From: Paraflavitalea pollutisoli
GTDB taxonomy: Bacteria; Bacteroidota; Bacteroidia; Chitinophagales; Chitinophagaceae
Direction: 5' to 3'
NCBI RefSeq assembly: GCF_029360705.1
Contig: NZ_JARKMX010000004.1
Coordinates: forward strand, 62,001-126,000
Length of the DNA stretch: 64,000 bases
The position numbers and the translations under genes are program-made. Below, one piece after another: positions 1-64,000 of the stretch. Numbering within the stretch: position 1 is the first letter of the stretch; each line of letters starts with the position of its first letter. The notes under the pieces are model-generated. The model was not told the origin of the DNA. It did no database searches and was given only the letters and a program-made list of their open reading frames with translations.

Positions 1-45
1 GAAGAGGAATACAACCGCGCTAAAAGCAAATTACTGGGCCAGTAG
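1..45 (+). CDS. C-terminal end of a gene truncated by the window edge
   Basis: Frame 1 reads EEEYNRAKSKLLGQ and then a TAG stop. The charged, Lys/Glu-rich composition is typical of a real protein end, but 14 codons are too few to name a family. The GGGCC-AGTAG-GGCCC inverted repeat at 36-50 overlaps the stop and is followed by TTT, so it could be a weak terminator for this gene. The call rests only on the open frame at the edge and the absence of any better reading. Confidence 0.4.
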   Translation, partial: EEEYNRAKSKLLGQ

Positions 46-585
46 GGCCCTTTCTGTCAACCGGGTCGCCTCGTCGCCTACCATTTAACGAATAGGCACC
101 ATTGCGCGCCCAACAGGGGCCGGCAGTACAGGGCGGCAGGTGGAATGGCCTTGCGTGACCTACACTGTCTTCCTGCCCCCTGGCAATTGGAATGGCCATA
201 CCGGGCCTCGCGAAGCGGAAAGTGTAAGGGCGTTTGCGCCACTGGCATCACCATTTTCTTCAATTCTCCACTTACTTATTGGTTTTCAAAGGTCTGTCGC
301 TCGCCAAGCTGGTCGGATGGGTTCATTTCCCTGTCCGGTTGGGTGACGAGTTTATTGATATTCCATAGATGTCAGCAAGATAACTCCCTGTTATTCCGTA
401 GATGTCTCGTATCTATATAAGGACGGAATATCTAGGTGATATCTACGGGATATATACGAGATATCTACGGAACATCTATAAAAGCATGGGCCAGTAGATA
501 CCCTGCCGAATACGGCAAATGCCTACCGGAACCACTCTTAAAGGGCGATTGCCGCGTTGAAAATCAGTAAATAACGGAGGAAAAC
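46..585. other. Intergenic region without a convincing gene
   Basis: About 540 bases in which short open frames exist on both strands, but none has a plausible composition or family resemblance. The right half (about 355-500) is AT-rich and is made of repeated TAGATGTC/GATATCTA words that form a strong inverted repeat, listed separately. The left half is GC-rich and holds nothing I recognise. Confidence 0.5.
394..472. repeat. Long imperfect inverted repeat
   Basis: The left arm (394-417) begins TTCCGTAGATGTCTCG and the right arm (449-472) ends CGAGATATCTACGGAA. Over 24 positions the arms are complementary except for one G-T wobble and one mismatch. The 31-base centre contains further GATATCTA words, and a related ATTCCATAGATGTC word lies at about 360. 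The arms could form a hairpin, or could be paired sites for a dimeric DNA-binding protein. There is no T-run after it, so a simple terminator is unlikely. Confidence 0.6.
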
Positions 586-1605
586 CTAGTTGTCTTTCTT
601 TTTAACAGGCGTTTTGGGGGGCTGTTTCTGCTCGGCCCGCTGAATATTCCGGCGGGAAGCCTCTTCCAGCGCCTTCTCATTGGCCTTGCCGGCATCATCT
701 AGCAGCAGCGCCTCTTTGGGGAATTCGCCGTCTTTCAGGCGTTGGTCGAAGAGCTTATTGATGTGCATCCACTGGCCATTTTGCCATTTAAAGGCTTCAT
801 AATCGCCATCGGGCACCAGTGTCCATTTCTTTTCAGGTTCGTCGCTTTCGGATACCAGGTGGTCTACCAGGATCACGTCCATCTCAGGATCGTAATTGAG
901 GAAGGTCCTGGCTTCTTTCTTGTACTCGATGCTGAAGCGCTTTTGGGTAGGGCGCGGAACCGAATCGTTCTTATACGAGAAATAGTTGCCCCCAAAGATG
1001 GGCTCGCCATTGTCATTGAAGGTGAGTACCTCCATCCATTTCTTATTGCTGTTGACGGTAAAGTCATCGAAGCCAAACAGGGTGTAATACTTTTTGCCGT
1101 TGAATTCCTTCAGCACGATGCGATAGTAGATGGCACCGATCCAGTTGCGGGCTGTACGGGCCGAGTCCATCGGATTGCGGGTGAACATCGATACGTCATG
1201 CAGCGGGATCAGTTTGAGCGATCCGTCTCTGGTAGGAAGCTGGATAGCCCCTTTCTGCAGGTACACATAATCATCCTTTTTCATTTGCCAGGTGAAGATG
1301 CGGAAAGCGCTGTCGGGGGCATAGAGCCGGGATATATTCAGGCTATCGAACGGAAAATAAAAAGAGTTTTTGGTCACCAGGGCACGTACAAAGGTGCGTA
1401 CAAACTGGCTGTCGGCACGAAAACGGTCGCCGCTGATGGAATCAAACACCATACGGGCCGACAGCTGTTGCAGGCTGTCCTGCTTTTTTTCGAGCACGGT
1501 CAGATCTGCGGCAGCGATACGCTGCTGCGCCATGGCTGCCGGCGCGACAAAAAAGGAAATCAGGAGGACGCTGGTATACAAATAATTGACAATTCGCTTC
1601 TTCAT
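586..1605 (-). CDS. Secreted protein of unknown function (339 aa)
   Basis: It starts with a clear signal peptide: MKKR, a hydrophobic stretch, then AMAQ as cleavage site near residue 26. The mature part has mixed alpha/beta composition without a motif I recognise, and it ends in a Lys/Pro-rich tail (KQPPKTPVKKKDN). No lipobox Cys and no C-terminal transmembrane segment are present, so it is probably periplasmic. It lies downstream of gmhB on the same strand with an 83-base gap that holds a good -7 box, so it may be transcribed on its own. Function unknown. Confidence 0.85.
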   Translation of the reverse strand: MKKRIVNYLYTSVLLISFFVAPAAMAQQRIAAADLTVLEKKQDSLQQLSARMVFDSISGDRFRADSQFVRTFVRALVTKNSFYFPFDSLNISRLYAPDSAFRIFTWQMKKDDYVYLQKGAIQLPTRDGSLKLIPLHDVSMFTRNPMDSARTARNWIGAIYYRIVLKEFNGKKYYTLFGFDDFTVNSNKKWMEVLTFNDNGEPIFGGNYFSYKNDSVPRPTQKRFSIEYKKEARTFLNYDPEMDVILVDHLVSESDEPEKKWTLVPDGDYEAFKWQNGQWMHINKLFDQRLKDGEFPKEALLLDDAGKANEKALEEASRRNIQRAEQKQPPKTPVKKKDN

Positions 1606-1639
1606 AGTATCCGTACGATCTGGTGATTGGATCTGGCAA

Positions 1640-1647
1640 CAAAGGTA
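1640..1647 (-). promoter_or_regulatory. Candidate Bacteroidota -7 box for the 586-1605 gene
   Basis: The minus strand reads TACCTTTG, an exact match to TAnnTTTG, 35 bases before the ATG at 1605. A TTG at the expected -33 position is not evident, so only half of the promoter is supported. Confidence 0.4.
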
Positions 1648-1688
1648 CCTGTGTGTACCAGCAGGAACGCTAAAGCTACCGTTAAATT

Positions 1689-2246
1689 TTATGCCCCTTG
1701 CAAAGCTTTTGCAAAAGCTGGTAAGTCTAAGACGGCCAGATCGATCAAAGCGTTGGGTAAGGACAGATCCGGATGGGTAGTTTGTACAAAAACGGTATGC
1801 ATGCCGGCATTGCGGCCAAACTCCATGTCGCTGAGGTTATTACCGACGATCAGCGATTTGCGCAGGTCGATGAGGGGAAAATCTTTCACAGCATCGAAGG
1901 CCATGCCGGGTTGTGGCTTGCGGTGTGTATGGTTATTGTCGATGGAAGAGCAGTAGTATATCTTGTCGACGCGACCACCGGCCGCTTCGATGTCCTGCAC
2001 CATGCGGTCATGGATCTGCTGCAGATCGGCATCTGTCATCAGCCCCTTGCCAATGCCCTTTTGATTGGTGGTGATCACGATGCGGTCAAAGCGGGTGGCC
2101 AGGATGCGCATGGCATCCAATACCCCTTCGTAAAAGTGAAACTCCCCGTAGTTGTACACGTAATCCTGGTATTTCTCGATATTGAGTACTCCATCGCGGT
2201 CGAGGAATAAGGTCCAGCTGTTATCGATCTGCCTGAGGTCGAGCAT
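1689..2246 (-). CDS. gmhB: HAD-IIIA phosphatase, GmhB-like (heptose bisphosphate phosphatase family)
   Basis: 185 aa. HAD motif I is FLDRDGVLN (nucleophile D16, acid D18), motif II is in ITTNQKGIG, and the later RKPQPGM and VGNNLSDMEFG segments match the GmhB/histidinol-phosphatase branch. In GmhB proteins this step removes the C7 phosphate from a heptose-1,7-bisphosphate on the way to ADP- or GDP-heptose in the cytoplasm. The usual Cys/His zinc loop before RKP is degenerate here (one Cys, then NHTH), so zinc binding may be altered. The gene follows the sedoheptulose-phosphate isomerase by 22 bases, supporting the heptose assignment. Exact substrate and anomer are not visible. Confidence 0.85.
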   Translation of the reverse strand: MLDLRQIDNSWTLFLDRDGVLNIEKYQDYVYNYGEFHFYEGVLDAMRILATRFDRIVITTNQKGIGKGLMTDADLQQIHDRMVQDIEAAGGRVDKIYYCSSIDNNHTHRKPQPGMAFDAVKDFPLIDLRKSLIVGNNLSDMEFGRNAGMHTVFVQTTHPDLSLPNALIDLAVLDLPAFAKALQGA

Positions 2247-2268
2247 CTTGTTGAATAGGGGTAATGGC

Positions 2269-2847
2269 TTATCCTTTGAAATATTGTTCTTCTACCAATT
2301 CGCAGATGATATGGCCCAGCAGCATATGGCTTTCCTGGATGCGGGGCGTATTCTTCGACGGGATGTTGATGAGGTAATCGCTCAGGGGTTTCAGCAGGCC
2401 ACCGGTTTCACCGGTAAAACCTACGGTGACGATGCCTTTTTCGCGGGCCACTTCAAAGGCCTGTACGATGTTGGGAGAATTGCCCGAGGTGGATAAGCCC
2501 ACGAGGAAATCGCCTGGTTTGCCTATGCCTTTGATGAGGCGAGCATAGATCACATCATAGCTGTAGTCATTGGCTACCGCCGTCATATAAGAGGTGTTGC
2601 AATGCAGCGCTTCTGCGGGCAACGCATCACGGTTGATATAAAAGCGGCCGGAGAATTCTGCCGCGAGGTGTTGCGCATCGGCTGCGCTGCCGCCATTGCC
2701 ACAGAAATAAATGTGTTTGCCTTGCTTCAGGCCCTCTACCATGGCGGTCACGATATCGCCAACGGTTTTTACAATGGCTTCGTTTTCGAGTACACGGTGC
2801 TTTACTTCAATCGATTCTGCAATGATGTGCTTGATCTTGTCCTGCAT
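2269..2847 (-). CDS. gmhA: Sedoheptulose-7-phosphate isomerase (SIS domain)
   Basis: 192 aa from the ATG at 2847. An open frame continues upstream to 3006, but its extra 53 residues are low-quality sequence that overlaps the neighbouring glycosyltransferase, so I start at MQDKIKHI. The SIS-domain signature FCGNGGSAADAQHLAAEF and the later SGRF, LSTSGNSPN and QESHMLLGH segments are those of GmhA, which converts sedoheptulose 7-phosphate to D-glycero-manno-heptose 7-phosphate. It sits directly upstream of gmhB. A heptose kinase/nucleotidyltransferase is not in the window, so the pathway must be completed elsewhere. Confidence 0.92.
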   Translation of the reverse strand: MQDKIKHIIAESIEVKHRVLENEAIVKTVGDIVTAMVEGLKQGKHIYFCGNGGSAADAQHLAAEFSGRFYINRDALPAEALHCNTSYMTAVANDYSYDVIYARLIKGIGKPGDFLVGLSTSGNSPNIVQAFEVAREKGIVTVGFTGETGGLLKPLSDYLINIPSKNTPRIQESHMLLGHIICELVEEQYFKG

Positions 2848-2959
2848 AGGTATTATAAATATGAACTGATTAGAACTGTTTTTCGGTTTACAGACGCGTG
2901 GCAGCCTTTGATGGTGGCACCACCCGGCCAGCGCCTGCCGCGAAGATGCGAATAATTCC

Positions 2960-4138
2960 TTAATTGCCGGAAACGATGGCCGGCGTGGCGAGATCGATGA
3001 TGGCATCGGTCAGCGTGTGCCAGGCATATTTTTCCTTTTCCTGGCGTAAGGAGGGCAGGAAAAAGGATTCTCCCAATTCGAAATAACGTTGGATAGCGGC
3101 CGCCAGTGAGGGCGCCGTCGGTTCGCAGACCAGTCCTACCTTTTCATGCGGCACCAGGTCGGCCAGACCGCCCACTTTGGTCACGATCATTGGCTTCTCG
3201 AAATGGTAGGCGAGGGGTGTTACGCCGCTTTGGGTGGCGTTGCGGTAAGGTTGTATGACGCAATCTGCCGCACACATATAATATTTCACTTCACTGTCGG
3301 GGATGAAGTCGGTACGCAAAATGAGCTGGTCGGCAATGCCCAGGCGGCTAATCTGTTCTTCGTATCCTTTCTGGTCTTCGTAGAATTCACCGGCTACCAG
3401 CAATTTCACGGTCGACAGGGTTTCGTTGCCTGGATGGGCTGCCCGCTGCTGTCGGATGAGCTGCATGGCTTCGAGCAGGATGTCGAGCCCCTTGTATTTG
3501 CGGATAAATCCAAAGAACAACAGGATACGTGCATCGGGGTCGATGCCCAGCCGCTCGCGGGCGGCTGTTTTGGTGACTGCTTCCCCAAAATTGTCGTACA
3601 GCGGATGGCTGATCAGCCGGGCCGGTTTATGGGGTTCAAACTGACGCAGGTCCTGCATGACCTTTTCACTCATGGCGATAAAGGCATCGCAGGGTTTTAC
3701 GAAATAGCGCGTGAAGGGCACATCGCCGGGCCGCTTTTCGTGGGGAATGACGTTATCGGTCAGCGCAACGATGCGCGTGTGTTTGTTCTTTTTTACCTGG
3801 CGGAGGATGGTGCCGAGTGCTGGTCCCATGAAAGGCAACCAGTAACGCACCAATACGATATCGGGGCGGATGCGGCGGATGGCGTTGCCCACCTGGTACC
3901 AGTTGAGCGGATGGACGGAGTTGATCACGGAATAGATCTCCAGTCCCGGTGGTGCCGGTTCGCTCGAATACTGGGTGGTGCCTGGAAACAGGAAGGAAGG
4001 GTACTGCAAGGAAAAAGAATAAATACTGCATTCATGCCCTTCTTCGATGAATTGCTGGCACAAACGCTGGTTAAACGTTGCGATGCCACCACGCAATGGG
4101 TGGGCAGGACCTATGATGACAATCTTTTTCTTTTCCAT
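2960..4138 (-). CDS. Glycosyltransferase family 4
   Basis: 392 aa, two Rossmann-like halves (GT-B). The N-terminus has the glycine-rich GPAHPLRGGIATF acceptor-side loop. The C-terminal half has the family segments FFGFIRKYKGLD, a donor-binding EKPMIVTKVGGLADLV region and a following GLVCEP. It probably transfers a nucleotide-activated sugar, perhaps heptose given the adjacent gmhAB, onto a lipid- or glycan-linked acceptor at the inner face of the membrane. It lies 8 bases after the GT2 gene and 112 bases before gmhA on the same strand, so likely one transcript. Donor and acceptor are not determinable. Confidence 0.88.
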   Translation of the reverse strand: MEKKKIVIIGPAHPLRGGIATFNQRLCQQFIEEGHECSIYSFSLQYPSFLFPGTTQYSSEPAPPGLEIYSVINSVHPLNWYQVGNAIRRIRPDIVLVRYWLPFMGPALGTILRQVKKNKHTRIVALTDNVIPHEKRPGDVPFTRYFVKPCDAFIAMSEKVMQDLRQFEPHKPARLISHPLYDNFGEAVTKTAARERLGIDPDARILLFFGFIRKYKGLDILLEAMQLIRQQRAAHPGNETLSTVKLLVAGEFYEDQKGYEEQISRLGIADQLILRTDFIPDSEVKYYMCAADCVIQPYRNATQSGVTPLAYHFEKPMIVTKVGGLADLVPHEKVGLVCEPTAPSLAAAIQRYFELGESFFLPSLRQEKEKYAWHTLTDAIIDLATPAIVSGN

Positions 4139-4146
4139 GCGGAACC

Positions 4147-5091
4147 TTATTCGATGCCAATCTTGTCTTCGATCAGGTAATTATTGCGGCCTGGTGCATT
4201 ACGGGCGATCAGCTCGCCCAGAAAGCCGGCCATGAACAGCTGGGTGCCAATCACCATGGCGGTGAGTGAAATATAAAAAGGCGGCCGGTTGGTAAGCCCC
4301 TTGGTAGGGTCTATGAACTTACCGATCACCAATACCATGATCATGGCCAGGCCTATGAGAAAACTAATGGTGCCGATCATGCCGAAAAAGTGCATGGGTC
4401 TTTTCCCGTACTTGCTGACAAAGGTGATGGAGGTGAGGTCGAGGAATCCGTTTACAAAGCGTTCCCAGCCAAACTTGGTGGTGCCGTATTTGCGTTTGCG
4501 GTGCTCTACCACCTTTTCACCAATCTTGCGAAAGCCGGCCCATTTGGCCAGTACGGGAATATAGCGGTGCATCTCGCCGTATACTTCAATGCTCTTGACC
4601 ACCTTGCGCCTGTATGACTTCAAACCGCAGTTGAAATCGTGCAGGGGGATCTTCGATATGCGGCGGGTACACCAGTTGAAGAATTTTGAAGGAATATTTT
4701 TCGTCAGGGTATTGTCGTACCGTACTTTCTTCCAGCCGCTGACCATATCGTACCCATCTTCCACGATCAGGCGACGCAGTTCGGGTATTTCATCCGGACT
4801 GTCTTGCAGGTCGGCATCCATGGTGATCACCACTTCGCCTTTGGCTGCTTTGAAGCCTTCGTTGAGTGCGGCCGATTTACCATAGTTGCGTTGGAAACGA
4901 ATGCCTTTGATGCAGGGGTTGGCACTGCGCAGGGATTCTACCACCGCCCAGGAGTTATCGGTACTGCCGTCGTCACAAAGGATGACCTCGTAAGACAGCC
5001 GGTGTCCTGCAGCCACCTTGTCTATCCAGGCACACAGCTCGGGCAGTGATTCTTCTTCATTGAATAAGGGAACTACGATAGATACGTCCAT
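4147..5091 (-). CDS. Membrane-anchored glycosyltransferase family 2 (polyprenyl-phosphate sugar transferase type)
   Basis: 314 aa. The N-terminal GT-A domain shows VPLFNEEESL, LCDDGSTDN and the metal-binding MDADLQDSPDE. Two hydrophobic helices near residues 235-255 and 275-297 anchor the C-terminus. This is the DPMS/ArnC/GtrB layout: a sugar is moved from a nucleotide donor to polyprenyl phosphate. The gene is followed closely by a GT4 and preceded (6 bases) by the DUF4199 membrane gene; the run DUF4199-GT2 next to a dihydroorotase-like gene is common in Bacteroidota. The sugar is unknown. Confidence 0.9.
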   Translation of the reverse strand: MDVSIVVPLFNEEESLPELCAWIDKVAAGHRLSYEVILCDDGSTDNSWAVVESLRSANPCIKGIRFQRNYGKSAALNEGFKAAKGEVVITMDADLQDSPDEIPELRRLIVEDGYDMVSGWKKVRYDNTLTKNIPSKFFNWCTRRISKIPLHDFNCGLKSYRRKVVKSIEVYGEMHRYIPVLAKWAGFRKIGEKVVEHRKRKYGTTKFGWERFVNGFLDLTSITFVSKYGKRPMHFFGMIGTISFLIGLAMIMVLVIGKFIDPTKGLTNRPPFYISLTAMVIGTQLFMAGFLGELIARNAPGRNNYLIEDKIGIE

Positions 5092-5097
5092 GCCAGG

Positions 5098-5610
5098 CTA
5101 CTGATTTTGGAGTGTTGATGTAGGGATTTTCTTTGCAATCACCGCTCCCGTCACCGTCGCAAGTGCTCCCCCTACCATGTAGAAGAAGAGCTGGCCCATG
5201 ACAAGGAGGATCGTATAGTTCTTACTCAGGTTCTTGATGTTCTCGTCGATCTGTGCTTCCGTATTGTTCTGCAGTTTCAGGGCTTCTGTACGCTGGTAAT
5301 CGAGGAAGTTCTGCTTTACTTCCGGAAACATATAGTTGCTGGCGACAGTATACAATACCATCAGGATGATCACTACGGGAATGATCCGGAAACCAAAACC
5401 GAGCAATTGACCGAAAGAGGCCGTTCGTCCCACCTGGTTTGCATGGATATTGATAAAGGCTACGATGGCTACCATATAGACGCCAATGCCCAGGTATTGG
5501 GGCCATTGTTCTTCATTGCGTTTGGTGAAATAGATCACCAGTGCCAGCACAATCAGTATCGCTGCTGTAATGAGGCCAGCCGTCACTGCCGAGATCGTCT
5601 TCTTTTCCAT
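5098..5610 (-). CDS. DUF4199 family membrane protein
   Basis: 170 aa with four hydrophobic segments (about residues 10-30, 38-55, 72-95 and 130-155) and a long charged loop between the third and fourth. This is the size and layout of DUF4199 proteins, which are nearly restricted to Bacteroidota and have no assigned biochemical role. It sits between the dihydroorotase-like gene (12 bases upstream) and the GT2 (6 bases downstream), so it is probably co-expressed with lipid-linked glycan synthesis. Confidence 0.8.
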   Translation of the reverse strand: MEKKTISAVTAGLITAAILIVLALVIYFTKRNEEQWPQYLGIGVYMVAIVAFINIHANQVGRTASFGQLLGFGFRIIPVVIILMVLYTVASNYMFPEVKQNFLDYQRTEALKLQNNTEAQIDENIKNLSKNYTILLVMGQLFFYMVGGALATVTGAVIAKKIPTSTLQNQ

Positions 5611-5622
5611 TGGCCTTGTTGT

Positions 5623-6885
5623 TTATTTTACGGAGATATGTGTACCGTTGACGATACCACGGATCTTACCGGTGAGTGTTTTACCGATAAAGGCCGAGTT
5701 GACCGACTTCGATTTGAATTGTTTGGCGTCGATGGTGACGCTGGCTTCAGGTTCAAAGAGCGTGATGGCTGCGGCTGCTCCCTTGTCGATGGCAGCTGTA
5801 CCCAGGCCAAAGATCTTCCGCGGGTTGGTACTCAACAGTTCTACCCAACGGCTTTCCGCTACTTCGGGCATCGCCGTGCGGAGCACGCTGTAGGTCGTTT
5901 CCAGACCGGTCATGCCAAACTTGGCGTATTCGAATTCCAGCACCTTGCTGTCGTATTCGTGTGGCAGGTGATGGGCGGTGATACAATCGATGGTGCCATC
6001 GAGGATGGCTGCCTTCAGGGCGCTTACCTCGGTAGCTGTACGTAAGGGTGGAAACACTTTCAGGTTGGTGTCGTACTCCCACAGGTCCTTATCGGTAAAG
6101 AACAGGTGATACGGTGTTACCGAGCAGGTTACCGGCAGGCCGGCTTCTTTGGCGCGCCGGATGTACTCGAGCGAGCGGGGCGCCGTAACGCCTGTAAAAT
6201 GCAATTTGGAATCGGTATAGCGGGCTAGTTTGATATCGCGTGCTACCTGCAGTTCTTCGGCCATCATGGGTTTGCCAGGCAGTCCGAGTTGGGTAGACAC
6301 AATGCCTTCATGCATGAGGCCATTGGTGCCGATCGTTTTATCGTCGGGGATCTGGATGATCACACCGTCGAATGCTTTTACATATTGCAGGGCTTTCATC
6401 AGCAGGCCGGCGCTTTGGATGGGATGCAATCCATCGCTGAAAGCAATGGCACCGCTGTTGCGCATATCGTACATCTCGGCGAGGTCTTTCCCTTCCGTTC
6501 CTTTCGATACGGCGCCGATGGGGTATACGTTGACCGGCAGGCCTTTCGACTTGTGCCGGATGTATTCTGCCTGTGATTTGTTGTCGATGACGGGTTTGGT
6601 ATTGGGGATCACCAATACATCGGTATAGCCACCTGCTGCAGCGGCAGCCGCACCGGTTTCGAGTGTCTCCTTGAATTCATAACCGGGGTCGGCAAACTGG
6701 GCAAAAATATCTACCCAACCTGGTGAGGCATGGAGGTCTTCACCGGCAATGACCTGATCGGCTTTTACGTCGATACGTGGTTGAATGTCTTTAATAATGC
6801 CGGATTCTATGAGAATATCCTGCCTGGTTTGATGAAAAGGAGAGGATGGATCTGTAATGTAAGCCTGTTGAATGAGCAACACCAT
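5623..6885 (-). CDS. Dihydroorotase-like amidohydrolase with altered metal site
   Basis: 420 aa amidohydrolase-fold protein of the PyrC class (AGEDLHASPGWVDI, then DPGYEFKETLETG, GGYTDVLVIPNTKP and a C-terminal NSAFIGKTLTGKI). Active dihydroorotases carry an HxH pair right after the VD(I/M)H strand; here residues 61-63 are FAQ. The catalytic DH(A)PH loop reads TAHHLPH (303-309), with His at the Asp position. Two of the usual metal/catalytic elements are therefore missing. Such forms are common in Bacteroidota and resemble the non-catalytic PyrC'/PyrX partner seen in other bacteria. It may be a structural subunit or have another activity. First gene of the 6885-to-1689 transcript, with its own promoter. 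Confidence 0.85.
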   Translation of the reverse strand: MVLLIQQAYITDPSSPFHQTRQDILIESGIIKDIQPRIDVKADQVIAGEDLHASPGWVDIFAQFADPGYEFKETLETGAAAAAAGGYTDVLVIPNTKPVIDNKSQAEYIRHKSKGLPVNVYPIGAVSKGTEGKDLAEMYDMRNSGAIAFSDGLHPIQSAGLLMKALQYVKAFDGVIIQIPDDKTIGTNGLMHEGIVSTQLGLPGKPMMAEELQVARDIKLARYTDSKLHFTGVTAPRSLEYIRRAKEAGLPVTCSVTPYHLFFTDKDLWEYDTNLKVFPPLRTATEVSALKAAILDGTIDCITAHHLPHEYDSKVLEFEYAKFGMTGLETTYSVLRTAMPEVAESRWVELLSTNPRKIFGLGTAAIDKGAAAAITLFEPEASVTIDAKQFKSKSVNSAFIGKTLTGKIRGIVNGTHISVK

Positions 6886-6901
6886 TGTTCAAAAAATTGA
6901 G

Positions 6902-6933
6902 CAAAAGTAAGGTTTTCACCCGGTTGTTAAACG
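6902..6933 (-). promoter_or_regulatory. Promoter for the dihydroorotase-like operon
   Basis: The minus strand has TACTTTTG (6902-6909), an exact TAnnTTTG -7 box, with GTTTAAC about 20 bases upstream near the -33 position (TTT rather than TTTG). The start codon is only 17 bases downstream, implying a leader of about ten bases. This is the only good promoter I see before the run of genes down to gmhB. Confidence 0.55.
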
Positions 6934-7047
6934 ACCGGTTGAAAAAATGTTGATTATCAGGAGGCAAGGGGCCTGTGAGGCTGGGTGGCGCGCCCGTAGG
7001 GGCTGAGTGATGCCAGGGATGGCCAAAGGATGTACATGCCAGCCAGC

Positions 7048-7833
7048 TCAATAGCCGGTCAGGTGCGATTTGCGCAGCGCTTCTTTGTCGGCCGGCGTCC
7101 GGCGCATGTCGTAGTCGTACATGGCTTTTTCCCATTCGCCGTAGATGGCGTTGGGCAGTACGATGAAGCGGCGGCCCCATTCTTCTTTGACGGCGTCGGT
7201 CGCCTGGTTGCGCGCGCCGATGCCTTTCACTTCAAAAGCGGTGGTGAAATCGGTGAGGTTATCGCCCAGCAGCATCACTACTTCGTATTGTTCCATGACC
7301 TGCTGCCGACGCACCTCTTTGGAAGAGGTATTGCGGAGGAACAACATATGACTGGTATCGGCATCGGGCAACTGCAGTTTGCGCAGGTTGAGCAGGGTGC
7401 TGTTGATCTCGGTGGTATCGCGGTTGCTGATGTAAAAGATGCTGATACCTTTTTGTTTGGCGGCCTGCAGGAATTCAACAGCTCCGGGTACAGCGGTGGC
7501 GGCGGCGCGATCGGTCCACTGCTTCCAGGCCTGGCTGCTGTATTCTTTTCCTTCTTTGATCAGTTGGGCTTCGCTGTAACTATTGTCGAGGATGGTTTCG
7601 TCGAGGTCGGTGATGATGGCCAGTTTGCTTTTGCGCAACTTGCGCCGGGGTATCTCCTGCAGGCGCAGCGCGGCCATATTGAATGCCTGGTAGCAAAGCG
7701 CCCTGTATTCGGCAGCGGTTTGCTGAAATAATACTGGATAAGCCTTTACGCTGCTGGCGGGTATCGTGGCCTCCTGGGCTTGCGTAAGCGGTGCCAGCAG
7801 TACGCCGATCATACAGATGAAAAATGTTTTCAT
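7048..7833 (-). CDS. Secreted HAD acid phosphatase / 5'-nucleotidase, e(P4)-like
   Basis: 261 aa with a signal peptide (MKTFFICMIG, cleavage after TQAQ). The HAD nucleophile motif TDLDETILDN lies near residue 72, with YISNRDTTE as motif II and LLGDNLTDF as the acidic motif, matching class B/e(P4) acid phosphatases that dephosphorylate nucleotides in the periplasm or at the cell surface. Haemophilus e(P4) is a lipoprotein; no lipobox Cys is present here, so this form is probably soluble. It stands alone between two other minus-strand units. Confidence 0.88.
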   Translation of the reverse strand: MKTFFICMIGVLLAPLTQAQEATIPASSVKAYPVLFQQTAAEYRALCYQAFNMAALRLQEIPRRKLRKSKLAIITDLDETILDNSYSEAQLIKEGKEYSSQAWKQWTDRAAATAVPGAVEFLQAAKQKGISIFYISNRDTTEINSTLLNLRKLQLPDADTSHMLFLRNTSSKEVRRQQVMEQYEVVMLLGDNLTDFTTAFEVKGIGARNQATDAVKEEWGRRFIVLPNAIYGEWEKAMYDYDMRRTPADKEALRKSHLTGY

Positions 7834-7881
7834 ACGACAAATGTACCGCTTTGGTGGTTGTTTTGAAGGCCCTAATGTTCA

Positions 7882-7915
7882 AAGGGCAGGCATCCTATAG
7901 CGGATACCTGCCCTT
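7882..7915. terminator. Hairpin downstream of the WcaJ-type gene
   Basis: Arms AAGGGCAGG-c-ATCC (7882-7895) and GGAT-a-CCTGCCCTT (7902-7915) pair over 13 bases with one mismatch around a TATAGC loop. It lies between the stop of the 7937-9316 gene and the start of the next, both minus strand. There is no U-tract after it, so termination is likely but may need Rho or serve RNA stability. Confidence 0.6.
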
Positions 7916-7936
7916 GGCGGTTGTGGTAGCTTGGTG

Positions 7937-9316
7937 TTAAAAAGCTGCCTTATGCGTTTTCTCACTGAATACTGTGAGGAAGATGATCTTGATGTCGAGC
8001 AGGGGCGTCCAGTTCTCCACATACCACAGGTCATGCGCTGTACGGTTGTTGCGTTGTTCTTCCGTATCGGTGGGGCCACGCCAGCCGTTCACCTGTGCCC
8101 AACCGGTGATGCCGGGTTTCAGGTAGTGACGGATCATATAGTTGTCTACCTCTTTCTGCATCACTTCATTTAGGAAGATACGATGGGGGCGGGGGCCCAC
8201 CACGCTCATATGGCCCAACAGTACGTTGATGAATTGTGGTAGTTCGTCGAGGCTGTATTTGCGGATGAACTTACCAATCCGTGTAACCCGTGGGTCGTCT
8301 TTGGTTGTGGATGCTTTACCTGCTACTGCAGCATCATTGGTATACATACTCCGGAACTTGTACAGCTTAAACTGACGGCCACCCTGTCCGAGCCGGATGG
8401 GGCAATAGAATACGGGGCCCGCCGATTCCCATTTGATCAGGATACCAAGCACCAGAAACAGGGGCGCCAGCATCAGCAACATGGTGGCAGAGAAGGCGAC
8501 ATCACATATACGCTTGAGGGAGGCAAAGCGCAAACGGTCGAGTGATATTTCACGAATATTGATGATCGGCATATCGCCAAAGGCAGTCGTCTTATAGTTT
8601 CTGCCCAGCAGGCGGAAATAATCAGGTACGAGCCTCACACGGATGCCGAAGTAGTCTGCACGGTCTACCACTTGTTGGATCTTTTCGTCGAGGTGTGTCG
8701 GCAAGGCAATGATCACTTCATCCACTTTCCTGGATTGTATGACCTGGTCAATTTCATCGATGCGCCCAATGATCTGGTATTGCAGATCGGAGTCTTCCGG
8801 GTTGTCGTCCAGGAATCCGATGATGCGGTATCCAAAGTCGGCATTCTGGCGGAAGTAATTGTCGATGTGGGCACCGACCCGGCCTGCGCCGATCACCAAT
8901 GCCTTGCGAACGTTCTTGCCTTTAATGCGGAGTGCACGTACGATCAGGAAAGTGAGGTAATTGACGACCAGGTTTACTGCCGGGAATCCGAGCAGGAAAA
9001 CGATGAACTGTGATTTGCTATATCCCTGTGGAATGCCCAATACAAGATAGGAGAGGGATAACACGGCGATCAACTCGAAATGAGTTTTCAATTGGTTCTT
9101 GAACCTGTACTTGAGTCCGTTGTGCAGGTGCAGGTAGTAAACTTTGTTCTTGGAAGTAAAGAATATCCAGGCAAAAGCAAGGCTGATGAGGTACAGATAA
9201 TTCTGATCACTCATTTCTTTGCCATAGAAAAGGTTTATTCCTGCGAAACAACCTCCTAATGTTAGAAAGTCTCCAGCTCCATATAATAATGTAAGCCGCC
9301 GATCTGAACGAATCAT
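7937..9316 (-). CDS. WcaJ-type undecaprenyl-phosphate sugar phosphotransferase (priming transferase)
   Basis: 459 aa. Four to five N-terminal membrane helices are followed by a Rossmann-like CoA-binding region ([13 protein letters not shown], near residue 140). The C-terminal bacterial sugar transferase domain begins at KRICDVAFS and has the [21 protein letters not shown] and [10 protein letters not shown] signatures. It transfers a hexose-1-phosphate, usually glucose-1-phosphate, to undecaprenyl phosphate and so starts the repeat unit of the exopolysaccharide. It lies apart from the main operon and appears to have its own transcription unit. Confidence 0.93.
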
Positions 9317-9520
9317 AGAGGATATGGGTTAAGTTTTCTAAAGAATATGGATTCAGTTTTTACTGAATTTGGACTAAAGGATCTGACTATTGAAACGTAA
9401 AACTATATTTTATATGATGGAGCTACTAGTAATTAAAAGAAATTAATTTGAACATATATGTCTATTCCCAATGTAGGAATATTCATACGTTCAGGCAGTC
9501 GTTAGGTTGGATGTAGTAGC
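9317..9520. other. Intergenic region upstream of the WcaJ-type gene
   Basis: 204 AT-rich bases between the WcaJ-type start codon and the end of the acyltransferase gene. It includes a perfect hairpin ATTCAGT-TTTT-ACTGAAT at 9351-9368, which would lie in the promoter or leader of the WcaJ-type gene. I find no exact TAnnTTTG box on the minus strand. Confidence 0.4.
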
Positions 9521-10642
9521 TTAGTTAACAGCAAGCTCACGTGATCTGGAAAGCCGCTTGATCAGTGCTTTCCCCCATGATACAGAAGACAATTCCAGGT
9601 ATTTATAACTAATGTAGGCCAGTGGAATAGTAAAGGCAAAACCTGCCAATGTAACGATGGGGAAATACAGCGGACCGGTCGTTAACTGTGGTGTGTATTG
9701 CTCCATGGCAAGGGTTACCTGCTTGATTACCAGAAAGTGTATGAGATAACCTGAATAGCTGATCTTGCCCAGGAATACAGTGAATTTATTTACATATAAC
9801 TTCCAGGGGTAGGCTGATAACAATAAGGCCAGTATCATGAATAACAACGCGTATACGTGGTGTGTTTGCGGTAAAGGCACACTGAACTTTTTAACGACCA
9901 ATAGCAGCAGGGATACCACACCGACAAGCATCAGGTTGGTCGATCGCTTACTGATGATATGTTGGTAAGTACCCTTCCGCCATATTCTGTAGAGGATCAT
10001 ACCAAAGCCGAAGCACGCAAGCTGACTGGGTATCCAACGATAGAAAAAGTTATTGGTGACGCTTTTCTCATATCCTGCAAGCCAGTGAGTAGACGCATAT
10101 TTGTTGAGGAGGTAGTTGCCTACCGGCAGCACAAACAAGGCAATCAACATCAGAACCAATATTTTCTTATTGGTATTGAAGTATTTGTAGAGAACAGGCA
10201 CCAACATGTAGAACATCACTTCGCAACTGATTGACCAGCCACCGGGTACTACAGAACTGGAAGTAAGCGGATGAAAGGTATTTACCAGCAATATGTGATA
10301 GGGGTAGTGCCATAATTCGGGGCCTTCGCGCCATCCCCTCGATTCCATACCATACACTAATGTATATAGTATAATTCCCAACCAATAGATGGGGATGATC
10401 CTGAATAATCTACGAATATAAAAATCCCTGAATTGAAAAGGTTGTCCGTCGGTTTTAGACAAGGTATAAAAGATGGTGAACGCACTGATGACAAAAAACA
10501 GTTGTACACCCATGCCACCGATACTGGCGAGGTAGTTGGATATACCGTCAATATGGGTAATACTTGCTGCGTGTGTGATGATCACGCCGGCAATGGCGAT
10601 CCCTCTTAAACCATCTATATAGGTAAACCTTTCGTTTGACAT
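9521..10642 (-). CDS. Membrane acyltransferase family 3 (OafA-like)
   Basis: 373 aa from the ATG at 10642; the open frame reaches back to 10699, but MSNERFTYIDGLRG is the typical start of this family and gives a plausible N-terminus. About ten hydrophobic helices follow. The IDGLRGIAIAGVIITHA segment holds the conserved R and catalytic His, and FFVISAFTIFY matches the second family motif. These proteins acetylate or otherwise acylate surface sugars from the membrane. The neighbourhood suggests the exopolysaccharide as substrate. Confidence 0.9.
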   Translation of the reverse strand: MSNERFTYIDGLRGIAIAGVIITHAASITHIDGISNYLASIGGMGVQLFFVISAFTIFYTLSKTDGQPFQFRDFYIRRLFRIIPIYWLGIILYTLVYGMESRGWREGPELWHYPYHILLVNTFHPLTSSSVVPGGWSISCEVMFYMLVPVLYKYFNTNKKILVLMLIALFVLPVGNYLLNKYASTHWLAGYEKSVTNNFFYRWIPSQLACFGFGMILYRIWRKGTYQHIISKRSTNLMLVGVVSLLLLVVKKFSVPLPQTHHVYALLFMILALLLSAYPWKLYVNKFTVFLGKISYSGYLIHFLVIKQVTLAMEQYTPQLTTGPLYFPIVTLAGFAFTIPLAYISYKYLELSSVSWGKALIKRLSRSRELAVN

Positions 10643-10808
10643 GAAAGTTAAACGTGTTTTTACGCGTAATATTTTTCTAGTTTCCAAATCATTTGCCAAT
10701 TGCAGCTGTCATAAATTATTACTCATAATATTCGTTGCATCACTTGCGTTAACAAGGAGTGTTATATATATTGTGGCGCAATTTGAACATGCTCTAAACT
10801 CGTATCTT

Positions 10809-11357
10809 ATGATGGCAACAGCAAAATCCCGCTTCGCAGGGATCATATGTATGTTACTTATTTCTACAGCAGGTTATTCGCAATGGAGCGATGGCCCTTT
10901 TATGAGCATCGGTGCTCAGGCTGGTTTTCCGTTTAACAAGCAGGTCCGCAATTACTCGTGGGCCGCGGGTGGCCTTGGAAAGTTTTCTCTTCCCCTGGGA
11001 ACCAGCGATTACTTCACATTTTCATTGAATGCACTTAGTATCAATGGCAAAAAGCCAAACGGAAAAGGTTTGAAAGAGCATGATATCCTGACTGCGTTTG
11101 TAGGATACAGATACGATTTCAGAAGAGAAGATGTCTATAATTATTTCTTCATGGAACCGCAGGTTGGGTTTTCTTTTTCCGGAACGGACTATACTACTTT
11201 TTCTGTGATGCCCATGGTAGGGTACTCGCTGAATGCCAAGATTGATTTTGGTGTATTTTACCATGCTTCTACCACGACTATGCGTTTGTCGAAAATTGGT
11301 GTTGGTGGCGTAATGGTGGCATACAACTTCCACTTTGCCAAGCGTAACAGCGATTAG
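10809..11357 (+). CDS. Outer-membrane beta-barrel-like protein
   Basis: 182-183 aa from the ATG pair at 10809/10812. The frame continues upstream to 10641, but the signal peptide lies at MATAKSRFAGIICMLLISTAGYSQ, so the start is here. The mature part alternates glycines and aromatic residues in short strands (AGGLGKFSLP, FVGYRYDFR, MVGYSLNAKIDFGVFY) and ends VMVAYNFHFAK, as in small porin-like barrels. It is the only plus-strand gene inside the polysaccharide locus, diverging from the acyltransferase and converging on the TagA-type gene. Role unknown; a surface or export-associated barrel is possible. Confidence 0.75.
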   Translation: MMATAKSRFAGIICMLLISTAGYSQWSDGPFMSIGAQAGFPFNKQVRNYSWAAGGLGKFSLPLGTSDYFTFSLNALSINGKKPNGKGLKEHDILTAFVGYRYDFRREDVYNYFFMEPQVGFSFSGTDYTTFSVMPMVGYSLNAKIDFGVFYHASTTTMRLSKIGVGGVMVAYNFHFAKRNSD

Positions 11358-11386
11358 GCCAACTGCACATTCAATAACTTGTTAAT

Positions 11387-11422
11387 GAATAAAGCCTCTC
11401 AAAATATTGAGAGGCTTTATTC
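11387..11422. terminator. Bidirectional terminator
   Basis: A perfect 14-base inverted repeat, GAATAAAGCCTCTC (11387-11400) and GAGAGGCTTTATTC (11409-11422), encloses an AAAATATT loop. T-rich sequence follows on the plus strand and A-rich sequence on the other side. It separates the convergent barrel gene and the end of the exopolysaccharide operon and can serve both. Confidence 0.85.
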
Positions 11423-11469
11423 ATTTTATTTATTGGAGAGGCCACCAGGCCCTTTCTTTTATGTTTTTC

Positions 11470-12228
11470 TTATTTCCGGCGAATGGCCAGCTTCATAAAG
11501 AACCCAAGATTACCAAGCAGAAAGCGAAAGGTTGCATAGTATTTAGGCCATAGGCGTGCTGGTTCTTTAGAAAGCCGGTAAGCCCAGCGCAATCCCATTT
11601 TCTTTACCCATTCGGGGCTTTTCAACGATTCGTCGGCCAGGTATAAGAATACGCCTCCAACGCCCATCATCAATGATTTTGTAAAGTGCTGGTGATAGTG
11701 ATGAATGAGATAATCCTGTTTGGGACTGCTGATGCCAATCCAAACGATGTCGGGCTGCAAGGCATTGATCTCGGATATATCCTGTTTTAACTGTGGGCTC
11801 GTTGCGATCTGATCGGCTGCTACAAAGGGGGGCGATTTATAACCCAGGATCTTTGCGTTGGGAAACTCCCGTTCAAGGTTGTTTTTCAGTTTCCCGAGCG
11901 TCGCCTCGTCGCCGCCATAGAAATAATGGGTAAGCGTATTCTTTTGCAGCAGTGCCTTGCACAAGTGGAATCCTGATACGGTGGATACCGACTTATGACC
12001 TTTTAGCCTGGCCACTACCTGCGAGGGTTTGCCATCGGGCATGGTGAGGAATGACGAGTTAAGTATGTTCGTCAGCAACGGATTGCCATGTGCTTCCTTG
12101 ATAACGGATGCATCGGGAAAGCTGACATAGGAAGGGGAACGGAAATCATATTTGCTGATCGCATCAACAGCTGCTGATGGATTGATGATCGAAATATGTA
12201 CACCCAGAAAATCAAACCGGTTGTTCAT
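11470..12228 (-). CDS. WecG/TagA/CpsF family glycosyltransferase
   Basis: 252 aa. The family segments are all present: [12 protein letters not shown] near the start, [11 protein letters not shown], then [28 protein letters not shown] and the C-terminal [21 protein letters not shown]. Such enzymes add an N-acetylmannosamine-type or related sugar to a lipid-linked precursor on the cytoplasmic face. It is the last gene of the long minus-strand exopolysaccharide operon and overlaps the preceding acyltransferase by 17 bases. Confidence 0.93.
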
Positions 12229-12802
12229 GCAAATTCAGTTTTTTAATGAAGCGGGCCGGATTACCTGCCCAAATTTCGTTGGCCGGTACGGTACCCGAAA
12301 CAACACTTCCTGCACCAATCACCGAATTTTCGCCAATCGTGGTGCCTTTTAGTATGATGGATGCGCCACCTATGAATACATTGTTCCCGATCCTGATGGG
12401 AGCGGTTTTGTATCCTTCATTAGGTGTGGCCAGTCTGACTGCAGGATCGATGGGGTGGAAATCGGAATCCCACAATTTGCAACTTCCGCCGATCATTACG
12501 TTGTCACCAATGGTGATCTGGTTGGCGCAATAGATGGCTGAGTTGCTCATGCGGAAATTAGTACCTATTGAAAGCGAAGCGTTCTTTTTTACGACGATAC
12601 TGCTGCGTGTATCTCCCCCGATGGGGTTCTTGTATTTACCGGAATTGATCCGTGCGTCGGCACCAAGTTTCATCACGCCGCGGTTCATCAGCAACAAAGG
12701 ACCGAATATCGTTACCTTTCCATGCTGTACTGCGAACAGGCGCAGCTTCAGCAGGTTCATCGGTAAAAACAACAATTGATATATCTTCTTGAAAATACCC
12801 AT
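12212..12802 (-). CDS. Hexapeptide-repeat acyltransferase (left-handed beta-helix)
   Basis: 196 aa made largely of imperfect hexapeptide turns ([42 protein letters not shown]), the trimeric left-handed beta-helix fold of acetyltransferases such as WbbJ/LacA. It ends with the usual [10 protein letters not shown]. It probably O- or N-acetylates a sugar of the repeat unit with acetyl-CoA. One of two such genes in the operon; they differ clearly in sequence and so probably in target position. Confidence 0.9.
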
Positions 12803-12807
12803 GACGA

Positions 12808-13878
12808 TCAGTTATTCAGCATTTGTGTGTATACAGACGATAGTGATTGGATGTAGTAGTCGGACGAGTACTCCCTTTCTATCGTCAACTTAGCCTGTTG
12901 TCCCAATTCTTTTTGTTTCTGTTTATCGGCGAGCAGACTGGCGATCTTTTGTGCGAGCGATGCGGGTGCTTTTTTAGGCACCAGGATACCATTGACACCG
13001 TTCTGCACCACTTTTGAAATAGAGGCATCGTCTGAAGCGATCACAACTTTTCCCAGCGCCATGGCTTCCAGCAATGCCATGGGTAAGCCTTCGCCATAGC
13101 GGGAGGGCAGCAGAAAGATATCTGAACTTTGCAGCGCCTGCCATTTTTTTTCTCCCCATACCAGGCCACCGTAATTGAAACGATCGGCGAGTACTGACTC
13201 CATCGACGAGACGAACCATTGTTGTTGTGGCCCGCTGCCGTAGGCGTCGAAGTGGAAGTCGGGGGATTGTTCTTTCAGTTGACCGCAGGCATCTACAATG
13301 TCTTCAATGCCTTTGCTTTCGTGCAACCTGCCAAAAAAGATCAATTTATTCTGACTCGTTTGTTCGTCTGCGAAGCGGGGTATTTCTTTAAGGTCTATAC
13401 AGTTCCGTAACACCAGTACTTTGGTGGCCGGGACATTATAGAGTGTTGTCAGCGACTCCTTTTCCAGCTCACTGAGCACAATGATATTGTCTGCCGTTTT
13501 GAGTATCCAATCGGTAAGCCTGGATTGCTTCTTTTGGAACAACAGCACGCCGCCATGCAGGTGAACGATGATGCGTTGCTTTTTCTGCCGGGCAATATAC
13601 AGGTACAGGGCCTCCCTGACCAGTGATTTCCGGTCGAAGGAGAAATGGAAATGGATAAGGTCGAACCTGGTTTGATTCAGTTGTTTCCGAAAGCCGGATA
13701 GCTTTTTGAATAGCGTGACCGCCTTGTTCTTATCGCCCATGTCCCGGTTGAAGTACTGTATCTCCTGGCGGCTGTTATTGAGTATCATATTCACAACCGT
13801 CACGATGCCGCCCAGAGAAATGGAAGGGTCATTTTCCGGGCCAGTCATTAAAATCCGCAAGGTACGCTCGTTATTCAT
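12808..13878 (-). CDS. Glycosyltransferase family 4
   Basis: 356 aa, GT-B fold. The N-terminal [19 protein letters not shown] acceptor loop, IVHLHGGV in the middle, [15 protein letters not shown] at the start of the donor domain and the EX7E-type segment in [22 protein letters not shown] are diagnostic of GT4. It adds one sugar to the lipid-linked repeat unit. It lies between the two hexapeptide acyltransferases with gaps of only 5 and 8 bases. Sugar identity not visible. Confidence 0.92.
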
Positions 13879-13886
13879 CGGTTCTG

Positions 13887-14417
13887 TTATAAGTGTTTGA
13901 TCACTTTTGCCGGTATACCGCCGGCGATCGTGTTGGATGGAATATCTTTCGTTACAACGGCATTGGCGCCAATGATGACATTGTCTCCGATGGTCACCCC
14001 CTTCAGGATACTCACTTTGTCACCCAGCCATACATTGTTGCCGATCCTGATAGGCGCCATATTGTATCCGTCGAAGACGAGGCTGCCATCCGAGGCATTC
14101 TTTTCAAAAGCGTGATCATGGTCGAGTATACTTACAAACCGGGCGATCACGACATTGTTACCGATTTCGATACGCTGGTGCGCCACAATGCGTGAATAGC
14201 CGTTCATGACAAAGTTCTCACCCAGTGTGATACTTCCGAGGGAGACCAACTCGGTGTCATGGTCCAGCCTGATCTTACCCCGGGCACTGATCGTACCGCC
14301 ATTTTTACCCTGGATCAACGTGTGGCGTCCTATATACGATACCCGGGGGAGTTGCACACCCCGCTTAGCCAGCTTTACCATTATAAAACGCAACAAGGCT
14401 GCTACTTTGTCTATCAT
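13887..14417 (-). CDS. Hexapeptide-repeat acyltransferase
   Basis: 176 aa left-handed beta-helix acetyltransferase: repeated hexapeptide turns around IEIGNNVVIARFVSI, the DHDHAF loop with the probable catalytic His, and IRIGNNVWLGDKVSILKGVTIGDNVIIGANAVV, ending GGIPAKVIKHL. Likely decorates an exopolysaccharide sugar. Its start overlaps the stop of the 14414-15637 glycosyltransferase in an ATGA arrangement, a sign of coupled translation. Confidence 0.9.
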   Translation of the reverse strand: MIDKVAALLRFIMVKLAKRGVQLPRVSYIGRHTLIQGKNGGTISARGKIRLDHDTELVSLGSITLGENFVMNGYSRIVAHQRIEIGNNVVIARFVSILDHDHAFEKNASDGSLVFDGYNMAPIRIGNNVWLGDKVSILKGVTIGDNVIIGANAVVTKDIPSNTIAGGIPAKVIKHL

Positions 14418-15637
14418 CGTACATTAATTGTTGGACCATTGTATTGATGGAAGAAATTGTTGATCTTTTTTTCCAGTACCTGCCAGGAAAAGTTCTGCTG
14501 CAGAAAATCGAAATTGGCCATACCCATGTCCACTCTTTTTTCGGGGTGGTTGATGAGGTCGGTCAGCCCATCGGTTATCTCCCGCACGATGCCGTTCTCA
14601 TCCTGGATCCTGATCTTTACGGCACCGTTGTCGGGGCACATGTATTTAGGACCTCCGTTGTCGATGGTGACGATCGGGAGCGAATACAGCATGGCTTCCA
14701 GGAGGGCATTGCCGCTGGCTTCCGTTAACGATGGCGCGCAGAAGATATCTGCCTTTTGGAAGAAATCGAACACCTGTTGCCGGTCGAGGTTGCCGTGAAA
14801 AGTGACCACCGAACCGAGGTTGCTGTTGCGGGTTAGTTGTTTCAGCGATTCTCTTTCAACGCCATCTCCAACCACATGCAGGTGGAAATCATATTTGTCT
14901 TTCAAAGGGGCAATGCCCTTGATCAGTAATTCTGCTCCTTTGTACCGGATCAGTTTGCCGACGTATAGTATGTTGACTGTTTTTTTGTGTGCTGGTTTCC
15001 CGACTGGCGTACGGTTCGACGTATCGATGCCTGTATCGAACAGGGTGACCATCTTCGGAACATATTGTTGCGGCAGAATGTCGCGCAGGTAGTCGAGGGT
15101 GATCAGTATTTTATCTGCTTTTTTCAGCTGTGACCGGAAAGGCGGAAACTTCAGCAGAAAGGAATCCAACTGACGCAGTTTATTGAGTAGCGATTCCTTT
15201 TTGAAATAGGATTTCAATTCAGGTGGTACCTGTAAACCACCTCCCAGTGGTCCCACGACCAGGGGGCGTGGTATTCTGGAGAGGGAAGAGTAGTAACGGA
15301 AGCTGGAAGGTGTTTTTCGTAACATCACATCCGTCCAGTTTACCAGGTCTTTATGTGCTTTAAGATAACGATAACTTTGTTTGTTGAAGCTGAAATAGCC
15401 CAGGTGCAACTGGATATTCCTTTTCTTCTCCAGCCATTCGGGAATGTCAAAACCAATAATCTTCAGGTTCGCCGGCATGGTTTGGTAATATTCCAGTAAT
15501 CCCAGCTCGGAGCTTTTATTGGTGAGTAGTGTTACATTGTGTTCTTTCAGGAGGATATCCAGCCACTTCACGGCGGTATAGGATTCCGAGCTTTCGCGGG
15601 GGTTACAGAAATACGCTGAGTAAAGAATGTTTGCCAT
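14414..15637 (-). CDS. Glycosyltransferase family 4
   Basis: 407 aa GT-B enzyme. The donor domain begins VNILYVGKLIRYKGAELLIKG and continues with VGDGVERESLKQL, VTFHGNLDRQQVFDFFQKAD and the PSLTEASGNALLEAMLYSLPIV motif with its pair of glutamates. It adds a sugar to the repeat unit in the cytoplasm. It overlaps the next gene by four bases and follows the polymerase gene by 18 bases. Confidence 0.92.
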   Translation of the reverse strand: MANILYSAYFCNPRESSESYTAVKWLDILLKEHNVTLLTNKSSELGLLEYYQTMPANLKIIGFDIPEWLEKKRNIQLHLGYFSFNKQSYRYLKAHKDLVNWTDVMLRKTPSSFRYYSSLSRIPRPLVVGPLGGGLQVPPELKSYFKKESLLNKLRQLDSFLLKFPPFRSQLKKADKILITLDYLRDILPQQYVPKMVTLFDTGIDTSNRTPVGKPAHKKTVNILYVGKLIRYKGAELLIKGIAPLKDKYDFHLHVVGDGVERESLKQLTRNSNLGSVVTFHGNLDRQQVFDFFQKADIFCAPSLTEASGNALLEAMLYSLPIVTIDNGGPKYMCPDNGAVKIRIQDENGIVREITDGLTDLINHPEKRVDMGMANFDFLQQNFSWQVLEKKINNFFHQYNGPTINVR

Positions 15638-15655
15638 GGTTACTGATTGTTTACA

Positions 15656-16969
15656 CTAGATGAACTGTAATCTTTTGATAGCATCATTAGGGGCAATATC
15701 CGGTTCGCCGGTAGCTGCTTCACTTCGCTGTACAGGTACAGCCCTGCCTGTCACGTTGTACAACACACCCAGGCAAGCCCCGGCTGTCAGTAGTAATACC
15801 GATCGGAAACTGAGCTCTTCCATCTGTCCTGAGAAGTGGATCATCAGGAGCAGGCAAACAGCCGTATAAAAAAGCGCTTTGACGTCTTTGGAGAAGGATG
15901 GAAAGATCTTCCGGAATTTTTTGAACCTTCTGTTAAACAACACAACGATATGCAAAAACAGACCCAGGTAAAGGACGAGCCCGAAAAGTCCCGTACCATG
16001 AAACAGCATCGTGTAATCCACGTGTAGTTGCCGGATGGACAAGAAGCCGTCGGTGAATCCGTAGTGCCCGGGAGAATTGAATATTTCTTTACCGAACAGC
16101 AAAGTGGTTACGGAGAAATTGTCGGCCAGGTCTTTGAGAACGAAAAACAGCTCCTGGTAACGCAGTTCATCCGTCATTTCATAGTCTGACGAGAATACGT
16201 TACTTCTCATCTGGATACGCTCGATCAGGTAATCACCATAGATCGGGAAGGTGAGTACCAGTACAAAAGCGATGCTGATGACCAGTGAAATGAGTTTGTT
16301 GATCTTTCCGCGCAGGGTGAAGAACAACGCGATCCCTGCAAATGAGATCAGCAGGGTGGTGCGTCGCAATGACAACATTAGAAAGGCAAAGGCCAAAACG
16401 CCTACTACATAGATAGCATACGTTTTTATTTTATCCAGCTTGTGGGTCTGAAAAATGAACACAGTAAGCGCCAGTACCGAAGCCGGACAATATAATTGCG
16501 CATCATACAGTCCTACACGCACCCCGGCGCTGCCTCCATACTGATTTACCCCCCATTTGAAGATATTGGACAGGATAGCGAAAACGACAAAGATGATCAA
16601 CAGGTTAAGCTGTGTGTAGATAAACCGGCTGATCTTCTCGGGCGTATTGATATAGCAGTAACCAAGCGGCAACATCAGGATCGCGATACCATTTTTCAGT
16701 ATGTACTCGAATGATCGAGTTTGACCCGTGCTCAGTGGTATAAGCAGGAACCAATACAGGACCAACAGGAAAAAGATGGCGAAGCGGTTGAATGCCTTGG
16801 GGAATTTGCCCAGATACAGGTATACCAGCAACACGATGAACAGGCCACCTTTAACCACGGCCAGGCCCGACTGCCTGGGAAAAAAGCTCAGCAGGCAATT
16901 GAACACAATGGCGATGGTGGGCAGGAGGCACACCAGGCGGGTTCTGAAATCTAGCGTATTGCTGGACAT
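15656..16969 (-). CDS. Wzy-like polysaccharide polymerase / O-antigen ligase family membrane protein
   Basis: 437 aa with about ten to twelve hydrophobic helices and one large periplasmic loop around residues 250-310 (after FPIYGDYLIERIQMRSNVF). Low sequence identity is normal for Wzy proteins, so the call rests on topology and on place: between glycosyltransferases of a locus that also has Wzx, Wzc and Wza. It would join flipped repeat units at the periplasmic face of the inner membrane. Confidence 0.82.
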   Translation of the reverse strand: MSSNTLDFRTRLVCLLPTIAIVFNCLLSFFPRQSGLAVVKGGLFIVLLVYLYLGKFPKAFNRFAIFFLLVLYWFLLIPLSTGQTRSFEYILKNGIAILMLPLGYCYINTPEKISRFIYTQLNLLIIFVVFAILSNIFKWGVNQYGGSAGVRVGLYDAQLYCPASVLALTVFIFQTHKLDKIKTYAIYVVGVLAFAFLMLSLRRTTLLISFAGIALFFTLRGKINKLISLVISIAFVLVLTFPIYGDYLIERIQMRSNVFSSDYEMTDELRYQELFFVLKDLADNFSVTTLLFGKEIFNSPGHYGFTDGFLSIRQLHVDYTMLFHGTGLFGLVLYLGLFLHIVVLFNRRFKKFRKIFPSFSKDVKALFYTAVCLLLMIHFSGQMEELSFRSVLLLTAGACLGVLYNVTGRAVPVQRSEAATGEPDIAPNDAIKRLQFI

Positions 16970-16975
16970 AAGTAG

Positions 16976-17851
16976 TTATTGGAGGGCCGGTTTTGGTGGT
17001 TTCAGGTAGCTTTTTATGTACATGATCAGGTTAGCCTTCAGTGAATGCAAACCTGAACAGAAAACGATATCCAGCATACTCACCTTACTGCCTTTAGCGC
17101 CCAGCAGTTTGGCTTTTATAAGGCGATACCGCAGGATAAAGCGTTTGCGCTGCCGGCTATTCATGTCGGCTTTGTGTTTTTTGTAAAAGCTGGACAGCCC
17201 TTTCAGTTGGTTTTTTAACGTCGTGATCTTGATCACGGTGTCGTTACGGTAAATATTCTGCAACCTGTCGGGAATAATCAGTCCCGGACCAAATTGCCTG
17301 ATCAGGCGATAGAAGGTATCGAAATCCTGGAAGGCCGGAAATTGCACGTCGAACCCGCCGATGGCCTGCCAGCGTGCTTTTTCTGTGAATACCTGGTTGC
17401 CGATCAGGTTCTCGCCTGCGTCGAGCAAGGTATCCGCCTTTATCAGGCGTAGCCTTTGGGTATGTGTGATTTTACCGTTTACCAGGATCAGGTTGTCGTT
17501 GGCTGCTACGAAAGCATACTTATTATCATATGACTTCAGCAATACCTCGATGCGGTTCACGACAAACTCATCATCGTCATCCAACCCGGTTACAAATTGC
17601 CCCTTGGCTGCATCGATCGCCAGGTTGCGGGAGTAGCAGGCTCCTTTTGACACCTCATTCCGGAAATACCTCACAGGTACGTTGGTTTGTTGTTGTACCC
17701 GGTCGATGATACTTTGGTTGTCGCAATCGGACCCATCATCCACCACCAGCACTTCAATGTCCTGGTAGCTCTGGCGGACGACCGAAAGGATCGCCCGCTC
17801 CAGCAATTGAGGCCTGTTCTTGGTAGTGATATAGATGCTTACAGTTGGCAT
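16976..17851 (-). CDS. Glycosyltransferase family 2
   Basis: 291 aa GT-A enzyme. VSIYITTKNRPQLLERAILSV, LVVDDGSDCDN and the metal-binding GLDDDDEF (in place of DxD) are clear, followed by the FDVQFPAFQDFDTFYRL acceptor region. No membrane helices. It adds a sugar to the lipid-linked unit. The start ATG shares one base with the stop of the pyruvyl transferase gene (TAATG), so translation is probably coupled. Confidence 0.92.
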   Translation of the reverse strand: MPTVSIYITTKNRPQLLERAILSVVRQSYQDIEVLVVDDGSDCDNQSIIDRVQQQTNVPVRYFRNEVSKGACYSRNLAIDAAKGQFVTGLDDDDEFVVNRIEVLLKSYDNKYAFVAANDNLILVNGKITHTQRLRLIKADTLLDAGENLIGNQVFTEKARWQAIGGFDVQFPAFQDFDTFYRLIRQFGPGLIIPDRLQNIYRNDTVIKITTLKNQLKGLSSFYKKHKADMNSRQRKRFILRYRLIKAKLLGAKGSKVSMLDIVFCSGLHSLKANLIMYIKSYLKPPKPALQ

Positions 17852-18984
17852 TAATTCAGTGATTTATCGACGGTGCTCCACATATTGGCGATCTGCGTGA
17901 ACCAATGTGACCGGCGGCTTTCTATTCTTCCCTTGGCACTCTTCAGCTCCGCTTCGGTAGACAATCTTTTGATGTTCTCCAGCATCTTTTCGTTCGTATC
18001 GAGTTGTACGTAGTAATCAAATACGTTGTAATCCTCCATGATACGTTGGTACTTATGGCTCCAGCCGAGGCAGATGGTAGGAATAGCCTGCGACAGGGCA
18101 TTGATGACGCCATGGAACCTCGAAGCCACAATGAAATCACAAGCACCCACGTCGTCTTTCAATGCCAGCGCATTGTCGTTCGATACCAGTGACACGTTGG
18201 ACGTATTGGGCAGTGATTGATACAGTTGTTTGATCACTTCCTGGTCTTCCGATCCGGTATGGTTGATCAGTGATACATGCAGACCCTGCTGCTGATAGTG
18301 AGCCACCAGTTTATTCAGGAAGTCGATGTATACCTCCATGGATTTGAACGTGTCGCTTTCCAGCATCTTGCAGTTGGGAATGATACCTACTCTTTTGAAG
18401 GAGTTAGAGGTTTCCTTGCGTTCTTTTCCCTGCGAGAAAGAAGCGGTGAAGTCGGGGGCAAATTGCATCTTTTCACGCAGCGAGCCTGGCTTGATAGCTG
18501 CTTCCAGGAATTCTTTGGATGACATATCACGGTAGAATACCAGGTCGGCATTGCGAACGATATTGCGGATGCGGTATTTTGATTTTGGTGTGCTGAAGGG
18601 GCCAAAAGCCTGTGGCAGGAAGATGATCCTGGTACCCAGCTTTTTGAAGAAACGCAGGTAAACAGATTCTTTGAAGTTGGCGCCCCAGCTGCGGGAATTA
18701 TCCCAGAAATCACCATACTTGAAGCCGCTGCTGTCGATCAGCAGACCCACTTTACATTTCTTTACGGCCGGGCTGGCGTAGCCGAGCAATAAATACAGTA
18801 ACTGATCCTTAACAGGAGGCTGGGGATTCTTAACCAGGTTAAGGGCTGCATATTCCTGTGGCTTGATGTTTCCTTTGCCGACAGAAATCGTAGCATTGTG
18901 GGGTTCGAAGTGTTGAAGAATGGCTCTTAACATGAGTTCCGCACCTTTGTTGTGGGTACCTACTCCGTCGATCTGTATTTTCAT
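17851..18984 (-). CDS. Polysaccharide pyruvyl transferase family protein
   Basis: 377 aa with the CsaB/WcaK-type layout: an N-terminal GTHNKGAELMLRAIL loop, an internal LPQAFGPFSTPKSK segment, and the C-terminal VASRFHGVINALSQAIPTICLGWSHKY segment typical of PF04230. Members move a pyruvyl group from phosphoenolpyruvate onto a sugar, giving a negatively charged ketal. It is followed by a GT2 and preceded by a nitroreductase-like gene (20-base gap), a pairing noted in findings. Confidence 0.9.
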   Translation of the reverse strand: MKIQIDGVGTHNKGAELMLRAILQHFEPHNATISVGKGNIKPQEYAALNLVKNPQPPVKDQLLYLLLGYASPAVKKCKVGLLIDSSGFKYGDFWDNSRSWGANFKESVYLRFFKKLGTRIIFLPQAFGPFSTPKSKYRIRNIVRNADLVFYRDMSSKEFLEAAIKPGSLREKMQFAPDFTASFSQGKERKETSNSFKRVGIIPNCKMLESDTFKSMEVYIDFLNKLVAHYQQQGLHVSLINHTGSEDQEVIKQLYQSLPNTSNVSLVSNDNALALKDDVGACDFIVASRFHGVINALSQAIPTICLGWSHKYQRIMEDYNVFDYYVQLDTNEKMLENIKRLSTEAELKSAKGRIESRRSHWFTQIANMWSTVDKSLN

Positions 18985-19004
18985 AGTTTTGAATTTTTTA
19001 GCGA

Positions 19005-20099
19005 TTATTTGTCTGTGTGATTGAAGCTCCTGATCTGGTGTAAGGGTCTTTTTTCCGAGAAAGCCACCATGCCTTCAGGATCTGGATAGCCTATGCCGAG
19101 GCACATGATGGGGCGCTGGTGTTTATTGAGTGCCAGGAATTTTTCCATCTTCCGTTCACGGGGTTCCAGATCGGGCCAGTTGATCGCGCAACTACTCAGT
19201 CCGAGTGTTTCGAGTGCCAGCATCAACGACATGGAAGCGAGTGAGGCATCGATGTAAATAACGTGGCGGTCGCGCTCGTCATAATAAGCATCCAGGTTGC
19301 CTACGATCACGATCATGGTCTGGATGGAGTGTTCGTAGCCCTTGGTACCCATGGGCAGCTTGGCCACTTCCTTCACCATTTCCGGATTGTCGAATACGCG
19401 GAATTCGAAAGGCTGGCGGTTACAGGCGCTGGGTGATTGGTTGGCCACCAGGATCGCCTTATCGATCAGCTCACGTGGTACCTGTTTGTCCAGGAACCAC
19501 CTGACGGATCTCCGCTGACGCGAAAGTTTATACAGCTCATCATAGCTGATATTGCTTTTATCCTGGTCGAGCCTCACGTAGGGAATGGCTTTGCAGTCTG
19601 TAGCTGATCCGGTTGCGTCGGTGGTGGTGCCAATGATCTTGTGGAAGCGGTTGGCTGATTTAGCTACTTCGGGGTCGCTGGAAGCGCCGGCGAAATATTC
19701 GGTCAGCACATCGGTAAACCATTTGATCTGCGGGTTATTGCGATCCTGCTGGTTTTTCCACACACCTTCAAAGCTATCGACGGTCTCTGCGATATAGTCT
19801 TTCGCAAAGACATTTCTTTTGGGGCGCATGAGCAATCCTTTCTCGATCCGATGGGTATTACGCACCAGCAGGAAGTAGTTGGCTTTGATCCGCTCTGCTT
19901 CTTTCAGGTGTTTCACTTTTCCTGCCAGTACCGCCTGGTATTCGCGGGAAAAAGACCTGTCGAACAAGAAATAATATACACTGGAGAGTAACCTCGACCG
20001 GTAACACAACTTTGACAGTTGCTTTTGAATGACCTTCTCATTCCGCGGCCTTAATCTCCTGGCTATCTTTTTAAGTGTCGGATTGCTTTTGAGATTCAT
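19005..20099 (-). CDS. Nitroreductase-family protein of the exopolysaccharide operon
   Basis: 364 aa. The C-terminal half carries the FMN-binding nitroreductase fold: RQRRSVRWFLDKQVP, ANQSPSACNRQPFEFRV, IDASLASMSLMLALETLGL and CLGIGYPDPEG. About 160 residues precede it, rich in basic residues and helices (RNTHRIEKGLLM), and are not part of classical nitroreductases. The position inside the operon, between the flippase and the pyruvyl transferase, suggests a flavin-dependent step on a sugar or precursor, but the substrate is unknown. The gene is intact and in frame with normal spacing. Confidence 0.85.
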   Translation of the reverse strand: MNLKSNPTLKKIARRLRPRNEKVIQKQLSKLCYRSRLLSSVYYFLFDRSFSREYQAVLAGKVKHLKEAERIKANYFLLVRNTHRIEKGLLMRPKRNVFAKDYIAETVDSFEGVWKNQQDRNNPQIKWFTDVLTEYFAGASSDPEVAKSANRFHKIIGTTTDATGSATDCKAIPYVRLDQDKSNISYDELYKLSRQRRSVRWFLDKQVPRELIDKAILVANQSPSACNRQPFEFRVFDNPEMVKEVAKLPMGTKGYEHSIQTMIVIVGNLDAYYDERDRHVIYIDASLASMSLMLALETLGLSSCAINWPDLEPRERKMEKFLALNKHQRPIMCLGIGYPDPEGMVAFSEKRPLHQIRSFNHTDK

Positions 20100-20103
20100 G
20101 GGG

Positions 20104-21576
20104 TTATTTTTTAAGTTTCTTCAGATCTTTTAATTGTTTAACGATATCGTCTTTCATCATCGTCCACACGGTTGTGCCATACGATGCTGCTATGACCAGG
20201 CCGCCCCAGATATAGTGCAGCTGGAATTTGTACAGGCTAAGCGAGATCGCCAAAGCCACGAAGGTGGCGATGAACGGCACTTTGACGCACGACAGGAACT
20301 CACCCACCTTCATTTTTATATTCAACAGGTAGTTGAATGTATACTGTGCAATGAGCACTGCAATGAACTTATTGATCAACACCGCCCAGGCTGCGCCAAC
20401 GATACCGTAGTAATAAATGCCGATAGAAAGGGTAGGGATGAAAATGCATGCTTTGAACAGCTGTAATTTCATCTCGAGGCCTGCTTTACCCAGTCCCCGG
20501 ATCAATACTGTGTTGCTGTTGACCAGCATGTGCAACATCACTGATCCTGAAAGGATTTTCAGTGGCACGATGGTATCTGTCCATTTTTCCCCGAAGAAAT
20601 TCAGGATGAATGACTCTCCGTATACCATGAAGAAAAGCATGATGGGATACACCACCAGGCTATTGTATTCGATCACCTTCAGGTAATATTTTTTGACAGA
20701 AGCCGGATCGTCCTGTTTTTTGCTGTACAGGGGATACATGACGTTGTTGATCACCGCCATTAATTTGCCCCTGAAAGTATCGGTCAGTACAAATGCCAGT
20801 GTATAGATACCCAGTGGTACAGCGCTCAGCAATTTACCAATGAGGAAGTAATCCACATTGTTCATGAGGTAGCTGACTACGTTGGTGCCGGTGGTATAAG
20901 CGCCAAATCCGAAGATCTCTTTAAACGCCTGTTTGTTCCACACCATTTTGGGACGCCAGCCGGTAGCCCGGAAGAACATCGGCATGGTGATCACGAAAGA
21001 TGCCACTGCGTTGAACACCAGTGCCCAGATACCTGCACCGAGAAAGGCCAGTGCCAGCGACAATACGCCTGAAAAGATCGTCGCGTAATTGTTGATGACC
21101 GCGATCCGCTTGAAGTTCATCTTTTTGGTCAGCATAGCCTGCTGAACCAGGTTCACCGGGCTCGACAGGATCCCGATGCTGATGATCGGAATAATGGAGG
21201 CGAGGATCGGTTGCTCATAAAAATGGGCTGCAAACGGGCCCAGCAAAAAAGCCATGATCAGGTATAATGCTACCGACCATATGACGCCGGTCCAGAATGC
21301 GGTGTGGTAGTGGTTTTCCGTAAGCTCTTCTTCTTTCTTTTGTACCAGTGCTGCGCCGATACCGATGTCGTTGAACATCTGCACGAGGTTGGTGAATACG
21401 AGGGCCATGCCCACGATACCAAACTGTTCGGGAAACAACAGTTTGGCCAGCACCATTCTTATCAGCAGGGTAAAACCCTGGCTCACGACCATCTGAATGG
21501 CATTCCATACCATTCCCGACATGACCTGTTTTTTGTCGGACCCCTTAGCGGACGTCTTTAACGAAATATCTGTCAT
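20104..21576 (-). CDS. Wzx-type lipopolysaccharide/polysaccharide flippase
   Basis: 490 aa with about twelve to fourteen hydrophobic helices spread over the whole length and no soluble domain, as in the MOP/MATE-like polysaccharide transporter family. SGMVWNAIQMVVSQGFTLLI at the start and LFPEQFGIVGMALVF are typical. It flips undecaprenyl-linked repeat units across the inner membrane. Its start overlaps the stop of the tyrosine kinase gene by four bases. Confidence 0.92.
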   Translation of the reverse strand: MTDISLKTSAKGSDKKQVMSGMVWNAIQMVVSQGFTLLIRMVLAKLLFPEQFGIVGMALVFTNLVQMFNDIGIGAALVQKKEEELTENHYHTAFWTGVIWSVALYLIMAFLLGPFAAHFYEQPILASIIPIISIGILSSPVNLVQQAMLTKKMNFKRIAVINNYATIFSGVLSLALAFLGAGIWALVFNAVASFVITMPMFFRATGWRPKMVWNKQAFKEIFGFGAYTTGTNVVSYLMNNVDYFLIGKLLSAVPLGIYTLAFVLTDTFRGKLMAVINNVMYPLYSKKQDDPASVKKYYLKVIEYNSLVVYPIMLFFMVYGESFILNFFGEKWTDTIVPLKILSGSVMLHMLVNSNTVLIRGLGKAGLEMKLQLFKACIFIPTLSIGIYYYGIVGAAWAVLINKFIAVLIAQYTFNYLLNIKMKVGEFLSCVKVPFIATFVALAISLSLYKFQLHYIWGGLVIAASYGTTVWTMMKDDIVKQLKDLKKLKK

Positions 21577-23957
21577 GCTTCTTGCGCTGTTTTTTTGAAT
21601 CCTTTCTTCTTCTTTTTGCCATTTTCCAGGCCATAGCCGTAACCATATCCGTAGCCATAGCCGTATCCGTAGCCGTAACCCATTTTTTTGTGCGCTACAT
21701 CATTAACGATGATATTGAGCTTGGGGAATATCTTTTTACCGTTAATTTTTTCAATTAAATGTATCTGCTGTTTGAACGTATGCTGGTGCCTTACTACATA
21801 GAAGGTGGCATCTGCATAGGTCGCCATGATCTCGGCGTCGGTAACGATTCCTACCGGAGAGGTATCGATGATGATATAATCATAGTGATTTTTCAGGTCC
21901 TGGAACAGCTTGTTGGTTTTTGCGAGCAGCAGCAGTTCGGTCGGGTTGGGGGGCAGCGGACCGGAGGCCAGTACATCGAAATTTTCACTGATACCGGAAG
22001 GCTGGATCCAGGATTGCCAGTCGTCATCGGCGGCGAGTACAAAATTGGTAAACCCTTGTTTGGTCAGGTTCAGGTTCTCGGAGATCTTGGGTTTGCGCAA
22101 GTCCATTTCCAGCAGCACCACTTTTTTGCCGGTGAGCGCCAGGGCGGCCGACAGGTTGATGGACAGGAATGATTTCCCTTCGCCACTCATGCTGGAGGTG
22201 ATCAGGATCGTCTTGCTTTTGTATTCGGTAAGCAGGTATTGGATATTGGTGCGGAGCGATCGGAATTGCTCAGCAATATGACTTCTTGTTTTTTCCGTTA
22301 CCGCTATTACTTCCTGGTTTTTGTTGTGGCCTATTTCTGCCAGGATAGGAAGTCGGGTGATCTTGGTGATGTCTTCAATGGTCGTCACTTTTCTGTTCAG
22401 CATGTCGAGCAGGAAGCTGATGCCAAACGGCAGGATCAGACCGATCGCAAAACCAGCTATCAGGATGATATTTTTCTTGGGTTTAAAAGGAGCAGGCTCG
22501 GACTTGGCCGGGTCGATAATGCGCGAATTAGCAATGGTTGATGATTTGGAAATGGCCGACTCTTCGCGTTTCTTCAACAAGAACAGGTAGAGCTCCTGTT
22601 TAATAGCTTGTTGACGGGAGAAGTCGAGGAAGATACGTTCCTTGGCTGGTACCTTGCTGATCTGGCCTTCGAAGTTACTGGTGCGTTTATTCAGTTCAGC
22701 GATACCTACTTCGATTCCTTTTCTGATGGAACCGATGCTGCTCAGCAGTTCCAGCCGCAGGTTCTTTAATTGCTCATCTACGCTGATGATCGAAGGATGG
22801 CTTTCGGTGAAGCTCATTTTCATTTTATCGCGCTGTAACTGCATTTCATTATAGCGTTGAATAAGGGCTATAAAGCTGGGATCCTGCATGACGAGCGAGG
22901 AGGGAACAACCTGGCGGGTGTTCTGGTTGCTTTTGAGAAACTCTTCCAGCGATTTAACCACCGATAACTGTACTTCCTGTTCTGTCTGTTGTTTGGCGTA
23001 ATCGCTCGTATTTTCCAGTAATAATTTGGCGTGTTCGCTGATATTGGTCAGTCGGTTGGCTGTTTTAAAACCTTCAATGTCTTTTTCTATGCCGGTCAAC
23101 TCACCCGATACCAGCTTCAGCCTGGTGTCGATGAATTTCATGGTGCTGTCGGCGATGCGGCTTTTATCGTTGACACTTTGCTGAATATAGGTGCTGACGA
23201 TGGCGTTCAGGATCTCTTCTCCTTTGTCGGGCAAGGTTTCGTTTAGCGTCAGGTAGATCACGCTAACCTGTTTGTTGGGGATCTCTACTTTTAAGGCGCC
23301 TTTGTAACGTTGTACGGCGTCATCAAATGGACTGATGGAGATGGTTACCGGTTTGTCGATAGGCCATTTGGAGATGCCTGGTGCCGCGCTGATCAGGACA
23401 TAACCTTCTTTCAGCTTCAGCGTATCTCCCAGGTGTCCGTTGTATTTTTGTTCGCCGCTAATGATCTCGAAATTGGCAATATTGTGTTGATCAAAGGTCA
23501 GCAGGTACTCGTTGCCCTTCGTCAGTGAGTCGGCCGGCGGATGTACAAACGTGAAATTGACAGGACGTTCGTTGTAGATGTCCGATGTTTTTACTTTACC
23601 GGAGGCCGAATAGCGTACACACAATTGGTACTTTTTAACCACATCTTCAATGATCGTACGGCTTTTAAGCACCTCAGCTTCATTGTCCACGTTGCTTTTG
23701 CCCATCAGCATGCCGAAATCCTGCAGTACTTCTGCTTCTCCGAAATTGGTGCCTTTTTTGTCATCCTGGACCAGCAACGTTGCATGAGCCATGTATTCGG
23801 GCGTGGCCAGGCGGAAATATACGTAGGCCACGGAAATACAGATGGCTGCAGAAACGATCAGCCAGGGCCAAAGGGTGAAGAATTTGGCGCCAATGCTCTT
23901 AAGGAGGCTCGAACTTTCGTCTGGTTCATTGTTATCATTGAAAGTGTAAGTCTGCAT
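21573..23957 (-). CDS. Polysaccharide biosynthesis tyrosine autokinase, Wzc-like
   Basis: 794 aa: a Wzz-type domain (helix near residues 30-50), a long periplasmic coiled-coil part (about 250-480), a second membrane helix (about 495-515) and a cytoplasmic BY-kinase domain. The kinase has Walker A in SSMSGEGKSFLS, A' in VVLLEMDLRKPKI and Walker B in IIIDTSPVGIVTDAE. The C-terminus holds eight Gly-Tyr pairs (residues 760-776) followed by a Lys-rich end; a tyrosine cluster there is the autophosphorylation site in Wzc proteins. It controls polymerisation and export together with Wza, the next gene upstream (6 bases). Confidence 0.95.
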   Translation of the reverse strand: MQTYTFNDNNEPDESSSLLKSIGAKFFTLWPWLIVSAAICISVAYVYFRLATPEYMAHATLLVQDDKKGTNFGEAEVLQDFGMLMGKSNVDNEAEVLKSRTIIEDVVKKYQLCVRYSASGKVKTSDIYNERPVNFTFVHPPADSLTKGNEYLLTFDQHNIANFEIISGEQKYNGHLGDTLKLKEGYVLISAAPGISKWPIDKPVTISISPFDDAVQRYKGALKVEIPNKQVSVIYLTLNETLPDKGEEILNAIVSTYIQQSVNDKSRIADSTMKFIDTRLKLVSGELTGIEKDIEGFKTANRLTNISEHAKLLLENTSDYAKQQTEQEVQLSVVKSLEEFLKSNQNTRQVVPSSLVMQDPSFIALIQRYNEMQLQRDKMKMSFTESHPSIISVDEQLKNLRLELLSSIGSIRKGIEVGIAELNKRTSNFEGQISKVPAKERIFLDFSRQQAIKQELYLFLLKKREESAISKSSTIANSRIIDPAKSEPAPFKPKKNIILIAGFAIGLILPFGISFLLDMLNRKVTTIEDITKITRLPILAEIGHNKNQEVIAVTEKTRSHIAEQFRSLRTNIQYLLTEYKSKTILITSSMSGEGKSFLSINLSAALALTGKKVVLLEMDLRKPKISENLNLTKQGFTNFVLAADDDWQSWIQPSGISENFDVLASGPLPPNPTELLLLAKTNKLFQDLKNHYDYIIIDTSPVGIVTDAEIMATYADATFYVVRHQHTFKQQIHLIEKINGKKIFPKLNIIVNDVAHKKMGYGYGYGYGYGYGYGYGLENGKKKKKGFKKTAQEA
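21631..21680 (-). repeat. Six-base tandem repeat encoding the (Gly-Tyr)8 kinase tail
   Basis: Eight hexamers of the form GGN-TAY in frame. The third codon positions vary (GGT, GGC, GGA; TAC, TAT) without a regular pattern, so the protein repeat is conserved while the DNA has drifted. This argues for selection on the tyrosines rather than recent slippage. Confidence 0.85.
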
Positions 23958-23963
23958 AAGCTT

Positions 23964-24776
23964 CTATAGTCTTGATATGATTACGATTAGTAAGGAAAGG
24001 CCGGTTGCGATCAAAGAGATATTCCGTGTTCTGACCGCGTCGGTAGACGCGATCTTCGATTTGTTGGGTTCTACATACACCATATCACCTTGTCTGAGGT
24101 AGAAGTATGGCGAAACAAAGGTTTCAGCCGAGTTCAGGTTGAAACGGATGGTTTGTTTTTGTCCGAGTGAATCCCGCACCAGCAGTATATTCTCCCGTCT
24201 CCCATAAATGGTGAGGTCGCCGGCCATACCGATCGCGTCGAGGATGCTGACCTTTTCATTGGGAACGATATACGTGGCTGGTCGTGCTACTTCACCGAGG
24301 ACGGTAATGCTGAAGTTGGCAAACCGCACATTGATGACCGGGTTGTTATAATATAGCGCTACGCGCGCATGTATCGAATCGCGGGCAATAGAGGTCGATA
24401 AACCAGAGACCTTTACTTTTCCAACGATGGGCAACTCGATCATGCCTTCCCGGTCGACCAGGAATCCCGTTACTGCCGTTGGAGAGCCGGGGGAGTTGGA
24501 AGAGCCAGGTTGAACGGAATAGGTTGAATTATTTCCTACTGCGAGCAGTGTGTTTACTTGTGGGTCGAGGGTAAGAATCGAAACCTGCAGCAGATCGTTG
24601 GGTTGAATGGCAGGATCGGAATATTGCAGGCTGGGCAATTGCAGGGCAGCCAGGTACAGTGAATCGGGGATATCCTTGAAGTAAGTGATTTTTTTGTTCA
24701 TCGTGCACGACGACATCGCCAGCACAAGACCCGACACGAAGATGATCAAAAGATAGGTTTGACTAAACCGGCGCAT
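23964..24776 (-). CDS. Polysaccharide export lipoprotein, Wza-like
   Basis: 270 aa. The signal peptide ends in a lipobox (LAMSSC near residue 23). Then comes the polysaccharide export domain (QPNDLLQVSILTLDPQVN) and an SLBB domain (TYIVPNEKVSILDAIGMAGDLT). The last 20 residues are hydrophobic. It is shorter than enteric Wza, as usual in Bacteroidota. It forms the periplasmic/outer-membrane channel for the finished polymer. First gene of the operon running down to 11470, about twelve genes with gaps of 20 bases or less. Confidence 0.92.
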   Translation of the reverse strand: MRRFSQTYLLIIFVSGLVLAMSSCTMNKKITYFKDIPDSLYLAALQLPSLQYSDPAIQPNDLLQVSILTLDPQVNTLLAVGNNSTYSVQPGSSNSPGSPTAVTGFLVDREGMIELPIVGKVKVSGLSTSIARDSIHARVALYYNNPVINVRFANFSITVLGEVARPATYIVPNEKVSILDAIGMAGDLTIYGRRENILLVRDSLGQKQTIRFNLNSAETFVSPYFYLRQGDMVYVEPNKSKIASTDAVRTRNISLIATGLSLLIVIISRL

Positions 24777-25184
24777 AGGTTTTATCCGATATTAGATTTG
24801 ATGAATGGTTTTTCTGATGCTGTTGTCATTGCCCCTGGGGCTCGTAACAAAAGCTTAATAAAGTATGGCAAACAATCGTGAGAATCCTGTTGGTGATAAC
24901 CTGGTGCAAGGGAAATACCGGTTGGTGCCGGTTGGTAAGATCAGGACGTTACCAACTGTCCTGGTGGATACGTTGACGGGTAGGTCAGGCGGTAGGCAGC
25001 AGTTGGTAAAGTGTGTATCATGGTTGTCGATTTGGTTCCCAATATTGGATTTCAAATCTCTAAACGGGAATGAATGCCGTTTTATTATAACCGTACCTAT
25101 TTAATTTTTAATTATTTAAGCAGTGTATGATTAAATCAGGAATGGACGTTATGTGGATAATAAAAGGCCCTGGCAGTCATACTA
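24777..25184 (-). promoter_or_regulatory. Leader/promoter region of the exopolysaccharide operon
   Basis: About 400 bases precede the wza-like gene without a convincing gene (a 79-codon plus-strand frame at 24865-25104 has no family features). The part nearest the gene holds repeated GGTTGGT words and a perfect hairpin GTTGGTAA-N10-TTACCAAC at 24931-24956. The far end (25080-25130) is very AT-rich and could hold the promoter. I find no exact TAnnTTTG match on the minus strand, so the start site is unknown. The length leaves room for a long regulated 5' leader. Confidence 0.4.
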
Positions 25185-25230
25185 AAATGCTCCACCCACA
25201 AACTGCAGCAACAGTGTGGAGGGAGCATTT
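25185..25230 (-). terminator. Hairpin after the ABC-permease/peptidase gene
   Basis: AAATGCTCC (25185-25193) pairs with GGAGCATTT (25222-25230), and the inner CCACA/TGTGG extends the stem. It lies 20 bases past the stop of the 25250-28783 gene. The minus-strand sequence after it (TTTTAGTATG) has only a short U-run. Confidence 0.55.
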
Positions 25231-25249
25231 GGCAAACGGGCCGGTGGCG

Positions 25250-28200
25250 CTATTCTGTGTCTGATAACAAATAATAATTATTTGACAGGTCCTCGTCTGG
25301 TAAATAGCCCAATGGGTCGATGGCGACCACCGCAGGCCGGCGGTCTACTTCGATCACCAGTGTGTGCTGGGAGCGGGATAGCCAATAATGCTGCCGGTAG
25401 AGTGGTTGTGTGCTGCCATCCCAGGTAATGTGTGGCGCCGCATAGAGGGCGATTGGCACCAGGTCTGGTGGTGTGTCGGCCGAAGGAGCGCTTTTCCCGG
25501 TGCCCTTTTTCCCGTGCTGCACCTCGATGGTAAGCCTGAAACGTCCGCCAGTGAGCGAATCGCACCGCACAGCTCTTACCGCGTTGTCGTAGGTAGCGGT
25601 ACCGGTAAACCATTCCTGTATCTGTGCCGCTTGTTGCTGGTTTGTTCCAGCGACCAGCAACTGTAACAGGTCATCGGGCCTGCCCTTGCTGGCGGGGTAC
25701 CCGTGTTGGGCGATCAAGGCGCGCAATGCTGCATTGACCGTATCTTCCCCCAGCATTTCTTTTATGCCATACATCACCATGCCCCCTTTTTGGTAGTATA
25801 CATAAGGTTTGTCTGTCTGGTACAGGGGCTGTTCCTGTTCATGGTCCATGCCCCGCAACGCGAAATACAGGTTGTTATCGGCCTGCAACAGCCGGCGCAG
25901 ATAATGGGCACCAAACCGTTTTTCCACCGCCATGTACTCTCCAAACTTCGCCAGCGATTCTGTCAGCACGGCTCTGCCAGGGCCGTCCATCGGCGAGAGC
26001 ACATTGGCCCACCACTGGTGGGCTACTTCGTGGGCGGTCACTGCATATACACTGTTGAAGCGTGTCGAGTCGTGCAGGTTGCTCATAAAACTGATGCGTT
26101 CGGTACTGAACAAGACACCGGGGTAAGCCGTCGCAGCACCGGGATAATGGGGAATAGCTGCCAATGTCAATTGTTGGAATGGATAGGCTCCCCACTGTTT
26201 GCTGCCATAGTCGAGTGCGTCTGTCATGGCCTGCGCGATCAGGGGTATATTATAGTCGAGCCCGGGCTGATACAATATATTCAATTGTACGCCATCGTGG
26301 TTTTCACGGTGCAAAGCATACCGCGCCGAACTGAACGCAAACTTAAAAGCAATGGGCCTTTCTGACTGGTAATGAAAATAATGCCGGCCATTCTGCGTCC
26401 AGTCCCGTTGCAGGGCACCAACGCTTACCACCTGTTGGTCGGGCACTGTAGAAATAACATGATCCATGGTGACGAAGTGGTACGCGCTATCTGTTGCGGG
26501 CAACTTTGTTTGAGGCGGCAAGCCCTGCTTTTTGCGTAGTGGTGCATCTTCCAGTTCATACTGCTCCTGGTAGCCCAGGTAGGGCAGGTACTTTTCCAAT
26601 TCCACATAACTACCGTTGTCTACAATGGCATGTTCACTGTTGAAAGGAACAAACGGCGATTGTATGACTTCCTGAGTAAATGACAAGGTCATAGAGTCGC
26701 CGGGCTGCAGCGGTTGACCAAGTTGGTAGATGGATTGTCCAAAGCGATCATCCTGCTCCGCAAGGCGGGCGTTGGGGATGGTGTAGCGGATGCTCGTCAC
26801 CGCTGCATCGTTGCCCAGCCATACAGTGGTGACGGGTTGTGACGACTCATTGCGCAGCCTGTATTGGCCGCGTACGGTGTACCGCCGCTGACCGGGGTAC
26901 AGGTCGGTGGCGAGTTGTACATGGGTGATAGAAGGTTGGGGCAGGGATACTCTGGAGCGGTATGTTTTTTCGTAGGATGCCTGCCAACTGTACAAGGCTT
27001 CACGAACCAGGGGTTGATGGCCGGCGCTATACCGGACAAAGATGGCAATGGCTAAGCAGGTGCTTAGGCATAGCGCGGTCATTATGAACTTCCACGTAAA
27101 CCTGGGCCGTTGTTGCTGACGGAAAGTGGATCTGAAACTGCCTTTGTTCCTCGTCTTCCAACAGGCTGCGCCGGCCAACAATAAGAGTCCGGCGATGGCT
27201 GTCCAATACAGCAGGTAATAGTATAGGGCTTTTTCTTCATGACCCCAGCCGCTCATGTAGGCATAGTCGGGCAAAGGCGTGGCGGCATAACGAACCAGGT
27301 AACTGTGCAGCCCGAGCCTGTTTCCGAACAGAAAAACCCCAACGACGGCCAGGCTGAGCAACATCCCGGCATATTTGTTATTGAACAAGGATTGCAGGAA
27401 GCCGATCAAGATGGCATACAGGAGCAATGGCCAGCCACTGTACAAGAACAACGAGCAATACAAATTCCATTCGATGGGATGAAACCCCTGCGCCAATTGA
27501 AAGCCAATGCCCGTCAGTATATTCACGGTGACCAAGGATGCAATGAGACTGGCCAGTGCCGCTGTTTTGGCACACCATAAAACGGTGTCGGGTACCCGGG
27601 TGGCAAAAATAAGTTCATGCATGCGGGTGGCCCGTTCGCGGTGAATGAGCTCTCCCGCATAAAACACTACCAGCAATAGCGCGGGCCGCATCGGGCGCAG
27701 GTATTCGACAATGTACCCGCTGGCGGTGTAGAACCGGATATTGTAGGGACCGTGTAAAATGGTTTCCTTGAGGTCTACAGCCGTCAGGAAGGCCCATAAG
27801 GCCAGCAATACCAGGAAGGGGATATGCCGGAAGATCGAGTTCGTCTCGAGCCGCCACTGCGAAGCAAAGGCCCGCCAGCTGTAGCCGCGCCCGGTAGTCT
27901 GTACGGATACCCGGTGATAGGGTAGCGGGATGGGGCTATCCGGCGTAGTGGGCCTGGTGCGGCGGCTGGTGGCAACCGGTAGCCGGAAGGCAAACCGGCG
28001 ATAGGTCAACCACAATAAACCACCGGCCAGGGCCAGCCAGGTCAGCCTGTTGAGCAGCAGGGCTCCTGCCAGTGGCAGCAATTGTTGGTTGCGTTCATCC
28101 ACGGTCCAGTGGCGGGTAAGACCAAAGAAAGAAGTGATGGCAAAGGGATCGAGCAGTTGAGGCCATAGTTGATTTTCTTGTGTTTTCAGGGATGAATTGG

Positions 28201-28783
28201 CCATCAGCGGCGAGTTGCCCAGGATGGAACCCAGAAAGTAGAGGATGAATAAGCCGACACCGGCCATGTACACGGCCCGCACCTGCCTGGTCAGCAGGGC
28301 TACGCTAAACAGGATGCTGCAACAAAGCAATACGTTAGGGACACTGAATACCAGCAGTGGCTGTATAAAATACCGCAGGCGAAAAGGCCCCAGGGATGCT
28401 GTATCTGCGCTCATCGTCCCCAGCCAGATGCCTGCGGAACCCAGTGCCAGCACCAACAGTACCACCACGAACAACCCGGTTAAGCGAACGATAAAATAGG
28501 GCAGGCGCCGCAGCGTGGTGCTGAACAGCAGGGCATTCATATCGTAGGTAGTATCGCGCAATACCACCTGGGCACAGAGCAGCGTGCTTACAAATATACC
28601 TGCGAGGCTGATCATACACGTGATATAGCTAATCACATAAGGGGCATTCTTGTGTAGTTCGCCACTGCCAAAGTTACCCTGCGCGATCAGCATGCCCAAT
28701 CCGAGAAACAAAGCACCGGCGATCATGAACGTCAGCTGCCGGAGGTGGTACCTGCTTTCAAACAGCATCAGGTGCTTTACCAT
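25250..28783 (-). CDS. ABC transporter permease fused to an M1-family metallopeptidase
   Basis: 1177 aa. The first about 590 residues hold two sets of six to seven membrane helices like ABC-2 permeases (with ...GELIHRERATRMHELIFATRVP between them). The rest is a periplasmic M1-type gluzincin: zinc motif HEVAH at 918-922 and the third ligand Glu near 942 in VLTESLAKF. The aminopeptidase GxMEN loop is not obvious. This fusion is known from Bacteroidota and some other bacteria; its substrate is not. The ATPase subunit is the adjacent upstream gene, overlapping by 7 bases. Confidence 0.9.
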   Translation of the reverse strand: MVKHLMLFESRYHLRQLTFMIAGALFLGLGMLIAQGNFGSGELHKNAPYVISYITCMISLAGIFVSTLLCAQVVLRDTTYDMNALLFSTTLRRLPYFIVRLTGLFVVVLLVLALGSAGIWLGTMSADTASLGPFRLRYFIQPLLVFSVPNVLLCCSILFSVALLTRQVRAVYMAGVGLFILYFLGSILGNSPLMANSSLKTQENQLWPQLLDPFAITSFFGLTRHWTVDERNQQLLPLAGALLLNRLTWLALAGGLLWLTYRRFAFRLPVATSRRTRPTTPDSPIPLPYHRVSVQTTGRGYSWRAFASQWRLETNSIFRHIPFLVLLALWAFLTAVDLKETILHGPYNIRFYTASGYIVEYLRPMRPALLLVVFYAGELIHRERATRMHELIFATRVPDTVLWCAKTAALASLIASLVTVNILTGIGFQLAQGFHPIEWNLYCSLFLYSGWPLLLYAILIGFLQSLFNNKYAGMLLSLAVVGVFLFGNRLGLHSYLVRYAATPLPDYAYMSGWGHEEKALYYYLLYWTAIAGLLLLAGAACWKTRNKGSFRSTFRQQQRPRFTWKFIMTALCLSTCLAIAIFVRYSAGHQPLVREALYSWQASYEKTYRSRVSLPQPSITHVQLATDLYPGQRRYTVRGQYRLRNESSQPVTTVWLGNDAAVTSIRYTIPNARLAEQDDRFGQSIYQLGQPLQPGDSMTLSFTQEVIQSPFVPFNSEHAIVDNGSYVELEKYLPYLGYQEQYELEDAPLRKKQGLPPQTKLPATDSAYHFVTMDHVISTVPDQQVVSVGALQRDWTQNGRHYFHYQSERPIAFKFAFSSARYALHRENHDGVQLNILYQPGLDYNIPLIAQAMTDALDYGSKQWGAYPFQQLTLAAIPHYPGAATAYPGVLFSTERISFMSNLHDSTRFNSVYAVTAHEVAHQWWANVLSPMDGPGRAVLTESLAKFGEYMAVEKRFGAHYLRRLLQADNNLYFALRGMDHEQEQPLYQTDKPYVYYQKGGMVMYGIKEMLGEDTVNAALRALIAQHGYPASKGRPDDLLQLLVAGTNQQQAAQIQEWFTGTATYDNAVRAVRCDSLTGGRFRLTIEVQHGKKGTGKSAPSADTPPDLVPIALYAAPHITWDGSTQPLYRQHYWLSRSQHTLVIEVDRRPAVVAIDPLGYLPDEDLSNNYYLLSDTE

Positions 28784-29682
28784 ACCGTTACCTCCTTTTT
28801 AGTGCCGGTAGCACCCGTCAGGGCCGAGAAGTATACTGCCGAAAGATCGGGTGGGCATTGGGTAAAGCCGGTTTCTGGCTGACTGTCTGAAAGCACCAAT
28901 ACCTGTAGCTGTCCACCGGTGATGCGGGTGCTGATCACTGGTAGCTTGTCCTGGTAGCGCGCAACCTCCTGCCTGGCTATGGCTTTTTGCCAGACCTTGC
29001 CGGCCAGTTTTTCCGTCAATACGGCGGGCTTCCCTTGTAAGATCACCCTTCCTCCGGCCAGGATGGCCATATTGGGACAGAGGTCATGTACATCTTCCAC
29101 AATATGGGTGGATAGGATCACCACTACCTGTTCGCCGATCTGGCACAGCAGGTCGTGAAAACGGTTGCGCTCCAGCGGATCGAGGCCAGCGGTCGGTTCA
29201 TCTACAATGATTAGTTGTGGGTTGCCCAGCAGGGCCTGTGCAATGCCAAAGCGTTGGCGCATGCCGCCCGAGAAGGTGCTCACCGCCTGCCGGCGAACGT
29301 TGTACAGGTTGGTCTGTTGCAGCAGCGCAGCTACCTGTTCTTGCCGGGCTGCTTTGTTGTCGATCCCTTTCAGCACGGCCAGGTGGTGCAGCAGCTCCTG
29401 GGCCGACAGGCGTGGGTACACCCCAAAATCCTGTGGCAGATAGCCGAGCTGGCAACGCAATTGGTAAGGGTCTTTAAAAATATCGATACCATCAAACTGC
29501 ACCTGGCCACTATCGGCGGTTTGCAGGGTGGCCAGGGTGCGCATCAGGGACGATTTGCCGGCGCCATTGGGACCCAGCAGGCCAAAGAGGCCATTGGAGA
29601 TGTCGAGCGAAACCTGGCTCAGCGCCTGAACACCATTGCTGTACCGTTTGGAAAGATCCCGTATTTGTAAACGATGCATCAT
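28777..29682 (-). CDS. ABC transporter ATP-binding protein
   Basis: 301 aa with every ATPase element: Walker A GPNGAGKSSL, Q-loop in GYLPQDFGVYPRLSA, signature FSGGMRQRFG, Walker B LIIVDEPTAGLDP and H-loop in ILSTHIVEDV. The last about 80 residues are a variable domain. It drives the permease/peptidase fusion that follows. A LytS/LytTR pair is encoded divergently beside it and may regulate it. Confidence 0.95.
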   Translation of the reverse strand: MMHRLQIRDLSKRYSNGVQALSQVSLDISNGLFGLLGPNGAGKSSLMRTLATLQTADSGQVQFDGIDIFKDPYQLRCQLGYLPQDFGVYPRLSAQELLHHLAVLKGIDNKAARQEQVAALLQQTNLYNVRRQAVSTFSGGMRQRFGIAQALLGNPQLIIVDEPTAGLDPLERNRFHDLLCQIGEQVVVILSTHIVEDVHDLCPNMAILAGGRVILQGKPAVLTEKLAGKVWQKAIARQEVARYQDKLPVISTRITGGQLQVLVLSDSQPETGFTQCPPDLSAVYFSALTGATGTKKEVTVW

Positions 29683-29928
29683 GGGAAAAGAAGGGTTTTA
29701 AATAAAAGCAATGTTTTTCATGACTACCCGGTACCGATGACCGGTTCAATCAGGTGCAAACTATCACCGGGGTGGCAGCGTGAAAACTAATAGTGATCAG
29801 GAGCGGGTAAGTGGTGACAAACCCCTGGCTGGTCCTGATATCGGGGAGTGGCGGCATACATCATCAAAACCGGTACGTTGGTCATTATTTTTTCCGGGTA
29901 TGCCAGGACCAACGTTCTTTTACAACCA
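29683..29928. other. Divergent intergenic region
   Basis: Between the ABC ATPase (minus) and the LytS-type kinase (plus). It contains a short inverted repeat around CCGGTACCGATGACCGG (29728-29744). On the plus strand TATTTTTT (29886-29893) resembles a -7 box but lacks the final G. Nothing stronger is visible. Confidence 0.3.
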
Positions 29929-31440
29929 ATGAAGCAAAAGATAGCACCCTGGATGCCGGTGATGGGGGCGTGGTTGGGCCGTCGTTCCTCCACGATCCTG
30001 TACCTGGGGTTGATCAGTTGGGTTTGGTTGTCGGACATGACCCGGCTGCAGCCTGGTTGGTGGGGGTATTACATCAGTAACCTCCTGTTGACGGGGGTAG
30101 CCCTGGCGCCAGCACTCTTTTTCTCCTGGTTCCAGCAGCAATGGAAAAGCAGCTGGCCTACTGGTCGATACTGGCGGTGGTGGTTGCTTTGTTTTGCCGT
30201 ATACCTTCCGGCGCTGCTGCTTGGCCTTACCTATTGGAACACGGCGTATATGCACCAGCGAGACCTGGTCATTACGTGTGCAATTGGTGTGCTGGTGCTG
30301 GAGTTGGTGTTGGTCGTCAACAGGGTTGGGCAACAGCGGCTGCGTCAATGGAAATGGATTCAACGCATCAGTCTGGAAAAGGCCTTATTGATCAGCATGT
30401 TATTGATCTCTGTAACGTTGTCCATCATGGCGGTGTCAAGTATCGGCAATCCGGAATACGATCTGCCAGACCGGCTGTTGCTCGGGTTTGACTTTAAACT
30501 GCGGCAGGTATTTGTTCGCTTCGGCACCTTTATCAGTTATACGGCGCAGTTCCTCTTCATGTATGCCTGCGGTTATTTTTATTTTTATGTCAACAACCGC
30601 ATCCTGGTGCCCAGGGTATTGAAGGCGCAGGGATGGATACTGTATTGCCTGACCGGACTCGCCTTTGTGGCCCTGAGCTATCCGATCGTAGGACAACTGC
30701 TGGCCTGGTTGCCGATCAATAAGCGGCTTGGCATGGTGTTTAACAGCGATCCCTTCCGGCTCGAAAATGGATTTGCTGCCGTGCTCATCCTGCTCCTCAG
30801 CCTTCCGGTAGTGGTAGCCATGCAATGGGTACGGCAAAACAATACCATCCTGGCCCTCGAAAAATCAAAAGCGCAGACCGAACTGGACCTGTTGCAGCAG
30901 CAACTCAATCCACATTTCTTTTTCAATACCCTCAATAACCTCTATGCCCTCAGCCTCACGCAGGCCAAAGAAACACCGGATACCATTCTGCAATTGTCGG
31001 AGTTGATGCGCTATGTGATCTACAAGGCCAAGGAGCCCGTGGTATCGACGGAGGAAGAGATCAGGTATATTGAAGATTACCTGCAGCTACAGCAGATGCG
31101 GTTGAAGCGGCAACCCGATATACGGTTCAATTACCAGGTGGCGGCGGATGCGCCCCCCATTCCTCCTTTGCTGCTGATCATCCTGGTAGAAAACGCGTGT
31201 AAGCATGGTATTGAACCAGCTACCGGACCTTCTTTCCTGCACATGGACCTGGTGGCGGACCGCCAACAACTGTATTTTTCCTGTGTCAATTCGGTAGAAG
31301 AGCAAGGCGCTACGCCGGGAGGGATCGGACTGGCCAACCTGCAACGCCGGCTCGACCTGTTGTATCCCGGTAAACACCGTTTTACCACCCAACAGGAAAA
31401 TCATACTTTTAAGGCTACACTCGAGTTGTTACACGTATGA
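29929..31440 (+). CDS. LytS-type sensor histidine kinase
   Basis: 503 aa from the ATG at 29929; the frame opens at 29848, but the upstream 27 codons lack the expected membrane start. Seven or eight hydrophobic helices cover residues 1-310. The His_kinase (PF06580) motif QQLNPHFFFNTLNNLYA carries the phospho-accepting His, and LLIILVENACKHGIEPA is the ATP-binding N-box, with GGIGLANLQRRL after it. No extracellular ligand domain is obvious. The stop overlaps the start of the LytTR regulator (ATGA), forming a two-component pair. Confidence 0.92.
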   Translation: MKQKIAPWMPVMGAWLGRRSSTILYLGLISWVWLSDMTRLQPGWWGYYISNLLLTGVALAPALFFSWFQQQWKSSWPTGRYWRWWLLCFAVYLPALLLGLTYWNTAYMHQRDLVITCAIGVLVLELVLVVNRVGQQRLRQWKWIQRISLEKALLISMLLISVTLSIMAVSSIGNPEYDLPDRLLLGFDFKLRQVFVRFGTFISYTAQFLFMYACGYFYFYVNNRILVPRVLKAQGWILYCLTGLAFVALSYPIVGQLLAWLPINKRLGMVFNSDPFRLENGFAAVLILLLSLPVVVAMQWVRQNNTILALEKSKAQTELDLLQQQLNPHFFFNTLNNLYALSLTQAKETPDTILQLSELMRYVIYKAKEPVVSTEEEIRYIEDYLQLQQMRLKRQPDIRFNYQVAADAPPIPPLLLIILVENACKHGIEPATGPSFLHMDLVADRQQLYFSCVNSVEEQGATPGGIGLANLQRRLDLLYPGKHRFTTQQENHTFKATLELLHV

Positions 31441-32165
31441 AACTACGCTGTCTGATCGTGGATGATGAGCCGTTGGCGCACCAGGTGATCCTCCGGTACA
31501 TGGAAGACCTGCCATTCCTGGAACTGGCGGGCCAGTGCTACCTGGCTACAGAAGCTATTGCCTTTCTGAATACGCAACCGGTGGACCTTATTTTTCTCGA
31601 TATCCGGATGCCACGTCTCAACGGGCTCGATTTGCTGCGCTCCCTGCAACAGCGGCCCTTGGTGATCATCACGTCGGCCTATGAAGAACATGCCCTGGAG
31701 AGCTTCGAACTGGAAGTATGTGATTATTTGCTCAAGCCTTTCCGTTTCGACCGGTTTCTCAAAGCCGCCAACCGCGCGTTGTCCCTGCATGCGTTGCGTC
31801 ATCCCGCTGCCGCGGCTGTGGCATCCCTGGCGACCAGTAACCTGCCTGCGGCAGAACCCGCCCGGATCTATATCAAAGCCGATAAGAAACAAGTACAGTT
31901 GGAGCTGGATGAGGTATATTACCTGGAAAGCGTGGGCAATTATGTCAAAGTATGGGGTGCGGACAAATTCCTGTTGACGGCCCGAACGCTGAGTAGTTTT
32001 GAAGAGCAGTTACCGGCCGATTCCTTCCTGCGGATCCATAAATCCTATATACTCAACAAAAAATTTGTGCACTATATAGAGGGCAATACCATCCGCCTGC
32101 GCAATGGTAAGGAACTGCCCATCGGGAAAAGTTATAAACACCTCATCAAAGACCTGCCATCATGA
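31437..32165 (+). CDS. LytTR-family response regulator
   Basis: 242 aa. The receiver domain has LIVDDEP, the phospho-acceptor Asp in LIFLDIRMP, and YLLKPFRFDRF. The LytTR DNA-binding domain starts near residue 140 (IYIKADKKQVQLEL, YYLESVGNYVKV, FLRIHKSYILNKKFV). It is translationally coupled to the kinase before it and to the DoxX-like gene after it (ATGA overlaps on both sides). Confidence 0.94.
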   Translation: MKLRCLIVDDEPLAHQVILRYMEDLPFLELAGQCYLATEAIAFLNTQPVDLIFLDIRMPRLNGLDLLRSLQQRPLVIITSAYEEHALESFELEVCDYLLKPFRFDRFLKAANRALSLHALRHPAAAAVASLATSNLPAAEPARIYIKADKKQVQLELDEVYYLESVGNYVKVWGADKFLLTARTLSSFEEQLPADSFLRIHKSYILNKKFVHYIEGNTIRLRNGKELPIGKSYKHLIKDLPS

Positions 32166-32551
32166 ATCTATTCAACAATGCTTTCCTCCTGCGCCTTGCG
32201 GTGGCCATCACCTTGCTGGCGCACAGTGTACCGGGCATGTTTACCGGTGGTGTCAATGATTTTGGCAACCTCTACCTCAACCAGGTTGGTTTTGCGCCGT
32301 TGGGACTACCCATCGCCTGGGCCATCAAATTGTCGCATGTGGCTGCGGCTATTTGTTTTCTGCTCGACAGGTACGTAAAGGCCGCAGGTTGGATCACGCT
32401 TTTTGTGCTCATAACAGGCATTGTTATGGTACATTTTAAAGAAGGATGGTTTGTGGTCGGTGGCGGACGCAATGGCGTCGAATTCAATTTTCTCCTTATT
32501 TGCGTGATCCTGCACCTGATGTTCCGGGGCAAGGCTGCTCGATCGAACTAG
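32162..32551 (+). CDS. Small four-helix membrane protein, DoxX-like
   Basis: 129 aa with four hydrophobic helices and the LLRLAVAITLLAHSVPGMF start seen in DoxX/DoxD-like proteins. It overlaps the LytTR gene by four bases, so it belongs to that operon. Its TAG stop overlaps the TAG of the convergent TPR gene. Function not known; DoxX relatives are linked to redox or quinone metabolism in other bacteria, but no such site is visible here. Confidence 0.75.
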   Translation: MNLFNNAFLLRLAVAITLLAHSVPGMFTGGVNDFGNLYLNQVGFAPLGLPIAWAIKLSHVAAAICFLLDRYVKAAGWITLFVLITGIVMVHFKEGWFVVGGGRNGVEFNFLLICVILHLMFRGKAARSN

Positions 32552-34407
32552 AAGGCGCAGCTCTTGATCAGTCCGTTGGCGAGCGTGATCTTTTGTGTAT
32601 CGCCATCGGTTTTGACCTCTACAAATTTTTCCAGACGTTTGGCGCGGGCAACCGTATAGTCCTGGTTGTAATAATAGTTGGTGGTGGTTCTTACCGGACC
32701 ATTTTGGTAGGTATCGCTTCCGGTGTATACTTTAGCGGTCTTCAGCTGGTTGAAGCTGTGTATGATCTGGATAAAGTATTTGCCGGGTTTCAGTCCTTTG
32801 AATTCAAAGCGGCCATCGGCATCTGCGGTCGTTTCTATGCGGTATTGGTTCGCTTCATTCGACATGTATACGTTGGTGTGTTTGCCCTCCTTCTTCTCCC
32901 GCAGGTCGTACCATTCTTCCAGGTAGGGGGTAACGGGAAACAATACCACCTTCACGCCCTGCGCATCGAAAATGCGCCCATCCACTTTGGTGCAGGCTTT
33001 TCCCCGAATGGTTGACAGACCGCGTTCCAGGCCAGCCTTGGCGATGGCCGGGTCAAACGTGCCGAGGGGGAACAGTGAGCGCATGGTATTGCCGCCGGTG
33101 GCAGTAATATTCCCACCCAGTTCTGCGAATTTCTTGCGGTCGAGGTCTGCCTCCTTGCTTTTACCGATCGCATCGTACGCTTCTGCACGGTTCTGGTATG
33201 CGTACATATTTTTAGCATCGAGCTCGATCGCTTTGTTGTAGTTGTTCAGTGCTTCCTGGAAATGCTGTTTGTCGTGGTGTATGAAGGCAAGGTACAGGTA
33301 GCCATTGGCGGATTTTGGGTCGATCTGCAACACCTTGTTGAAATCTTTCAAAGCTTCATCCAGTTGTTTATTGCGGTACAGCACGAAGCCGTGTTGCATA
33401 TAAGCGTCCTTGAAGTTGGGGTCCAGGTCGAGCGCCTTGTTGTATTCTCTGAGCGCCTGCTCTGGCTGCTGTCTGGCGTTGTAGGTGTTGCCGCGCAATA
33501 CGTAGGTATTGGGGGCCTTGGGGTTGACCTCTACCGACTTGTTGTATTCGCTGAGGGCAGCATCGTATTTTTTCTGATCGTAATATACATTGCCCCGGTT
33601 GTTGTAGGCTTCCCAGTCTTTGGGGTTGAGTTGTATGGCCTTGGTATAGTCGGCGATGGCTTCTTCCGGTTTGCCAATACGTTTATAACACACGCCACGG
33701 TTGAACCAGGAGTCGGCGAAAGTCGGATCGAGGTTGATGGATTGTGTATAGTCGGGAATGGCTTTATCCGGCAGGTTTTGATTGAGGTAAATATTGCCTC
33801 GGTAGTGATAGGGCGTTCCATACCGTGGGTTGACGGCGATGGCTTTGTTGTAGTCGGCCATGGCCGGCTCGTATTGTTGCTGGCTGAAATAGATGAAGCC
33901 ACGTTTGGTGAGGGCCCTGGCATTGCGTGGGTTCAGTTCGATACATTTACTGTAATCTGCCAGCGATTCTTTCGATTTATCCAGGGCTGAATAAGCCAGT
34001 CCACGGGCGTAGTAATCGAAAGAAGACTGTGCATTGCGCAACATTCCAATGGCTTTCTCTGCGGTCGTGCGGGCTGCTGTGCTATTGCCGCTGATCCGGT
34101 AGTAGTCGGCCTGCAGGGCTACCAGCGTACCATTGGTGGGTTGTAATTTGAGCGCCTTTTCCAGGTCGGCCTGGGCGGAGGGCATTTTGTTTTCGAACAT
34201 GGCACCGCTGGCACGGACGGCATAGGCGAGGGCCTGGTTGGCGTCGGCGGCAATCACGGTGTTGGCTGTTTGCTGCGCCAGGAAGAAATTGCCTTCCATC
34301 AACTGGTTTAAGGCAGTTTGTGCGGTAGCATTGTTTTGAGCCAGCAGGGGAGTAAAAGAATGGCAAGTCAGGATGAGCGCGGTGATGAACGATCGTTTTC
34401 TTAGCAT
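32548..34407 (-). CDS. Secreted tetratricopeptide-repeat protein
   Basis: 619 aa. Signal peptide (cleavage after PLLAQ), then about eleven TPR units between residues 30 and 425. Each has the NPRNARALTKRGFIYFSQQQ-like pattern with conserved Gly, Tyr and Ala positions and the DYxKAIxLNP linker. The last about 150 residues contain a carboxypeptidase-regulatory-like beta-sandwich (GRFEFKGLKPGKYFIQI) and a few Tyr/Asn-rich strands. It probably acts as a periplasmic protein-protein scaffold. It stands alone and converges on the DoxX-like gene with overlapping stops and no terminator between them. Confidence 0.88.
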   Translation of the reverse strand: MLRKRSFITALILTCHSFTPLLAQNNATAQTALNQLMEGNFFLAQQTANTVIAADANQALAYAVRASGAMFENKMPSAQADLEKALKLQPTNGTLVALQADYYRISGNSTAARTTAEKAIGMLRNAQSSFDYYARGLAYSALDKSKESLADYSKCIELNPRNARALTKRGFIYFSQQQYEPAMADYNKAIAVNPRYGTPYHYRGNIYLNQNLPDKAIPDYTQSINLDPTFADSWFNRGVCYKRIGKPEEAIADYTKAIQLNPKDWEAYNNRGNVYYDQKKYDAALSEYNKSVEVNPKAPNTYVLRGNTYNARQQPEQALREYNKALDLDPNFKDAYMQHGFVLYRNKQLDEALKDFNKVLQIDPKSANGYLYLAFIHHDKQHFQEALNNYNKAIELDAKNMYAYQNRAEAYDAIGKSKEADLDRKKFAELGGNITATGGNTMRSLFPLGTFDPAIAKAGLERGLSTIRGKACTKVDGRIFDAQGVKVVLFPVTPYLEEWYDLREKKEGKHTNVYMSNEANQYRIETTADADGRFEFKGLKPGKYFIQIIHSFNQLKTAKVYTGSDTYQNGPVRTTTNYYYNQDYTVARAKRLEKFVEVKTDGDTQKITLANGLIKSCAF

Positions 34408-34453
34408 GCGTTTCAGGTGTTTGAGAATGGTTGCTTGGATACGGGGTACCTCG

Positions 34454-34461
34454 CAAAACTA
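34454..34461 (-). promoter_or_regulatory. Candidate -7 box for the TPR gene
   Basis: The minus strand reads TAGTTTTG, an exact TAnnTTTG match, 47 bases before the start codon at 34407. A TTG at the -33 distance is not evident. Confidence 0.35.
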
Positions 34462-34584
34462 ATACCATAAGCGGGGAATCCGGCTGTTGCAGGGCGAATA
34501 TTCTCCCGGATCGCTTGCAGAATACCAACAAACCCCGAATGAAGCGCTACTGGTTTACCGGTAGGTTGGGTGTACTGTGTCAAC

Positions 34585-35817
34585 CTACCGCACGTCGAGT
34601 TTTTTACGGATGACCTGCCGTTCCTGTTCGGTGCGGGCCTGCTGCAGCGCGGCGTGCAGGTGTTGCCTTGCTCGTTCTTCGTCGATACCGGTATAGAGAT
34701 CACCCAGTAACAGGTGATAGAAGGGATGGTCGTGCAGGGATAGTTTTTCCGCTTCGGGAATCGCTGTCAGCTTGTCACGTGCTTTGGCCAATGCATAGGT
34801 GCGGTTGAGGGCTGCCAGGGCACTGTAGTCTATTTGCAGCAGGTGGTTATAGTGCTGCAGGATATGCTCCCATTTCTCCTGACTGTCGGTCTGTTGGGTA
34901 TGCCACCAGGCAATGCCCGCTTCGAGATGATACTTCGACAAGGTATTGCCGCTGGCGGCGCAACGCAGGAAATACCCGCCCTTGCTGATCAGGTCGCTGT
35001 TCCAACGGCTGCTGTCCTGCTGTGCATAAAGAATAAATCCGCCGTGTTCATCGAGGCGGGCATCCAGGCGGGAAGCATGAAAGCACATCAGTGCCAGCAA
35101 GGCGTTTACGGGTGGTGTATTAGTGGTACTGTGCTCTACCAGCATCGTGCATAGGCGCATGGCCTCCAGGCAAAGCTCCCGGCGAATGGCCAGGGGCGCC
35201 TGCAGCGAATAATAACCTTCGTTGAAGAGCAGGTAGATCGTTGTCAATACGGTTTCCAGTCGTGCGTCGATAGCATTAGGCGGCGGCAGTTCGATTACGA
35301 TCTTCGCTTCGCGTAGTGTTTCCCTGGCACGGTAGAGGCGTTTGTTGATGGTGTCTTTAGACGTTAGAAATGCGGCGGCGATCTCGTCGATCCCGAATCC
35401 GCAGAGGATGCGCAGGGCGAGCCCGATCTGTGCTGCTGCGGGTATAGCAGGATGACAGATGGTGAACATCATGAGCAGCTGGCTGTCATTGATGTTTTGT
35501 GGCGAAAGGTCGATCGTGGTTTGTGTCGACTGGCTGGCTGCTGCCAGTGCTGGCATTATCTTTTGGTGGTAGGTTCGTTGGCGTTGCAACTGGTTGATCG
35601 CTTTGTTGCGTGCTACCTGGTAAAGCCAGGCGACCGGGTTGGCGGGTGTGCCCTGCACCCCCCAGGTTTGTGCTGCCGTCAGAAAAGTTTCACTGGCGAT
35701 GTCTTCGGCCGTGGTCATGGCGTCAAAACCAAAATGCCGGTATAGTACCGACACGATCTTGCGGTATTCCGTCCTGAACAGGTGCGGCAGCAATACAGGT
35801 TCCTGGTCGCCTGGCAT
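34585..35817 (-). CDS. ECF sigma factor with C-terminal TPR-like domain (ECF42 type)
   Basis: 410 aa. Sigma region 2 (LFRTEYRKIVSVLYRHFG, ASETFLTAAQTW, WLYQVARNKAINQLQR) and region 4 (LRILCGFGIDEIAAAFLTSKDTINKRLYRARETL) fill the first 190 residues. The remaining 220 are helical with the NEGYYSLQ, RELCLEAMRL and LNRTYALAKARD segments of the SnoaL-free, TPR-like extension of ECF42. That group is usually encoded with DGPF/YCII proteins and has no classical anti-sigma; the YCII gene lies 10 bases upstream here. Confidence 0.9.
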   Translation of the reverse strand: MPGDQEPVLLPHLFRTEYRKIVSVLYRHFGFDAMTTAEDIASETFLTAAQTWGVQGTPANPVAWLYQVARNKAINQLQRQRTYHQKIMPALAAASQSTQTTIDLSPQNINDSQLLMMFTICHPAIPAAAQIGLALRILCGFGIDEIAAAFLTSKDTINKRLYRARETLREAKIVIELPPPNAIDARLETVLTTIYLLFNEGYYSLQAPLAIRRELCLEAMRLCTMLVEHSTTNTPPVNALLALMCFHASRLDARLDEHGGFILYAQQDSSRWNSDLISKGGYFLRCAASGNTLSKYHLEAGIAWWHTQQTDSQEKWEHILQHYNHLLQIDYSALAALNRTYALAKARDKLTAIPEAEKLSLHDHPFYHLLLGDLYTGIDEERARQHLHAALQQARTEQERQVIRKKLDVR

Positions 35818-35827
35818 ACTATGCTGT

Positions 35828-36187
35828 TTAGGAGGCAGCCTGGTGCACCCCCATTACTTTTCTTACTTCCACGCTATTGCCTTCGCCCTCGAGGATGGGG
35901 CAGGCGCGGGCCATGGATACGGCGTCATCAAAATCAGTGGCTTTCACAATGATGAACCCTGCCAGCGATTCTTTGATCTCTGCATAAGGGCCATCTGTTA
36001 CCACGGCTGTTCCTTTCAATACCCGGCCTTCGGTGGACAGACCTGTACCGCCGCTGAATTTATTTTGCGCAGCAATGCCGCCCACCCAGTCCTGGTACTG
36101 CTGAATAAATACCTGCATCTGTTCCGGCGAAGGTTGTTTTTCTTTGGTAAGGAGGTCGAGGCGCATCAGCAATAGATATTCTTCCAT
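35828..36187 (-). CDS. YCII/DGPF-domain protein
   Basis: 119 aa from MEEYLLLM at 36187; the longer frame to 36289 adds unlikely residues. TDGPYAEIKESLAGF contains the DGPF-type motif (DGPY) of this family, and the ferredoxin-like fold pattern continues through ACPILEGEGNSVEVRKV. These small proteins are fixed neighbours of ECF42 sigma factors and are thought to be part of their signalling or output; the reaction is unknown. Confidence 0.9.
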   Translation of the reverse strand: MEEYLLLMRLDLLTKEKQPSPEQMQVFIQQYQDWVGGIAAQNKFSGGTGLSTEGRVLKGTAVVTDGPYAEIKESLAGFIIVKATDFDDAVSMARACPILEGEGNSVEVRKVMGVHQAAS

Positions 36188-36248
36188 GTTGGCAAGATTT
36201 TGTTTGGCGCAGGTTTTTTGACAATGGCCTGCGCCTGGTAAATGTAAA

Positions 36249-36809
36249 TCAGATTCCGGATGGTACATACGTGAGTAATACCACACCACTGCTGAATATA
36301 CGGTGACCGCTCAATTGCAGATCGAGTGAGTGCCCGATTCCCTGTAAAAAAGGCGTGCCGACCCCCAGGGCCACCGGGTCGATCATCACCTGGAAGGTAT
36401 CTACCAGCCCGGCAGCCGCCAATTGAGCCAGCAGTTGACCGCTGCCCAATACCGTGATGGGTTTACCACCATGGGCTTTGAGGTCCCGGATAGCGGGGAT
36501 CAGGTCGCCCTGTACGATACGGGTATTTTGCCAGGACGCCTGACGGAGGCTGCGCGATACGACCATTTTGTCGGCGGCATTCATGCCCCGGGCCATCTCG
36601 GGCATCAAGGTGGCTGCCTGGGCCGTTGGCCAGAAACCGGCCATCATGTCGTAGGTCTTGCGGCCAAACAACAACAGGCTGTCTGTCTGCAGACCTTCCA
36701 GCGCATAGGCGGATTCTTCTTCCCCATGCCGGTGCCAACTGGTATCGCCCTTACTGCCCTGGTAAAACCCGTTGAGGGTCAAAAAAGTAAAAGATGATAA
36801 TGGATGCAT
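36249..36809 (-). CDS. Dihydrofolate reductase / RibD C-terminal family protein
   Basis: 186 aa. The NADPH-binding RibD_C/DHFR-like segments are LTLNGFYQGSKGD near the start, LLFGRKTYDMMAGFW, MVVSRSLRQASW and ITVLGSGQLLAQLAAAGLVD. Such small stand-alone proteins of Bacteroidota are annotated as dihydrofolate reductase family, but few have been tested. It is first in the 36809-to-34585 group with the YCII and ECF42 genes and is probably part of that regulon. Confidence 0.85.
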   Translation of the reverse strand: MHPLSSFTFLTLNGFYQGSKGDTSWHRHGEEESAYALEGLQTDSLLLFGRKTYDMMAGFWPTAQAATLMPEMARGMNAADKMVVSRSLRQASWQNTRIVQGDLIPAIRDLKAHGGKPITVLGSGQLLAQLAAAGLVDTFQVMIDPVALGVGTPFLQGIGHSLDLQLSGHRIFSSGVVLLTYVPSGI

Positions 36810-36986
36810 GTTATTGGTTTTATACAGAAAAGAAGGCTGTCATTACCATAACAAACAAGTTGCCCCCGATTGGACAAGGGGCGTAAAAAAAGCCTGCAAG
36901 CTGGTGGGCTGCGGGCGGGTATCGGGAAAGTTGACGGGAATGACTGATGCGGGCAGTGGAAGGCCGGCGTTGGGCGGGATGCCTGG

Positions 36987-38042
36987 TCAGGCGCTAGCAG
37001 GGATGGAAAAGGAGAAAGTAAGGCCGCCTGCGTCATTTTTTTCTATGTGCATTTGTTGCTGGTAGATCTTATCCAGGCGTAAAATGGTGTTGCGCAGGCC
37101 TATGCCTTTACCTTCCAGCAGCCATTCGAGCGGGCCGATATAACGGGAACCCGTATTACTGATGCAGATCTCGATCCGGTCAGTGACCTGGCGGCAATGC
37201 AGGCTGATCAATCCGCCATCGATACAGGGCCCTACGCCATGTATTACGGCATTCTCAATCAGGGGTTGCAGTAACATAGGCGCAATGCGCGCGTTCATGG
37301 CGGCGGGGCAGGCTTCAATGGAGACCTGCAACCTGTCGGCAAACCGTTCTTTTTCCAGTTCGAGGTAGGTCCGGATGAAATGCAGCTCGTCGCTCAATTG
37401 CACCTCGTCTTCTTTGGTGGCCTGCAGGGCATAACGAAAGGTATCGGCCAGTTTGGCGATCAGTTCGCGGGTCTGTTCCTGTTGGGGTGGAATGGTGGCA
37501 TTGATGCGGTTGAGTGTATTGAACAGGAAATGGGGTTGTATTTGTGCTTTGAGTACCTGTACATCGCCCTGGTTGGCCAGCTCCCGCCAGGCCAGCGCTC
37601 TCGCCTTGTGCGCCTGGCTACGTGCCCGCAAGCGCCACAGGTGGTACACGACCAGTATAATGCAGTAGGAAAATACGACCAGGAACAGGAATCCGAAAGT
37701 GCCTCGTTCCTGCGGTATTACCATTTCTCCAAAACAATCCGTGGTGACCAGGAGCCAGCTAAAGGCGAATAACGCCAGTGTAATGACATGCACCAGGAAT
37801 TGGGTCGACAGTTTTTGACGGCGGAAGAGGTGAATGCTTAGCCACCAGCAGGAAGCTACCAGCAGTAATTTGATGAGCAGCTCGACGATACGGGAAAAAA
37901 GTTCCTCTGGCGGGTAACAGCTTTTGAACAGCAGGAGCGCAACGAACAATACGCTCAGCGCTTCTGCTGAATGTAGCAACCAGGTGGTCGTTGTTTTTCC
38001 GGCTATAGTGTGTGTCACTATTTTCTTTTCTAGTAGCATCAT
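36987..38042 (-). CDS. LytS-type sensor histidine kinase
   Basis: 351 aa. Four hydrophobic helices in residues 20-150, a short linker, then the His_kinase domain with QIQPHFLFNTLNRINATI (phospho-His), LLQPLIENAVIHGVG (N-box) and LEGKGIGLRNTILRL. Adjacent Met codons at 38042 and 38039 are both possible starts. It is divergent from a NarL-type regulator 187 bases away, an unusual match because LytS kinases normally pair with LytTR regulators. Confidence 0.9.
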   Translation of the reverse strand: MMLLEKKIVTHTIAGKTTTTWLLHSAEALSVLFVALLLFKSCYPPEELFSRIVELLIKLLLVASCWWLSIHLFRRQKLSTQFLVHVITLALFAFSWLLVTTDCFGEMVIPQERGTFGFLFLVVFSYCIILVVYHLWRLRARSQAHKARALAWRELANQGDVQVLKAQIQPHFLFNTLNRINATIPPQQEQTRELIAKLADTFRYALQATKEDEVQLSDELHFIRTYLELEKERFADRLQVSIEACPAAMNARIAPMLLQPLIENAVIHGVGPCIDGGLISLHCRQVTDRIEICISNTGSRYIGPLEWLLEGKGIGLRNTILRLDKIYQQQMHIEKNDAGGLTFSFSIPASA

Positions 38043-38064
38043 GGAACACTAAAAAAATCAGTAA

Positions 38065-38072
38065 CAAAACTA
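38065..38072 (-). promoter_or_regulatory. Candidate -7 box for the divergent LytS-type kinase
   Basis: The minus strand reads TAGTTTTG, an exact TAnnTTTG match, 23 bases before the start codon at 38042. No clear -33 TTG at the right spacing. Confidence 0.4.
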
Positions 38073-38117
38073 TTCCCTGGCTATCTTTATTTTCGCAGAA
38101 TAAATACCTGTATTTGA

Positions 38118-38139
38118 AATTGAGTAGTAGTACTCAATT
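38118..38139. promoter_or_regulatory. Perfect palindrome in the kinase/regulator intergenic region
   Basis: AATTGAGTA (38118-38126), four bases GTAG, TACTCAATT (38131-38139). It lies midway between the divergent LytS-type kinase and the NarL-type regulator, a typical place for an operator bound by a dimer, possibly the regulator itself. Confidence 0.55.
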
Positions 38140-38229
38140 CGCTCAACGACCTGTTCTGTCAGTCTTTCACACCCTCCTCAGACTGGACCGGCTGTTGTAG
38201 TTACTTATTCCAGCGCTATAACAAGCAGT

Positions 38230-38871
38230 ATGAATATGATCCACGTTGCACTTGTAGACGACCATCCAGCGATATTGAATGGTTTGCGTATGATCCTGAC
38301 CGCTTACCCCGGCCTGGAAGTAGTAGGAACTTACACCGATGGTAGTCAGCTGATGGCCGGCCTGGCCGTAAGGCAACCTGATGTACTGATCATGGACATT
38401 CAGCTTCCCGGGGAGGATGGGATCAGTTTGTGTAAAAAAGTGACAGCGAATTGGCCGGCTGTTAAAGTGATCGTGTTTACCAATTGCCATGACCGGCACT
38501 ACGTGAAAAGCATGATGCAAAACGGAGCGGCCGGTTACCTGCTCAAGACTGCCGACGGTAATATCATTCATACTGCCATTGGTTCGGTGGTAGGGGGTAA
38601 TCAGTATATCCACGATGAATTGAAAGAACAGATGGTGCAGCAATTGATCACCAGTAAACGCAGCGATCCTTTTGCCCCCTCGCTGACCAAGCGTGAGCGG
38701 GAGATCATTGCCCTGATCGTGCAGGGACTGAGCAACCAGGAGATCGCAGACCGGCTTTTTCTCAGCATCCGTACCGTCGAGAATCACCGTTTCAACCTCA
38801 TTCAAAAGCTGGATGTAAAAAATACGGCAGCACTGGTCAAGAAGGCGATGGAATTAGGGCTTGGGGGATAG
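38230..38871 (+). CDS. NarL/FixJ-family response regulator
   Basis: 213 aa. The receiver domain has VALVDDHPAILNG, Asp in VLIMDIQLPGEDG and the conserved Lys in GYLLKTADG. The C-terminal LuxR-type helix-turn-helix is LTKREREIIALIVQGLSNQEIADRLFLS-type (about residues 150-205) followed by RTVENHRFNLIQKL. Its probable partner is the divergently encoded LytS-type kinase at 36987-38042. Confidence 0.94.
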   Translation: MNMIHVALVDDHPAILNGLRMILTAYPGLEVVGTYTDGSQLMAGLAVRQPDVLIMDIQLPGEDGISLCKKVTANWPAVKVIVFTNCHDRHYVKSMMQNGAAGYLLKTADGNIIHTAIGSVVGGNQYIHDELKEQMVQQLITSKRSDPFAPSLTKREREIIALIVQGLSNQEIADRLFLSIRTVENHRFNLIQKLDVKNTAALVKKAMELGLGG

Positions 38872-38960
38872 TGCCTGCAACTGATATACCCGCATTTGAT
38901 CAATCTGCTACTGTTTTCAACAAGGTGAATGTCGCATTTTTGTGCCCAAGCACATATCGT

Positions 38961-39878
38961 ATGGATACCATCTACATCGTAGGAGCGGGCGCTATTGGCA
39001 AAGCCCTGGCAGCGCTCCTCACACATCATCACCGAAAGGTCGTATTGCTTAGGGCGCGTGCAGCGCAGGCCGTACCGTATAAAGAAACCATCACGCTCGA
39101 AGTGCCGGAACAGCTGCCTATACAGGCCACAGTTACCGTCAGTAGCCTTGAACAGGTTGCCAGCTTCGAGGGGATCGTGGTGCTCACCAACAAATCGTTT
39201 GGCAATGAACGCATAGCTGGTTTGCTCCGCGGCAAAACAGGCCATTCGCCGATTGTGCTTCTGCAGAATGGCCTGCGGGTGGAAGAATGTTTCGCGGATC
39301 CCGCATTTTCGGAAGTGTACCGTTGTGTATTGTTTGTGACCAGTCAGTTTACTGCCGATGGTTACATTCGTTTTCGACCTGTAACCACTTGCCCCGTGGG
39401 GGCCGTGAAGGGGGAGGGCGCGCAGCTGGAAAGCGTTGTGGAGCGGTTACATACTCCCGTATTCCCTTTTCGGGCAGAACCTGACCTTGAGCCCATCGTA
39501 TGGAAAAAAGCGATTGCGAATTGTGTATTCAACTCCATTTGCCCCTTGATCGAAGCAGACAATGGTATCTTTCACCGCGATCAACAGGTGCTTTCCCTGG
39601 CTACTGCCGTGGTTGCGGAATGTGTCGGCGTAGCCCGGGCGAAAGGGATAGCCTTGACGGAGGAGGAGGTATTGGAAAGCGTGCTGCTCATCAGCCAGCG
39701 ATCGGATGGTCAGCTGATCTCGACTTTGCAGGACATACGGCAGGGACGGCCAACGGAGATCGCTACCTTGAATGCAGCGATCGTTGGGTTTGCAGAAGAG
39801 CTGGGGTTGGGCAGCCAGGTGTCTGCCACCAGGCTGCTCGGTCAGTTGACCCAGTTAAAATCTGACCTGGGCCGTTAA
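38961..39878 (+). CDS. Ketopantoate reductase family protein
   Basis: 305 aa from MDTIYIVGAGAIGKAL at 38961; the frame extends back to a GTG at 38871, but the NADP-binding GxGxxG motif then lies too far in. Conserved PanE/ApbA elements are the catalytic Lys in LTNKSFGNE, LQNGLRVEE and the C-terminal WKKAIANCVFNSICPLIE with the Asn-Ser substrate contacts. Reduces 2-dehydropantoate or a similar 2-keto acid. There is no other pantothenate gene nearby, so the true substrate may differ. It converges on the phosphatase gene with a 2-base gap. Confidence 0.88.
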   Translation: MDTIYIVGAGAIGKALAALLTHHHRKVVLLRARAAQAVPYKETITLEVPEQLPIQATVTVSSLEQVASFEGIVVLTNKSFGNERIAGLLRGKTGHSPIVLLQNGLRVEECFADPAFSEVYRCVLFVTSQFTADGYIRFRPVTTCPVGAVKGEGAQLESVVERLHTPVFPFRAEPDLEPIVWKKAIANCVFNSICPLIEADNGIFHRDQQVLSLATAVVAECVGVARAKGIALTEEEVLESVLLISQRSDGQLISTLQDIRQGRPTEIATLNAAIVGFAEELGLGSQVSATRLLGQLTQLKSDLGR

Positions 39879-39880
39879 CC

Positions 39881-41113
39881 TCATCGCTTCGCCAGCACTT
39901 CGTATTTTCCTACTTCGGTACCATCGTCTCCCAGCATTTGCAGGGTGAGTGCGCGTTGATCGGCCTTTACCCGGATGAGTGTCCGGTTGCCATCTTTCGG
40001 TCCGCCGCCGATAACGATAGGATAATTGTGTGTGCCGGCAACCGGCGGGTGTACGCCGTATTTGTGGGTATGACCAGAGATCACCAGGTCTACTTTGTAT
40101 TTATCAAACAGGGGAGAGAATAATTGACGGCAATGCAAGGTGCCATGCCAGTCGCCGGAATAGTGCGGTGGAATATGCATCATCACTACCTTATAGGGGG
40201 CCTTTTTATAGGCTTTGCTTTGCAGTTGTTGTTCCAGCCATACCGCTTGTTGTTCCCGGTAATGATCGAAGTCTACAATGCCTGCATATACGGCTGTATC
40301 ATCTGGTTTATCTTCCCCCGTATCCAGCGCTATGGCAAATACGGGCCCCCATTGGAAACTGAAGTATTGTCCACCGGGATTGGTGAAATATTCCTTCAGG
40401 TTACGCGCATATTTTCCGCGGGTTTCGTGGTTGCCGCGTACAAACATCATGGGTTTGCTGGAAGCAAAGCAGGTGGTGCAAGGCGTCAGCAAATGATCGA
40501 TGATCTGTTGTTCATCGGTCTGGTAGTCGAACATGTCGCCATTCAGAAAAACATAGTCATAGGGAAAATCCTTGTTGTGGTTCATCAGGTGCTGAAAAGA
40601 GGCCGGCCGATCGTGAATATCGTTCAATACCAACCAACTTACCTCGGTTGCACCCGGGTGGATGGTGGAGAAATGGAAGTCTTCACTTTTGATGGTTTCG
40701 CCATAGGTCAGTTTATAGGGCTGAAACTCTACAATATCTTTGGATACCACGCGGTAGTTGTAGGTCTTTCCTGGCTGCAGGCCTTCGATGACGACCTCAT
40801 GCACCCGGTTAAAAGCATCGACCAGTCCATCGGTAGTCGTATGCGCCTTTTTATCAAACGCGCCGTTTTCTCCGTATTCTACCCAGCTGTAACTTGGCCT
40901 GGCGGTTAGGAAACGTACAGATATGCTGGTGGGGTTGACTGCCTGCAGGTAGGGGCGGGTGAGAAAAACATGCTCCACGGCCCTTGGTGCGACTGGCGCC
41001 GATGCGGCGATACCGGCGATAGGCGTCAGGGCTGCGGCGCCCAATGCGCTGGCGCGGGTAAGTGATCCGAGAAAATGTCTTCTGTCAAAGGCTGGTGAGG
41101 TTTGCTCGCTCAT
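39881..41113 (-). CDS. Secreted purple-acid-phosphatase-like metallophosphoesterase
   Basis: 410 aa. A Tat signal with RRHFLGSLTR at residues 11-20 and a hydrophobic Ala-rich stretch lead into an N-terminal fibronectin-like domain (RPYLQAVNPTSISVRF). The phosphoesterase domain follows with the metal-ligand set NDIHDRP, NGDMFDYQ, VRGNHETRG, VVMMHIPPHY and ISGHTHKYG. It hydrolyses phosphate esters in the periplasm or outside the cell; Tat export suggests folding with metals in the cytoplasm. Confidence 0.92.
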   Translation of the reverse strand: MSEQTSPAFDRRHFLGSLTRASALGAAALTPIAGIAASAPVAPRAVEHVFLTRPYLQAVNPTSISVRFLTARPSYSWVEYGENGAFDKKAHTTTDGLVDAFNRVHEVVIEGLQPGKTYNYRVVSKDIVEFQPYKLTYGETIKSEDFHFSTIHPGATEVSWLVLNDIHDRPASFQHLMNHNKDFPYDYVFLNGDMFDYQTDEQQIIDHLLTPCTTCFASSKPMMFVRGNHETRGKYARNLKEYFTNPGGQYFSFQWGPVFAIALDTGEDKPDDTAVYAGIVDFDHYREQQAVWLEQQLQSKAYKKAPYKVVMMHIPPHYSGDWHGTLHCRQLFSPLFDKYKVDLVISGHTHKYGVHPPVAGTHNYPIVIGGGPKDGNRTLIRVKADQRALTLQMLGDDGTEVGKYEVLAKR

Positions 41114-41273
41114 AGAAAATACTTAAGGACTAAAAGTAAGTAAAAGACCGTGTCGATATTGAGCAAACGATTGCACCCTGTTGCGGAACCCACTGGCAGC
41201 GCGGGGGAGTGTCGGAAAATTCATGATTAATTAACGGGAACGCCCTGTTTTATAATTCTTTAGGGGGATAAAG
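41114..41273. other. Intergenic region upstream of the phosphatase
   Basis: 160 bases between the phosphatase start and the first RNA cassette. On the minus strand TACTTTTA (41131-41138) resembles a -7 box and could serve the phosphatase gene. Nothing else recognisable. Confidence 0.3.
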
Positions 41274-41305
41274 AACGGCGGCTCGTAGAATTACGATCCG
41301 CCGTT
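41274..41305. promoter_or_regulatory. Palindromic site upstream of RNA cassette 1
   Basis: AACGGCGG-c-TCGTA, loop GAAT, TACGA-t-CCGCCGTT: a 13-base-pair hairpin with one mismatch. Its core TCGTA-N4-TACGA (41283-41296) ends 47 bases before the -33 TTG of the small-RNA promoter. The same core lies at the same distance in cassettes 2 and 3, which points to an operator or activator site rather than a chance hairpin. Confidence 0.65.
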
Positions 41306-41330
41306 GTAAATACTGAACATTTTTAATTGC

Positions 41331-41373
41331 GCAGTTTCACTCTTGTGTTAAAAGAGTCTTAATAGTACTTTTA
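41331..41373 (+). promoter_or_regulatory. Promoter of small RNA 1
   Basis: A conserved -33 block GCAGTTTCACTCTTG ends with TTG at 41343-41345. Exactly 20 bases later comes TACTTTTA (41366-41373), a TAnnTTTG-type -7 box with the last base changed. The other two cassettes have the same spacing and the same extended -33 block. Transcription would begin near 41378. Confidence 0.75.
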
Positions 41374-41377
41374 TATC

Positions 41378-41614
41378 GTTGATTAAATGATACGGTTTCC
41401 GACGATCCAACATCCAGAAAGACCAACAATATCCAGAAAAACCAAGACCATCCAACATCCAAAAAGAAACCAATCGGAAACAATATCAGTTAACAACCAT
41501 TTAAAATTCCAGTATCGATATCCAATGATCCAGGAAAATCTTTCATGGTTAATGTTCATCTGAATCACGTCCAAAAGATTTTTAAGCCCCGCACCAGCGG
41601 GGCTTGTTTTTTTT
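41378..41614 (+). ncRNA. Candidate structured small RNA, copy 1
   Basis: About 235 nt between the promoter and a terminator, without an open reading frame. The 5' end (41378-41402, GTTGATTAAATGATAC then GGTTTCCGA) pairs with 41474-41497 (TCGGAAACAATATCAG then TTAACAAC) in a helix of about 20 pairs. The enclosed loop and the region after it hold seven ATCCA motifs and several AGAAAAACCA words. Then follow CAGGAAAA, the shared CACGTCCAAAAGATT and the terminator. It is transcribed away from the phosphatase gene and ends at the stop of the convergent EamA gene, so it is not a leader of any protein gene. Confidence 0.7.
41584..41614 (+). terminator. Rho-independent terminator of small RNA 1
   Basis: AAGCCCCGC-ACCA-GCGGGGCTT (41584-41605), then G and eight T. 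The T-run overlaps the stop codon of the convergent EamA gene, which may use the same hairpin from the other side. Confidence 0.92.
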
Positions 41615-42500
41615 ATCCATCCTTCCCGGCAGCTACCGATGGCCGGTTCATCCACACGATGGCGCCGAGCATGATCCCGACGCCTGCCCATTGCAGACCA
41701 TCTACCGATTCGTCCAGTACCCAGTAAGCCGATAATATAGCCACGGGAAGCTCCGCCGTCACGATGATGCTGCTCAGGCCCGTTCCCACCTTCGGCATGG
41801 CTTTGGAAAATAACAGGGGCGGCATGATCGTGCCGAATAAAGCCAGTAATACCGACCATTTAACAGTATCCGGGTTCAGGGAGACCTGTGCAGTCAGAGG
41901 CCGCATGTTGACCAACAGAATGCCCAGGGTAGATCCTGTCATGATCAAAGCGCTTTTCTGCGGAGCCGGGAAGTCTTTACCCAGTCGGCTGTTCGCAATG
42001 ATGTACAGCGCATATAGCAGGGCCGACAGGCACGCAAAACCTGCGCCGCTCAGGAAATGCGGCGAGATCGTTGTACGTGAGAGATTGCCTGCCAGCAGCG
42101 TTCCCAATAGAATACATCCAACAGCCAGGAGCTGCCCCCTGGAGGGCCGTGCCTGGAAGATCACGCGCTCCAGAAGTAATCCCATCCAGGTAAACTGCAT
42201 GAGCAGTAATATGGCGAGGGAGGCCGGAATGTACCGGACCGACAGGTAGTAGGTAAAAGACGAAAGGCCGATGGTGGCGCCGCTGGCCATCACGGGCAGC
42301 CAGCGACGTCGTAAGGCAGGCTGCTGCTGCCGACTGAGTGTCAGTAACACCCATAGCCATAAAACGATCATGCCAATGGCATGTTGTAACAGAGAGAGCC
42401 AGGCGATGCTATGTCCATCGAGGTAGGCGAGTTTTACAATTGTCGAGAGCACGCCATAGCTGCATGCACCCGCAAAGATCATTGCGCTGTATTTATTCAT
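41613..42500 (-). CDS. EamA/DMT-family transporter
   Basis: 295 aa with ten hydrophobic helices in two EamA repeats, the usual drug/metabolite transporter layout. The second repeat ends in the AVLSAYWVLDESVDGLQWAGVGIMLGAIVW-type region before a short charged tail. Substrate unknown; relatives export amino acids, sugars or metabolites. The gene is solitary and ends within the terminator of small RNA 1. Confidence 0.9.
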   Translation of the reverse strand: MNKYSAMIFAGACSYGVLSTIVKLAYLDGHSIAWLSLLQHAIGMIVLWLWVLLTLSRQQQPALRRRWLPVMASGATIGLSSFTYYLSVRYIPASLAILLLMQFTWMGLLLERVIFQARPSRGQLLAVGCILLGTLLAGNLSRTTISPHFLSGAGFACLSALLYALYIIANSRLGKDFPAPQKSALIMTGSTLGILLVNMRPLTAQVSLNPDTVKWSVLLALFGTIMPPLLFSKAMPKVGTGLSSIIVTAELPVAILSAYWVLDESVDGLQWAGVGIMLGAIVWMNRPSVAAGKDG

Positions 42501-42732
42501 TGATTCCGGTTGAAAAATAAAAGAAGGCAGGCGGATGGCCTGCAGATTCGCTGGAGGGCAGCAACAACCGGAGCGCTATTGGAGCACTGGTGACAGTAAC
42601 TTAAAAAAAGAGAAACCGGTTATTGGCCAATGGCAACCGGTGGCGGAGGTGTGGACTGTAAAATGCGATGGTTCATACCGCGAAAATACAAAAACTACGT
42701 TAACCTGTACTGCCTGATACCGGGGATAGGGA

Positions 42733-43914
42733 CTATCTCAAGGCCCGGCCTTCCTGGCCGGTAATGTATTCGGAAGGGAGTTGACCGGTTACTTTCTTGA
42801 AGGCGATGGCGAACGTATTCCGGTTGTTGAAGCCGCATTGTTGTGAAATGCCGTTCATATTGAGGTTTTCGGCCTTTCCTTCCCGGATGAAACCGATACA
42901 GAATTGAATGCGTTGATAGTTCAGGTAGTCATTGAAATTCTTGCCGGTGGTTTGGTTGATGAATGCCGACACCTGGTGGGGTGCGAGGTGGAGGTCTTCG
43001 GCCAGCTCTTTCAGGCTGTAGTTGCTTTTCAGAAACGGTTTGCTGTTGGTCATCAATCGCTCCAGTGCCTGCGTGGTTTGCCGGATAAAAGCTTCTTCCA
43101 TGGGGGGCTTTGGCTTTGCCGGTTGTTGCATCGGTTTAACTGACCTGCCTGTCAGGCCATATAAGATCTGCGGATATAGGTAGAGCGTAACGGCTGATAG
43201 CAGAATGCCCGCGGCAGGTGGTATGGTCGTAGACCAAACCAGTGAGTCGCCTGCCAGCATGCTGATGATGGTAGGCAGGAACAGCAGCAATTGTAAACCC
43301 GTATAGATATACTGCCAGCGGAACCAGACGGTGTTTTCCTTCACAATGTCGGATGGGATACTTCTCAGCAGGCGTACCTGCAGTATCCAATAAAAGGTAG
43401 CAATAACCGTCCTGATGGGTACATGCACATTGGCTGGCAACAACCATCCCTGGCGGAAAGCGGCAGCCAGTTCGAGGTTGTCAAGGTCTGCCCGGATAAC
43501 AGGAACTTTTACGGCTGTTGCCGAGAATATAAAAGGAGTGTAGTCGATCAGGTAATACAAGGCCGGCAGCAAATGGATAAGGTCGGACCATGATAGCGAT
43601 TTTCCTTTGGCGGCTACCCGTACATAGAGATAACAAAGCGGGATATACAAAAGCCAGCATACATTGCCCATTCTGTACAGGTGGGGTACGTACAGGATGA
43701 GTCTTGTATAGATCAGGTAGATGACGGTAAGCGTGATCCCAAAAGCTATGAATGCAGCACCCAGGAAACGATTGGCTTTAATGTCTGTATGCGGAGAAAA
43801 AGTCAGCAGTACGGTGCCTGTCAGCATCGATAACACGACCGAAATGAGACAGAAGATGGCTGCAGGCGTGTAAATGACTTGCATAAGCATGTTTTGATAT
43901 AGCAGGTTGGGCAT
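42733..43914 (-). CDS. Membrane-bound AraC-family transcriptional regulator
   Basis: 393 aa. Seven hydrophobic helices cover residues 10-250, then a linker (KPMQQPAKPKPPMEEAF) and an AraC helix-turn-helix pair: LKELAEDLHLAPHQVSAFIN, FNDYLNYQRIQFCI and ISQQCGFNNRNTFAIAFKKVTG. The N-terminal Met may be at residue 1, 9 or 11. It likely senses a membrane or periplasmic signal; its target is not evident from the flanks. Confidence 0.9.
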   Translation of the reverse strand: MPNLLYQNMLMQVIYTPAAIFCLISVVLSMLTGTVLLTFSPHTDIKANRFLGAAFIAFGITLTVIYLIYTRLILYVPHLYRMGNVCWLLYIPLCYLYVRVAAKGKSLSWSDLIHLLPALYYLIDYTPFIFSATAVKVPVIRADLDNLELAAAFRQGWLLPANVHVPIRTVIATFYWILQVRLLRSIPSDIVKENTVWFRWQYIYTGLQLLLFLPTIISMLAGDSLVWSTTIPPAAGILLSAVTLYLYPQILYGLTGRSVKPMQQPAKPKPPMEEAFIRQTTQALERLMTNSKPFLKSNYSLKELAEDLHLAPHQVSAFINQTTGKNFNDYLNYQRIQFCIGFIREGKAENLNMNGISQQCGFNNRNTFAIAFKKVTGQLPSEYITGQEGRALR

Positions 43915-44106
43915 ACAATTGATGCAAAAGGAAAATGATGCAGTCCAGATCTGTTACTAATGGTGATACAGCCAAAACAAGGTAGTGTCAATGTTTAAAC
44001 AGGGGCGGAATGTCGGGATAAGGTAAATGGATGGAGATAGGTTGCTATGGGCTAAGATAATGCATTTTGTTTTTGATACATATAACGACCGCATAAAATT
44101 GTCTTG

Positions 44107-44532
44107 CTATCCGCGCCTGCTGCGCATGGCTCTTATGTGTTGCAGGCTCTTGTCTTTTTGTAGCTGACGGTATTCGGCAGAATCTACTGCATACAAGGCT
44201 ACTCGTCCCTCGGCATCGCTGTGGATACCCCATCCGTAACGTTTGGAGAGGGGAGATGAACGCAGGCAGGGCTGCCCTTTCGAAAAGAAGGCAGCCCGTG
44301 CGGCAGGTTGTTCATGGCTGATTATATGGTTTCGCTCAGCAAAAACCTGGAATAATACATCGTCGGAAGTATATTTATAAGGGTTGTGCGCGATTATCTC
44401 GAAATGGTGATTGGCTACTGTTTTACTGTCACCTTTCTGCGGTGGTACTTCGCCGATCCTGACAGGACAATCGTCTGCTATTTCAATAAATGTATTGTGG
44501 TAGTTGGTGGTGTGGATTTTATTGTCCTTCAT
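44107..44532 (-). CDS. DUF6157-like protein (141 aa)
   Basis: A small soluble protein with no signal or membrane helix. The start IHTTNYHNTFIEIADDCPV and the middle NPYKYTSDDVLFQVFAERN match the pattern I recall for the DUF6157 family, found in Bacteroidota and Firmicutes without known function. Near the end KRYGWGIHSDAEGRVALY and a basic tail are present. Solitary gene. Confidence 0.75.
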   Translation of the reverse strand: MKDNKIHTTNYHNTFIEIADDCPVRIGEVPPQKGDSKTVANHHFEIIAHNPYKYTSDDVLFQVFAERNHIISHEQPAARAAFFSKGQPCLRSSPLSKRYGWGIHSDAEGRVALYAVDSAEYRQLQKDKSLQHIRAMRSRRG

Positions 44533-44643
44533 GACTTCAATGGCTGAAGTACAATTTAAGACTTTTTTCGTTTAGCATCCATCCACTGCCATCGTTAACA
44601 AATCGCTCCCGGCAGGTTATTACAAGGGGCAATCCTTCGAAAA

Positions 44644-46380
44644 TTAACGCCAGACGGGTAGCTGAAGAAAGCTGTCATTGTGCCATTTGATCACCAGGGG
44701 CGTTCCCGCATCCCGGATGGTTTCACTGCTTACGTCTTTTCCTGTACCGTAATTGATCTGTTCGAAAGGGCTTTTATTGATGTTGACGATGGCAACGATC
44801 CTGCTGCCTGTCTGCAGTTGCCTGCTGGTCATATAGGAATTGGAGAATGGGATCGTTGTTTTGTTACCCGGGGTCAGTAAATGTCGCACACGATGATCTT
44901 GGGCATAGCTGGCCCGTCCCATAAAATAGGTCAGGTAGATGTATTGGCCTTTGGCCGTTTGTTCAAATAATACGACGCTGAAATCTATATCCCGCTTGCT
45001 GATGGTGGCAGATAATTTTCCCATAAAGCATCCTGTCAATTCCAGCGGAGCGGATAGGGGGGCGCTTTTGAACACGATGCCGTGGTTGTCTGGCAGGCTG
45101 TCGTACAAAATGCTGTTGATGTAGTAATAGCTGTTGACGGTTCGTCGATCAGCCATATCCACCACCTGCCTGATGTAAGCAGGTTGTTGGGGACGGCTGC
45201 TGCTTAAGGTAGGCTGGCCATTGGTGGCTGTTTTGCTTAAGTAAAGGGTGAGGGTGTCGTTGCTGGTAGTGTTCCAGGACGCAGCGTGTTTCCACTGGTT
45301 GGTGCCCATCACCTGGTAGTTGACCTGGTTGCGCAGGATGGCAGGCTTGTCTTTGCCGAAGAAGATATGATCAAACCACTGGTAAATGATCTCATGAATG
45401 GGAATATTGGCTGATGGATCGATGCGGTAATTATTGAAGACGCTGTCGGGATATCCCTGGCAACCGAAATGACCATAAGGCCCGATCAATAAATAGTGCT
45501 GCGCATTCGGTACGTAACGCAGGTGTTCCCGAAAATAGTAAGTGGCCCCCACCTGTCCGCCGTCGAAATATCCTGTTGTGGTCAGTACGGGAATGTTGAT
45601 ATGCGCAAACTCTTCCCGGTAGGGAATCATGTTTTGCCAATAGGTATCATAGGTGGGGTGGGCGAGCCAGCTGCGGAAAATACGGTTGTTGGGCCTGTTG
45701 GCCAGGCTGTCCAGTGACCGGTAGGAGCTGCCTTCCTGGTACCACTGCCACAACAGGTCATTCCAATGCCGGCTGTTGTAATCGGCGGTATCCAGCCATT
45801 TGTTATTGGATACATAATAAGTCCAGGAGAAAGGAAAGGTCATGATCACATTGTTCATCATGGGTGCGTCCAGGCCCGGGGCAACGGAAGCCGAGGGTAC
45901 GATCGTTTTCAAGGCTGGATGCAATTGCTTGGTGGCTGCCCATTGGGCAAAGCCACTGTAGCTGCCTCCATACATGCCCACCTGCTGGTTGCTCCAGGAT
46001 TGGTGTGCGATCCAGTCGATGACATCGTAGGCATCGCGTCCGTCATATTCATAAGGGGCAACGTTTGTTTCGGGACTGTTTCGTTTGCCCCGTGTATAGG
46101 CTACTACGCCTGCGTACCCCCTGTCTGCTGCTTCCTGGGCCTTGCGGATATCCGCTACCCGGGCGTAGATGGTAAAGATCAGGATGGTGGGCAAAGGTTT
46201 TTGTACGCCTTTTTTCCGCACCAGCAGGGCTGATACCTGCGCGCCGTCGCGCGTGTTGATCAGCAGGGTGTCGTTGATGATATAACTGCTTTCAGGAGCA
46301 GAAGCGTAGGGCGTGGTTTGTGCCGTGACCGGTTGTTGAAGGGCCAGGCATAGCAAGGCCAGTGAGAATAGTATTCTCAT
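44644..46380 (-). CDS. CocE/NonD-family hydrolase (X-Pro dipeptidyl-peptidase S15 type)
   Basis: 578 aa with signal peptide (cleavage after PVTAQ). An alpha/beta-hydrolase domain carries the nucleophile in GMYGGSYSGFAQWAA, an Asp-containing TTGYFDGGQVGATYYF and the catalytic His in LIGPYGHFGC. A C-terminal jelly-roll domain follows. Members hydrolyse acyl or peptide bonds: cocaine esterase, glutaryl-acylases, X-Pro peptidases. It starts 30 bases after the LytTR gene on the same strand, so the LytS/LytTR pair probably controls its expression. Confidence 0.9.
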   Translation of the reverse strand: MRILFSLALLCLALQQPVTAQTTPYASAPESSYIINDTLLINTRDGAQVSALLVRKKGVQKPLPTILIFTIYARVADIRKAQEAADRGYAGVVAYTRGKRNSPETNVAPYEYDGRDAYDVIDWIAHQSWSNQQVGMYGGSYSGFAQWAATKQLHPALKTIVPSASVAPGLDAPMMNNVIMTFPFSWTYYVSNNKWLDTADYNSRHWNDLLWQWYQEGSSYRSLDSLANRPNNRIFRSWLAHPTYDTYWQNMIPYREEFAHINIPVLTTTGYFDGGQVGATYYFREHLRYVPNAQHYLLIGPYGHFGCQGYPDSVFNNYRIDPSANIPIHEIIYQWFDHIFFGKDKPAILRNQVNYQVMGTNQWKHAASWNTTSNDTLTLYLSKTATNGQPTLSSSRPQQPAYIRQVVDMADRRTVNSYYYINSILYDSLPDNHGIVFKSAPLSAPLELTGCFMGKLSATISKRDIDFSVVLFEQTAKGQYIYLTYFMGRASYAQDHRVRHLLTPGNKTTIPFSNSYMTSRQLQTGSRIVAIVNINKSPFEQINYGTGKDVSSETIRDAGTPLVIKWHNDSFLQLPVWR

Positions 46381-46410
46381 AAAATGGAAGGTGGGTTTAA
46401 ATGATGATTG

Positions 46411-47109
46411 TTATTGTTTATGCTTGCTGCGGAAAACAGCCGACTGCCGGTTGGATACGATCACCGGAAGACCATTGTGCAGCAGGATCTCCAGTCTGCC
46501 ATCGGATAAACTTTTTACCGATTGAATGAACCGTGTATTGATCACACTCGTTCTGCTGGCGCGAAAGAACACAGCCACATCGAGTGTCTTTTCCAATTGA
46601 TTGAGTGACCGTTTCAGGTATGTTTTCTTATCCCCGTAATATATGCGGGCATAGTTGCCGGTCGATTCGATGAGAAATATTTCCTCTACACGAATAAAAT
46701 GAAACCGTTCTCCGTCTCTGATAAACAGGGTCGAAAGTGGTTGGTTGCCCGGCTGCAGGGCGGCTTGTGCCCGTTCGATGGCCCGGGCAAACCGTTCTTC
46801 GCGAATGGGCTTCACCAGGTAGTCGATGGCATTGGTATCGAAAGCCTGCACAGCATATTTATCAAATGCGGTGGTAAAGATCACTTCCGGTATCTCCTCC
46901 AGCGACTCCAGCAGGTCAAAGCCTGATCGTTCCGGCATTTGTACATCGAGGAAGATCAGTACCGGGCGGATGGTCCGGATCAGTTCTTCCGCCTCATCTG
47001 CATTCGCAGCCTCACCGGCGATGGTGAAATCGGGGTACAGCAACAAATGTCTTTTGATCTCTTCCCGCGCCAGGCGTTCATCGTCGACGATCAATACCGG
47101 ATAACTCAT
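46411..47109 (-). CDS. LytTR-family response regulator
   Basis: 232 aa. Receiver domain with LIVDDERLAREEI, the phospho-acceptor Asp in LIFLDVQMP and DYLVKPIREERF, then a LytTR DNA-binding domain (FIRVEEIFLIESTGNYARIY, VINTRFIQSV, LPVIVSNRQSAVFRSK). Coupled by ATGA overlap to the kinase at 47106-48167 and followed by the CocE-type hydrolase. Confidence 0.94.
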   Translation of the reverse strand: MSYPVLIVDDERLAREEIKRHLLLYPDFTIAGEAANADEAEELIRTIRPVLIFLDVQMPERSGFDLLESLEEIPEVIFTTAFDKYAVQAFDTNAIDYLVKPIREERFARAIERAQAALQPGNQPLSTLFIRDGERFHFIRVEEIFLIESTGNYARIYYGDKKTYLKRSLNQLEKTLDVAVFFRASRTSVINTRFIQSVKSLSDGRLEILLHNGLPVIVSNRQSAVFRSKHKQ

Positions 47110-48167
47110 GACAAGGGCATTAACAGGGTGGCCAATACGGTTTCGTGGTCTGTTTGTGCCAGGTGCAGGCTGGCCTGTCCGTGAAACTGCAGTTGTAGCC
47201 GCTCCCGGAGATTATTCAATCCCAGTCCCGGATGGGGACTATCGATCAATTTGCCGGGATTTTCCACCACGATCTGCAATTGGCCTTCCTGCCGTTTGAC
47301 GGTAATGCCGAGTGTGCCGCCTGTCTTGCGGGTGGCGATACCATGTTTGACCGCGTTTTCTACCAGCAACTGCATGCTGAGCGGCAATACCTGTTGCTGC
47401 AGCAGGGTATTATCTACCAGCAGGGATACCTGCAATCTTTCCTCCAGCCGCATCTTCTCCAGTTCCAGGAAATCTGCCACCAGGTCCATTTCCTGGTGCA
47501 GGGGGATAAGCATCGCATCGCGGTTGTACAAGGCGGTTCTCAGTACTTCCGACAACAGATCGATGGCGCGCCGTGCCCCCTGCGGGTTGTCGATCACCTG
47601 TGCTTTGATGTTGTTGAGCGAATTGAAAAAAAAATGCGGATTGAGCTGGGCCGTCAGGTTGTTCAGCTGTGCCTCCCGGGCTATAATAGCGAGGCGGGCG
47701 CTTTCGCGGGTAGCTGTCAATTCGCGTTGTGCATAGTGATAACCGTAATAAGCCAGTAGCCAGATACTCATCAACCGGGTGCCGGTAACAAAGGTGGTAA
47801 GGCCTTGCTGCCGGAAATGTTCCTGCAGCGTATCTGAAAAGCCCGGCTCGAACCAGTGGCGTACCAGGTAGTTTTTGGTGATCGTCAATACCATAAAGCC
47901 CAGGCCCAACAGGAATATGGCGGGTATCAACCGCACGACCAGCTGCCGGGTAGGTAACTGGTGCCATCCCCGGCGCACTGACCAGGTTTTGTAGGCATGT
48001 GTGAGTGGAATATAAATGAGCAAGTCTGCAAAAAAGTGAATCACCGCCAGCCAGGGACTAAACTGCGTTCCGATATAGCCCAGGAAGTTCCAGTACAGGG
48101 AAGCAACCGACCAGCCGATCAGTTGGCATTTCCAGTATAGTGACCCCTTATTCAAGCCTGTTAACAT
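47106..48167 (-). CDS. LytS-type sensor histidine kinase
   Basis: 353 aa. Four hydrophobic helices in residues 10-145, then His_kinase with QLNPHFFFNSLNNIKAQ (phospho-His), LLVENAVKHGIATRK (N-box) and HPGLGLNNLRERLQL. Partner of the LytTR gene it overlaps. Third LytS-type kinase of the window; the three share only the family motifs and are not recent duplicates. Confidence 0.93.
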   Translation of the reverse strand: MLTGLNKGSLYWKCQLIGWSVASLYWNFLGYIGTQFSPWLAVIHFFADLLIYIPLTHAYKTWSVRRGWHQLPTRQLVVRLIPAIFLLGLGFMVLTITKNYLVRHWFEPGFSDTLQEHFRQQGLTTFVTGTRLMSIWLLAYYGYHYAQRELTATRESARLAIIAREAQLNNLTAQLNPHFFFNSLNNIKAQVIDNPQGARRAIDLLSEVLRTALYNRDAMLIPLHQEMDLVADFLELEKMRLEERLQVSLLVDNTLLQQQVLPLSMQLLVENAVKHGIATRKTGGTLGITVKRQEGQLQIVVENPGKLIDSPHPGLGLNNLRERLQLQFHGQASLHLAQTDHETVLATLLMPLS

Positions 48168-48285
48168 GTGTAGCGGTTTACAGGTGCAAATGAAACCAAT
48201 TGATACGGAATGGTAAAAACAAAGTAAAGGAGCGTCGGAACAGGGGGGATGAACGTAATTCTTTCTATTACAGCGGTTCAGGTAT
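48168..48285. other. Intergenic region between the kinase and RNA cassette 2
   Basis: About 120 bases that must hold the promoter of the minus-strand kinase operon. No exact TAnnTTTG match found on the minus strand. Confidence 0.25.
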
Positions 48286-48299
48286 TCGTAAATTTACGA
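48286..48299. promoter_or_regulatory. Palindromic site upstream of RNA cassette 2
   Basis: TCGTAAATTTACGA, a perfect 14-base palindrome with the TCGTA-N4-TACGA core, ending 46 bases before the -33 TTG at 48345. Matches the sites of cassettes 1 and 3 in core and distance; here the stem does not extend outward, which favours a protein-binding site over an RNA hairpin. Confidence 0.65.
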
Positions 48300-48332
48300 T
48301 AGCGGCCGTACTTGATGCAATTTGGAGATTGA

Positions 48333-48375
48333 GCAGTTTTGCTCTTGTATCCACAATTGTGAATAAGTATTTTTG
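48333..48375 (+). promoter_or_regulatory. Promoter of small RNA 2
   Basis: The -33 block GCAGTTTTGCTCTTG ends in TTG at 48345-48347. After exactly 20 bases comes TATTTTTG (48368-48375), an exact TAnnTTTG -7 box. Start of transcription is expected near 48380. Confidence 0.8.
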
Positions 48376-48379
48376 TATT

Positions 48380-48642
48380 GTTGAATTAGTTGATACGGTT
48401 TCAAAAAAATCCAAAGGTGTTCGCACCCAGATATCCGAAAAACCAAAGCTCTGATTGTATCCAATATCCAGGTTAAAGACCAAGCATCATCCAAAATCCA
48501 AAAACCAGGAAACATATCAACTAATCGGCGCCTTTAAATCCAATGTCAATGTCCAATTATCCAGGAAAAGCTGTGTGATTATTTTTCCTGATGACCGTCC
48601 AAAAAAGTTATGAAGCCCCGATTTTTCGGGGCTTATTTTTTT
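48380..48642 (+). ncRNA. Candidate structured small RNA, copy 2
   Basis: About 263 nt. The 5' ATTAGTTGATA-CG-GTTTC (48385-48402) pairs with GAAAC-A-TATCAACTAAT (48509-48525). The enclosed part and the next segment contain seven ATCCA motifs plus ATCCGAAAAACCA. A second hairpin is CAGGAAAA (48562-48569) with TTTTCCTG (48583-48590), followed by GACCGTCCAAAAAAG and a strong terminator. The terminator ends 35 bases before the DUF1080 start codon, so a leader or attenuator role for that gene is possible, but copy 1 has no such gene. Confidence 0.7.
48613..48642 (+). terminator. Rho-independent terminator of small RNA 2
   Basis: AAGCCCCGA-TTTT-TCGGGGCTT (48613-48634), then A and seven T. Almost the same stem as the terminator of copy 1. 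Confidence 0.92.
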
Positions 48643-48677
48643 GCCTACCTTCCCGGCCCTTGTGTAAATATCCCCGC

Positions 48678-49349
48678 ATGAAGAAGCTATCGATTGTTCC
48701 TGCCTTTGCGTTGTTCCTGTTTGCCTGCGGGCCCGTTTCCAGAAGCACCAGCCGTGCTGCTGCCAACACCGGTACTCCGGTCGAATGGTATGCCTATGCC
48801 AAAGACAAACGATATGACAATCCCTGGGAGCTGTATACCATCACCAATGGGGTCATCCGGTTGTTTGGCGACAAAACAGGCTACCTCATGTCCAGGCAGT
48901 CTTACGGCGATTTTGAGCTCACGCTTGATTACCGGTGGAATACCGGAAAGGAATACCAGCGGGGTACCGGTAAAAAGAACAGTGGCGTAATGTACAATGT
49001 GCCCGATACGGCCCGCGATATGTTGTGGCCTGCCGGCATCCAGTTTCAGATCAAGGAAGGCGCTACCGGCGATTTTATCCTGCTGGAGCAGGTCACGATG
49101 GAAGTGCGTGGGGAAACCCAGGCGCCGGGTAAAAGTGTGGCTGTGCCCCGCCTTAGTGAGCAGGAAAAGCCTGCCGGGGAGTGGAACACGATCCGGATTA
49201 TCCATCAGCAAGGTCACTGTATGCAATATCTCAACGGTGTACTTGTCAATGAAGGCACCAAGGCCTCTACCCAAAAAGGCCGCCTGCTGCTGCAATACGA
49301 GGGATCTCCCATCGATTTCCGGAATATTCAAATGCGTACGCTACAATAG
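48678..49349 (+). CDS. DUF1080 (3-keto-disaccharide hydrolase family) lipoprotein
   Basis: 223 aa from MKKLSIVPAF at 48678; the upstream extension of the frame runs into small RNA 2 and is not credible. The signal ends in a lipobox (LFAC near residue 16). The DUF1080 beta-sandwich shows LYTITNGVIRLFGD, DFELTLDYRWN, KNSGVMYNVPD and a C-terminal GRLLLQYEGSPIDFRNIQMR. The family includes enzymes acting on 3-keto-glycosides and glycan-binding forms; it is probably attached to a membrane facing the periplasm. Confidence 0.9.
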   Translation: MKKLSIVPAFALFLFACGPVSRSTSRAAANTGTPVEWYAYAKDKRYDNPWELYTITNGVIRLFGDKTGYLMSRQSYGDFELTLDYRWNTGKEYQRGTGKKNSGVMYNVPDTARDMLWPAGIQFQIKEGATGDFILLEQVTMEVRGETQAPGKSVAVPRLSEQEKPAGEWNTIRIIHQQGHCMQYLNGVLVNEGTKASTQKGRLLLQYEGSPIDFRNIQMRTLQ

Positions 49350-49487
49350 CGGAACTGAACGCTGCTTGTATCAAAACCGGACAGTGCTGGTTTGATAAAG
49401 CAATTCTACTGATTGAAAACGAGTTGGTTATAAAAGCGGCACTTTACTGGCAAGGATAAGTGAACCTATTGTCGTAAATGTATTGCT

Positions 49488-51869
49488 ATGTTTAAAGCCT
49501 ATCTCAAGACCGGTTGGCGCACCATCCGGAAGAACAAAGTCTTTTCCGTGATCAACATACTCGGGCTCACGTTCGGTATTGCGTGTTGCATGATGATCTT
49601 TCTGTTTCTCCTCAACGAATTCAGTGCCGACAATTTCCACAAGAATGGAAAGAACATGTACCGCGTGATGCGTGGTTTTGAGGTCAACGGCGATAAGCGC
49701 TGGGCGCCCTATCTCTCCGGTCCCTATGGTCCCGCCTTGCTGAACGATTTCTCATCACAGCTCAAGACGGCCGTACGGGTAAGAACTACCTCGGGCCTCA
49801 TATCCATCGATGACAAAGGATACAACGAAAAGAAGCTGGTCATGGCCGATGACAACTTCTTTGATCTGTTTTCTTTCCCGCTCACCAAGGGCAACGCTGC
49901 TTCCGTGCTGAAAGAGCCGGGCAGCATCGTGCTCACCGAGAAAACCGCGAAAAAGTATTTTGGGGATGAAGACCCCATCGGCAAGATCGTACAATTCAAC
50001 AAACGACTGGCGCTGAAAGTGACTGGTGTGGCCAAAGACGTACCGCTCAATTCACACCTGAATTTTGATATGGTATTGCCCATTTCGATCGTCTCGAAAG
50101 AAGACTGGTTCAATGTATGGATCAACAACAACCAGTTCGTCTATGTACAACTGAATAACCCGGCTGAAAAAGCGGCGTTGGAAAAGCAGTTCCCTGCCTT
50201 TATGGAAAAGTACATGGGGGCTGATATGAAACGTTTTGGCACCAAATTCGACCTCAGGTTGAATCCGCTGGAGGATATCTATTTTGAAGCGCCCAATGCA
50301 TTCGATGATGTGCGTCATGGCGATAAAAAAGTAGTGTATGTATTCCTGTCGATCGCCGTATTGATCCTCCTGGTGGCCTGTATCAATTTCACCAACCTCT
50401 CTACCGTACGGGCGATAGAACGTTCACGGGAAGTAGGGGTGCGAAAGGTACTGGGGGCACTACGTTTTGACCTGGTGCGGCAGTTTATCGGTGAATCCGT
50501 ACTGCTGGCCACGATATCCTGTCTGCTGGCTATTGGGCTGGTGGAACTGCTGATGCCCTGGTACAACCAACTGCTCGGTTATTCACTGACGGTGTCCTGG
50601 AATTCGCCGGTTATCTATGCTTTCCTGGCCGGCGTGATCCTGTTGGTTGGTCTGTTGGCAGGCAGCTATCCCGCCATCGTGTTGTCGGCCTTCTCGCCCG
50701 TGCAGGCGCTCAAGGGTAAACTACGGCTTGGCAAAGGTGGTGCTTTCTTCCGCCAGGGCCTCGTGGTCGTGCAGTTCAGCATCTCCGTATTCCTCATTAT
50801 TGGTACCATTGTTATCGTTAACCAGATGCGGTTTGTAAAAAGTAAGGAGCTGGGCTTCGACAAAGAACATATCGTGTTGGTGCCAGTTAGCAATGATGAG
50901 ATCTATAACCACCGGTGGGCGTTCAAAAATGAATTGACACAAAACCGGCAGATCGCAGCGGTTTCCATTATGTCCGGAGCACCCGGAGGATTTCACGATA
51001 TACACAATTTTGAAGTGGAAGGCGGCAATGATCAGATCATCAAGCTGCGCACGGAGTTTGCCGATTTCGAACTGGTGCCCACACTGGGACTGAAGGTCAT
51101 TGCAGGACGCAACCTGTCGGCCCAGTTCCCGACAGATACTGCCGGATCGGTGTTGATCAACCGCAAGGCTGCCACCACGCTGGGCTTTACGCCTGAACAA
51201 GCTATCGGTAAATGGATCAAGAATACAATTCGCGATGAATCGAGGCGCCGGATTGTGGGCGTGATCGAAGATTATAATTTCAGATCGCTTAAAGAAGAAG
51301 TGGAACCACTGGTGATCTCTCCCAACGAAGACAACCGCGTCATTGCCATCCGCCTGAAGCCCGGTGATGTGCCGGAGGCGCTGGCTGCTATCAAGGCGGA
51401 GTATTCGAAACAGGTATCCGTTTATCCTTTCGAGTATGATTTCCTCGATCAGCAATTTGACGCCTCTTATAAGACTGACGAAAGACAACAATCCTTACTA
51501 ACGGTATTCTCTGGTCTCGCCATATTCATTGCCTGCCTGGGACTGTTTGGTTTGGCCTCGTTTGCGGCGGCGAAGCGTACCAAAGAGGTGGGCGTGCGAA
51601 AGGTGCTGGGTTCCTCTGTGACCGGTATTATAGTACTGTTGTCGAAGGATCTGTTGAAGCCGGTATTGCTGGCTATCCTGATCGCATTCCCAATAGGATA
51701 TTATGCCATGCATAACTGGCTGCAAACTTTTGCCTACCGGATCGATATTCAGTGGTGGATCTTTGTGCTGGCAGGCTTGCTAGCTGCCTCAATAGCATTG
51801 CTTACGGTGGGTTTTCAGGCGCTGAAAGCGGCCCTGGTAAACCCCGTGAAGTCACTACGGGCCGAGTAA
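49488..51869 (+). CDS. FtsX/MacB-type ABC permease
   Basis: 793 aa: membrane helix near residues 20-42, a periplasmic MacB core domain, three helices (about 285-400) with the FtsX motif ERSREVGVRKVLGA, another helix and periplasmic domain (430-670), and a final FtsX set with AAKRTKEVGVRKVLGS. Such large permeases are frequent in Bacteroidota and take part in lipoprotein or peptide export or in signalling. No ATPase gene is next to it, so it must use one encoded elsewhere. It lies between RNA cassettes 2 and 3. Confidence 0.92.
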   Translation: MFKAYLKTGWRTIRKNKVFSVINILGLTFGIACCMMIFLFLLNEFSADNFHKNGKNMYRVMRGFEVNGDKRWAPYLSGPYGPALLNDFSSQLKTAVRVRTTSGLISIDDKGYNEKKLVMADDNFFDLFSFPLTKGNAASVLKEPGSIVLTEKTAKKYFGDEDPIGKIVQFNKRLALKVTGVAKDVPLNSHLNFDMVLPISIVSKEDWFNVWINNNQFVYVQLNNPAEKAALEKQFPAFMEKYMGADMKRFGTKFDLRLNPLEDIYFEAPNAFDDVRHGDKKVVYVFLSIAVLILLVACINFTNLSTVRAIERSREVGVRKVLGALRFDLVRQFIGESVLLATISCLLAIGLVELLMPWYNQLLGYSLTVSWNSPVIYAFLAGVILLVGLLAGSYPAIVLSAFSPVQALKGKLRLGKGGAFFRQGLVVVQFSISVFLIIGTIVIVNQMRFVKSKELGFDKEHIVLVPVSNDEIYNHRWAFKNELTQNRQIAAVSIMSGAPGGFHDIHNFEVEGGNDQIIKLRTEFADFELVPTLGLKVIAGRNLSAQFPTDTAGSVLINRKAATTLGFTPEQAIGKWIKNTIRDESRRRIVGVIEDYNFRSLKEEVEPLVISPNEDNRVIAIRLKPGDVPEALAAIKAEYSKQVSVYPFEYDFLDQQFDASYKTDERQQSLLTVFSGLAIFIACLGLFGLASFAAAKRTKEVGVRKVLGSSVTGIIVLLSKDLLKPVLLAILIAFPIGYYAMHNWLQTFAYRIDIQWWIFVLAGLLAASIALLTVGFQALKAALVNPVKSLRAE

Positions 51870-51882
51870 AATTTGTCCGATC

Positions 51883-51911
51883 GGGCGACTCGTAATAGTA
51901 CGAGGTTGCCC
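51883..51911. promoter_or_regulatory. Palindromic site upstream of RNA cassette 3
   Basis: GGGCGAC-TCGTA, loop ATAG, TACGA-g-GTTGCCC: a 12-pair hairpin with one bulged base. The TCGTA-N4-TACGA core (51890-51903) ends 46 bases before the -33 TTG. It starts 14 bases after the FtsX gene stop, so a second role as a weak terminator is possible, but no T-run follows. Confidence 0.65.
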
Positions 51912-51936
51912 GTAGATGGTGCAGAAAAAGGAAAGG

Positions 51937-51979
51937 GCGGTTTTGCGCTTGCGCCGGCGGCCTCTGCTGAGTAGTTTTG
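51937..51979 (+). promoter_or_regulatory. Promoter of small RNA 3
   Basis: The -33 block GCGGTTTTGCGCTTG ends in TTG at 51949-51951. After exactly 20 bases comes TAGTTTTG (51972-51979), an exact TAnnTTTG -7 box. Transcription is expected from about 51984. Confidence 0.8.
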
Positions 51980-51983
51980 TATT

Positions 51984-52194
51984 GTTGATTACATGATACG
52001 GTTATCCGAAACTTCCAGGAATATCCATGAAAAACCAGCTTAAATAGGGATGTTCAATATCCGAAAAACCACCAGGATACCTTATCATATAATTAATAAT
52101 CCAATCATCCGGGAAAGACCAAGGTTAAGTTTTCCTGATCACGTCTAAAAGATTCTGAACAAAGGCGGGTGGCTGCAGAGCGCTCGCCTTTTTT
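51984..52194 (+). ncRNA. Candidate structured small RNA, copy 3
   Basis: About 210 nt, the shortest copy. ATTACATGATACGGTTATCC (51988-52007) pairs with GGATACCTTATCATATAAT (52075-52093) with few mismatches. The loop holds ATCCR motifs and ATCCGAAAAACCA. The second hairpin is CGGGAAA (52110-52116) with TTTCCTG (52131-52137), followed by the shared ATCACGTCTAAAAGATT and a terminator. It ends about 160 bases before the start of the ECF sigma gene, so it may be an independent RNA in the upstream region of the SusCD regulator. Confidence 0.7.
52163..52194 (+). terminator. Rho-independent terminator of small RNA 3
   Basis: AGGCGGGTG (52163-52171), loop GCTGCAGAG, CGCTCGCCT (52181-52189) with two wobble pairs, followed by five T. 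The stem differs completely from those of copies 1 and 2, so the terminator function is conserved while the sequence is not. Confidence 0.85.
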
Positions 52195-52354
52195 ATTTTG
52201 CCGTCTCCATTACCTGGCGCTACCAGCCCTGTCGTTTTTCTTCTCCGTGCCTCAAGAGCCAGTTCACAATTATATAACCTGCTGGCTGCTGCCCGGCAAT
52301 TATTTTTGCCGCTGTTTATCCGGCCCCCTTCTCGGCTGCTTCAAAACTTACAGG

Positions 52355-52954
52355 ATGAAGAAAGCGCAGATACCCGATCCACTGCCTGCTACCGAACTGG
52401 CTACTGATCTGGAGCATTTCGACAGGTTGTACTATACCTATCACCAGGCTGTATATGCCAACATCTTCAAAATGGTGAGCCATGCGTCCTGCGCGGAAGA
52501 CATTTTACAGGAAGTATTTCTCTCCCTCTGGGAAAACAGGCAAGCGCTCGACCCCGATAAGGTCGCCGGTTGGTTGTTTGTGGTTAGCTATAACAAAGCT
52601 GCTTCTTACCTCAAGCGTAAGTTAAAAGAACCTACGCTGCTGGTGGCAGACGACGAATCGATCACCCATGACATGGCTGCCGCTGAATCACCCGACGAAG
52701 AATTGTTTCAGCTGAGGCTATCTGCTGTGGAAGAGGCCATCAATCACCTGCCTGCCCGTAAGAAAGAAGTATTCCGCCTGTGCCGGTTCGAGGGCAAATC
52801 GCCTAACGAAGTGGCCAGCCAACTGGGTATCTCCGAGTTGTCGGTCAAGGATTACCTCAAACAATCGACCCAATTCATCCGCCAATACATTCGTAGCCGA
52901 TATCCACATTTTGAATTGACTTCCTTGTCTCTCCTGCTGGTCTATATGGCTTAA
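52355..52954 (+). CDS. ECF-type RNA polymerase sigma factor (SusCD-associated)
   Basis: 199 aa from MKKAQIPDP at 52355; the longer frame back to 52169 runs into the RNA 3 terminator. Sigma region 2 (FDRLYYTYHQAVYANIFKMV, AEDILQEVFLSLWENR, VAGWLFVVSYNKAASYLKR) and region 4 (INHLPARKKEVFRLCRFEG, SPNEVASQLGISELSVKDYL) are complete. It is followed by a FecR-like anti-sigma and a SusC/SusD pair, the normal order for carbohydrate- or nutrient-responsive trans-envelope signalling in Bacteroidota. Confidence 0.94.
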   Translation: MKKAQIPDPLPATELATDLEHFDRLYYTYHQAVYANIFKMVSHASCAEDILQEVFLSLWENRQALDPDKVAGWLFVVSYNKAASYLKRKLKEPTLLVADDESITHDMAAAESPDEELFQLRLSAVEEAINHLPARKKEVFRLCRFEGKSPNEVASQLGISELSVKDYLKQSTQFIRQYIRSRYPHFELTSLSLLLVYMA

Positions 52955-53033
52955 CAATTCCGTAATATTAAAAGGCATCCCCTTTTTTGCACTTCGGAGT
53001 ATTTATGGTGAACATCCGTCGGGATTAACCAAT

Positions 53034-54113
53034 ATGCAACAGCAGAATACACCATGGATAGGGGTTTGGAATGAACCGCTCACAGTGGCTGAAAAGAAAC
53101 AGTTGCTGGCTACCTTTCTCGAACAGGAAGCCGATTGGAAGGCTATGCTGGAAACAGCCTTCCTGGAAGATGTTCAGCAGCAGCGTCAATACCTGCCGAC
53201 AGGTCGTACTGAACTTTTATTGACACTACTCCATACAAAGATCAGGCAGGAGGCCCGGTTGCAAGCGCCGGCGCGGGTGGTACGATTCTCATCGATCGGA
53301 AAATGGATAGCGGCCGCTGCTGTCCTGGCTGTTGTAGGAATGACCATCTATTGGTTCCGTCCGCAAAGCGGGGGACACCCTTCAACTCCTGCAGAGCTGG
53401 CTACCAACGACCAGCAACTGCATACGATCACCAATCGGACAAAGACCGATAGCCTGATCCGGATGGAAGATGGCTCCCTGGTCACACTGGCTGTTGGCAG
53501 TACGATCCGTTTCTATCAACCTTATAAGAATAATCTCCGGGATATCAGTCTAGACGGTCAGGCACTATTCAAAGTAGCGAAGGACTCTCTTCGGCCATTT
53601 ACGGTATATGCCGGTGGTATTGCTACCACCGCATTGGGCACCCAGTTCCTGGTCACCACCCTTGAACAACATACAGTAGCCGTGCGTCTCTACGAAGGAA
53701 AAGTAGCCATTCATCAGGCTGCCGGTGGCCCGTCTATGAAAGAAGTGGTGTTGAAGCCTGGTGAGGAATTTTCATTGGATCAACTGCTACATCAATGCTC
53801 GGTCAGGCCCTTTAAGCAGATCAATACAACGATACCTGAGTCCGATCCTATAGAACAAAAGACCATTAAACCAAGAACGTCTGTGCGGGCCCTTGAATTT
53901 GCACAGGAACCATTACCCCTTGTCCTCACCGCTATCGGAAAGCGTTATCATGTGCACTTCGTGTACGATGAAGCCAGTTTGAGCAACGAACAGGTAACCG
54001 GCAAGTTCCTGTCATCCGACTCCTTATCCACGGTACTATCAATTCTCGGAACTGTAAACAAATTGACGTTTACCCACCAGGATGGGTCGATCGTCGTCAA
54101 GAAATCAGAATAA
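53034..54113 (+). CDS. FecR-domain anti-sigma factor
   Basis: 359 aa. A cytoplasmic N-terminus (about 85 residues), one membrane helix (IGKWIAAAAVLAVVGMTIYW, near 88-107), the FecR domain (IRMEDGSLVTLAVGSTIRFY, TALGTQFLVTTL, VRLYEGKVAIHQ) and a C-terminal STN-like DUF4974 part (LPLVLTAIGKRYHVHFVYDE). It binds and controls the upstream ECF sigma and receives a signal from a TonB-dependent receptor. Confidence 0.94.
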   Translation: MQQQNTPWIGVWNEPLTVAEKKQLLATFLEQEADWKAMLETAFLEDVQQQRQYLPTGRTELLLTLLHTKIRQEARLQAPARVVRFSSIGKWIAAAAVLAVVGMTIYWFRPQSGGHPSTPAELATNDQQLHTITNRTKTDSLIRMEDGSLVTLAVGSTIRFYQPYKNNLRDISLDGQALFKVAKDSLRPFTVYAGGIATTALGTQFLVTTLEQHTVAVRLYEGKVAIHQAAGGPSMKEVVLKPGEEFSLDQLLHQCSVRPFKQINTTIPESDPIEQKTIKPRTSVRALEFAQEPLPLVLTAIGKRYHVHFVYDEASLSNEQVTGKFLSSDSLSTVLSILGTVNKLTFTHQDGSIVVKKSE

Positions 54114-54194
54114 TAGCATAATAGCACGAACCGGTTGTGAACATGCCTTACCCGCGTGCAGGCCGGCTATTGCCCCAAAAACACAAACAAGTAT

Positions 54195-57100
54195 ATGGTA
54201 GCACTCAACCAAACAATCAGCAAATGGTGCTGGCTCACCCTCGTGGCGCTTTTCGGCACCATCGCCGTGCACGCGCAGGACAAGGTCCAGCTAAAAGGTA
54301 TCGTCACCACGGAAAGTGGTGATGCGCTCGCCGGCGTTTCCATCTCGGTACACGCCGAAGGTGCCAAAGACAAACAATCCTATACATCCAACGAGAAGGG
54401 GGTGTTTGTATTGGAATCCCTGGTACCCAAAACAAAGTATCGTTTTGTCTTTACCCACGTGGGGTATGAGGCTTATGAAGTAAAATCTTTTGAGATCAAG
54501 GCAGGCGTGAACAATTCCCTCATCGTACGTATGAAGGATGCCTCTGCCGGTCTGAATGAAGTCGTGGTGGTGGGTTATGGCTCGCTGAAGAAGAAAGATG
54601 TGACCGGCTCCATCAGTTCATTGAAGTCGGACAGGATCACGGAAATCGCAGCCGGGGATGCCACACAGGTGTTGCAGGGGCGTGTATCGGGTGTCTACGT
54701 GCAAACTACTTCCTGGCGGCCGGGTACTCCGTCGCAGGTAAGGGTACGAGGCAATCGGTCGATCACGGCCGACAACGAACCGCTCTATGTGGTAGATGGT
54801 ATTCCCTTCGTGGATGCCATCAGCCAGATCAGTCCCAACGATATCGAATCGATCGAGGTATTGAAAGATGCATCGGCTACCGCCATCTACGGTAACCGGG
54901 GTGCCAACGGGGTTATCCTCATTACCACGAAGAAAGGCAAACAAGGTAAGACCATCGTTGAATACAATGGCTATTATGGTGTACAGAAGAACCAACCTTT
55001 GCCCGAACTCATGGATGCGGTCTCCTTTGTGGAGTACTCCCGCGAAGCACAACGCAATTCGCTCGGCGGTGCTTATGATCCCAAACCCAATAAAGAACTT
55101 GACCTCAGGAACGAGCAGCTGGTAGCTACACCTTACATGTTGGCCAATATACAGCGTGCCTGGGAAAGCGGTACCTACGATCCTTCCAAACTCGTCAGCA
55201 CAGACTGGTTAAGCTATGGCTTACGCGATGGTGTGATGCAGGACCACCAGGTCAGTGTGCGTGGTGGCAGCGAACCCACCAAATTTCTCCTATCGGCCGA
55301 TTATTTCAACAACAAAGGGGTGGTGCGTGACCAGGACTTTACCCGTTATTCGGTACGCATCAACGCCGAACACAATGTGGTCAAAGGATTCCGTATCGGT
55401 ACCCAGACCGTTTTTTCCCGCTCACAACAGAACGCCGGCTGGGATGATGTATTTGACGGATATGGTCTCAAGAGTTTCAATCCACTGGCTTCTCCCTATG
55501 AAGCGGATGGCACTACACTCTCTCTGTTTCCGACCAACAATACCCGTACCCCCAACCCTATTACCAATTTTGGGGTGACCAAACGCGTCCGTAACATCGA
55601 TCGTTTTTTAGGTAATTACTATGGAGAGGTCAGCTTCCTGCGTGATTTCAGTTTCCGCACCAACCTGGGGCTCGACTATCGCGGTTTGCAAACCCTGGAC
55701 TTTAACGGCAAGAATACGGCCATTGCCGGTGGACAGGCACCTTCGGCAGCCTCGAACGGTACTGCCAAGAAGTTTATGTACACCCTGGAAAACATCCTGA
55801 GTTACAACAAAACCATCGGCAACGGACACTCCTTGTATGCCACCCTCGTACAGTCTGTACAAGCCGAGCAGGTAGAGAGCAATGGTATTTCTGTAAAGGA
55901 CCTTCCTTATGATGGTCAGCAGTATTACAACGTAGGTAGTGCACTTACCCTCAACAACGTCAGCAGTGAGATCTCCAAATGGAACCTCGCTTCCTTTATG
56001 GGTCGTTTGAACTATAGCTATAAAGGAAAATACCTGGCTACGGTTTCTGCGCGTTACGACGGTTCTTCCCGACTGGCAGAAGGCAAGAAATGGGTGGCTT
56101 TCCCCTCTGTAGCCCTGGCCTGGCGCATCAAGAACGAAGACTTCCTGCGCAATTCCAACCTGTTCAGTGACCTGAAGCTGCGACTGGGCTGGGGTAGAAC
56201 GGGTAACTCCAGCGTGAAGCCCTATACCACCTGGGGCGAACTGTCAACTATCCGGTATGTATTCGGAGAGGCGACTGCCCTTGGCTTTGCACCCAACAAA
56301 ATGATCAACCCCAACCTTACCTGGGAAACGACGGGCCAGTACAATGTAGGTCTCGATTTCGGTCTGTGGAGCGGCCGCGTGACCGGTAGCCTGGAGTTTT
56401 ATCAACAGAATACGTACGATCTGCTGCTCGATCGTTTCCTGCCATCTGCTTCCGGGTTCGACAGGATCCTGACCAACGTCGGTAAAACGAAGAACAAAGG
56501 GGTAGAGTTGAGCCTGCATACCAGCAATGTGCGCAGCCGAGCCTTTGAATGGAGCTCGGACTGGATCTTCTCCGCCAATAAGGAAGAGATCGTTGAGCTC
56601 TATAATGGCAAACAGGACGATGTTGCCGGTGGCTTGTTTATCGGCAACCCGGTACGTTCGCTCTATGACCTCGGGTTCAACGGCATCTGGCAGGATACGG
56701 ATGGCGACAAAGCGGAGATGGCTAAGTTCAACGCCAACGGTTCAACGTTCAAGCCGGGCGATGTAAGGCCGCTCGACCGCAATCGCGACTACAAGATCGA
56801 CGCCAGCGACCGCTACATCATTGGTCAGCGTGATCCCAAATGGACTGCCAGCTGGGCCAATAATTTCCGCTACCGCCATTTCGACGCGTCTGTATTCCTG
56901 GTAGGTATGTTTGGACAAACATTGTATCATGATCTGGACATGCGTTTTGATGGCCGTTACAACCAGCCTGCACTGGATTACTGGACACCCGCCAACCCCA
57001 GCAATAAATATCCCCGTCCTTTGCTGGGTACCGCCGGCCTGAACTACCTCAGCACGCTGAACTACTATGATGGATCATTTGTGCGTGTGAAGAACATCTC

Positions 57101-57284
57101 CCTGGGCTATTCGCTGCCTCAGCCTATGCTGAGAAAAGCCTTCATGGAGAAACTGCGGATCTACGCCAGTGTTCAGAATCCATTCCTGTTCACCAAATTC
57201 CCCGGTACCGATCCGGAAGGCGCTACCGGCTTCGATGAGCCCAGTGTAACGACTTATATGCTCGGTGTAAATATTGCTTTTTAA
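54195..57284 (+). CDS. SusC/RagA-family TonB-linked outer-membrane protein
   Basis: 1029 aa from MVALNQTISKW at 54195; the GTG frame start at 54156 adds residues that do not belong to the signal peptide. Signal (cleavage after VHAQ), CarboxypepD_reg-like domain (KGIVTTESGDALAGVSISV), TonB box region and plug with VVVGYGSLKKKDVTGSIS and ITADNEPLYVVDGIPF, then a large barrel. No N-terminal STN domain is visible, so signalling to FecR is not obvious from this protein alone. Imports large substrates together with the SusD protein that follows. Confidence 0.95.
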   Translation: MVALNQTISKWCWLTLVALFGTIAVHAQDKVQLKGIVTTESGDALAGVSISVHAEGAKDKQSYTSNEKGVFVLESLVPKTKYRFVFTHVGYEAYEVKSFEIKAGVNNSLIVRMKDASAGLNEVVVVGYGSLKKKDVTGSISSLKSDRITEIAAGDATQVLQGRVSGVYVQTTSWRPGTPSQVRVRGNRSITADNEPLYVVDGIPFVDAISQISPNDIESIEVLKDASATAIYGNRGANGVILITTKKGKQGKTIVEYNGYYGVQKNQPLPELMDAVSFVEYSREAQRNSLGGAYDPKPNKELDLRNEQLVATPYMLANIQRAWESGTYDPSKLVSTDWLSYGLRDGVMQDHQVSVRGGSEPTKFLLSADYFNNKGVVRDQDFTRYSVRINAEHNVVKGFRIGTQTVFSRSQQNAGWDDVFDGYGLKSFNPLASPYEADGTTLSLFPTNNTRTPNPITNFGVTKRVRNIDRFLGNYYGEVSFLRDFSFRTNLGLDYRGLQTLDFNGKNTAIAGGQAPSAASNGTAKKFMYTLENILSYNKTIGNGHSLYATLVQSVQAEQVESNGISVKDLPYDGQQYYNVGSALTLNNVSSEISKWNLASFMGRLNYSYKGKYLATVSARYDGSSRLAEGKKWVAFPSVALAWRIKNEDFLRNSNLFSDLKLRLGWGRTGNSSVKPYTTWGELSTIRYVFGEATALGFAPNKMINPNLTWETTGQYNVGLDFGLWSGRVTGSLEFYQQNTYDLLLDRFLPSASGFDRILTNVGKTKNKGVELSLHTSNVRSRAFEWSSDWIFSANKEEIVELYNGKQDDVAGGLFIGNPVRSLYDLGFNGIWQDTDGDKAEMAKFNANGSTFKPGDVRPLDRNRDYKIDASDRYIIGQRDPKWTASWANNFRYRHFDASVFLVGMFGQTLYHDLDMRFDGRYNQPALDYWTPANPSNKYPRPLLGTAGLNYLSTLNYYDGSFVRVKNISLGYSLPQPMLRKAFMEKLRIYASVQNPFLFTKFPGTDPEGATGFDEPSVTTYMLGVNIAF

Positions 57285-57324
57285 TTGTAGTTCCTGTGTA
57301 GATGAACGAACTAAAAACACAATC

Positions 57325-59106
57325 ATGAAAAAGTTTCTTTTATATAGCGCGGCTTCCCTGGTGATGCTTTCCTTTACGGCCTGTAAAAAATACCTGACCG
57401 AAAAGGTGGTAACGCAGGTATCGTACCAGTTGTATGAAACGGAAGAAGGGCTGGAAGGGGCCCTGGTATCTGCTTACAATAGTCTTCGCCTGGGGGTTAG
57501 TTCCGAGCGTATGTTGACCCTGGGTGATGCGGGTACCGACCTCTTTACCGTAGGTTCCGATGGCAATACGGCGATCAACCAATACCTGGCCACCTTATCC
57601 TCTCTCGAAGGGAAGATCGGTGATTTCTGGGATTATCATTATAAGGGCATTTCTATTTGTAATGTAACACTGGCTTACCTGCCCAAAGTGACCATGAATG
57701 CAGCCCGTAAAGTAGAAATGGAAGGGGAAGCGCGTTTTCTCCGTGCCTATTACTACTTCAACCTCGTACAGCACTACGGTAAAGTACCCCTGGTACTGGA
57801 AGCGTATGACCGGATCAAAACCGATTTCAAACGGGCACCTGTTGCCGCTATCTACGACAGTATCCTGAATGACCTGCGCATCTCCTATGACCGGCTTCCG
57901 GTTGCTGCCAAAGCACAGGGACGGGCTTCCAAAGCGCCTGTTGCGCACCTGATGGCGAAAGTATACCTGGCCAGGGCGAGCGCCGTTTCTGCCGAGCAAA
58001 AAACTACGCGTGGTACACAGCCTACCGACCTCGACAGCGCCATTCGCTATGCCAGCCGCATCGTGAACAAAGAGCTGGGTAGCTTTTCGCTGGTGGCAGA
58101 TTATGCCAAGTTGTTTGATGTCGGTAACCAGGTGAATCCTGAAGTGATCTTTGCGGTTCAGTTTACCAATACCCTGCTGAACAATGGTAGCGGTAATCAG
58201 CAGCATCTTTACCACGTACCACAGTATGATGCCGTAAATACCCGGATACTGGCCCGTTCTACAGAGTATGGCCGTCCTTATCGCCGCGTACGTCCCACGC
58301 CGTTCGTGTACAATGAATTGTTTGGCGCCACGCGTAAATATGATTCCCGCTTCATGAAGTCTTTTGTCTGGGGATATATTGCCAATAAGGCGGCCACGGG
58401 TGTGGTGACCACCGCAGGAAACTCCATCAATGTGAAGGTGGGTGATACGGCGATCTACTTCTCACCGATCTTCTACAACACTACCCCTGAACTCAATGCA
58501 GCCGTGCAGGATAACAAACGGTTTGCGGTGTACATGCCGTTGAATACCTACCAGCCTTTCGCTTACAACTTCATCTTCCCGGGTCTGCGCAAATGGCTCG
58601 ATGGTACCCGCCCTACGACCAACGAGGTGAATGGTGGCCGCGATTGGATGATGATGCGGTATGCGGAGACTTTGCTGCTCCTGGCCGAAGCTTATGGCCG
58701 TAAAGGTGATTATGAGAACGCTGCCAAATACATCAACCAGGTGAGAGAGCGGGCAGCGTACAAGGATGGTGAATTGAAATCTACTCAGTATTGGACATTT
58801 GAAGGTGGTTCCTATGCCGATCGTACTGCTACGTCTGTACCGCAGATGATGGTCACCGCGGCACAGATCAGTGGCAACTTCACCGACTTCATCCTCGATG
58901 AGCGGGGTCGTGAATTACTCGGCGAGTTTGGCCGTTGGGAAGACCTGGCGCGTTGCGAAAAACTGGTAGAGCGTGTGAAGAAATACAACCCGGATGCGGG
59001 TAATATCCGCGACTTCCATGTGTTGCGTCCTATTCCACAAACGCATATCGATCGCCTGGACCCCAAGGGACCGATTGAAGAAGAACAGAACAAGGGGTAC
59101 TATTAA
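57325..59106 (+). CDS. SusD/RagB-family nutrient-binding lipoprotein
   Basis: 593 aa from MKKFLLYSAASLV at 57325. Lipobox at SFTAC near residue 19. The TPR-like helical SusD fold is indicated by GEARFLRAYYYFNLVQHYGKVPLV, ASKAPVAHLMAKVYLARA and YAETLLLLAEAYGRKGDY, with the C-terminal LDERGRELLGEFGRWEDLAR. It forms the lid of the SusC transporter at the cell surface. The start lies 40 bases after the SusC stop. Confidence 0.95.
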   Translation: MKKFLLYSAASLVMLSFTACKKYLTEKVVTQVSYQLYETEEGLEGALVSAYNSLRLGVSSERMLTLGDAGTDLFTVGSDGNTAINQYLATLSSLEGKIGDFWDYHYKGISICNVTLAYLPKVTMNAARKVEMEGEARFLRAYYYFNLVQHYGKVPLVLEAYDRIKTDFKRAPVAAIYDSILNDLRISYDRLPVAAKAQGRASKAPVAHLMAKVYLARASAVSAEQKTTRGTQPTDLDSAIRYASRIVNKELGSFSLVADYAKLFDVGNQVNPEVIFAVQFTNTLLNNGSGNQQHLYHVPQYDAVNTRILARSTEYGRPYRRVRPTPFVYNELFGATRKYDSRFMKSFVWGYIANKAATGVVTTAGNSINVKVGDTAIYFSPIFYNTTPELNAAVQDNKRFAVYMPLNTYQPFAYNFIFPGLRKWLDGTRPTTNEVNGGRDWMMMRYAETLLLLAEAYGRKGDYENAAKYINQVRERAAYKDGELKSTQYWTFEGGSYADRTATSVPQMMVTAAQISGNFTDFILDERGRELLGEFGRWEDLARCEKLVERVKKYNPDAGNIRDFHVLRPIPQTHIDRLDPKGPIEEEQNKGYY

Positions 59107-59114
59107 TGATAAGT

Positions 59115-59141
59115 AAGCCTGCGGTCCATAACCGCAGGCTT
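59115..59141 (+). terminator. Hairpin after the SusCD genes
   Basis: AAGCCTGCGGT (59115-59125), loop CCATA, ACCGCAGGCTT (59131-59141): a perfect 11-pair stem, 9 bases after the SusD stop. There is no T-run, so termination may be partial, allowing some transcription into the phosphodiesterase gene. Confidence 0.65.
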
Positions 59142-59255
59142 GCGCTGTAACCGGAGTTGGGGATCATTCTTCCACCTTCAGCAAACCTTACCCCCCGATC
59201 CAATCGGGTATCCGTTTGATCCGAACGTTAATTATCAATTGTCAAACACGCCTAC

Positions 59256-60116
59256 ATGTACAAATCACTATTTTCGTTGCTGCTGTTGCAGCTTTTTATG
59301 ACTACCGTTTTTTCGCAATCAACACCCCGTTTTAAACAGATCGACCAGGCTTTTCTGCAGCCGTCGTCGCCGGTTGTATTGATTGCAGCGCACCGGGGCG
59401 CTCACCTGGAAGATCCTGAAAATTCGATGGCTGCTTTCCGTAAAAGCATCGAACTGGGTATCGATATCATCGAGTTGGATGTACGCTGTACCAAAGATGG
59501 TGTACTGGTATGTATGCATGATAAGACGGTCAACCGCACCACGAACGGTACTGGTCCGGTAGACAGCTTCACCTTTGCCGAGATCCGTCAGCTGAAGCTC
59601 AAACACAATGGTCAATCGACCAATGAACAGATCCCCACGCTGGAAGAAGCGTTGTTGCTGACGAAAGGAAAGATCCTGGTAGACCTCGATATCAAATCAG
59701 CCAACTGTATAGAGTCCATCATGGCCACTGTCGAAAAGACGGGAACCGCCAACAATTGTATGTTTTTCCTGGGTGAAGCAGCGCATGTAAAAATGCTGAA
59801 AGGCAAGAACCCTGCTTTCAGAGCCCTGCTCAGAACCCATAGTGCCGGTGAGGCCGACTCGGCATTCCAGGTAGCCAAGCCGGAAGCCATTCATATCGAC
59901 CCTTCCCACAACCAGCCGGCCGTGATCGCCCGCATCAAGCAACAGGGAGCCCGTGTCTGGAACAATGCACTGGGCGATATCGATGCCAAAGTAGTGGCCG
60001 GTGATATCGCCGCTTTTGAAGAAGTACTGATGCCAGGGGCCAATATTATTCAGACAGATCAGCCTGCGTTGCTGAAAGCTTATCTCATCAAAACGAAACG
60101 TTACTATCCGAATTAG
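59256..60116 (+). CDS. Secreted glycerophosphodiester phosphodiesterase
   Basis: 286 aa with signal peptide (cleavage after TVFSQ). GDPD motifs: IAAHRGAHLEDPENSMAAF with the catalytic His-Arg, the metal ligands in DIIELDVRCTKDG, and VCMHDKTVNRTTNG with the second His. It cleaves glycerophosphodiesters to glycerol-3-phosphate in the periplasm. It follows the SusCD pair by 149 bases and probably shares its function. Its stop overlaps that of the convergent antiporter gene. Confidence 0.93.
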   Translation: MYKSLFSLLLLQLFMTTVFSQSTPRFKQIDQAFLQPSSPVVLIAAHRGAHLEDPENSMAAFRKSIELGIDIIELDVRCTKDGVLVCMHDKTVNRTTNGTGPVDSFTFAEIRQLKLKHNGQSTNEQIPTLEEALLLTKGKILVDLDIKSANCIESIMATVEKTGTANNCMFFLGEAAHVKMLKGKNPAFRALLRTHSAGEADSAFQVAKPEAIHIDPSHNQPAVIARIKQQGARVWNNALGDIDAKVVAGDIAAFEEVLMPGANIIQTDQPALLKAYLIKTKRYYPN

Positions 60117-61732
60117 TGCTCGTGGCTATTGAACTGGACGTACAGTTTCTCCTCTTCAATATCCAGCAAGGATAAATATTTACGGATGATCGCCTCGTCT
60201 ACTTCGGCTTTGTGGTTCAGGTTATGTAGTAGTTGACGTTGTGCTGTGATCAACTCAAGGTATACCGCCCGGAAGTTAGGTATGTATTCTCTCGATTCTT
60301 CGAGGTTCATACCTGCACCGGGCGTATTACTGAGTATGCTGATCTCAGTTTCGAGCCTTGTTTCAAGGCTTTTGAGTAAGCCATTTACCCGTACTTCGGC
60401 TCCATGCTGTTGTTGCAGGACCTGTAAGGCGGTCTTCGACATTTTGGTACGCACCAGGGCATCCTGCTCTTCCGGCGGTACCTGGTTGTCGCGGTCTTCC
60501 ACCTTCACCCAGCGTATCACGGCTGGCAAGGTGAGTCCCTGCAACACCAGCGTCACCAGGATGACCGAGAAGGTGATGAACAGGATCATGCTGCGCTCGG
60601 GAAAGCGGGCACCATTGTCGAGGTATACCGGAATAGAGAGCGCAGCAGCCAGCGATACCACGCCACGCATACCTGCCCACCCCAGCACCACAGGGCCCCG
60701 CCAACCTGGCCGGTTATCGGCCGTTCTGATGTACCGGCTTATCCATACGGTGAATACGGATGCGCCCATGGTACAGGCCAACCGCAGTATGATGACCAGC
60801 AAACAGATCACGGCGCTATATCCAATCGCTGTTGGCAGGTTCTCCCTGCCCAGGTCACGCACCACGACGGGTAATTCCAGGCCGATCAGCATGAACACGA
60901 GACCATTCAATACGAAGGCAATGGTTTCCCATACATTCCAGCCCTGGATACGGCTGCGGTGATCGAGGAACTGGTGGCTGCGCACTGACAGGAAGAGGCC
61001 CCCACTGACGACGGCGAGTACGCCGGAGAATTCAAAATGCTCTGCTGCCAGGTACATGGTATAGGGAGCTATGAAAGACAACACGATATTCATTTGCGTG
61101 GTCGTCGGTAACCAGCGATGGATGGCGTAAAACACGAGTGCAATGCCGATACCGATCAAGGTCCCCATGACAATCACCAGCACAAAACTCAGGGCCGCAT
61201 CCTGAAAAGCGAATTTGCCTGTTTTTACAGCTTCGAGCGCGAAGCGAAAAACGATCAGGCTGGCTGCATCGTTGAGCAGGCTTTCGCCTTCTACGATCGA
61301 TACCAGTCGTCTCGGCACTTTCACCGACTTCAGGATCGAGGAGGCCGATACCGCATCCGGCGGTGAAATAATGCCGCCCAGCAGGAAACCCAGGGCCAGC
61401 GTAAACGTCGGTATCAGCCAGTAGGACACCACGGCCACCACGCCCGACGTGAGGATGACGATCAGAAAAGCAAAGCTCATGATCACCCGTCGCCATCGCC
61501 ACAGTTCTTTCCAGGAGGTTTTCCAGGCAGCCTCGTACAGCAGGGGAGGAAGAAAGATCACGAAAATAAGATCGGGATCGATCTCGATAGCGGGCAGGCC
61601 GGGCACAAAACTGATCACGAGCCCGGCAACGACCAGTAGAATGGGGTAGGAGATCTTGAGCTTTTGTGCCAGCATGACGATAAACAGGATTGCCAGCACG
61701 AGTACAATATAGATGATGAAGTCATTGTGCAT
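60113..61732 (-). CDS. Na+/H+ antiporter, CPA1 type
   Basis: 539 aa from MHNDFIIYIVLVLAILF at 61732; the frame to 61849 adds a non-membrane lead that does not fit the family. About twelve hydrophobic helices carry LVISFVPGLPAIEIDPDLIFVIFLPPLL, GGIISPPDAVSASSI (the ion-binding Asp) and VEGESLLNDAASLIVF (second acidic site), then a cytoplasmic helical tail of about 130 residues. It exchanges sodium or potassium for protons in the inner membrane. Its TAA overlaps the TAG of the convergent phosphodiesterase gene. Confidence 0.93.
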   Translation of the reverse strand: MHNDFIIYIVLVLAILFIVMLAQKLKISYPILLVVAGLVISFVPGLPAIEIDPDLIFVIFLPPLLYEAAWKTSWKELWRWRRVIMSFAFLIVILTSGVVAVVSYWLIPTFTLALGFLLGGIISPPDAVSASSILKSVKVPRRLVSIVEGESLLNDAASLIVFRFALEAVKTGKFAFQDAALSFVLVIVMGTLIGIGIALVFYAIHRWLPTTTQMNIVLSFIAPYTMYLAAEHFEFSGVLAVVSGGLFLSVRSHQFLDHRSRIQGWNVWETIAFVLNGLVFMLIGLELPVVVRDLGRENLPTAIGYSAVICLLVIILRLACTMGASVFTVWISRYIRTADNRPGWRGPVVLGWAGMRGVVSLAAALSIPVYLDNGARFPERSMILFITFSVILVTLVLQGLTLPAVIRWVKVEDRDNQVPPEEQDALVRTKMSKTALQVLQQQHGAEVRVNGLLKSLETRLETEISILSNTPGAGMNLEESREYIPNFRAVYLELITAQRQLLHNLNHKAEVDEAIIRKYLSLLDIEEEKLYVQFNSHEH

Positions 61733-62084
61733 GCGAACAGCCGCTTTGGTATTTGCGTAAAAATAAACAATGAAACCGGCTGATAGATGAGAATTAAAAA
61801 AATGTAACCTTTTTTTTGTTTCCGGGAGGTGGTATCGTGCGCTTCGCACGCAAAATGTTGCAGCGTTTACCGTAAAATTCCTGGGCCTTACTAAGTGGCT
61901 GATCCTGTAGCGCTATTTTGCCCAATGCGGGCAGCCTGTTGGGGGCAACCCCGCGATCAGTGTCCCACCTGTACCACTGGCGGAGAACGACTGCCACCTG
62001 ACCACATCGGGTATACGCAAATTCCGGCTGCGCAGGACATGTTAGTATTTAGTAAGTTTAACTACCAAACCTAACCGCTGCGTC
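61733..62084. other. Divergent intergenic region
   Basis: About 350 bases between the antiporter and the amidase gene. On the minus strand TATTTTTA (61758-61765) is a near match to the -7 box and may serve the antiporter. A 67-codon minus frame (61794-61997) has no family features. Otherwise nothing recognised. Confidence 0.3.
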
Positions 62085-64000
62085 ATGAGAAAATTGTTTC
62101 TATGGATGCTGCCGGCCATCCTATGCCTGCACAGCTCCGTGCTCTATGCACAACACGATTCGCTCCTCATTGGTCATATCAATACGCTGATCGGCCGGGA
62201 GGCCGGCGGACGACTACACGCCGACAGCATACAACGACAAGATGGGCTGTTACAAATCTTTTTCAACCAACACGACCGTTTTGTTCGCGGCTCCATTTCC
62301 GAAACGGAAGCAGAATCCCTGACCGAATGGCTATCTCACCTGACTACTGAAACCAATACGCAAAATATTCTCCTGCTGGCCCGCGACCGGCTGTCGGGCC
62401 AATGGAAGACACTCGATTATTTTGTAGATCAACCGCCCGTTTCAACATACGTGCCCCTGAAAAACCGCGACCCATTTCCCGCGCAGGCGGGCAAATCCCC
62501 CACCGCACAGGCCCGCATCTTTCCGGGTGGAGGCATCCCCGGCGTTGCCGGGGGCCTTTCCGGAAAAACAGTATGGTTGAGTCCCGGCCATGGCTGGCAC
62601 AATACCGGCAGTGGCTTTACCACGCAACGCGGCACCTCGCTCCAGTTGGTGGAAGATTTCACCACCGCCGAAACGGTCGATTATTACCTGTTGCATTACC
62701 TGATGAATGCGGGCGCCAATGTGTGGAGCGTGCGCGAGCGGGATGTGAATCCGGCAGAGATCATTGTCGATAACAACCAGGGAGCACCGGGATATACCGA
62801 AACCGGCACCTGGCAGGATGGAACCATCCCCGGGTATAACGGCACCTATCGTATCAGCACAGCTGCTGCGAGTGAAACGGCAGCGGCCCAATTTGCTATC
62901 ACTGTAACCACCCCTGGTTATTATTGGGTGTCTGTTCGGTTTATGGCCGATGCCAACCGTGCTACGGATGTCAAGTATACCATCTACCATGCTGGTGGAT
63001 CGGCCACGCATACGGTCAACCAGGAGGTGCACAGTGATACCTGGATCTACCTGGGCCAATATTATTTCCTGGCTGGTGGCGACAACAGGATTGTCATCAG
63101 CAATCAATCGTCCGACGTGGGCCAGGGCGTCGTGGCAGATGCCGTGCGGCTCGGTGGCGGAGTGGGAAGCGATCCCGATTGTCTCAATGGTGGCCTGGCC
63201 AGTGGTAAACCCCGTTTTGAAGAATCAGCTCGCCAATATGCCCGCTACCAGGGGCATCCGATATGCCGCGAAGATGTAACCGTGCGCCCTATCTATACCG
63301 AATGGGAACTATCGAAGGGCGCACCTGGCGAGATCAACCAGGCTATTTATGTAGCCTTTCATACCAATGCGGGTGGCGGTACGGGTACCGAAACCTATCG
63401 GTATAACGGACTTGGCAGCGGTCAGCCGGTCATTACGCCTGGCAGTACGCAATTGCGCGACAGCATTCACAAGCAGGTCATAGCCGACCTGCGGGCCGGC
63501 TGGCGCAGTACCTGGACCGACCGGGGCGTGAAGGAAGCGAACTTCGGCGAGCTACGCGAACTACATACCATACCCGGTACCTTGATCGAGCTGGGCTTTC
63601 ACGATCATGCTACCGATGCGGCAGACCTGCGTGCCCCCGAATTCAGGCGTCTGGCAGCCAGGGCTGTTTACAAGGGTATCCTGAAATTCTTTCATTATCG
63701 GGATGGTATCCCGCTGAACTATATGCCCGAGCAACCTACCGCCTTACTGGCCAAAAATATCGGTAACAACCAGGTACAACTTTCCTGGACGGCACCGGTC
63801 TCTGGTGGCATCTATGGGCATCCTGCTACCAGTTATCGTGTTTACACCAGTGAAAATGGCCGCGGTTTCGATAATCCCACGGAAGTATTGACCACCGATT
63901 TCTCTTTTACCGGTACGGCCGGGCAAACCTATTTCTTCAAGGTGTCGGCCGTCAATGCCGGCGGCGAATCATTTGCATCCGGAGTCGTAGCCGCGCGTAT
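62085..64000 (+). CDS. Secreted N-acetylmuramoyl-L-alanine amidase with golvesin-like and fibronectin III domains (3' end beyond window)
   Basis: 638 codons from the ATG at 62085 with no stop before the window edge. Signal peptide (MRKLFLWMLPAIL, cleavage after LYAQ), then a region of about 130 residues with no known motif. Amidase_3 elements follow: VWLSPGHGWH (first zinc His, near residue 168), VAFHTNAGGG (near 420) and TLIELGFHDH (near 500). Between the first two lies a beta-rich golvesin-like domain of about 125 residues (YTETGTWQDG to VVADAVRLGG). A fibronectin III domain begins near 550 (QPTALLAKN). It would cleave the peptide from peptidoglycan in the periplasm or outside the cell. Confidence 0.88.
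   Translation, partial: MRKLFLWMLPAILCLHSSVLYAQHDSLLIGHINTLIGREAGGRLHADSIQRQDGLLQIFFNQHDRFVRGSISETEAESLTEWLSHLTTETNTQNILLLARDRLSGQWKTLDYFVDQPPVSTYVPLKNRDPFPAQAGKSPTAQARIFPGGGIPGVAGGLSGKTVWLSPGHGWHNTGSGFTTQRGTSLQLVEDFTTAETVDYYLLHYLMNAGANVWSVRERDVNPAEIIVDNNQGAPGYTETGTWQDGTIPGYNGTYRISTAAASETAAAQFAITVTTPGYYWVSVRFMADANRATDVKYTIYHAGGSATHTVNQEVHSDTWIYLGQYYFLAGGDNRIVISNQSSDVGQGVVADAVRLGGGVGSDPDCLNGGLASGKPRFEESARQYARYQGHPICREDVTVRPIYTEWELSKGAPGEINQAIYVAFHTNAGGGTGTETYRYNGLGSGQPVITPGSTQLRDSIHKQVIADLRAGWRSTWTDRGVKEANFGELRELHTIPGTLIELGFHDHATDAADLRAPEFRRLAARAVYKGILKFFHYRDGIPLNYMPEQPTALLAKNIGNNQVQLSWTAPVSGGIYGHPATSYRVYTSENGRGFDNPTEVLTTDFSFTGTAGQTYFFKVSAVNAGGESFASGVVAAR

What the first reader, a model, noticed from the sequence alone, without database searches (positions are those of the whole stretch)
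41274..52194. Three paralogous, promoter- and terminator-bounded small RNAs of an unrecognised family
Sequence shows: three non-coding cassettes on the plus strand with the same order of elements: TCGTA-N4-TACGA palindrome, 46-47 bases, extended -33 block, 20 bases, TAnnTTTG-type -7 box, conserved 5' end TATYGTTGAWT, long helix, ATCCA-rich part, ACGTCYAAAA segment, rho-independent terminator. Known: TAnnTTTG/TTG boxes are the housekeeping promoter of Bacteroidota, and families of paralogous small RNAs acting on polysaccharide-utilisation genes have been described in Bacteroides. Inference: this is a small-RNA family, perhaps with a similar role in the Chitinophagaceae. I do not recognise it as any known class.
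Basis: partly seen in the sequence, partly recalled or inferred. Interest (0 to 1): 0.93.

Follow-up and report, generated by a model that had tools for sequence, protein, structure and literature searches.

The report
Response-regulator-linked RUCCA-repeat small RNA family
The three copies belong to a large family of bacterial small RNAs, tied to one signalling protein, that look built to soak up an RNA-binding protein, much as the Csr/Rsm RNAs of E. coli and Pseudomonas do but with different parts.

Summary
In detail: three plus-strand non-coding cassettes share a promoter, a 5' closing helix, RUCCA-rich loops and a terminator-like 3' end; none reaches an Rfam gathering score.

The finding is larger than reported. 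A promoter model finds exactly 8 copies in each of 5 same-genus genomes (inferred Paraflavitalea); by reading, all 40 lead into RNAs of this kind. The promoter occurs in 117 of 294 genomes of the same family (Chitinophagaceae by named relatives). A model of the RNA 5' domain hits 7 of 395 genomes drawn from the phylum, all in that family.

One copy type lies head to head with a response regulator (receiver plus GerE): 71 of 76 loci; 4 of the 5 misses have too little upstream sequence. Regulator and promoter co-occur over 294 genomes (phi 0.88).

RUCCAA is about 7-fold over shuffles; TGGAY is depleted.

Best model: the regulator switches on several RNAs whose RUCCA arrays titrate an RNA-binding protein, as GacA–RsmX/Y/Z–RsmA does. 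Hfq is not detected in 59 relatives; CsrA was not searched; the partner is unknown (RRM proteins correlate). Transcription, regulator binding and titration are inferred. A specific polysaccharide role is not supported.

The parts
41283..41296 (+). Copy A: upstream palindrome TCGTA-N4-TACGA, proposed regulator site
41331..41373 (+). Copy A: core promoter, -33 block GCAGTTTCACTCTTG (41331-41345) to -7 box TACTTTTA (41366-41373)
   Evidence: model R1 match
41378..41614 (+). Copy A: predicted small RNA (about 237 nt)
   Evidence: ends predicted, not measured
41378..41402 (+). Copy A: P1 helix, 5' strand
   Evidence: fold; covariation
41403..41473 (+). Copy A: unpaired loop with the RUCCA/GAAAACC array
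41474..41497 (+). Copy A: P1 helix, 3' strand
   Evidence: fold
41583..41614 (+). Copy A: terminator hairpin and T run
48286..48299 (+). Copy B: upstream palindrome
48333..48376 (+). Copy B: core promoter, GCAGTTTTGCTCTTG to TATTTTTG
   Evidence: model R1 match
48380..48642 (+). Copy B: predicted small RNA (about 263 nt); P1 strands about 48379-48402 and 48509-48530; terminator 48613-48642
   Evidence: ends predicted
51890..51903 (+). Copy C: upstream palindrome
51937..51980 (+). Copy C: core promoter, GCGGTTTTGCGCTTG to TAGTTTTG
   Evidence: model R1 match
51984..52194 (+). Copy C: predicted small RNA (about 211 nt); P1 strands about 51981-52007 and 52075-52100; terminator-like hairpin and T run to 52194 (fold only)
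   Evidence: not called by the terminator scan

Best explanation
The three cassettes are members of a Chitinophagaceae family of trans-acting small RNAs, 8 per genome in this genus. SHOWN by sequence comparison: one shared promoter type with conserved upstream sites; a closing helix at the 5' end; arrays of RUCC(A/R) words, often followed by CC-N0-3-GAAA and AAACC(A/G), in loops predicted unpaired; variable 3' parts; and conserved head-to-head linkage and co-distribution of one copy type with a response regulator of the receiver-GerE (NarL/LuxR) type. INFERRED: the regulator binds the upstream sites and switches on all copies together; the RNAs act as multivalent decoys that titrate an RNA-binding protein recognising the repeated motif and so release the mRNAs it controls. 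This is the design of GacA -> RsmX/Y/Z (CsrB) -> RsmA/CsrA with other components. An RRM-domain protein is the leading candidate for the titrated protein.
For: Promoter model: 8 hits in each of 5 genus genomes, by reading all 40 followed by such RNAs. 117 of 294 family genomes. A pattern from inside the RNA finds 76 loci in named genomes, and 76 of 76 have the promoter 29-57 nt upstream. Divergent regulator beside 71 of 76 of them (Pfam). Regulator in 124 and promoter in 117 of 294 genomes, both in 112, phi 0.88. RTCCAA 405 against 54 in shuffles over 108 RNAs, TGGAY 4 against 24. P1 covariation score reached in 0 of 500 shuffles. No more ORF than in shuffles. Hfq over cut-off in 0 of 59 relatives. 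RRM copy number goes with the RNAs at genus level after genome size (partial r 0.34, p 6e-4). Multi-motif decoys under a GacA-type regulator are known elsewhere (PMC2375449 and PMC7366521, passages).
Against: No expression, binding or mutant data. No protein is shown to bind RUCCA. Genomes are not independent, so the correlations are inflated by descent. Only types F and G lie beside the regulator in this genome; that it acts on the other six copies is inferred from the shared promoter. RTCC words are only modestly more unpaired than in shuffles (0.67 against 0.61), and GGAY as a whole is not significantly depleted (64 against 78). RRM gene leaders mostly lack RUCC (5 of 6 have none), so no sign of autoregulation through the motif. 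12 genomes have the regulator without a promoter hit, 5 the reverse. CsrA was not searched.
Confidence: 0.5

Rival explanations
1. Base-pairing sRNAs under the same regulator: the RUCCAA stretches are multi-copy seeds that pair with UUGGAY in many mRNAs near start codons, in the manner of FopS/GibS in Bacteroides.
For: Paralogous base-pairing sRNAs with housekeeping-type promoters exist in Bacteroides (PMC11697453, passages). Motif words are sequence-exact and conserved between genera, e.g. ATCCAATGTCC and ACCGTCCAGAA.
Against: Up to 23 short copies per RNA with variable spacing (X1) is more than a pairing RNA needs. No genome-wide target search could be run. The only pairing test made, against six RRM leaders, gave no signal.
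Confidence: 0.3
2. The RNAs act on RNA polymerase or the ribosome (6S-like or a mimic of rRNA ends).
For: RUCCAA is complementary to UUGGAU near the 3' end of 16S rRNA (recalled sequence); D-type RNAs end in a CCTCCTGCTAA/TTAGCAGGAGG hairpin.
Against: No long bulged 6S-like helix in the folds; no Rfam match in the window or in 20 further loci; arrays of single-stranded words are not the plan of 6S RNA.
Confidence: 0.08
3. Cis-acting leaders of downstream genes, or small-protein mRNAs.
For: Copies B, C, D, G and H have a same-strand open frame downstream.
Against: A, E and F face convergent genes; neighbours differ between types; terminator hairpins are scanned at the ends of A and B; longest sense ORF median 18 aa against 19 in shuffles.
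Confidence: 0.05

Closest known systems
Gac/Rsm and BarA-UvrY/Csr systems (RsmX/Y/Z, CsrB/C RNAs)
   Same: Several intergenic RNAs with many copies of a short unpaired motif; a response regulator linked to their promoters; palindromic site upstream of the promoter (passages of PMC2375449 and PMC7366521).
   Different: Motif is RUCCA/GAAAACC, not GGA in small hairpin loops; the regulator gene lies beside the RNA; no Rfam match; the titrated protein is unknown and CsrA was not searched here.
FopS/GibS RNAs and RbpB of Bacteroides
   Same: Paralogous multicopy sRNAs of Bacteroidota with housekeeping-type core promoters; an RRM protein is involved there (PMC11697453, passages).
   Different: FopS has a single-stranded 5' seed and a terminator hairpin; here a closing helix, motif arrays, longer RNAs, a conserved upstream region and a linked response regulator.
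Other Rfam RNA families
   Same: Rho-independent terminator hairpins give weak matches.
   Different: No family reaches its gathering score in the window or in 20 further loci.

Membership tests
Csr/Rsm decoy RNAs | Many copies of one short motif in single-stranded regions | tested here: met
   RTCCR 5-10 per A-C RNA and 23 in X1; RTCCAA 405 against 54. The motif is not GGA.
Csr/Rsm decoy RNAs | GGA motifs (CsrA/RsmA sites) | tested here: not met
   GGAY is not enriched: 64 against 78 in shuffles; 0 in A and B copies
Csr/Rsm decoy RNAs | Match to a Csr/Rsm family of Rfam | tested here: not met
   0 gathering matches; RsmY appears only as a terminator match at 17.4 bits against 57
Csr/Rsm decoy RNAs | Control by a NarL/LuxR-type response regulator | tested here: inconclusive
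   Linkage 71 of 76 and phi 0.88; binding and activation not shown
Csr/Rsm decoy RNAs | CsrA/RsmA present and titrated | not tested
FopS/GibS | Short RNA with single-stranded 5' seed before a terminator | tested here: not met
   5' end is in helix P1 in the folds
FopS/GibS | Binding by an RRM protein (RbpB) | not testable with these tools
   8 RRM proteins in the genome and a correlation across genomes only

The most novel reading that the evidence does not exclude
A second, independent solution of the Gac/Rsm kind: a Bacteroidota two-component regulator drives up to eight RNAs that titrate an unknown, non-Hfq global RNA-binding protein (possibly of RRM type) through RUCCA/GAAAACC arrays, which would define a new RNA-protein recognition code and a hidden global regulon in the Chitinophagaceae.
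Probability: 0.45. Interest if true: 0.95.

Novelty: new variant of a known kind. Interest (0 to 1): 0.87.

Why it matters
Bacteroides lacks the classical sRNA chaperones (PMC11697453, passages), and Hfq was not found over cut-off in 59 relatives of this genome, so how this phylum runs global post-transcriptional control is open. This family gives a defined promoter, regulator gene, RNA set and repeated motif in cultured genera such as Flavihumibacter, Terrimonas and Pseudoflavitalea, so the partner protein can be sought directly. If true it would be a clear case of convergent evolution of response-regulator-driven RNA decoys.

Tried and rejected
BLAST of copy B in 59 relatives found clear homologues only in the genus; most weak hits elsewhere cover the terminator end. 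Copy A against plasmids: no match. TGATACGGTT as a family tag was too narrow: 29 matches in the genome, of which the three window copies are members (the script stopped with an error after printing).

RNAalifold on the plain alignment missed P1; I stated P1 by hand and counted pairs. There the covariation score and the cells changed on both sides are reached by 0 of 500 shuffles, but the number of pairs changed on both sides (85 of 500) and of pair types (241 of 500) are not unusual. In the 32-sequence 5'-domain alignment 9 of 12 P1 pairs never vary, partly because the sequences were picked with a pattern containing that helix, so it is weak evidence.

RUCC autoregulation of RRM genes was not seen, nor pairing of the sRNAs with six RRM leaders. 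My Python terminator scan does not discriminate: 82 of 109 sense, 66 of 109 on the opposite strand. Cold-shock proteins are an unlikely partner: of 49 genomes that I listed by hand as having 3 or more CSD matches, 4 carry the promoter. Promoter without regulator: 5 genomes; G071, G150 and G262 have one hit each close to the threshold, and G148 and G286 are 85% and 79% complete. The E limit of 1e-60 also admits G-type paralogues of about 50% identity, so a few of the 124 may have only those.

Paper searches showed no description of this family in their listings; only openly licensed papers are held, and only passages of three papers were read.

Full report
WHAT WAS CHECKED. The window lies in an 8.76 Mb genome of 16 contigs. 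Exact palindromes occur at 41283, 48286 and 51890; with one mismatch the window has 7 against 0.89 expected. Folding z-scores are -3.88, -2.97 and -2.81. No Rfam family reaches its gathering score in the window. RNA ends are predictions.

FROM THREE TO EIGHT. BLAST of copy B in 59 genomes gives strong matches only in the genus. In the regions fetched from the five genus genomes, a profile of the three copies finds A, B and C in the same order in each: 15 copies, plus a divergent longer member X1 in G001. A sequence-only model of 16 promoters (R1) then finds exactly 8 matches in each of the 5 genomes, the weakest at E 1.2e-4. I read downstream of every one: the 15 A-C copies and X1 and 24 more. 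By reading, all 40 lead into an RNA with a 5' helix starting at GTTGATT or a variant of it and repeated RUCC words. D to H are the five further types; X1 is the D copy of G001.

STRUCTURE AND MOTIFS. On the 15 A-C copies P1 has 88.5% of cells paired. For the two stated helices together the covariation score and the cells changed on both sides are reached in 0 of 500 shuffles; the number of pairs with such changes is not exceptional (85 of 500). RTCCR occurs 5-10 times per A-C RNA and 23 times in X1; at most 1 of 300 shuffles is as high for any of the 16. Over 108 RNAs (first 235 nt; one of 109, L190, dropped beforehand; 40 of them are orthologues and paralogues of one genus, so not independent) RTCCAA is 405 against 54 in shuffles, CC-N0-3-GAAA 302 against 107, AAACC(A/G) 190 against 44, TGGAY 4 against 24, and GGAY 64 against 78. 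In 40 of these RNAs RTCC is unpaired with mean probability 0.67 against 0.61 for the same word in shuffles, a modest difference. Sense ORFs are no longer than in shuffles (median 18 against 19 aa).

HOW WIDE. R1 hits 117 of 294 genomes drawn from the same family, 47 of 101 genera, with up to 8 copies per genome. In 298 genomes of the order it hits 37: 35 in the same family and 2 others at E 7.8e-4 and 9.9e-4. A model of the RNA 5' domain (R3) hits 7 of 395 genomes drawn from the phylum, all in the same family; R1 was not run over the phylum. Of 25 other-genus loci read, 24 show the same kind of RNA and one (L164) does not. A pattern taken only from inside the RNA, scanned over the named species genomes of GTDB r220, gives 76 loci. 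Those labelled to genus are Flavihumibacter, Terrimonas, Pseudoflavitalea, Paraflavitalea, Pseudobacter, Niastella and Flavipsychrobacter; the rest are assemblies labelled Chitinophagaceae, Chitinophagales, Sphingobacteriales, Bacteroidetes and the like. Contig lengths shared with G003 (534503, 853034) point to Paraflavitalea sp. CAU 1676, so the window's genus is inferred to be Paraflavitalea. The promoter lies 29-57 nt upstream of the pattern in 76 of 76, and 12 further promoter hits in these 0.56 Mb also precede RNAs of the same look. The window and 20 further loci have no Rfam gathering match.

PROMOTER. From 151 non-redundant promoters (194 before filtering) the consensus is nGnAnnTTTACGA-N8-GTAAATACcGAA-N6-AAATnGgGCAnTTnTGCTCTTGT-N19-20-TAnnTTTG. 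The TTAC and GTA cores lie upstream of a Bacteroidota-type core promoter, and a second palindrome, GAGCA-N4-TGCTC, overlaps the -33 box. The GTAA/TTAC half-sites resemble the GacA box TGTAAG-N6-CTTACA; that box is recalled, and the passages I read do not print it.

THE REGULATOR. In this genome types F and G each lie head to head with a gene for a protein with Response_reg and GerE domains. Of the 76 named-genome loci, 71 have a homologue (62-98.6% identity), on the opposite strand and 245-512 nt upstream of the RNA motif. Of the 5 misses, 4 have under 250 nt upstream held; L311 has 1111 nt and no such gene. Over 294 family genomes the regulator (E up to 1e-60) is in 124 and the promoter in 117: both 112, promoter only 5, regulator only 12, neither 165; phi 0.88. 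Genomes are not independent; among 15 genera that I picked because they seemed mixed, three (g11, g115, g61) hold members with both and members with neither. For 56 regulator genes that I picked from the listing, so not an unbiased rate, 46 have a divergent promoter hit 135-258 nt away in the list; four of the other ten (G000, G006, G128, G153) have one.

POSSIBLE PARTNER. Hfq is over its cut-off in 0 of 59 relatives (one weak match below it, in G007), with 5 of 14 control genomes positive. The genome has 8 RRM proteins. Over 287 of 294 genomes (7 without RRM are not listed; none of them is a carrier) carriers average 4.2 RRM matches and others 2.1; 0 of the RRM-less genomes carry the promoter. 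At genus level (n 101) the partial correlation given genome size is 0.34 (p 6e-4), while size adds nothing once RRM is given. Cold-shock expansions go the other way: 4 of 49 genomes with 3 or more CSD matches carry the promoter. Against an RRM partner: 5 of 6 RRM gene leaders have no RUCC. This is a lead, not a demonstration. CsrA was not searched.

MECHANISM. The best reading is a response regulator that turns on a set of decoy RNAs, each with many copies of one short motif, to draw an RNA-binding protein from its mRNAs. PMC2375449 (passages) describes GacA-controlled RsmX/Y/Z with multiple unpaired GGA motifs that sequester RsmA-family proteins, and that several motifs are needed. PMC7366521 (passages) describes the same circuit in general. 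The present RNAs fail membership there by motif and by Rfam, so the claim is 'works like', not 'is'. Base pairing, as for FopS/GibS (PMC11697453, passages), is the main rival. The polysaccharide idea rests on copy C, upstream of an ECF sigma gene (Pfam) and FecR-like, SusC-like and SusD-like genes (named by eye). Other copies sit by a phosphoesterase and an EamA transporter (A), a histidine kinase and a 3-keto-disaccharide hydrolase (B), a periplasmic binding protein (D), a short-chain dehydrogenase (E), response regulators (F, G) and a BNR-repeat protein (H).

Noticed in passing
L322-L327, about 150 nt before the ATG: Several RRM genes of this genome share a similar 5' leader (GCATCAGTATT ... 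CCATTGCAT ... CTTGCCTTACTCAGATATCATTTTA), possibly a leader element of RRM genes.
   Followed up: partly
L117 and loci L140, L142, L143, L145, L147, L148, L154, L157, L158: E-type RNAs carry a very conserved 3' domain, GTAAAATTTGTACCTATTGATGACC ... GGTAAGGTTTCGTACAAA, which may be a separate functional module.
   Followed up: no
L116 and other D-type loci: D-type RNAs end in a CCTCCTGCTAA / TTAGCAGGAGG hairpin, resembling anti-SD and SD sequences.
   Followed up: no
L188 (four promoters in 2 kb) and L192 (three): Some genomes carry tandem arrays of these RNA genes.
   Followed up: no
L164/L190 (G104:C147 around 17955): Promoter beside a regulator homologue but followed by an RNA without the RUCC array; its 3' part (GTAGTAGCGA, GGTTTACTTA) recurs in L197 and L199.
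   Followed up: no
window 46411-48167 and 52169-59106: Copy B is divergent from a histidine kinase gene next to a LytTR-like response regulator gene (by eye); copy C precedes an ECF sigma gene and FecR-like, SusC-like and SusD-like genes.
   Followed up: partly
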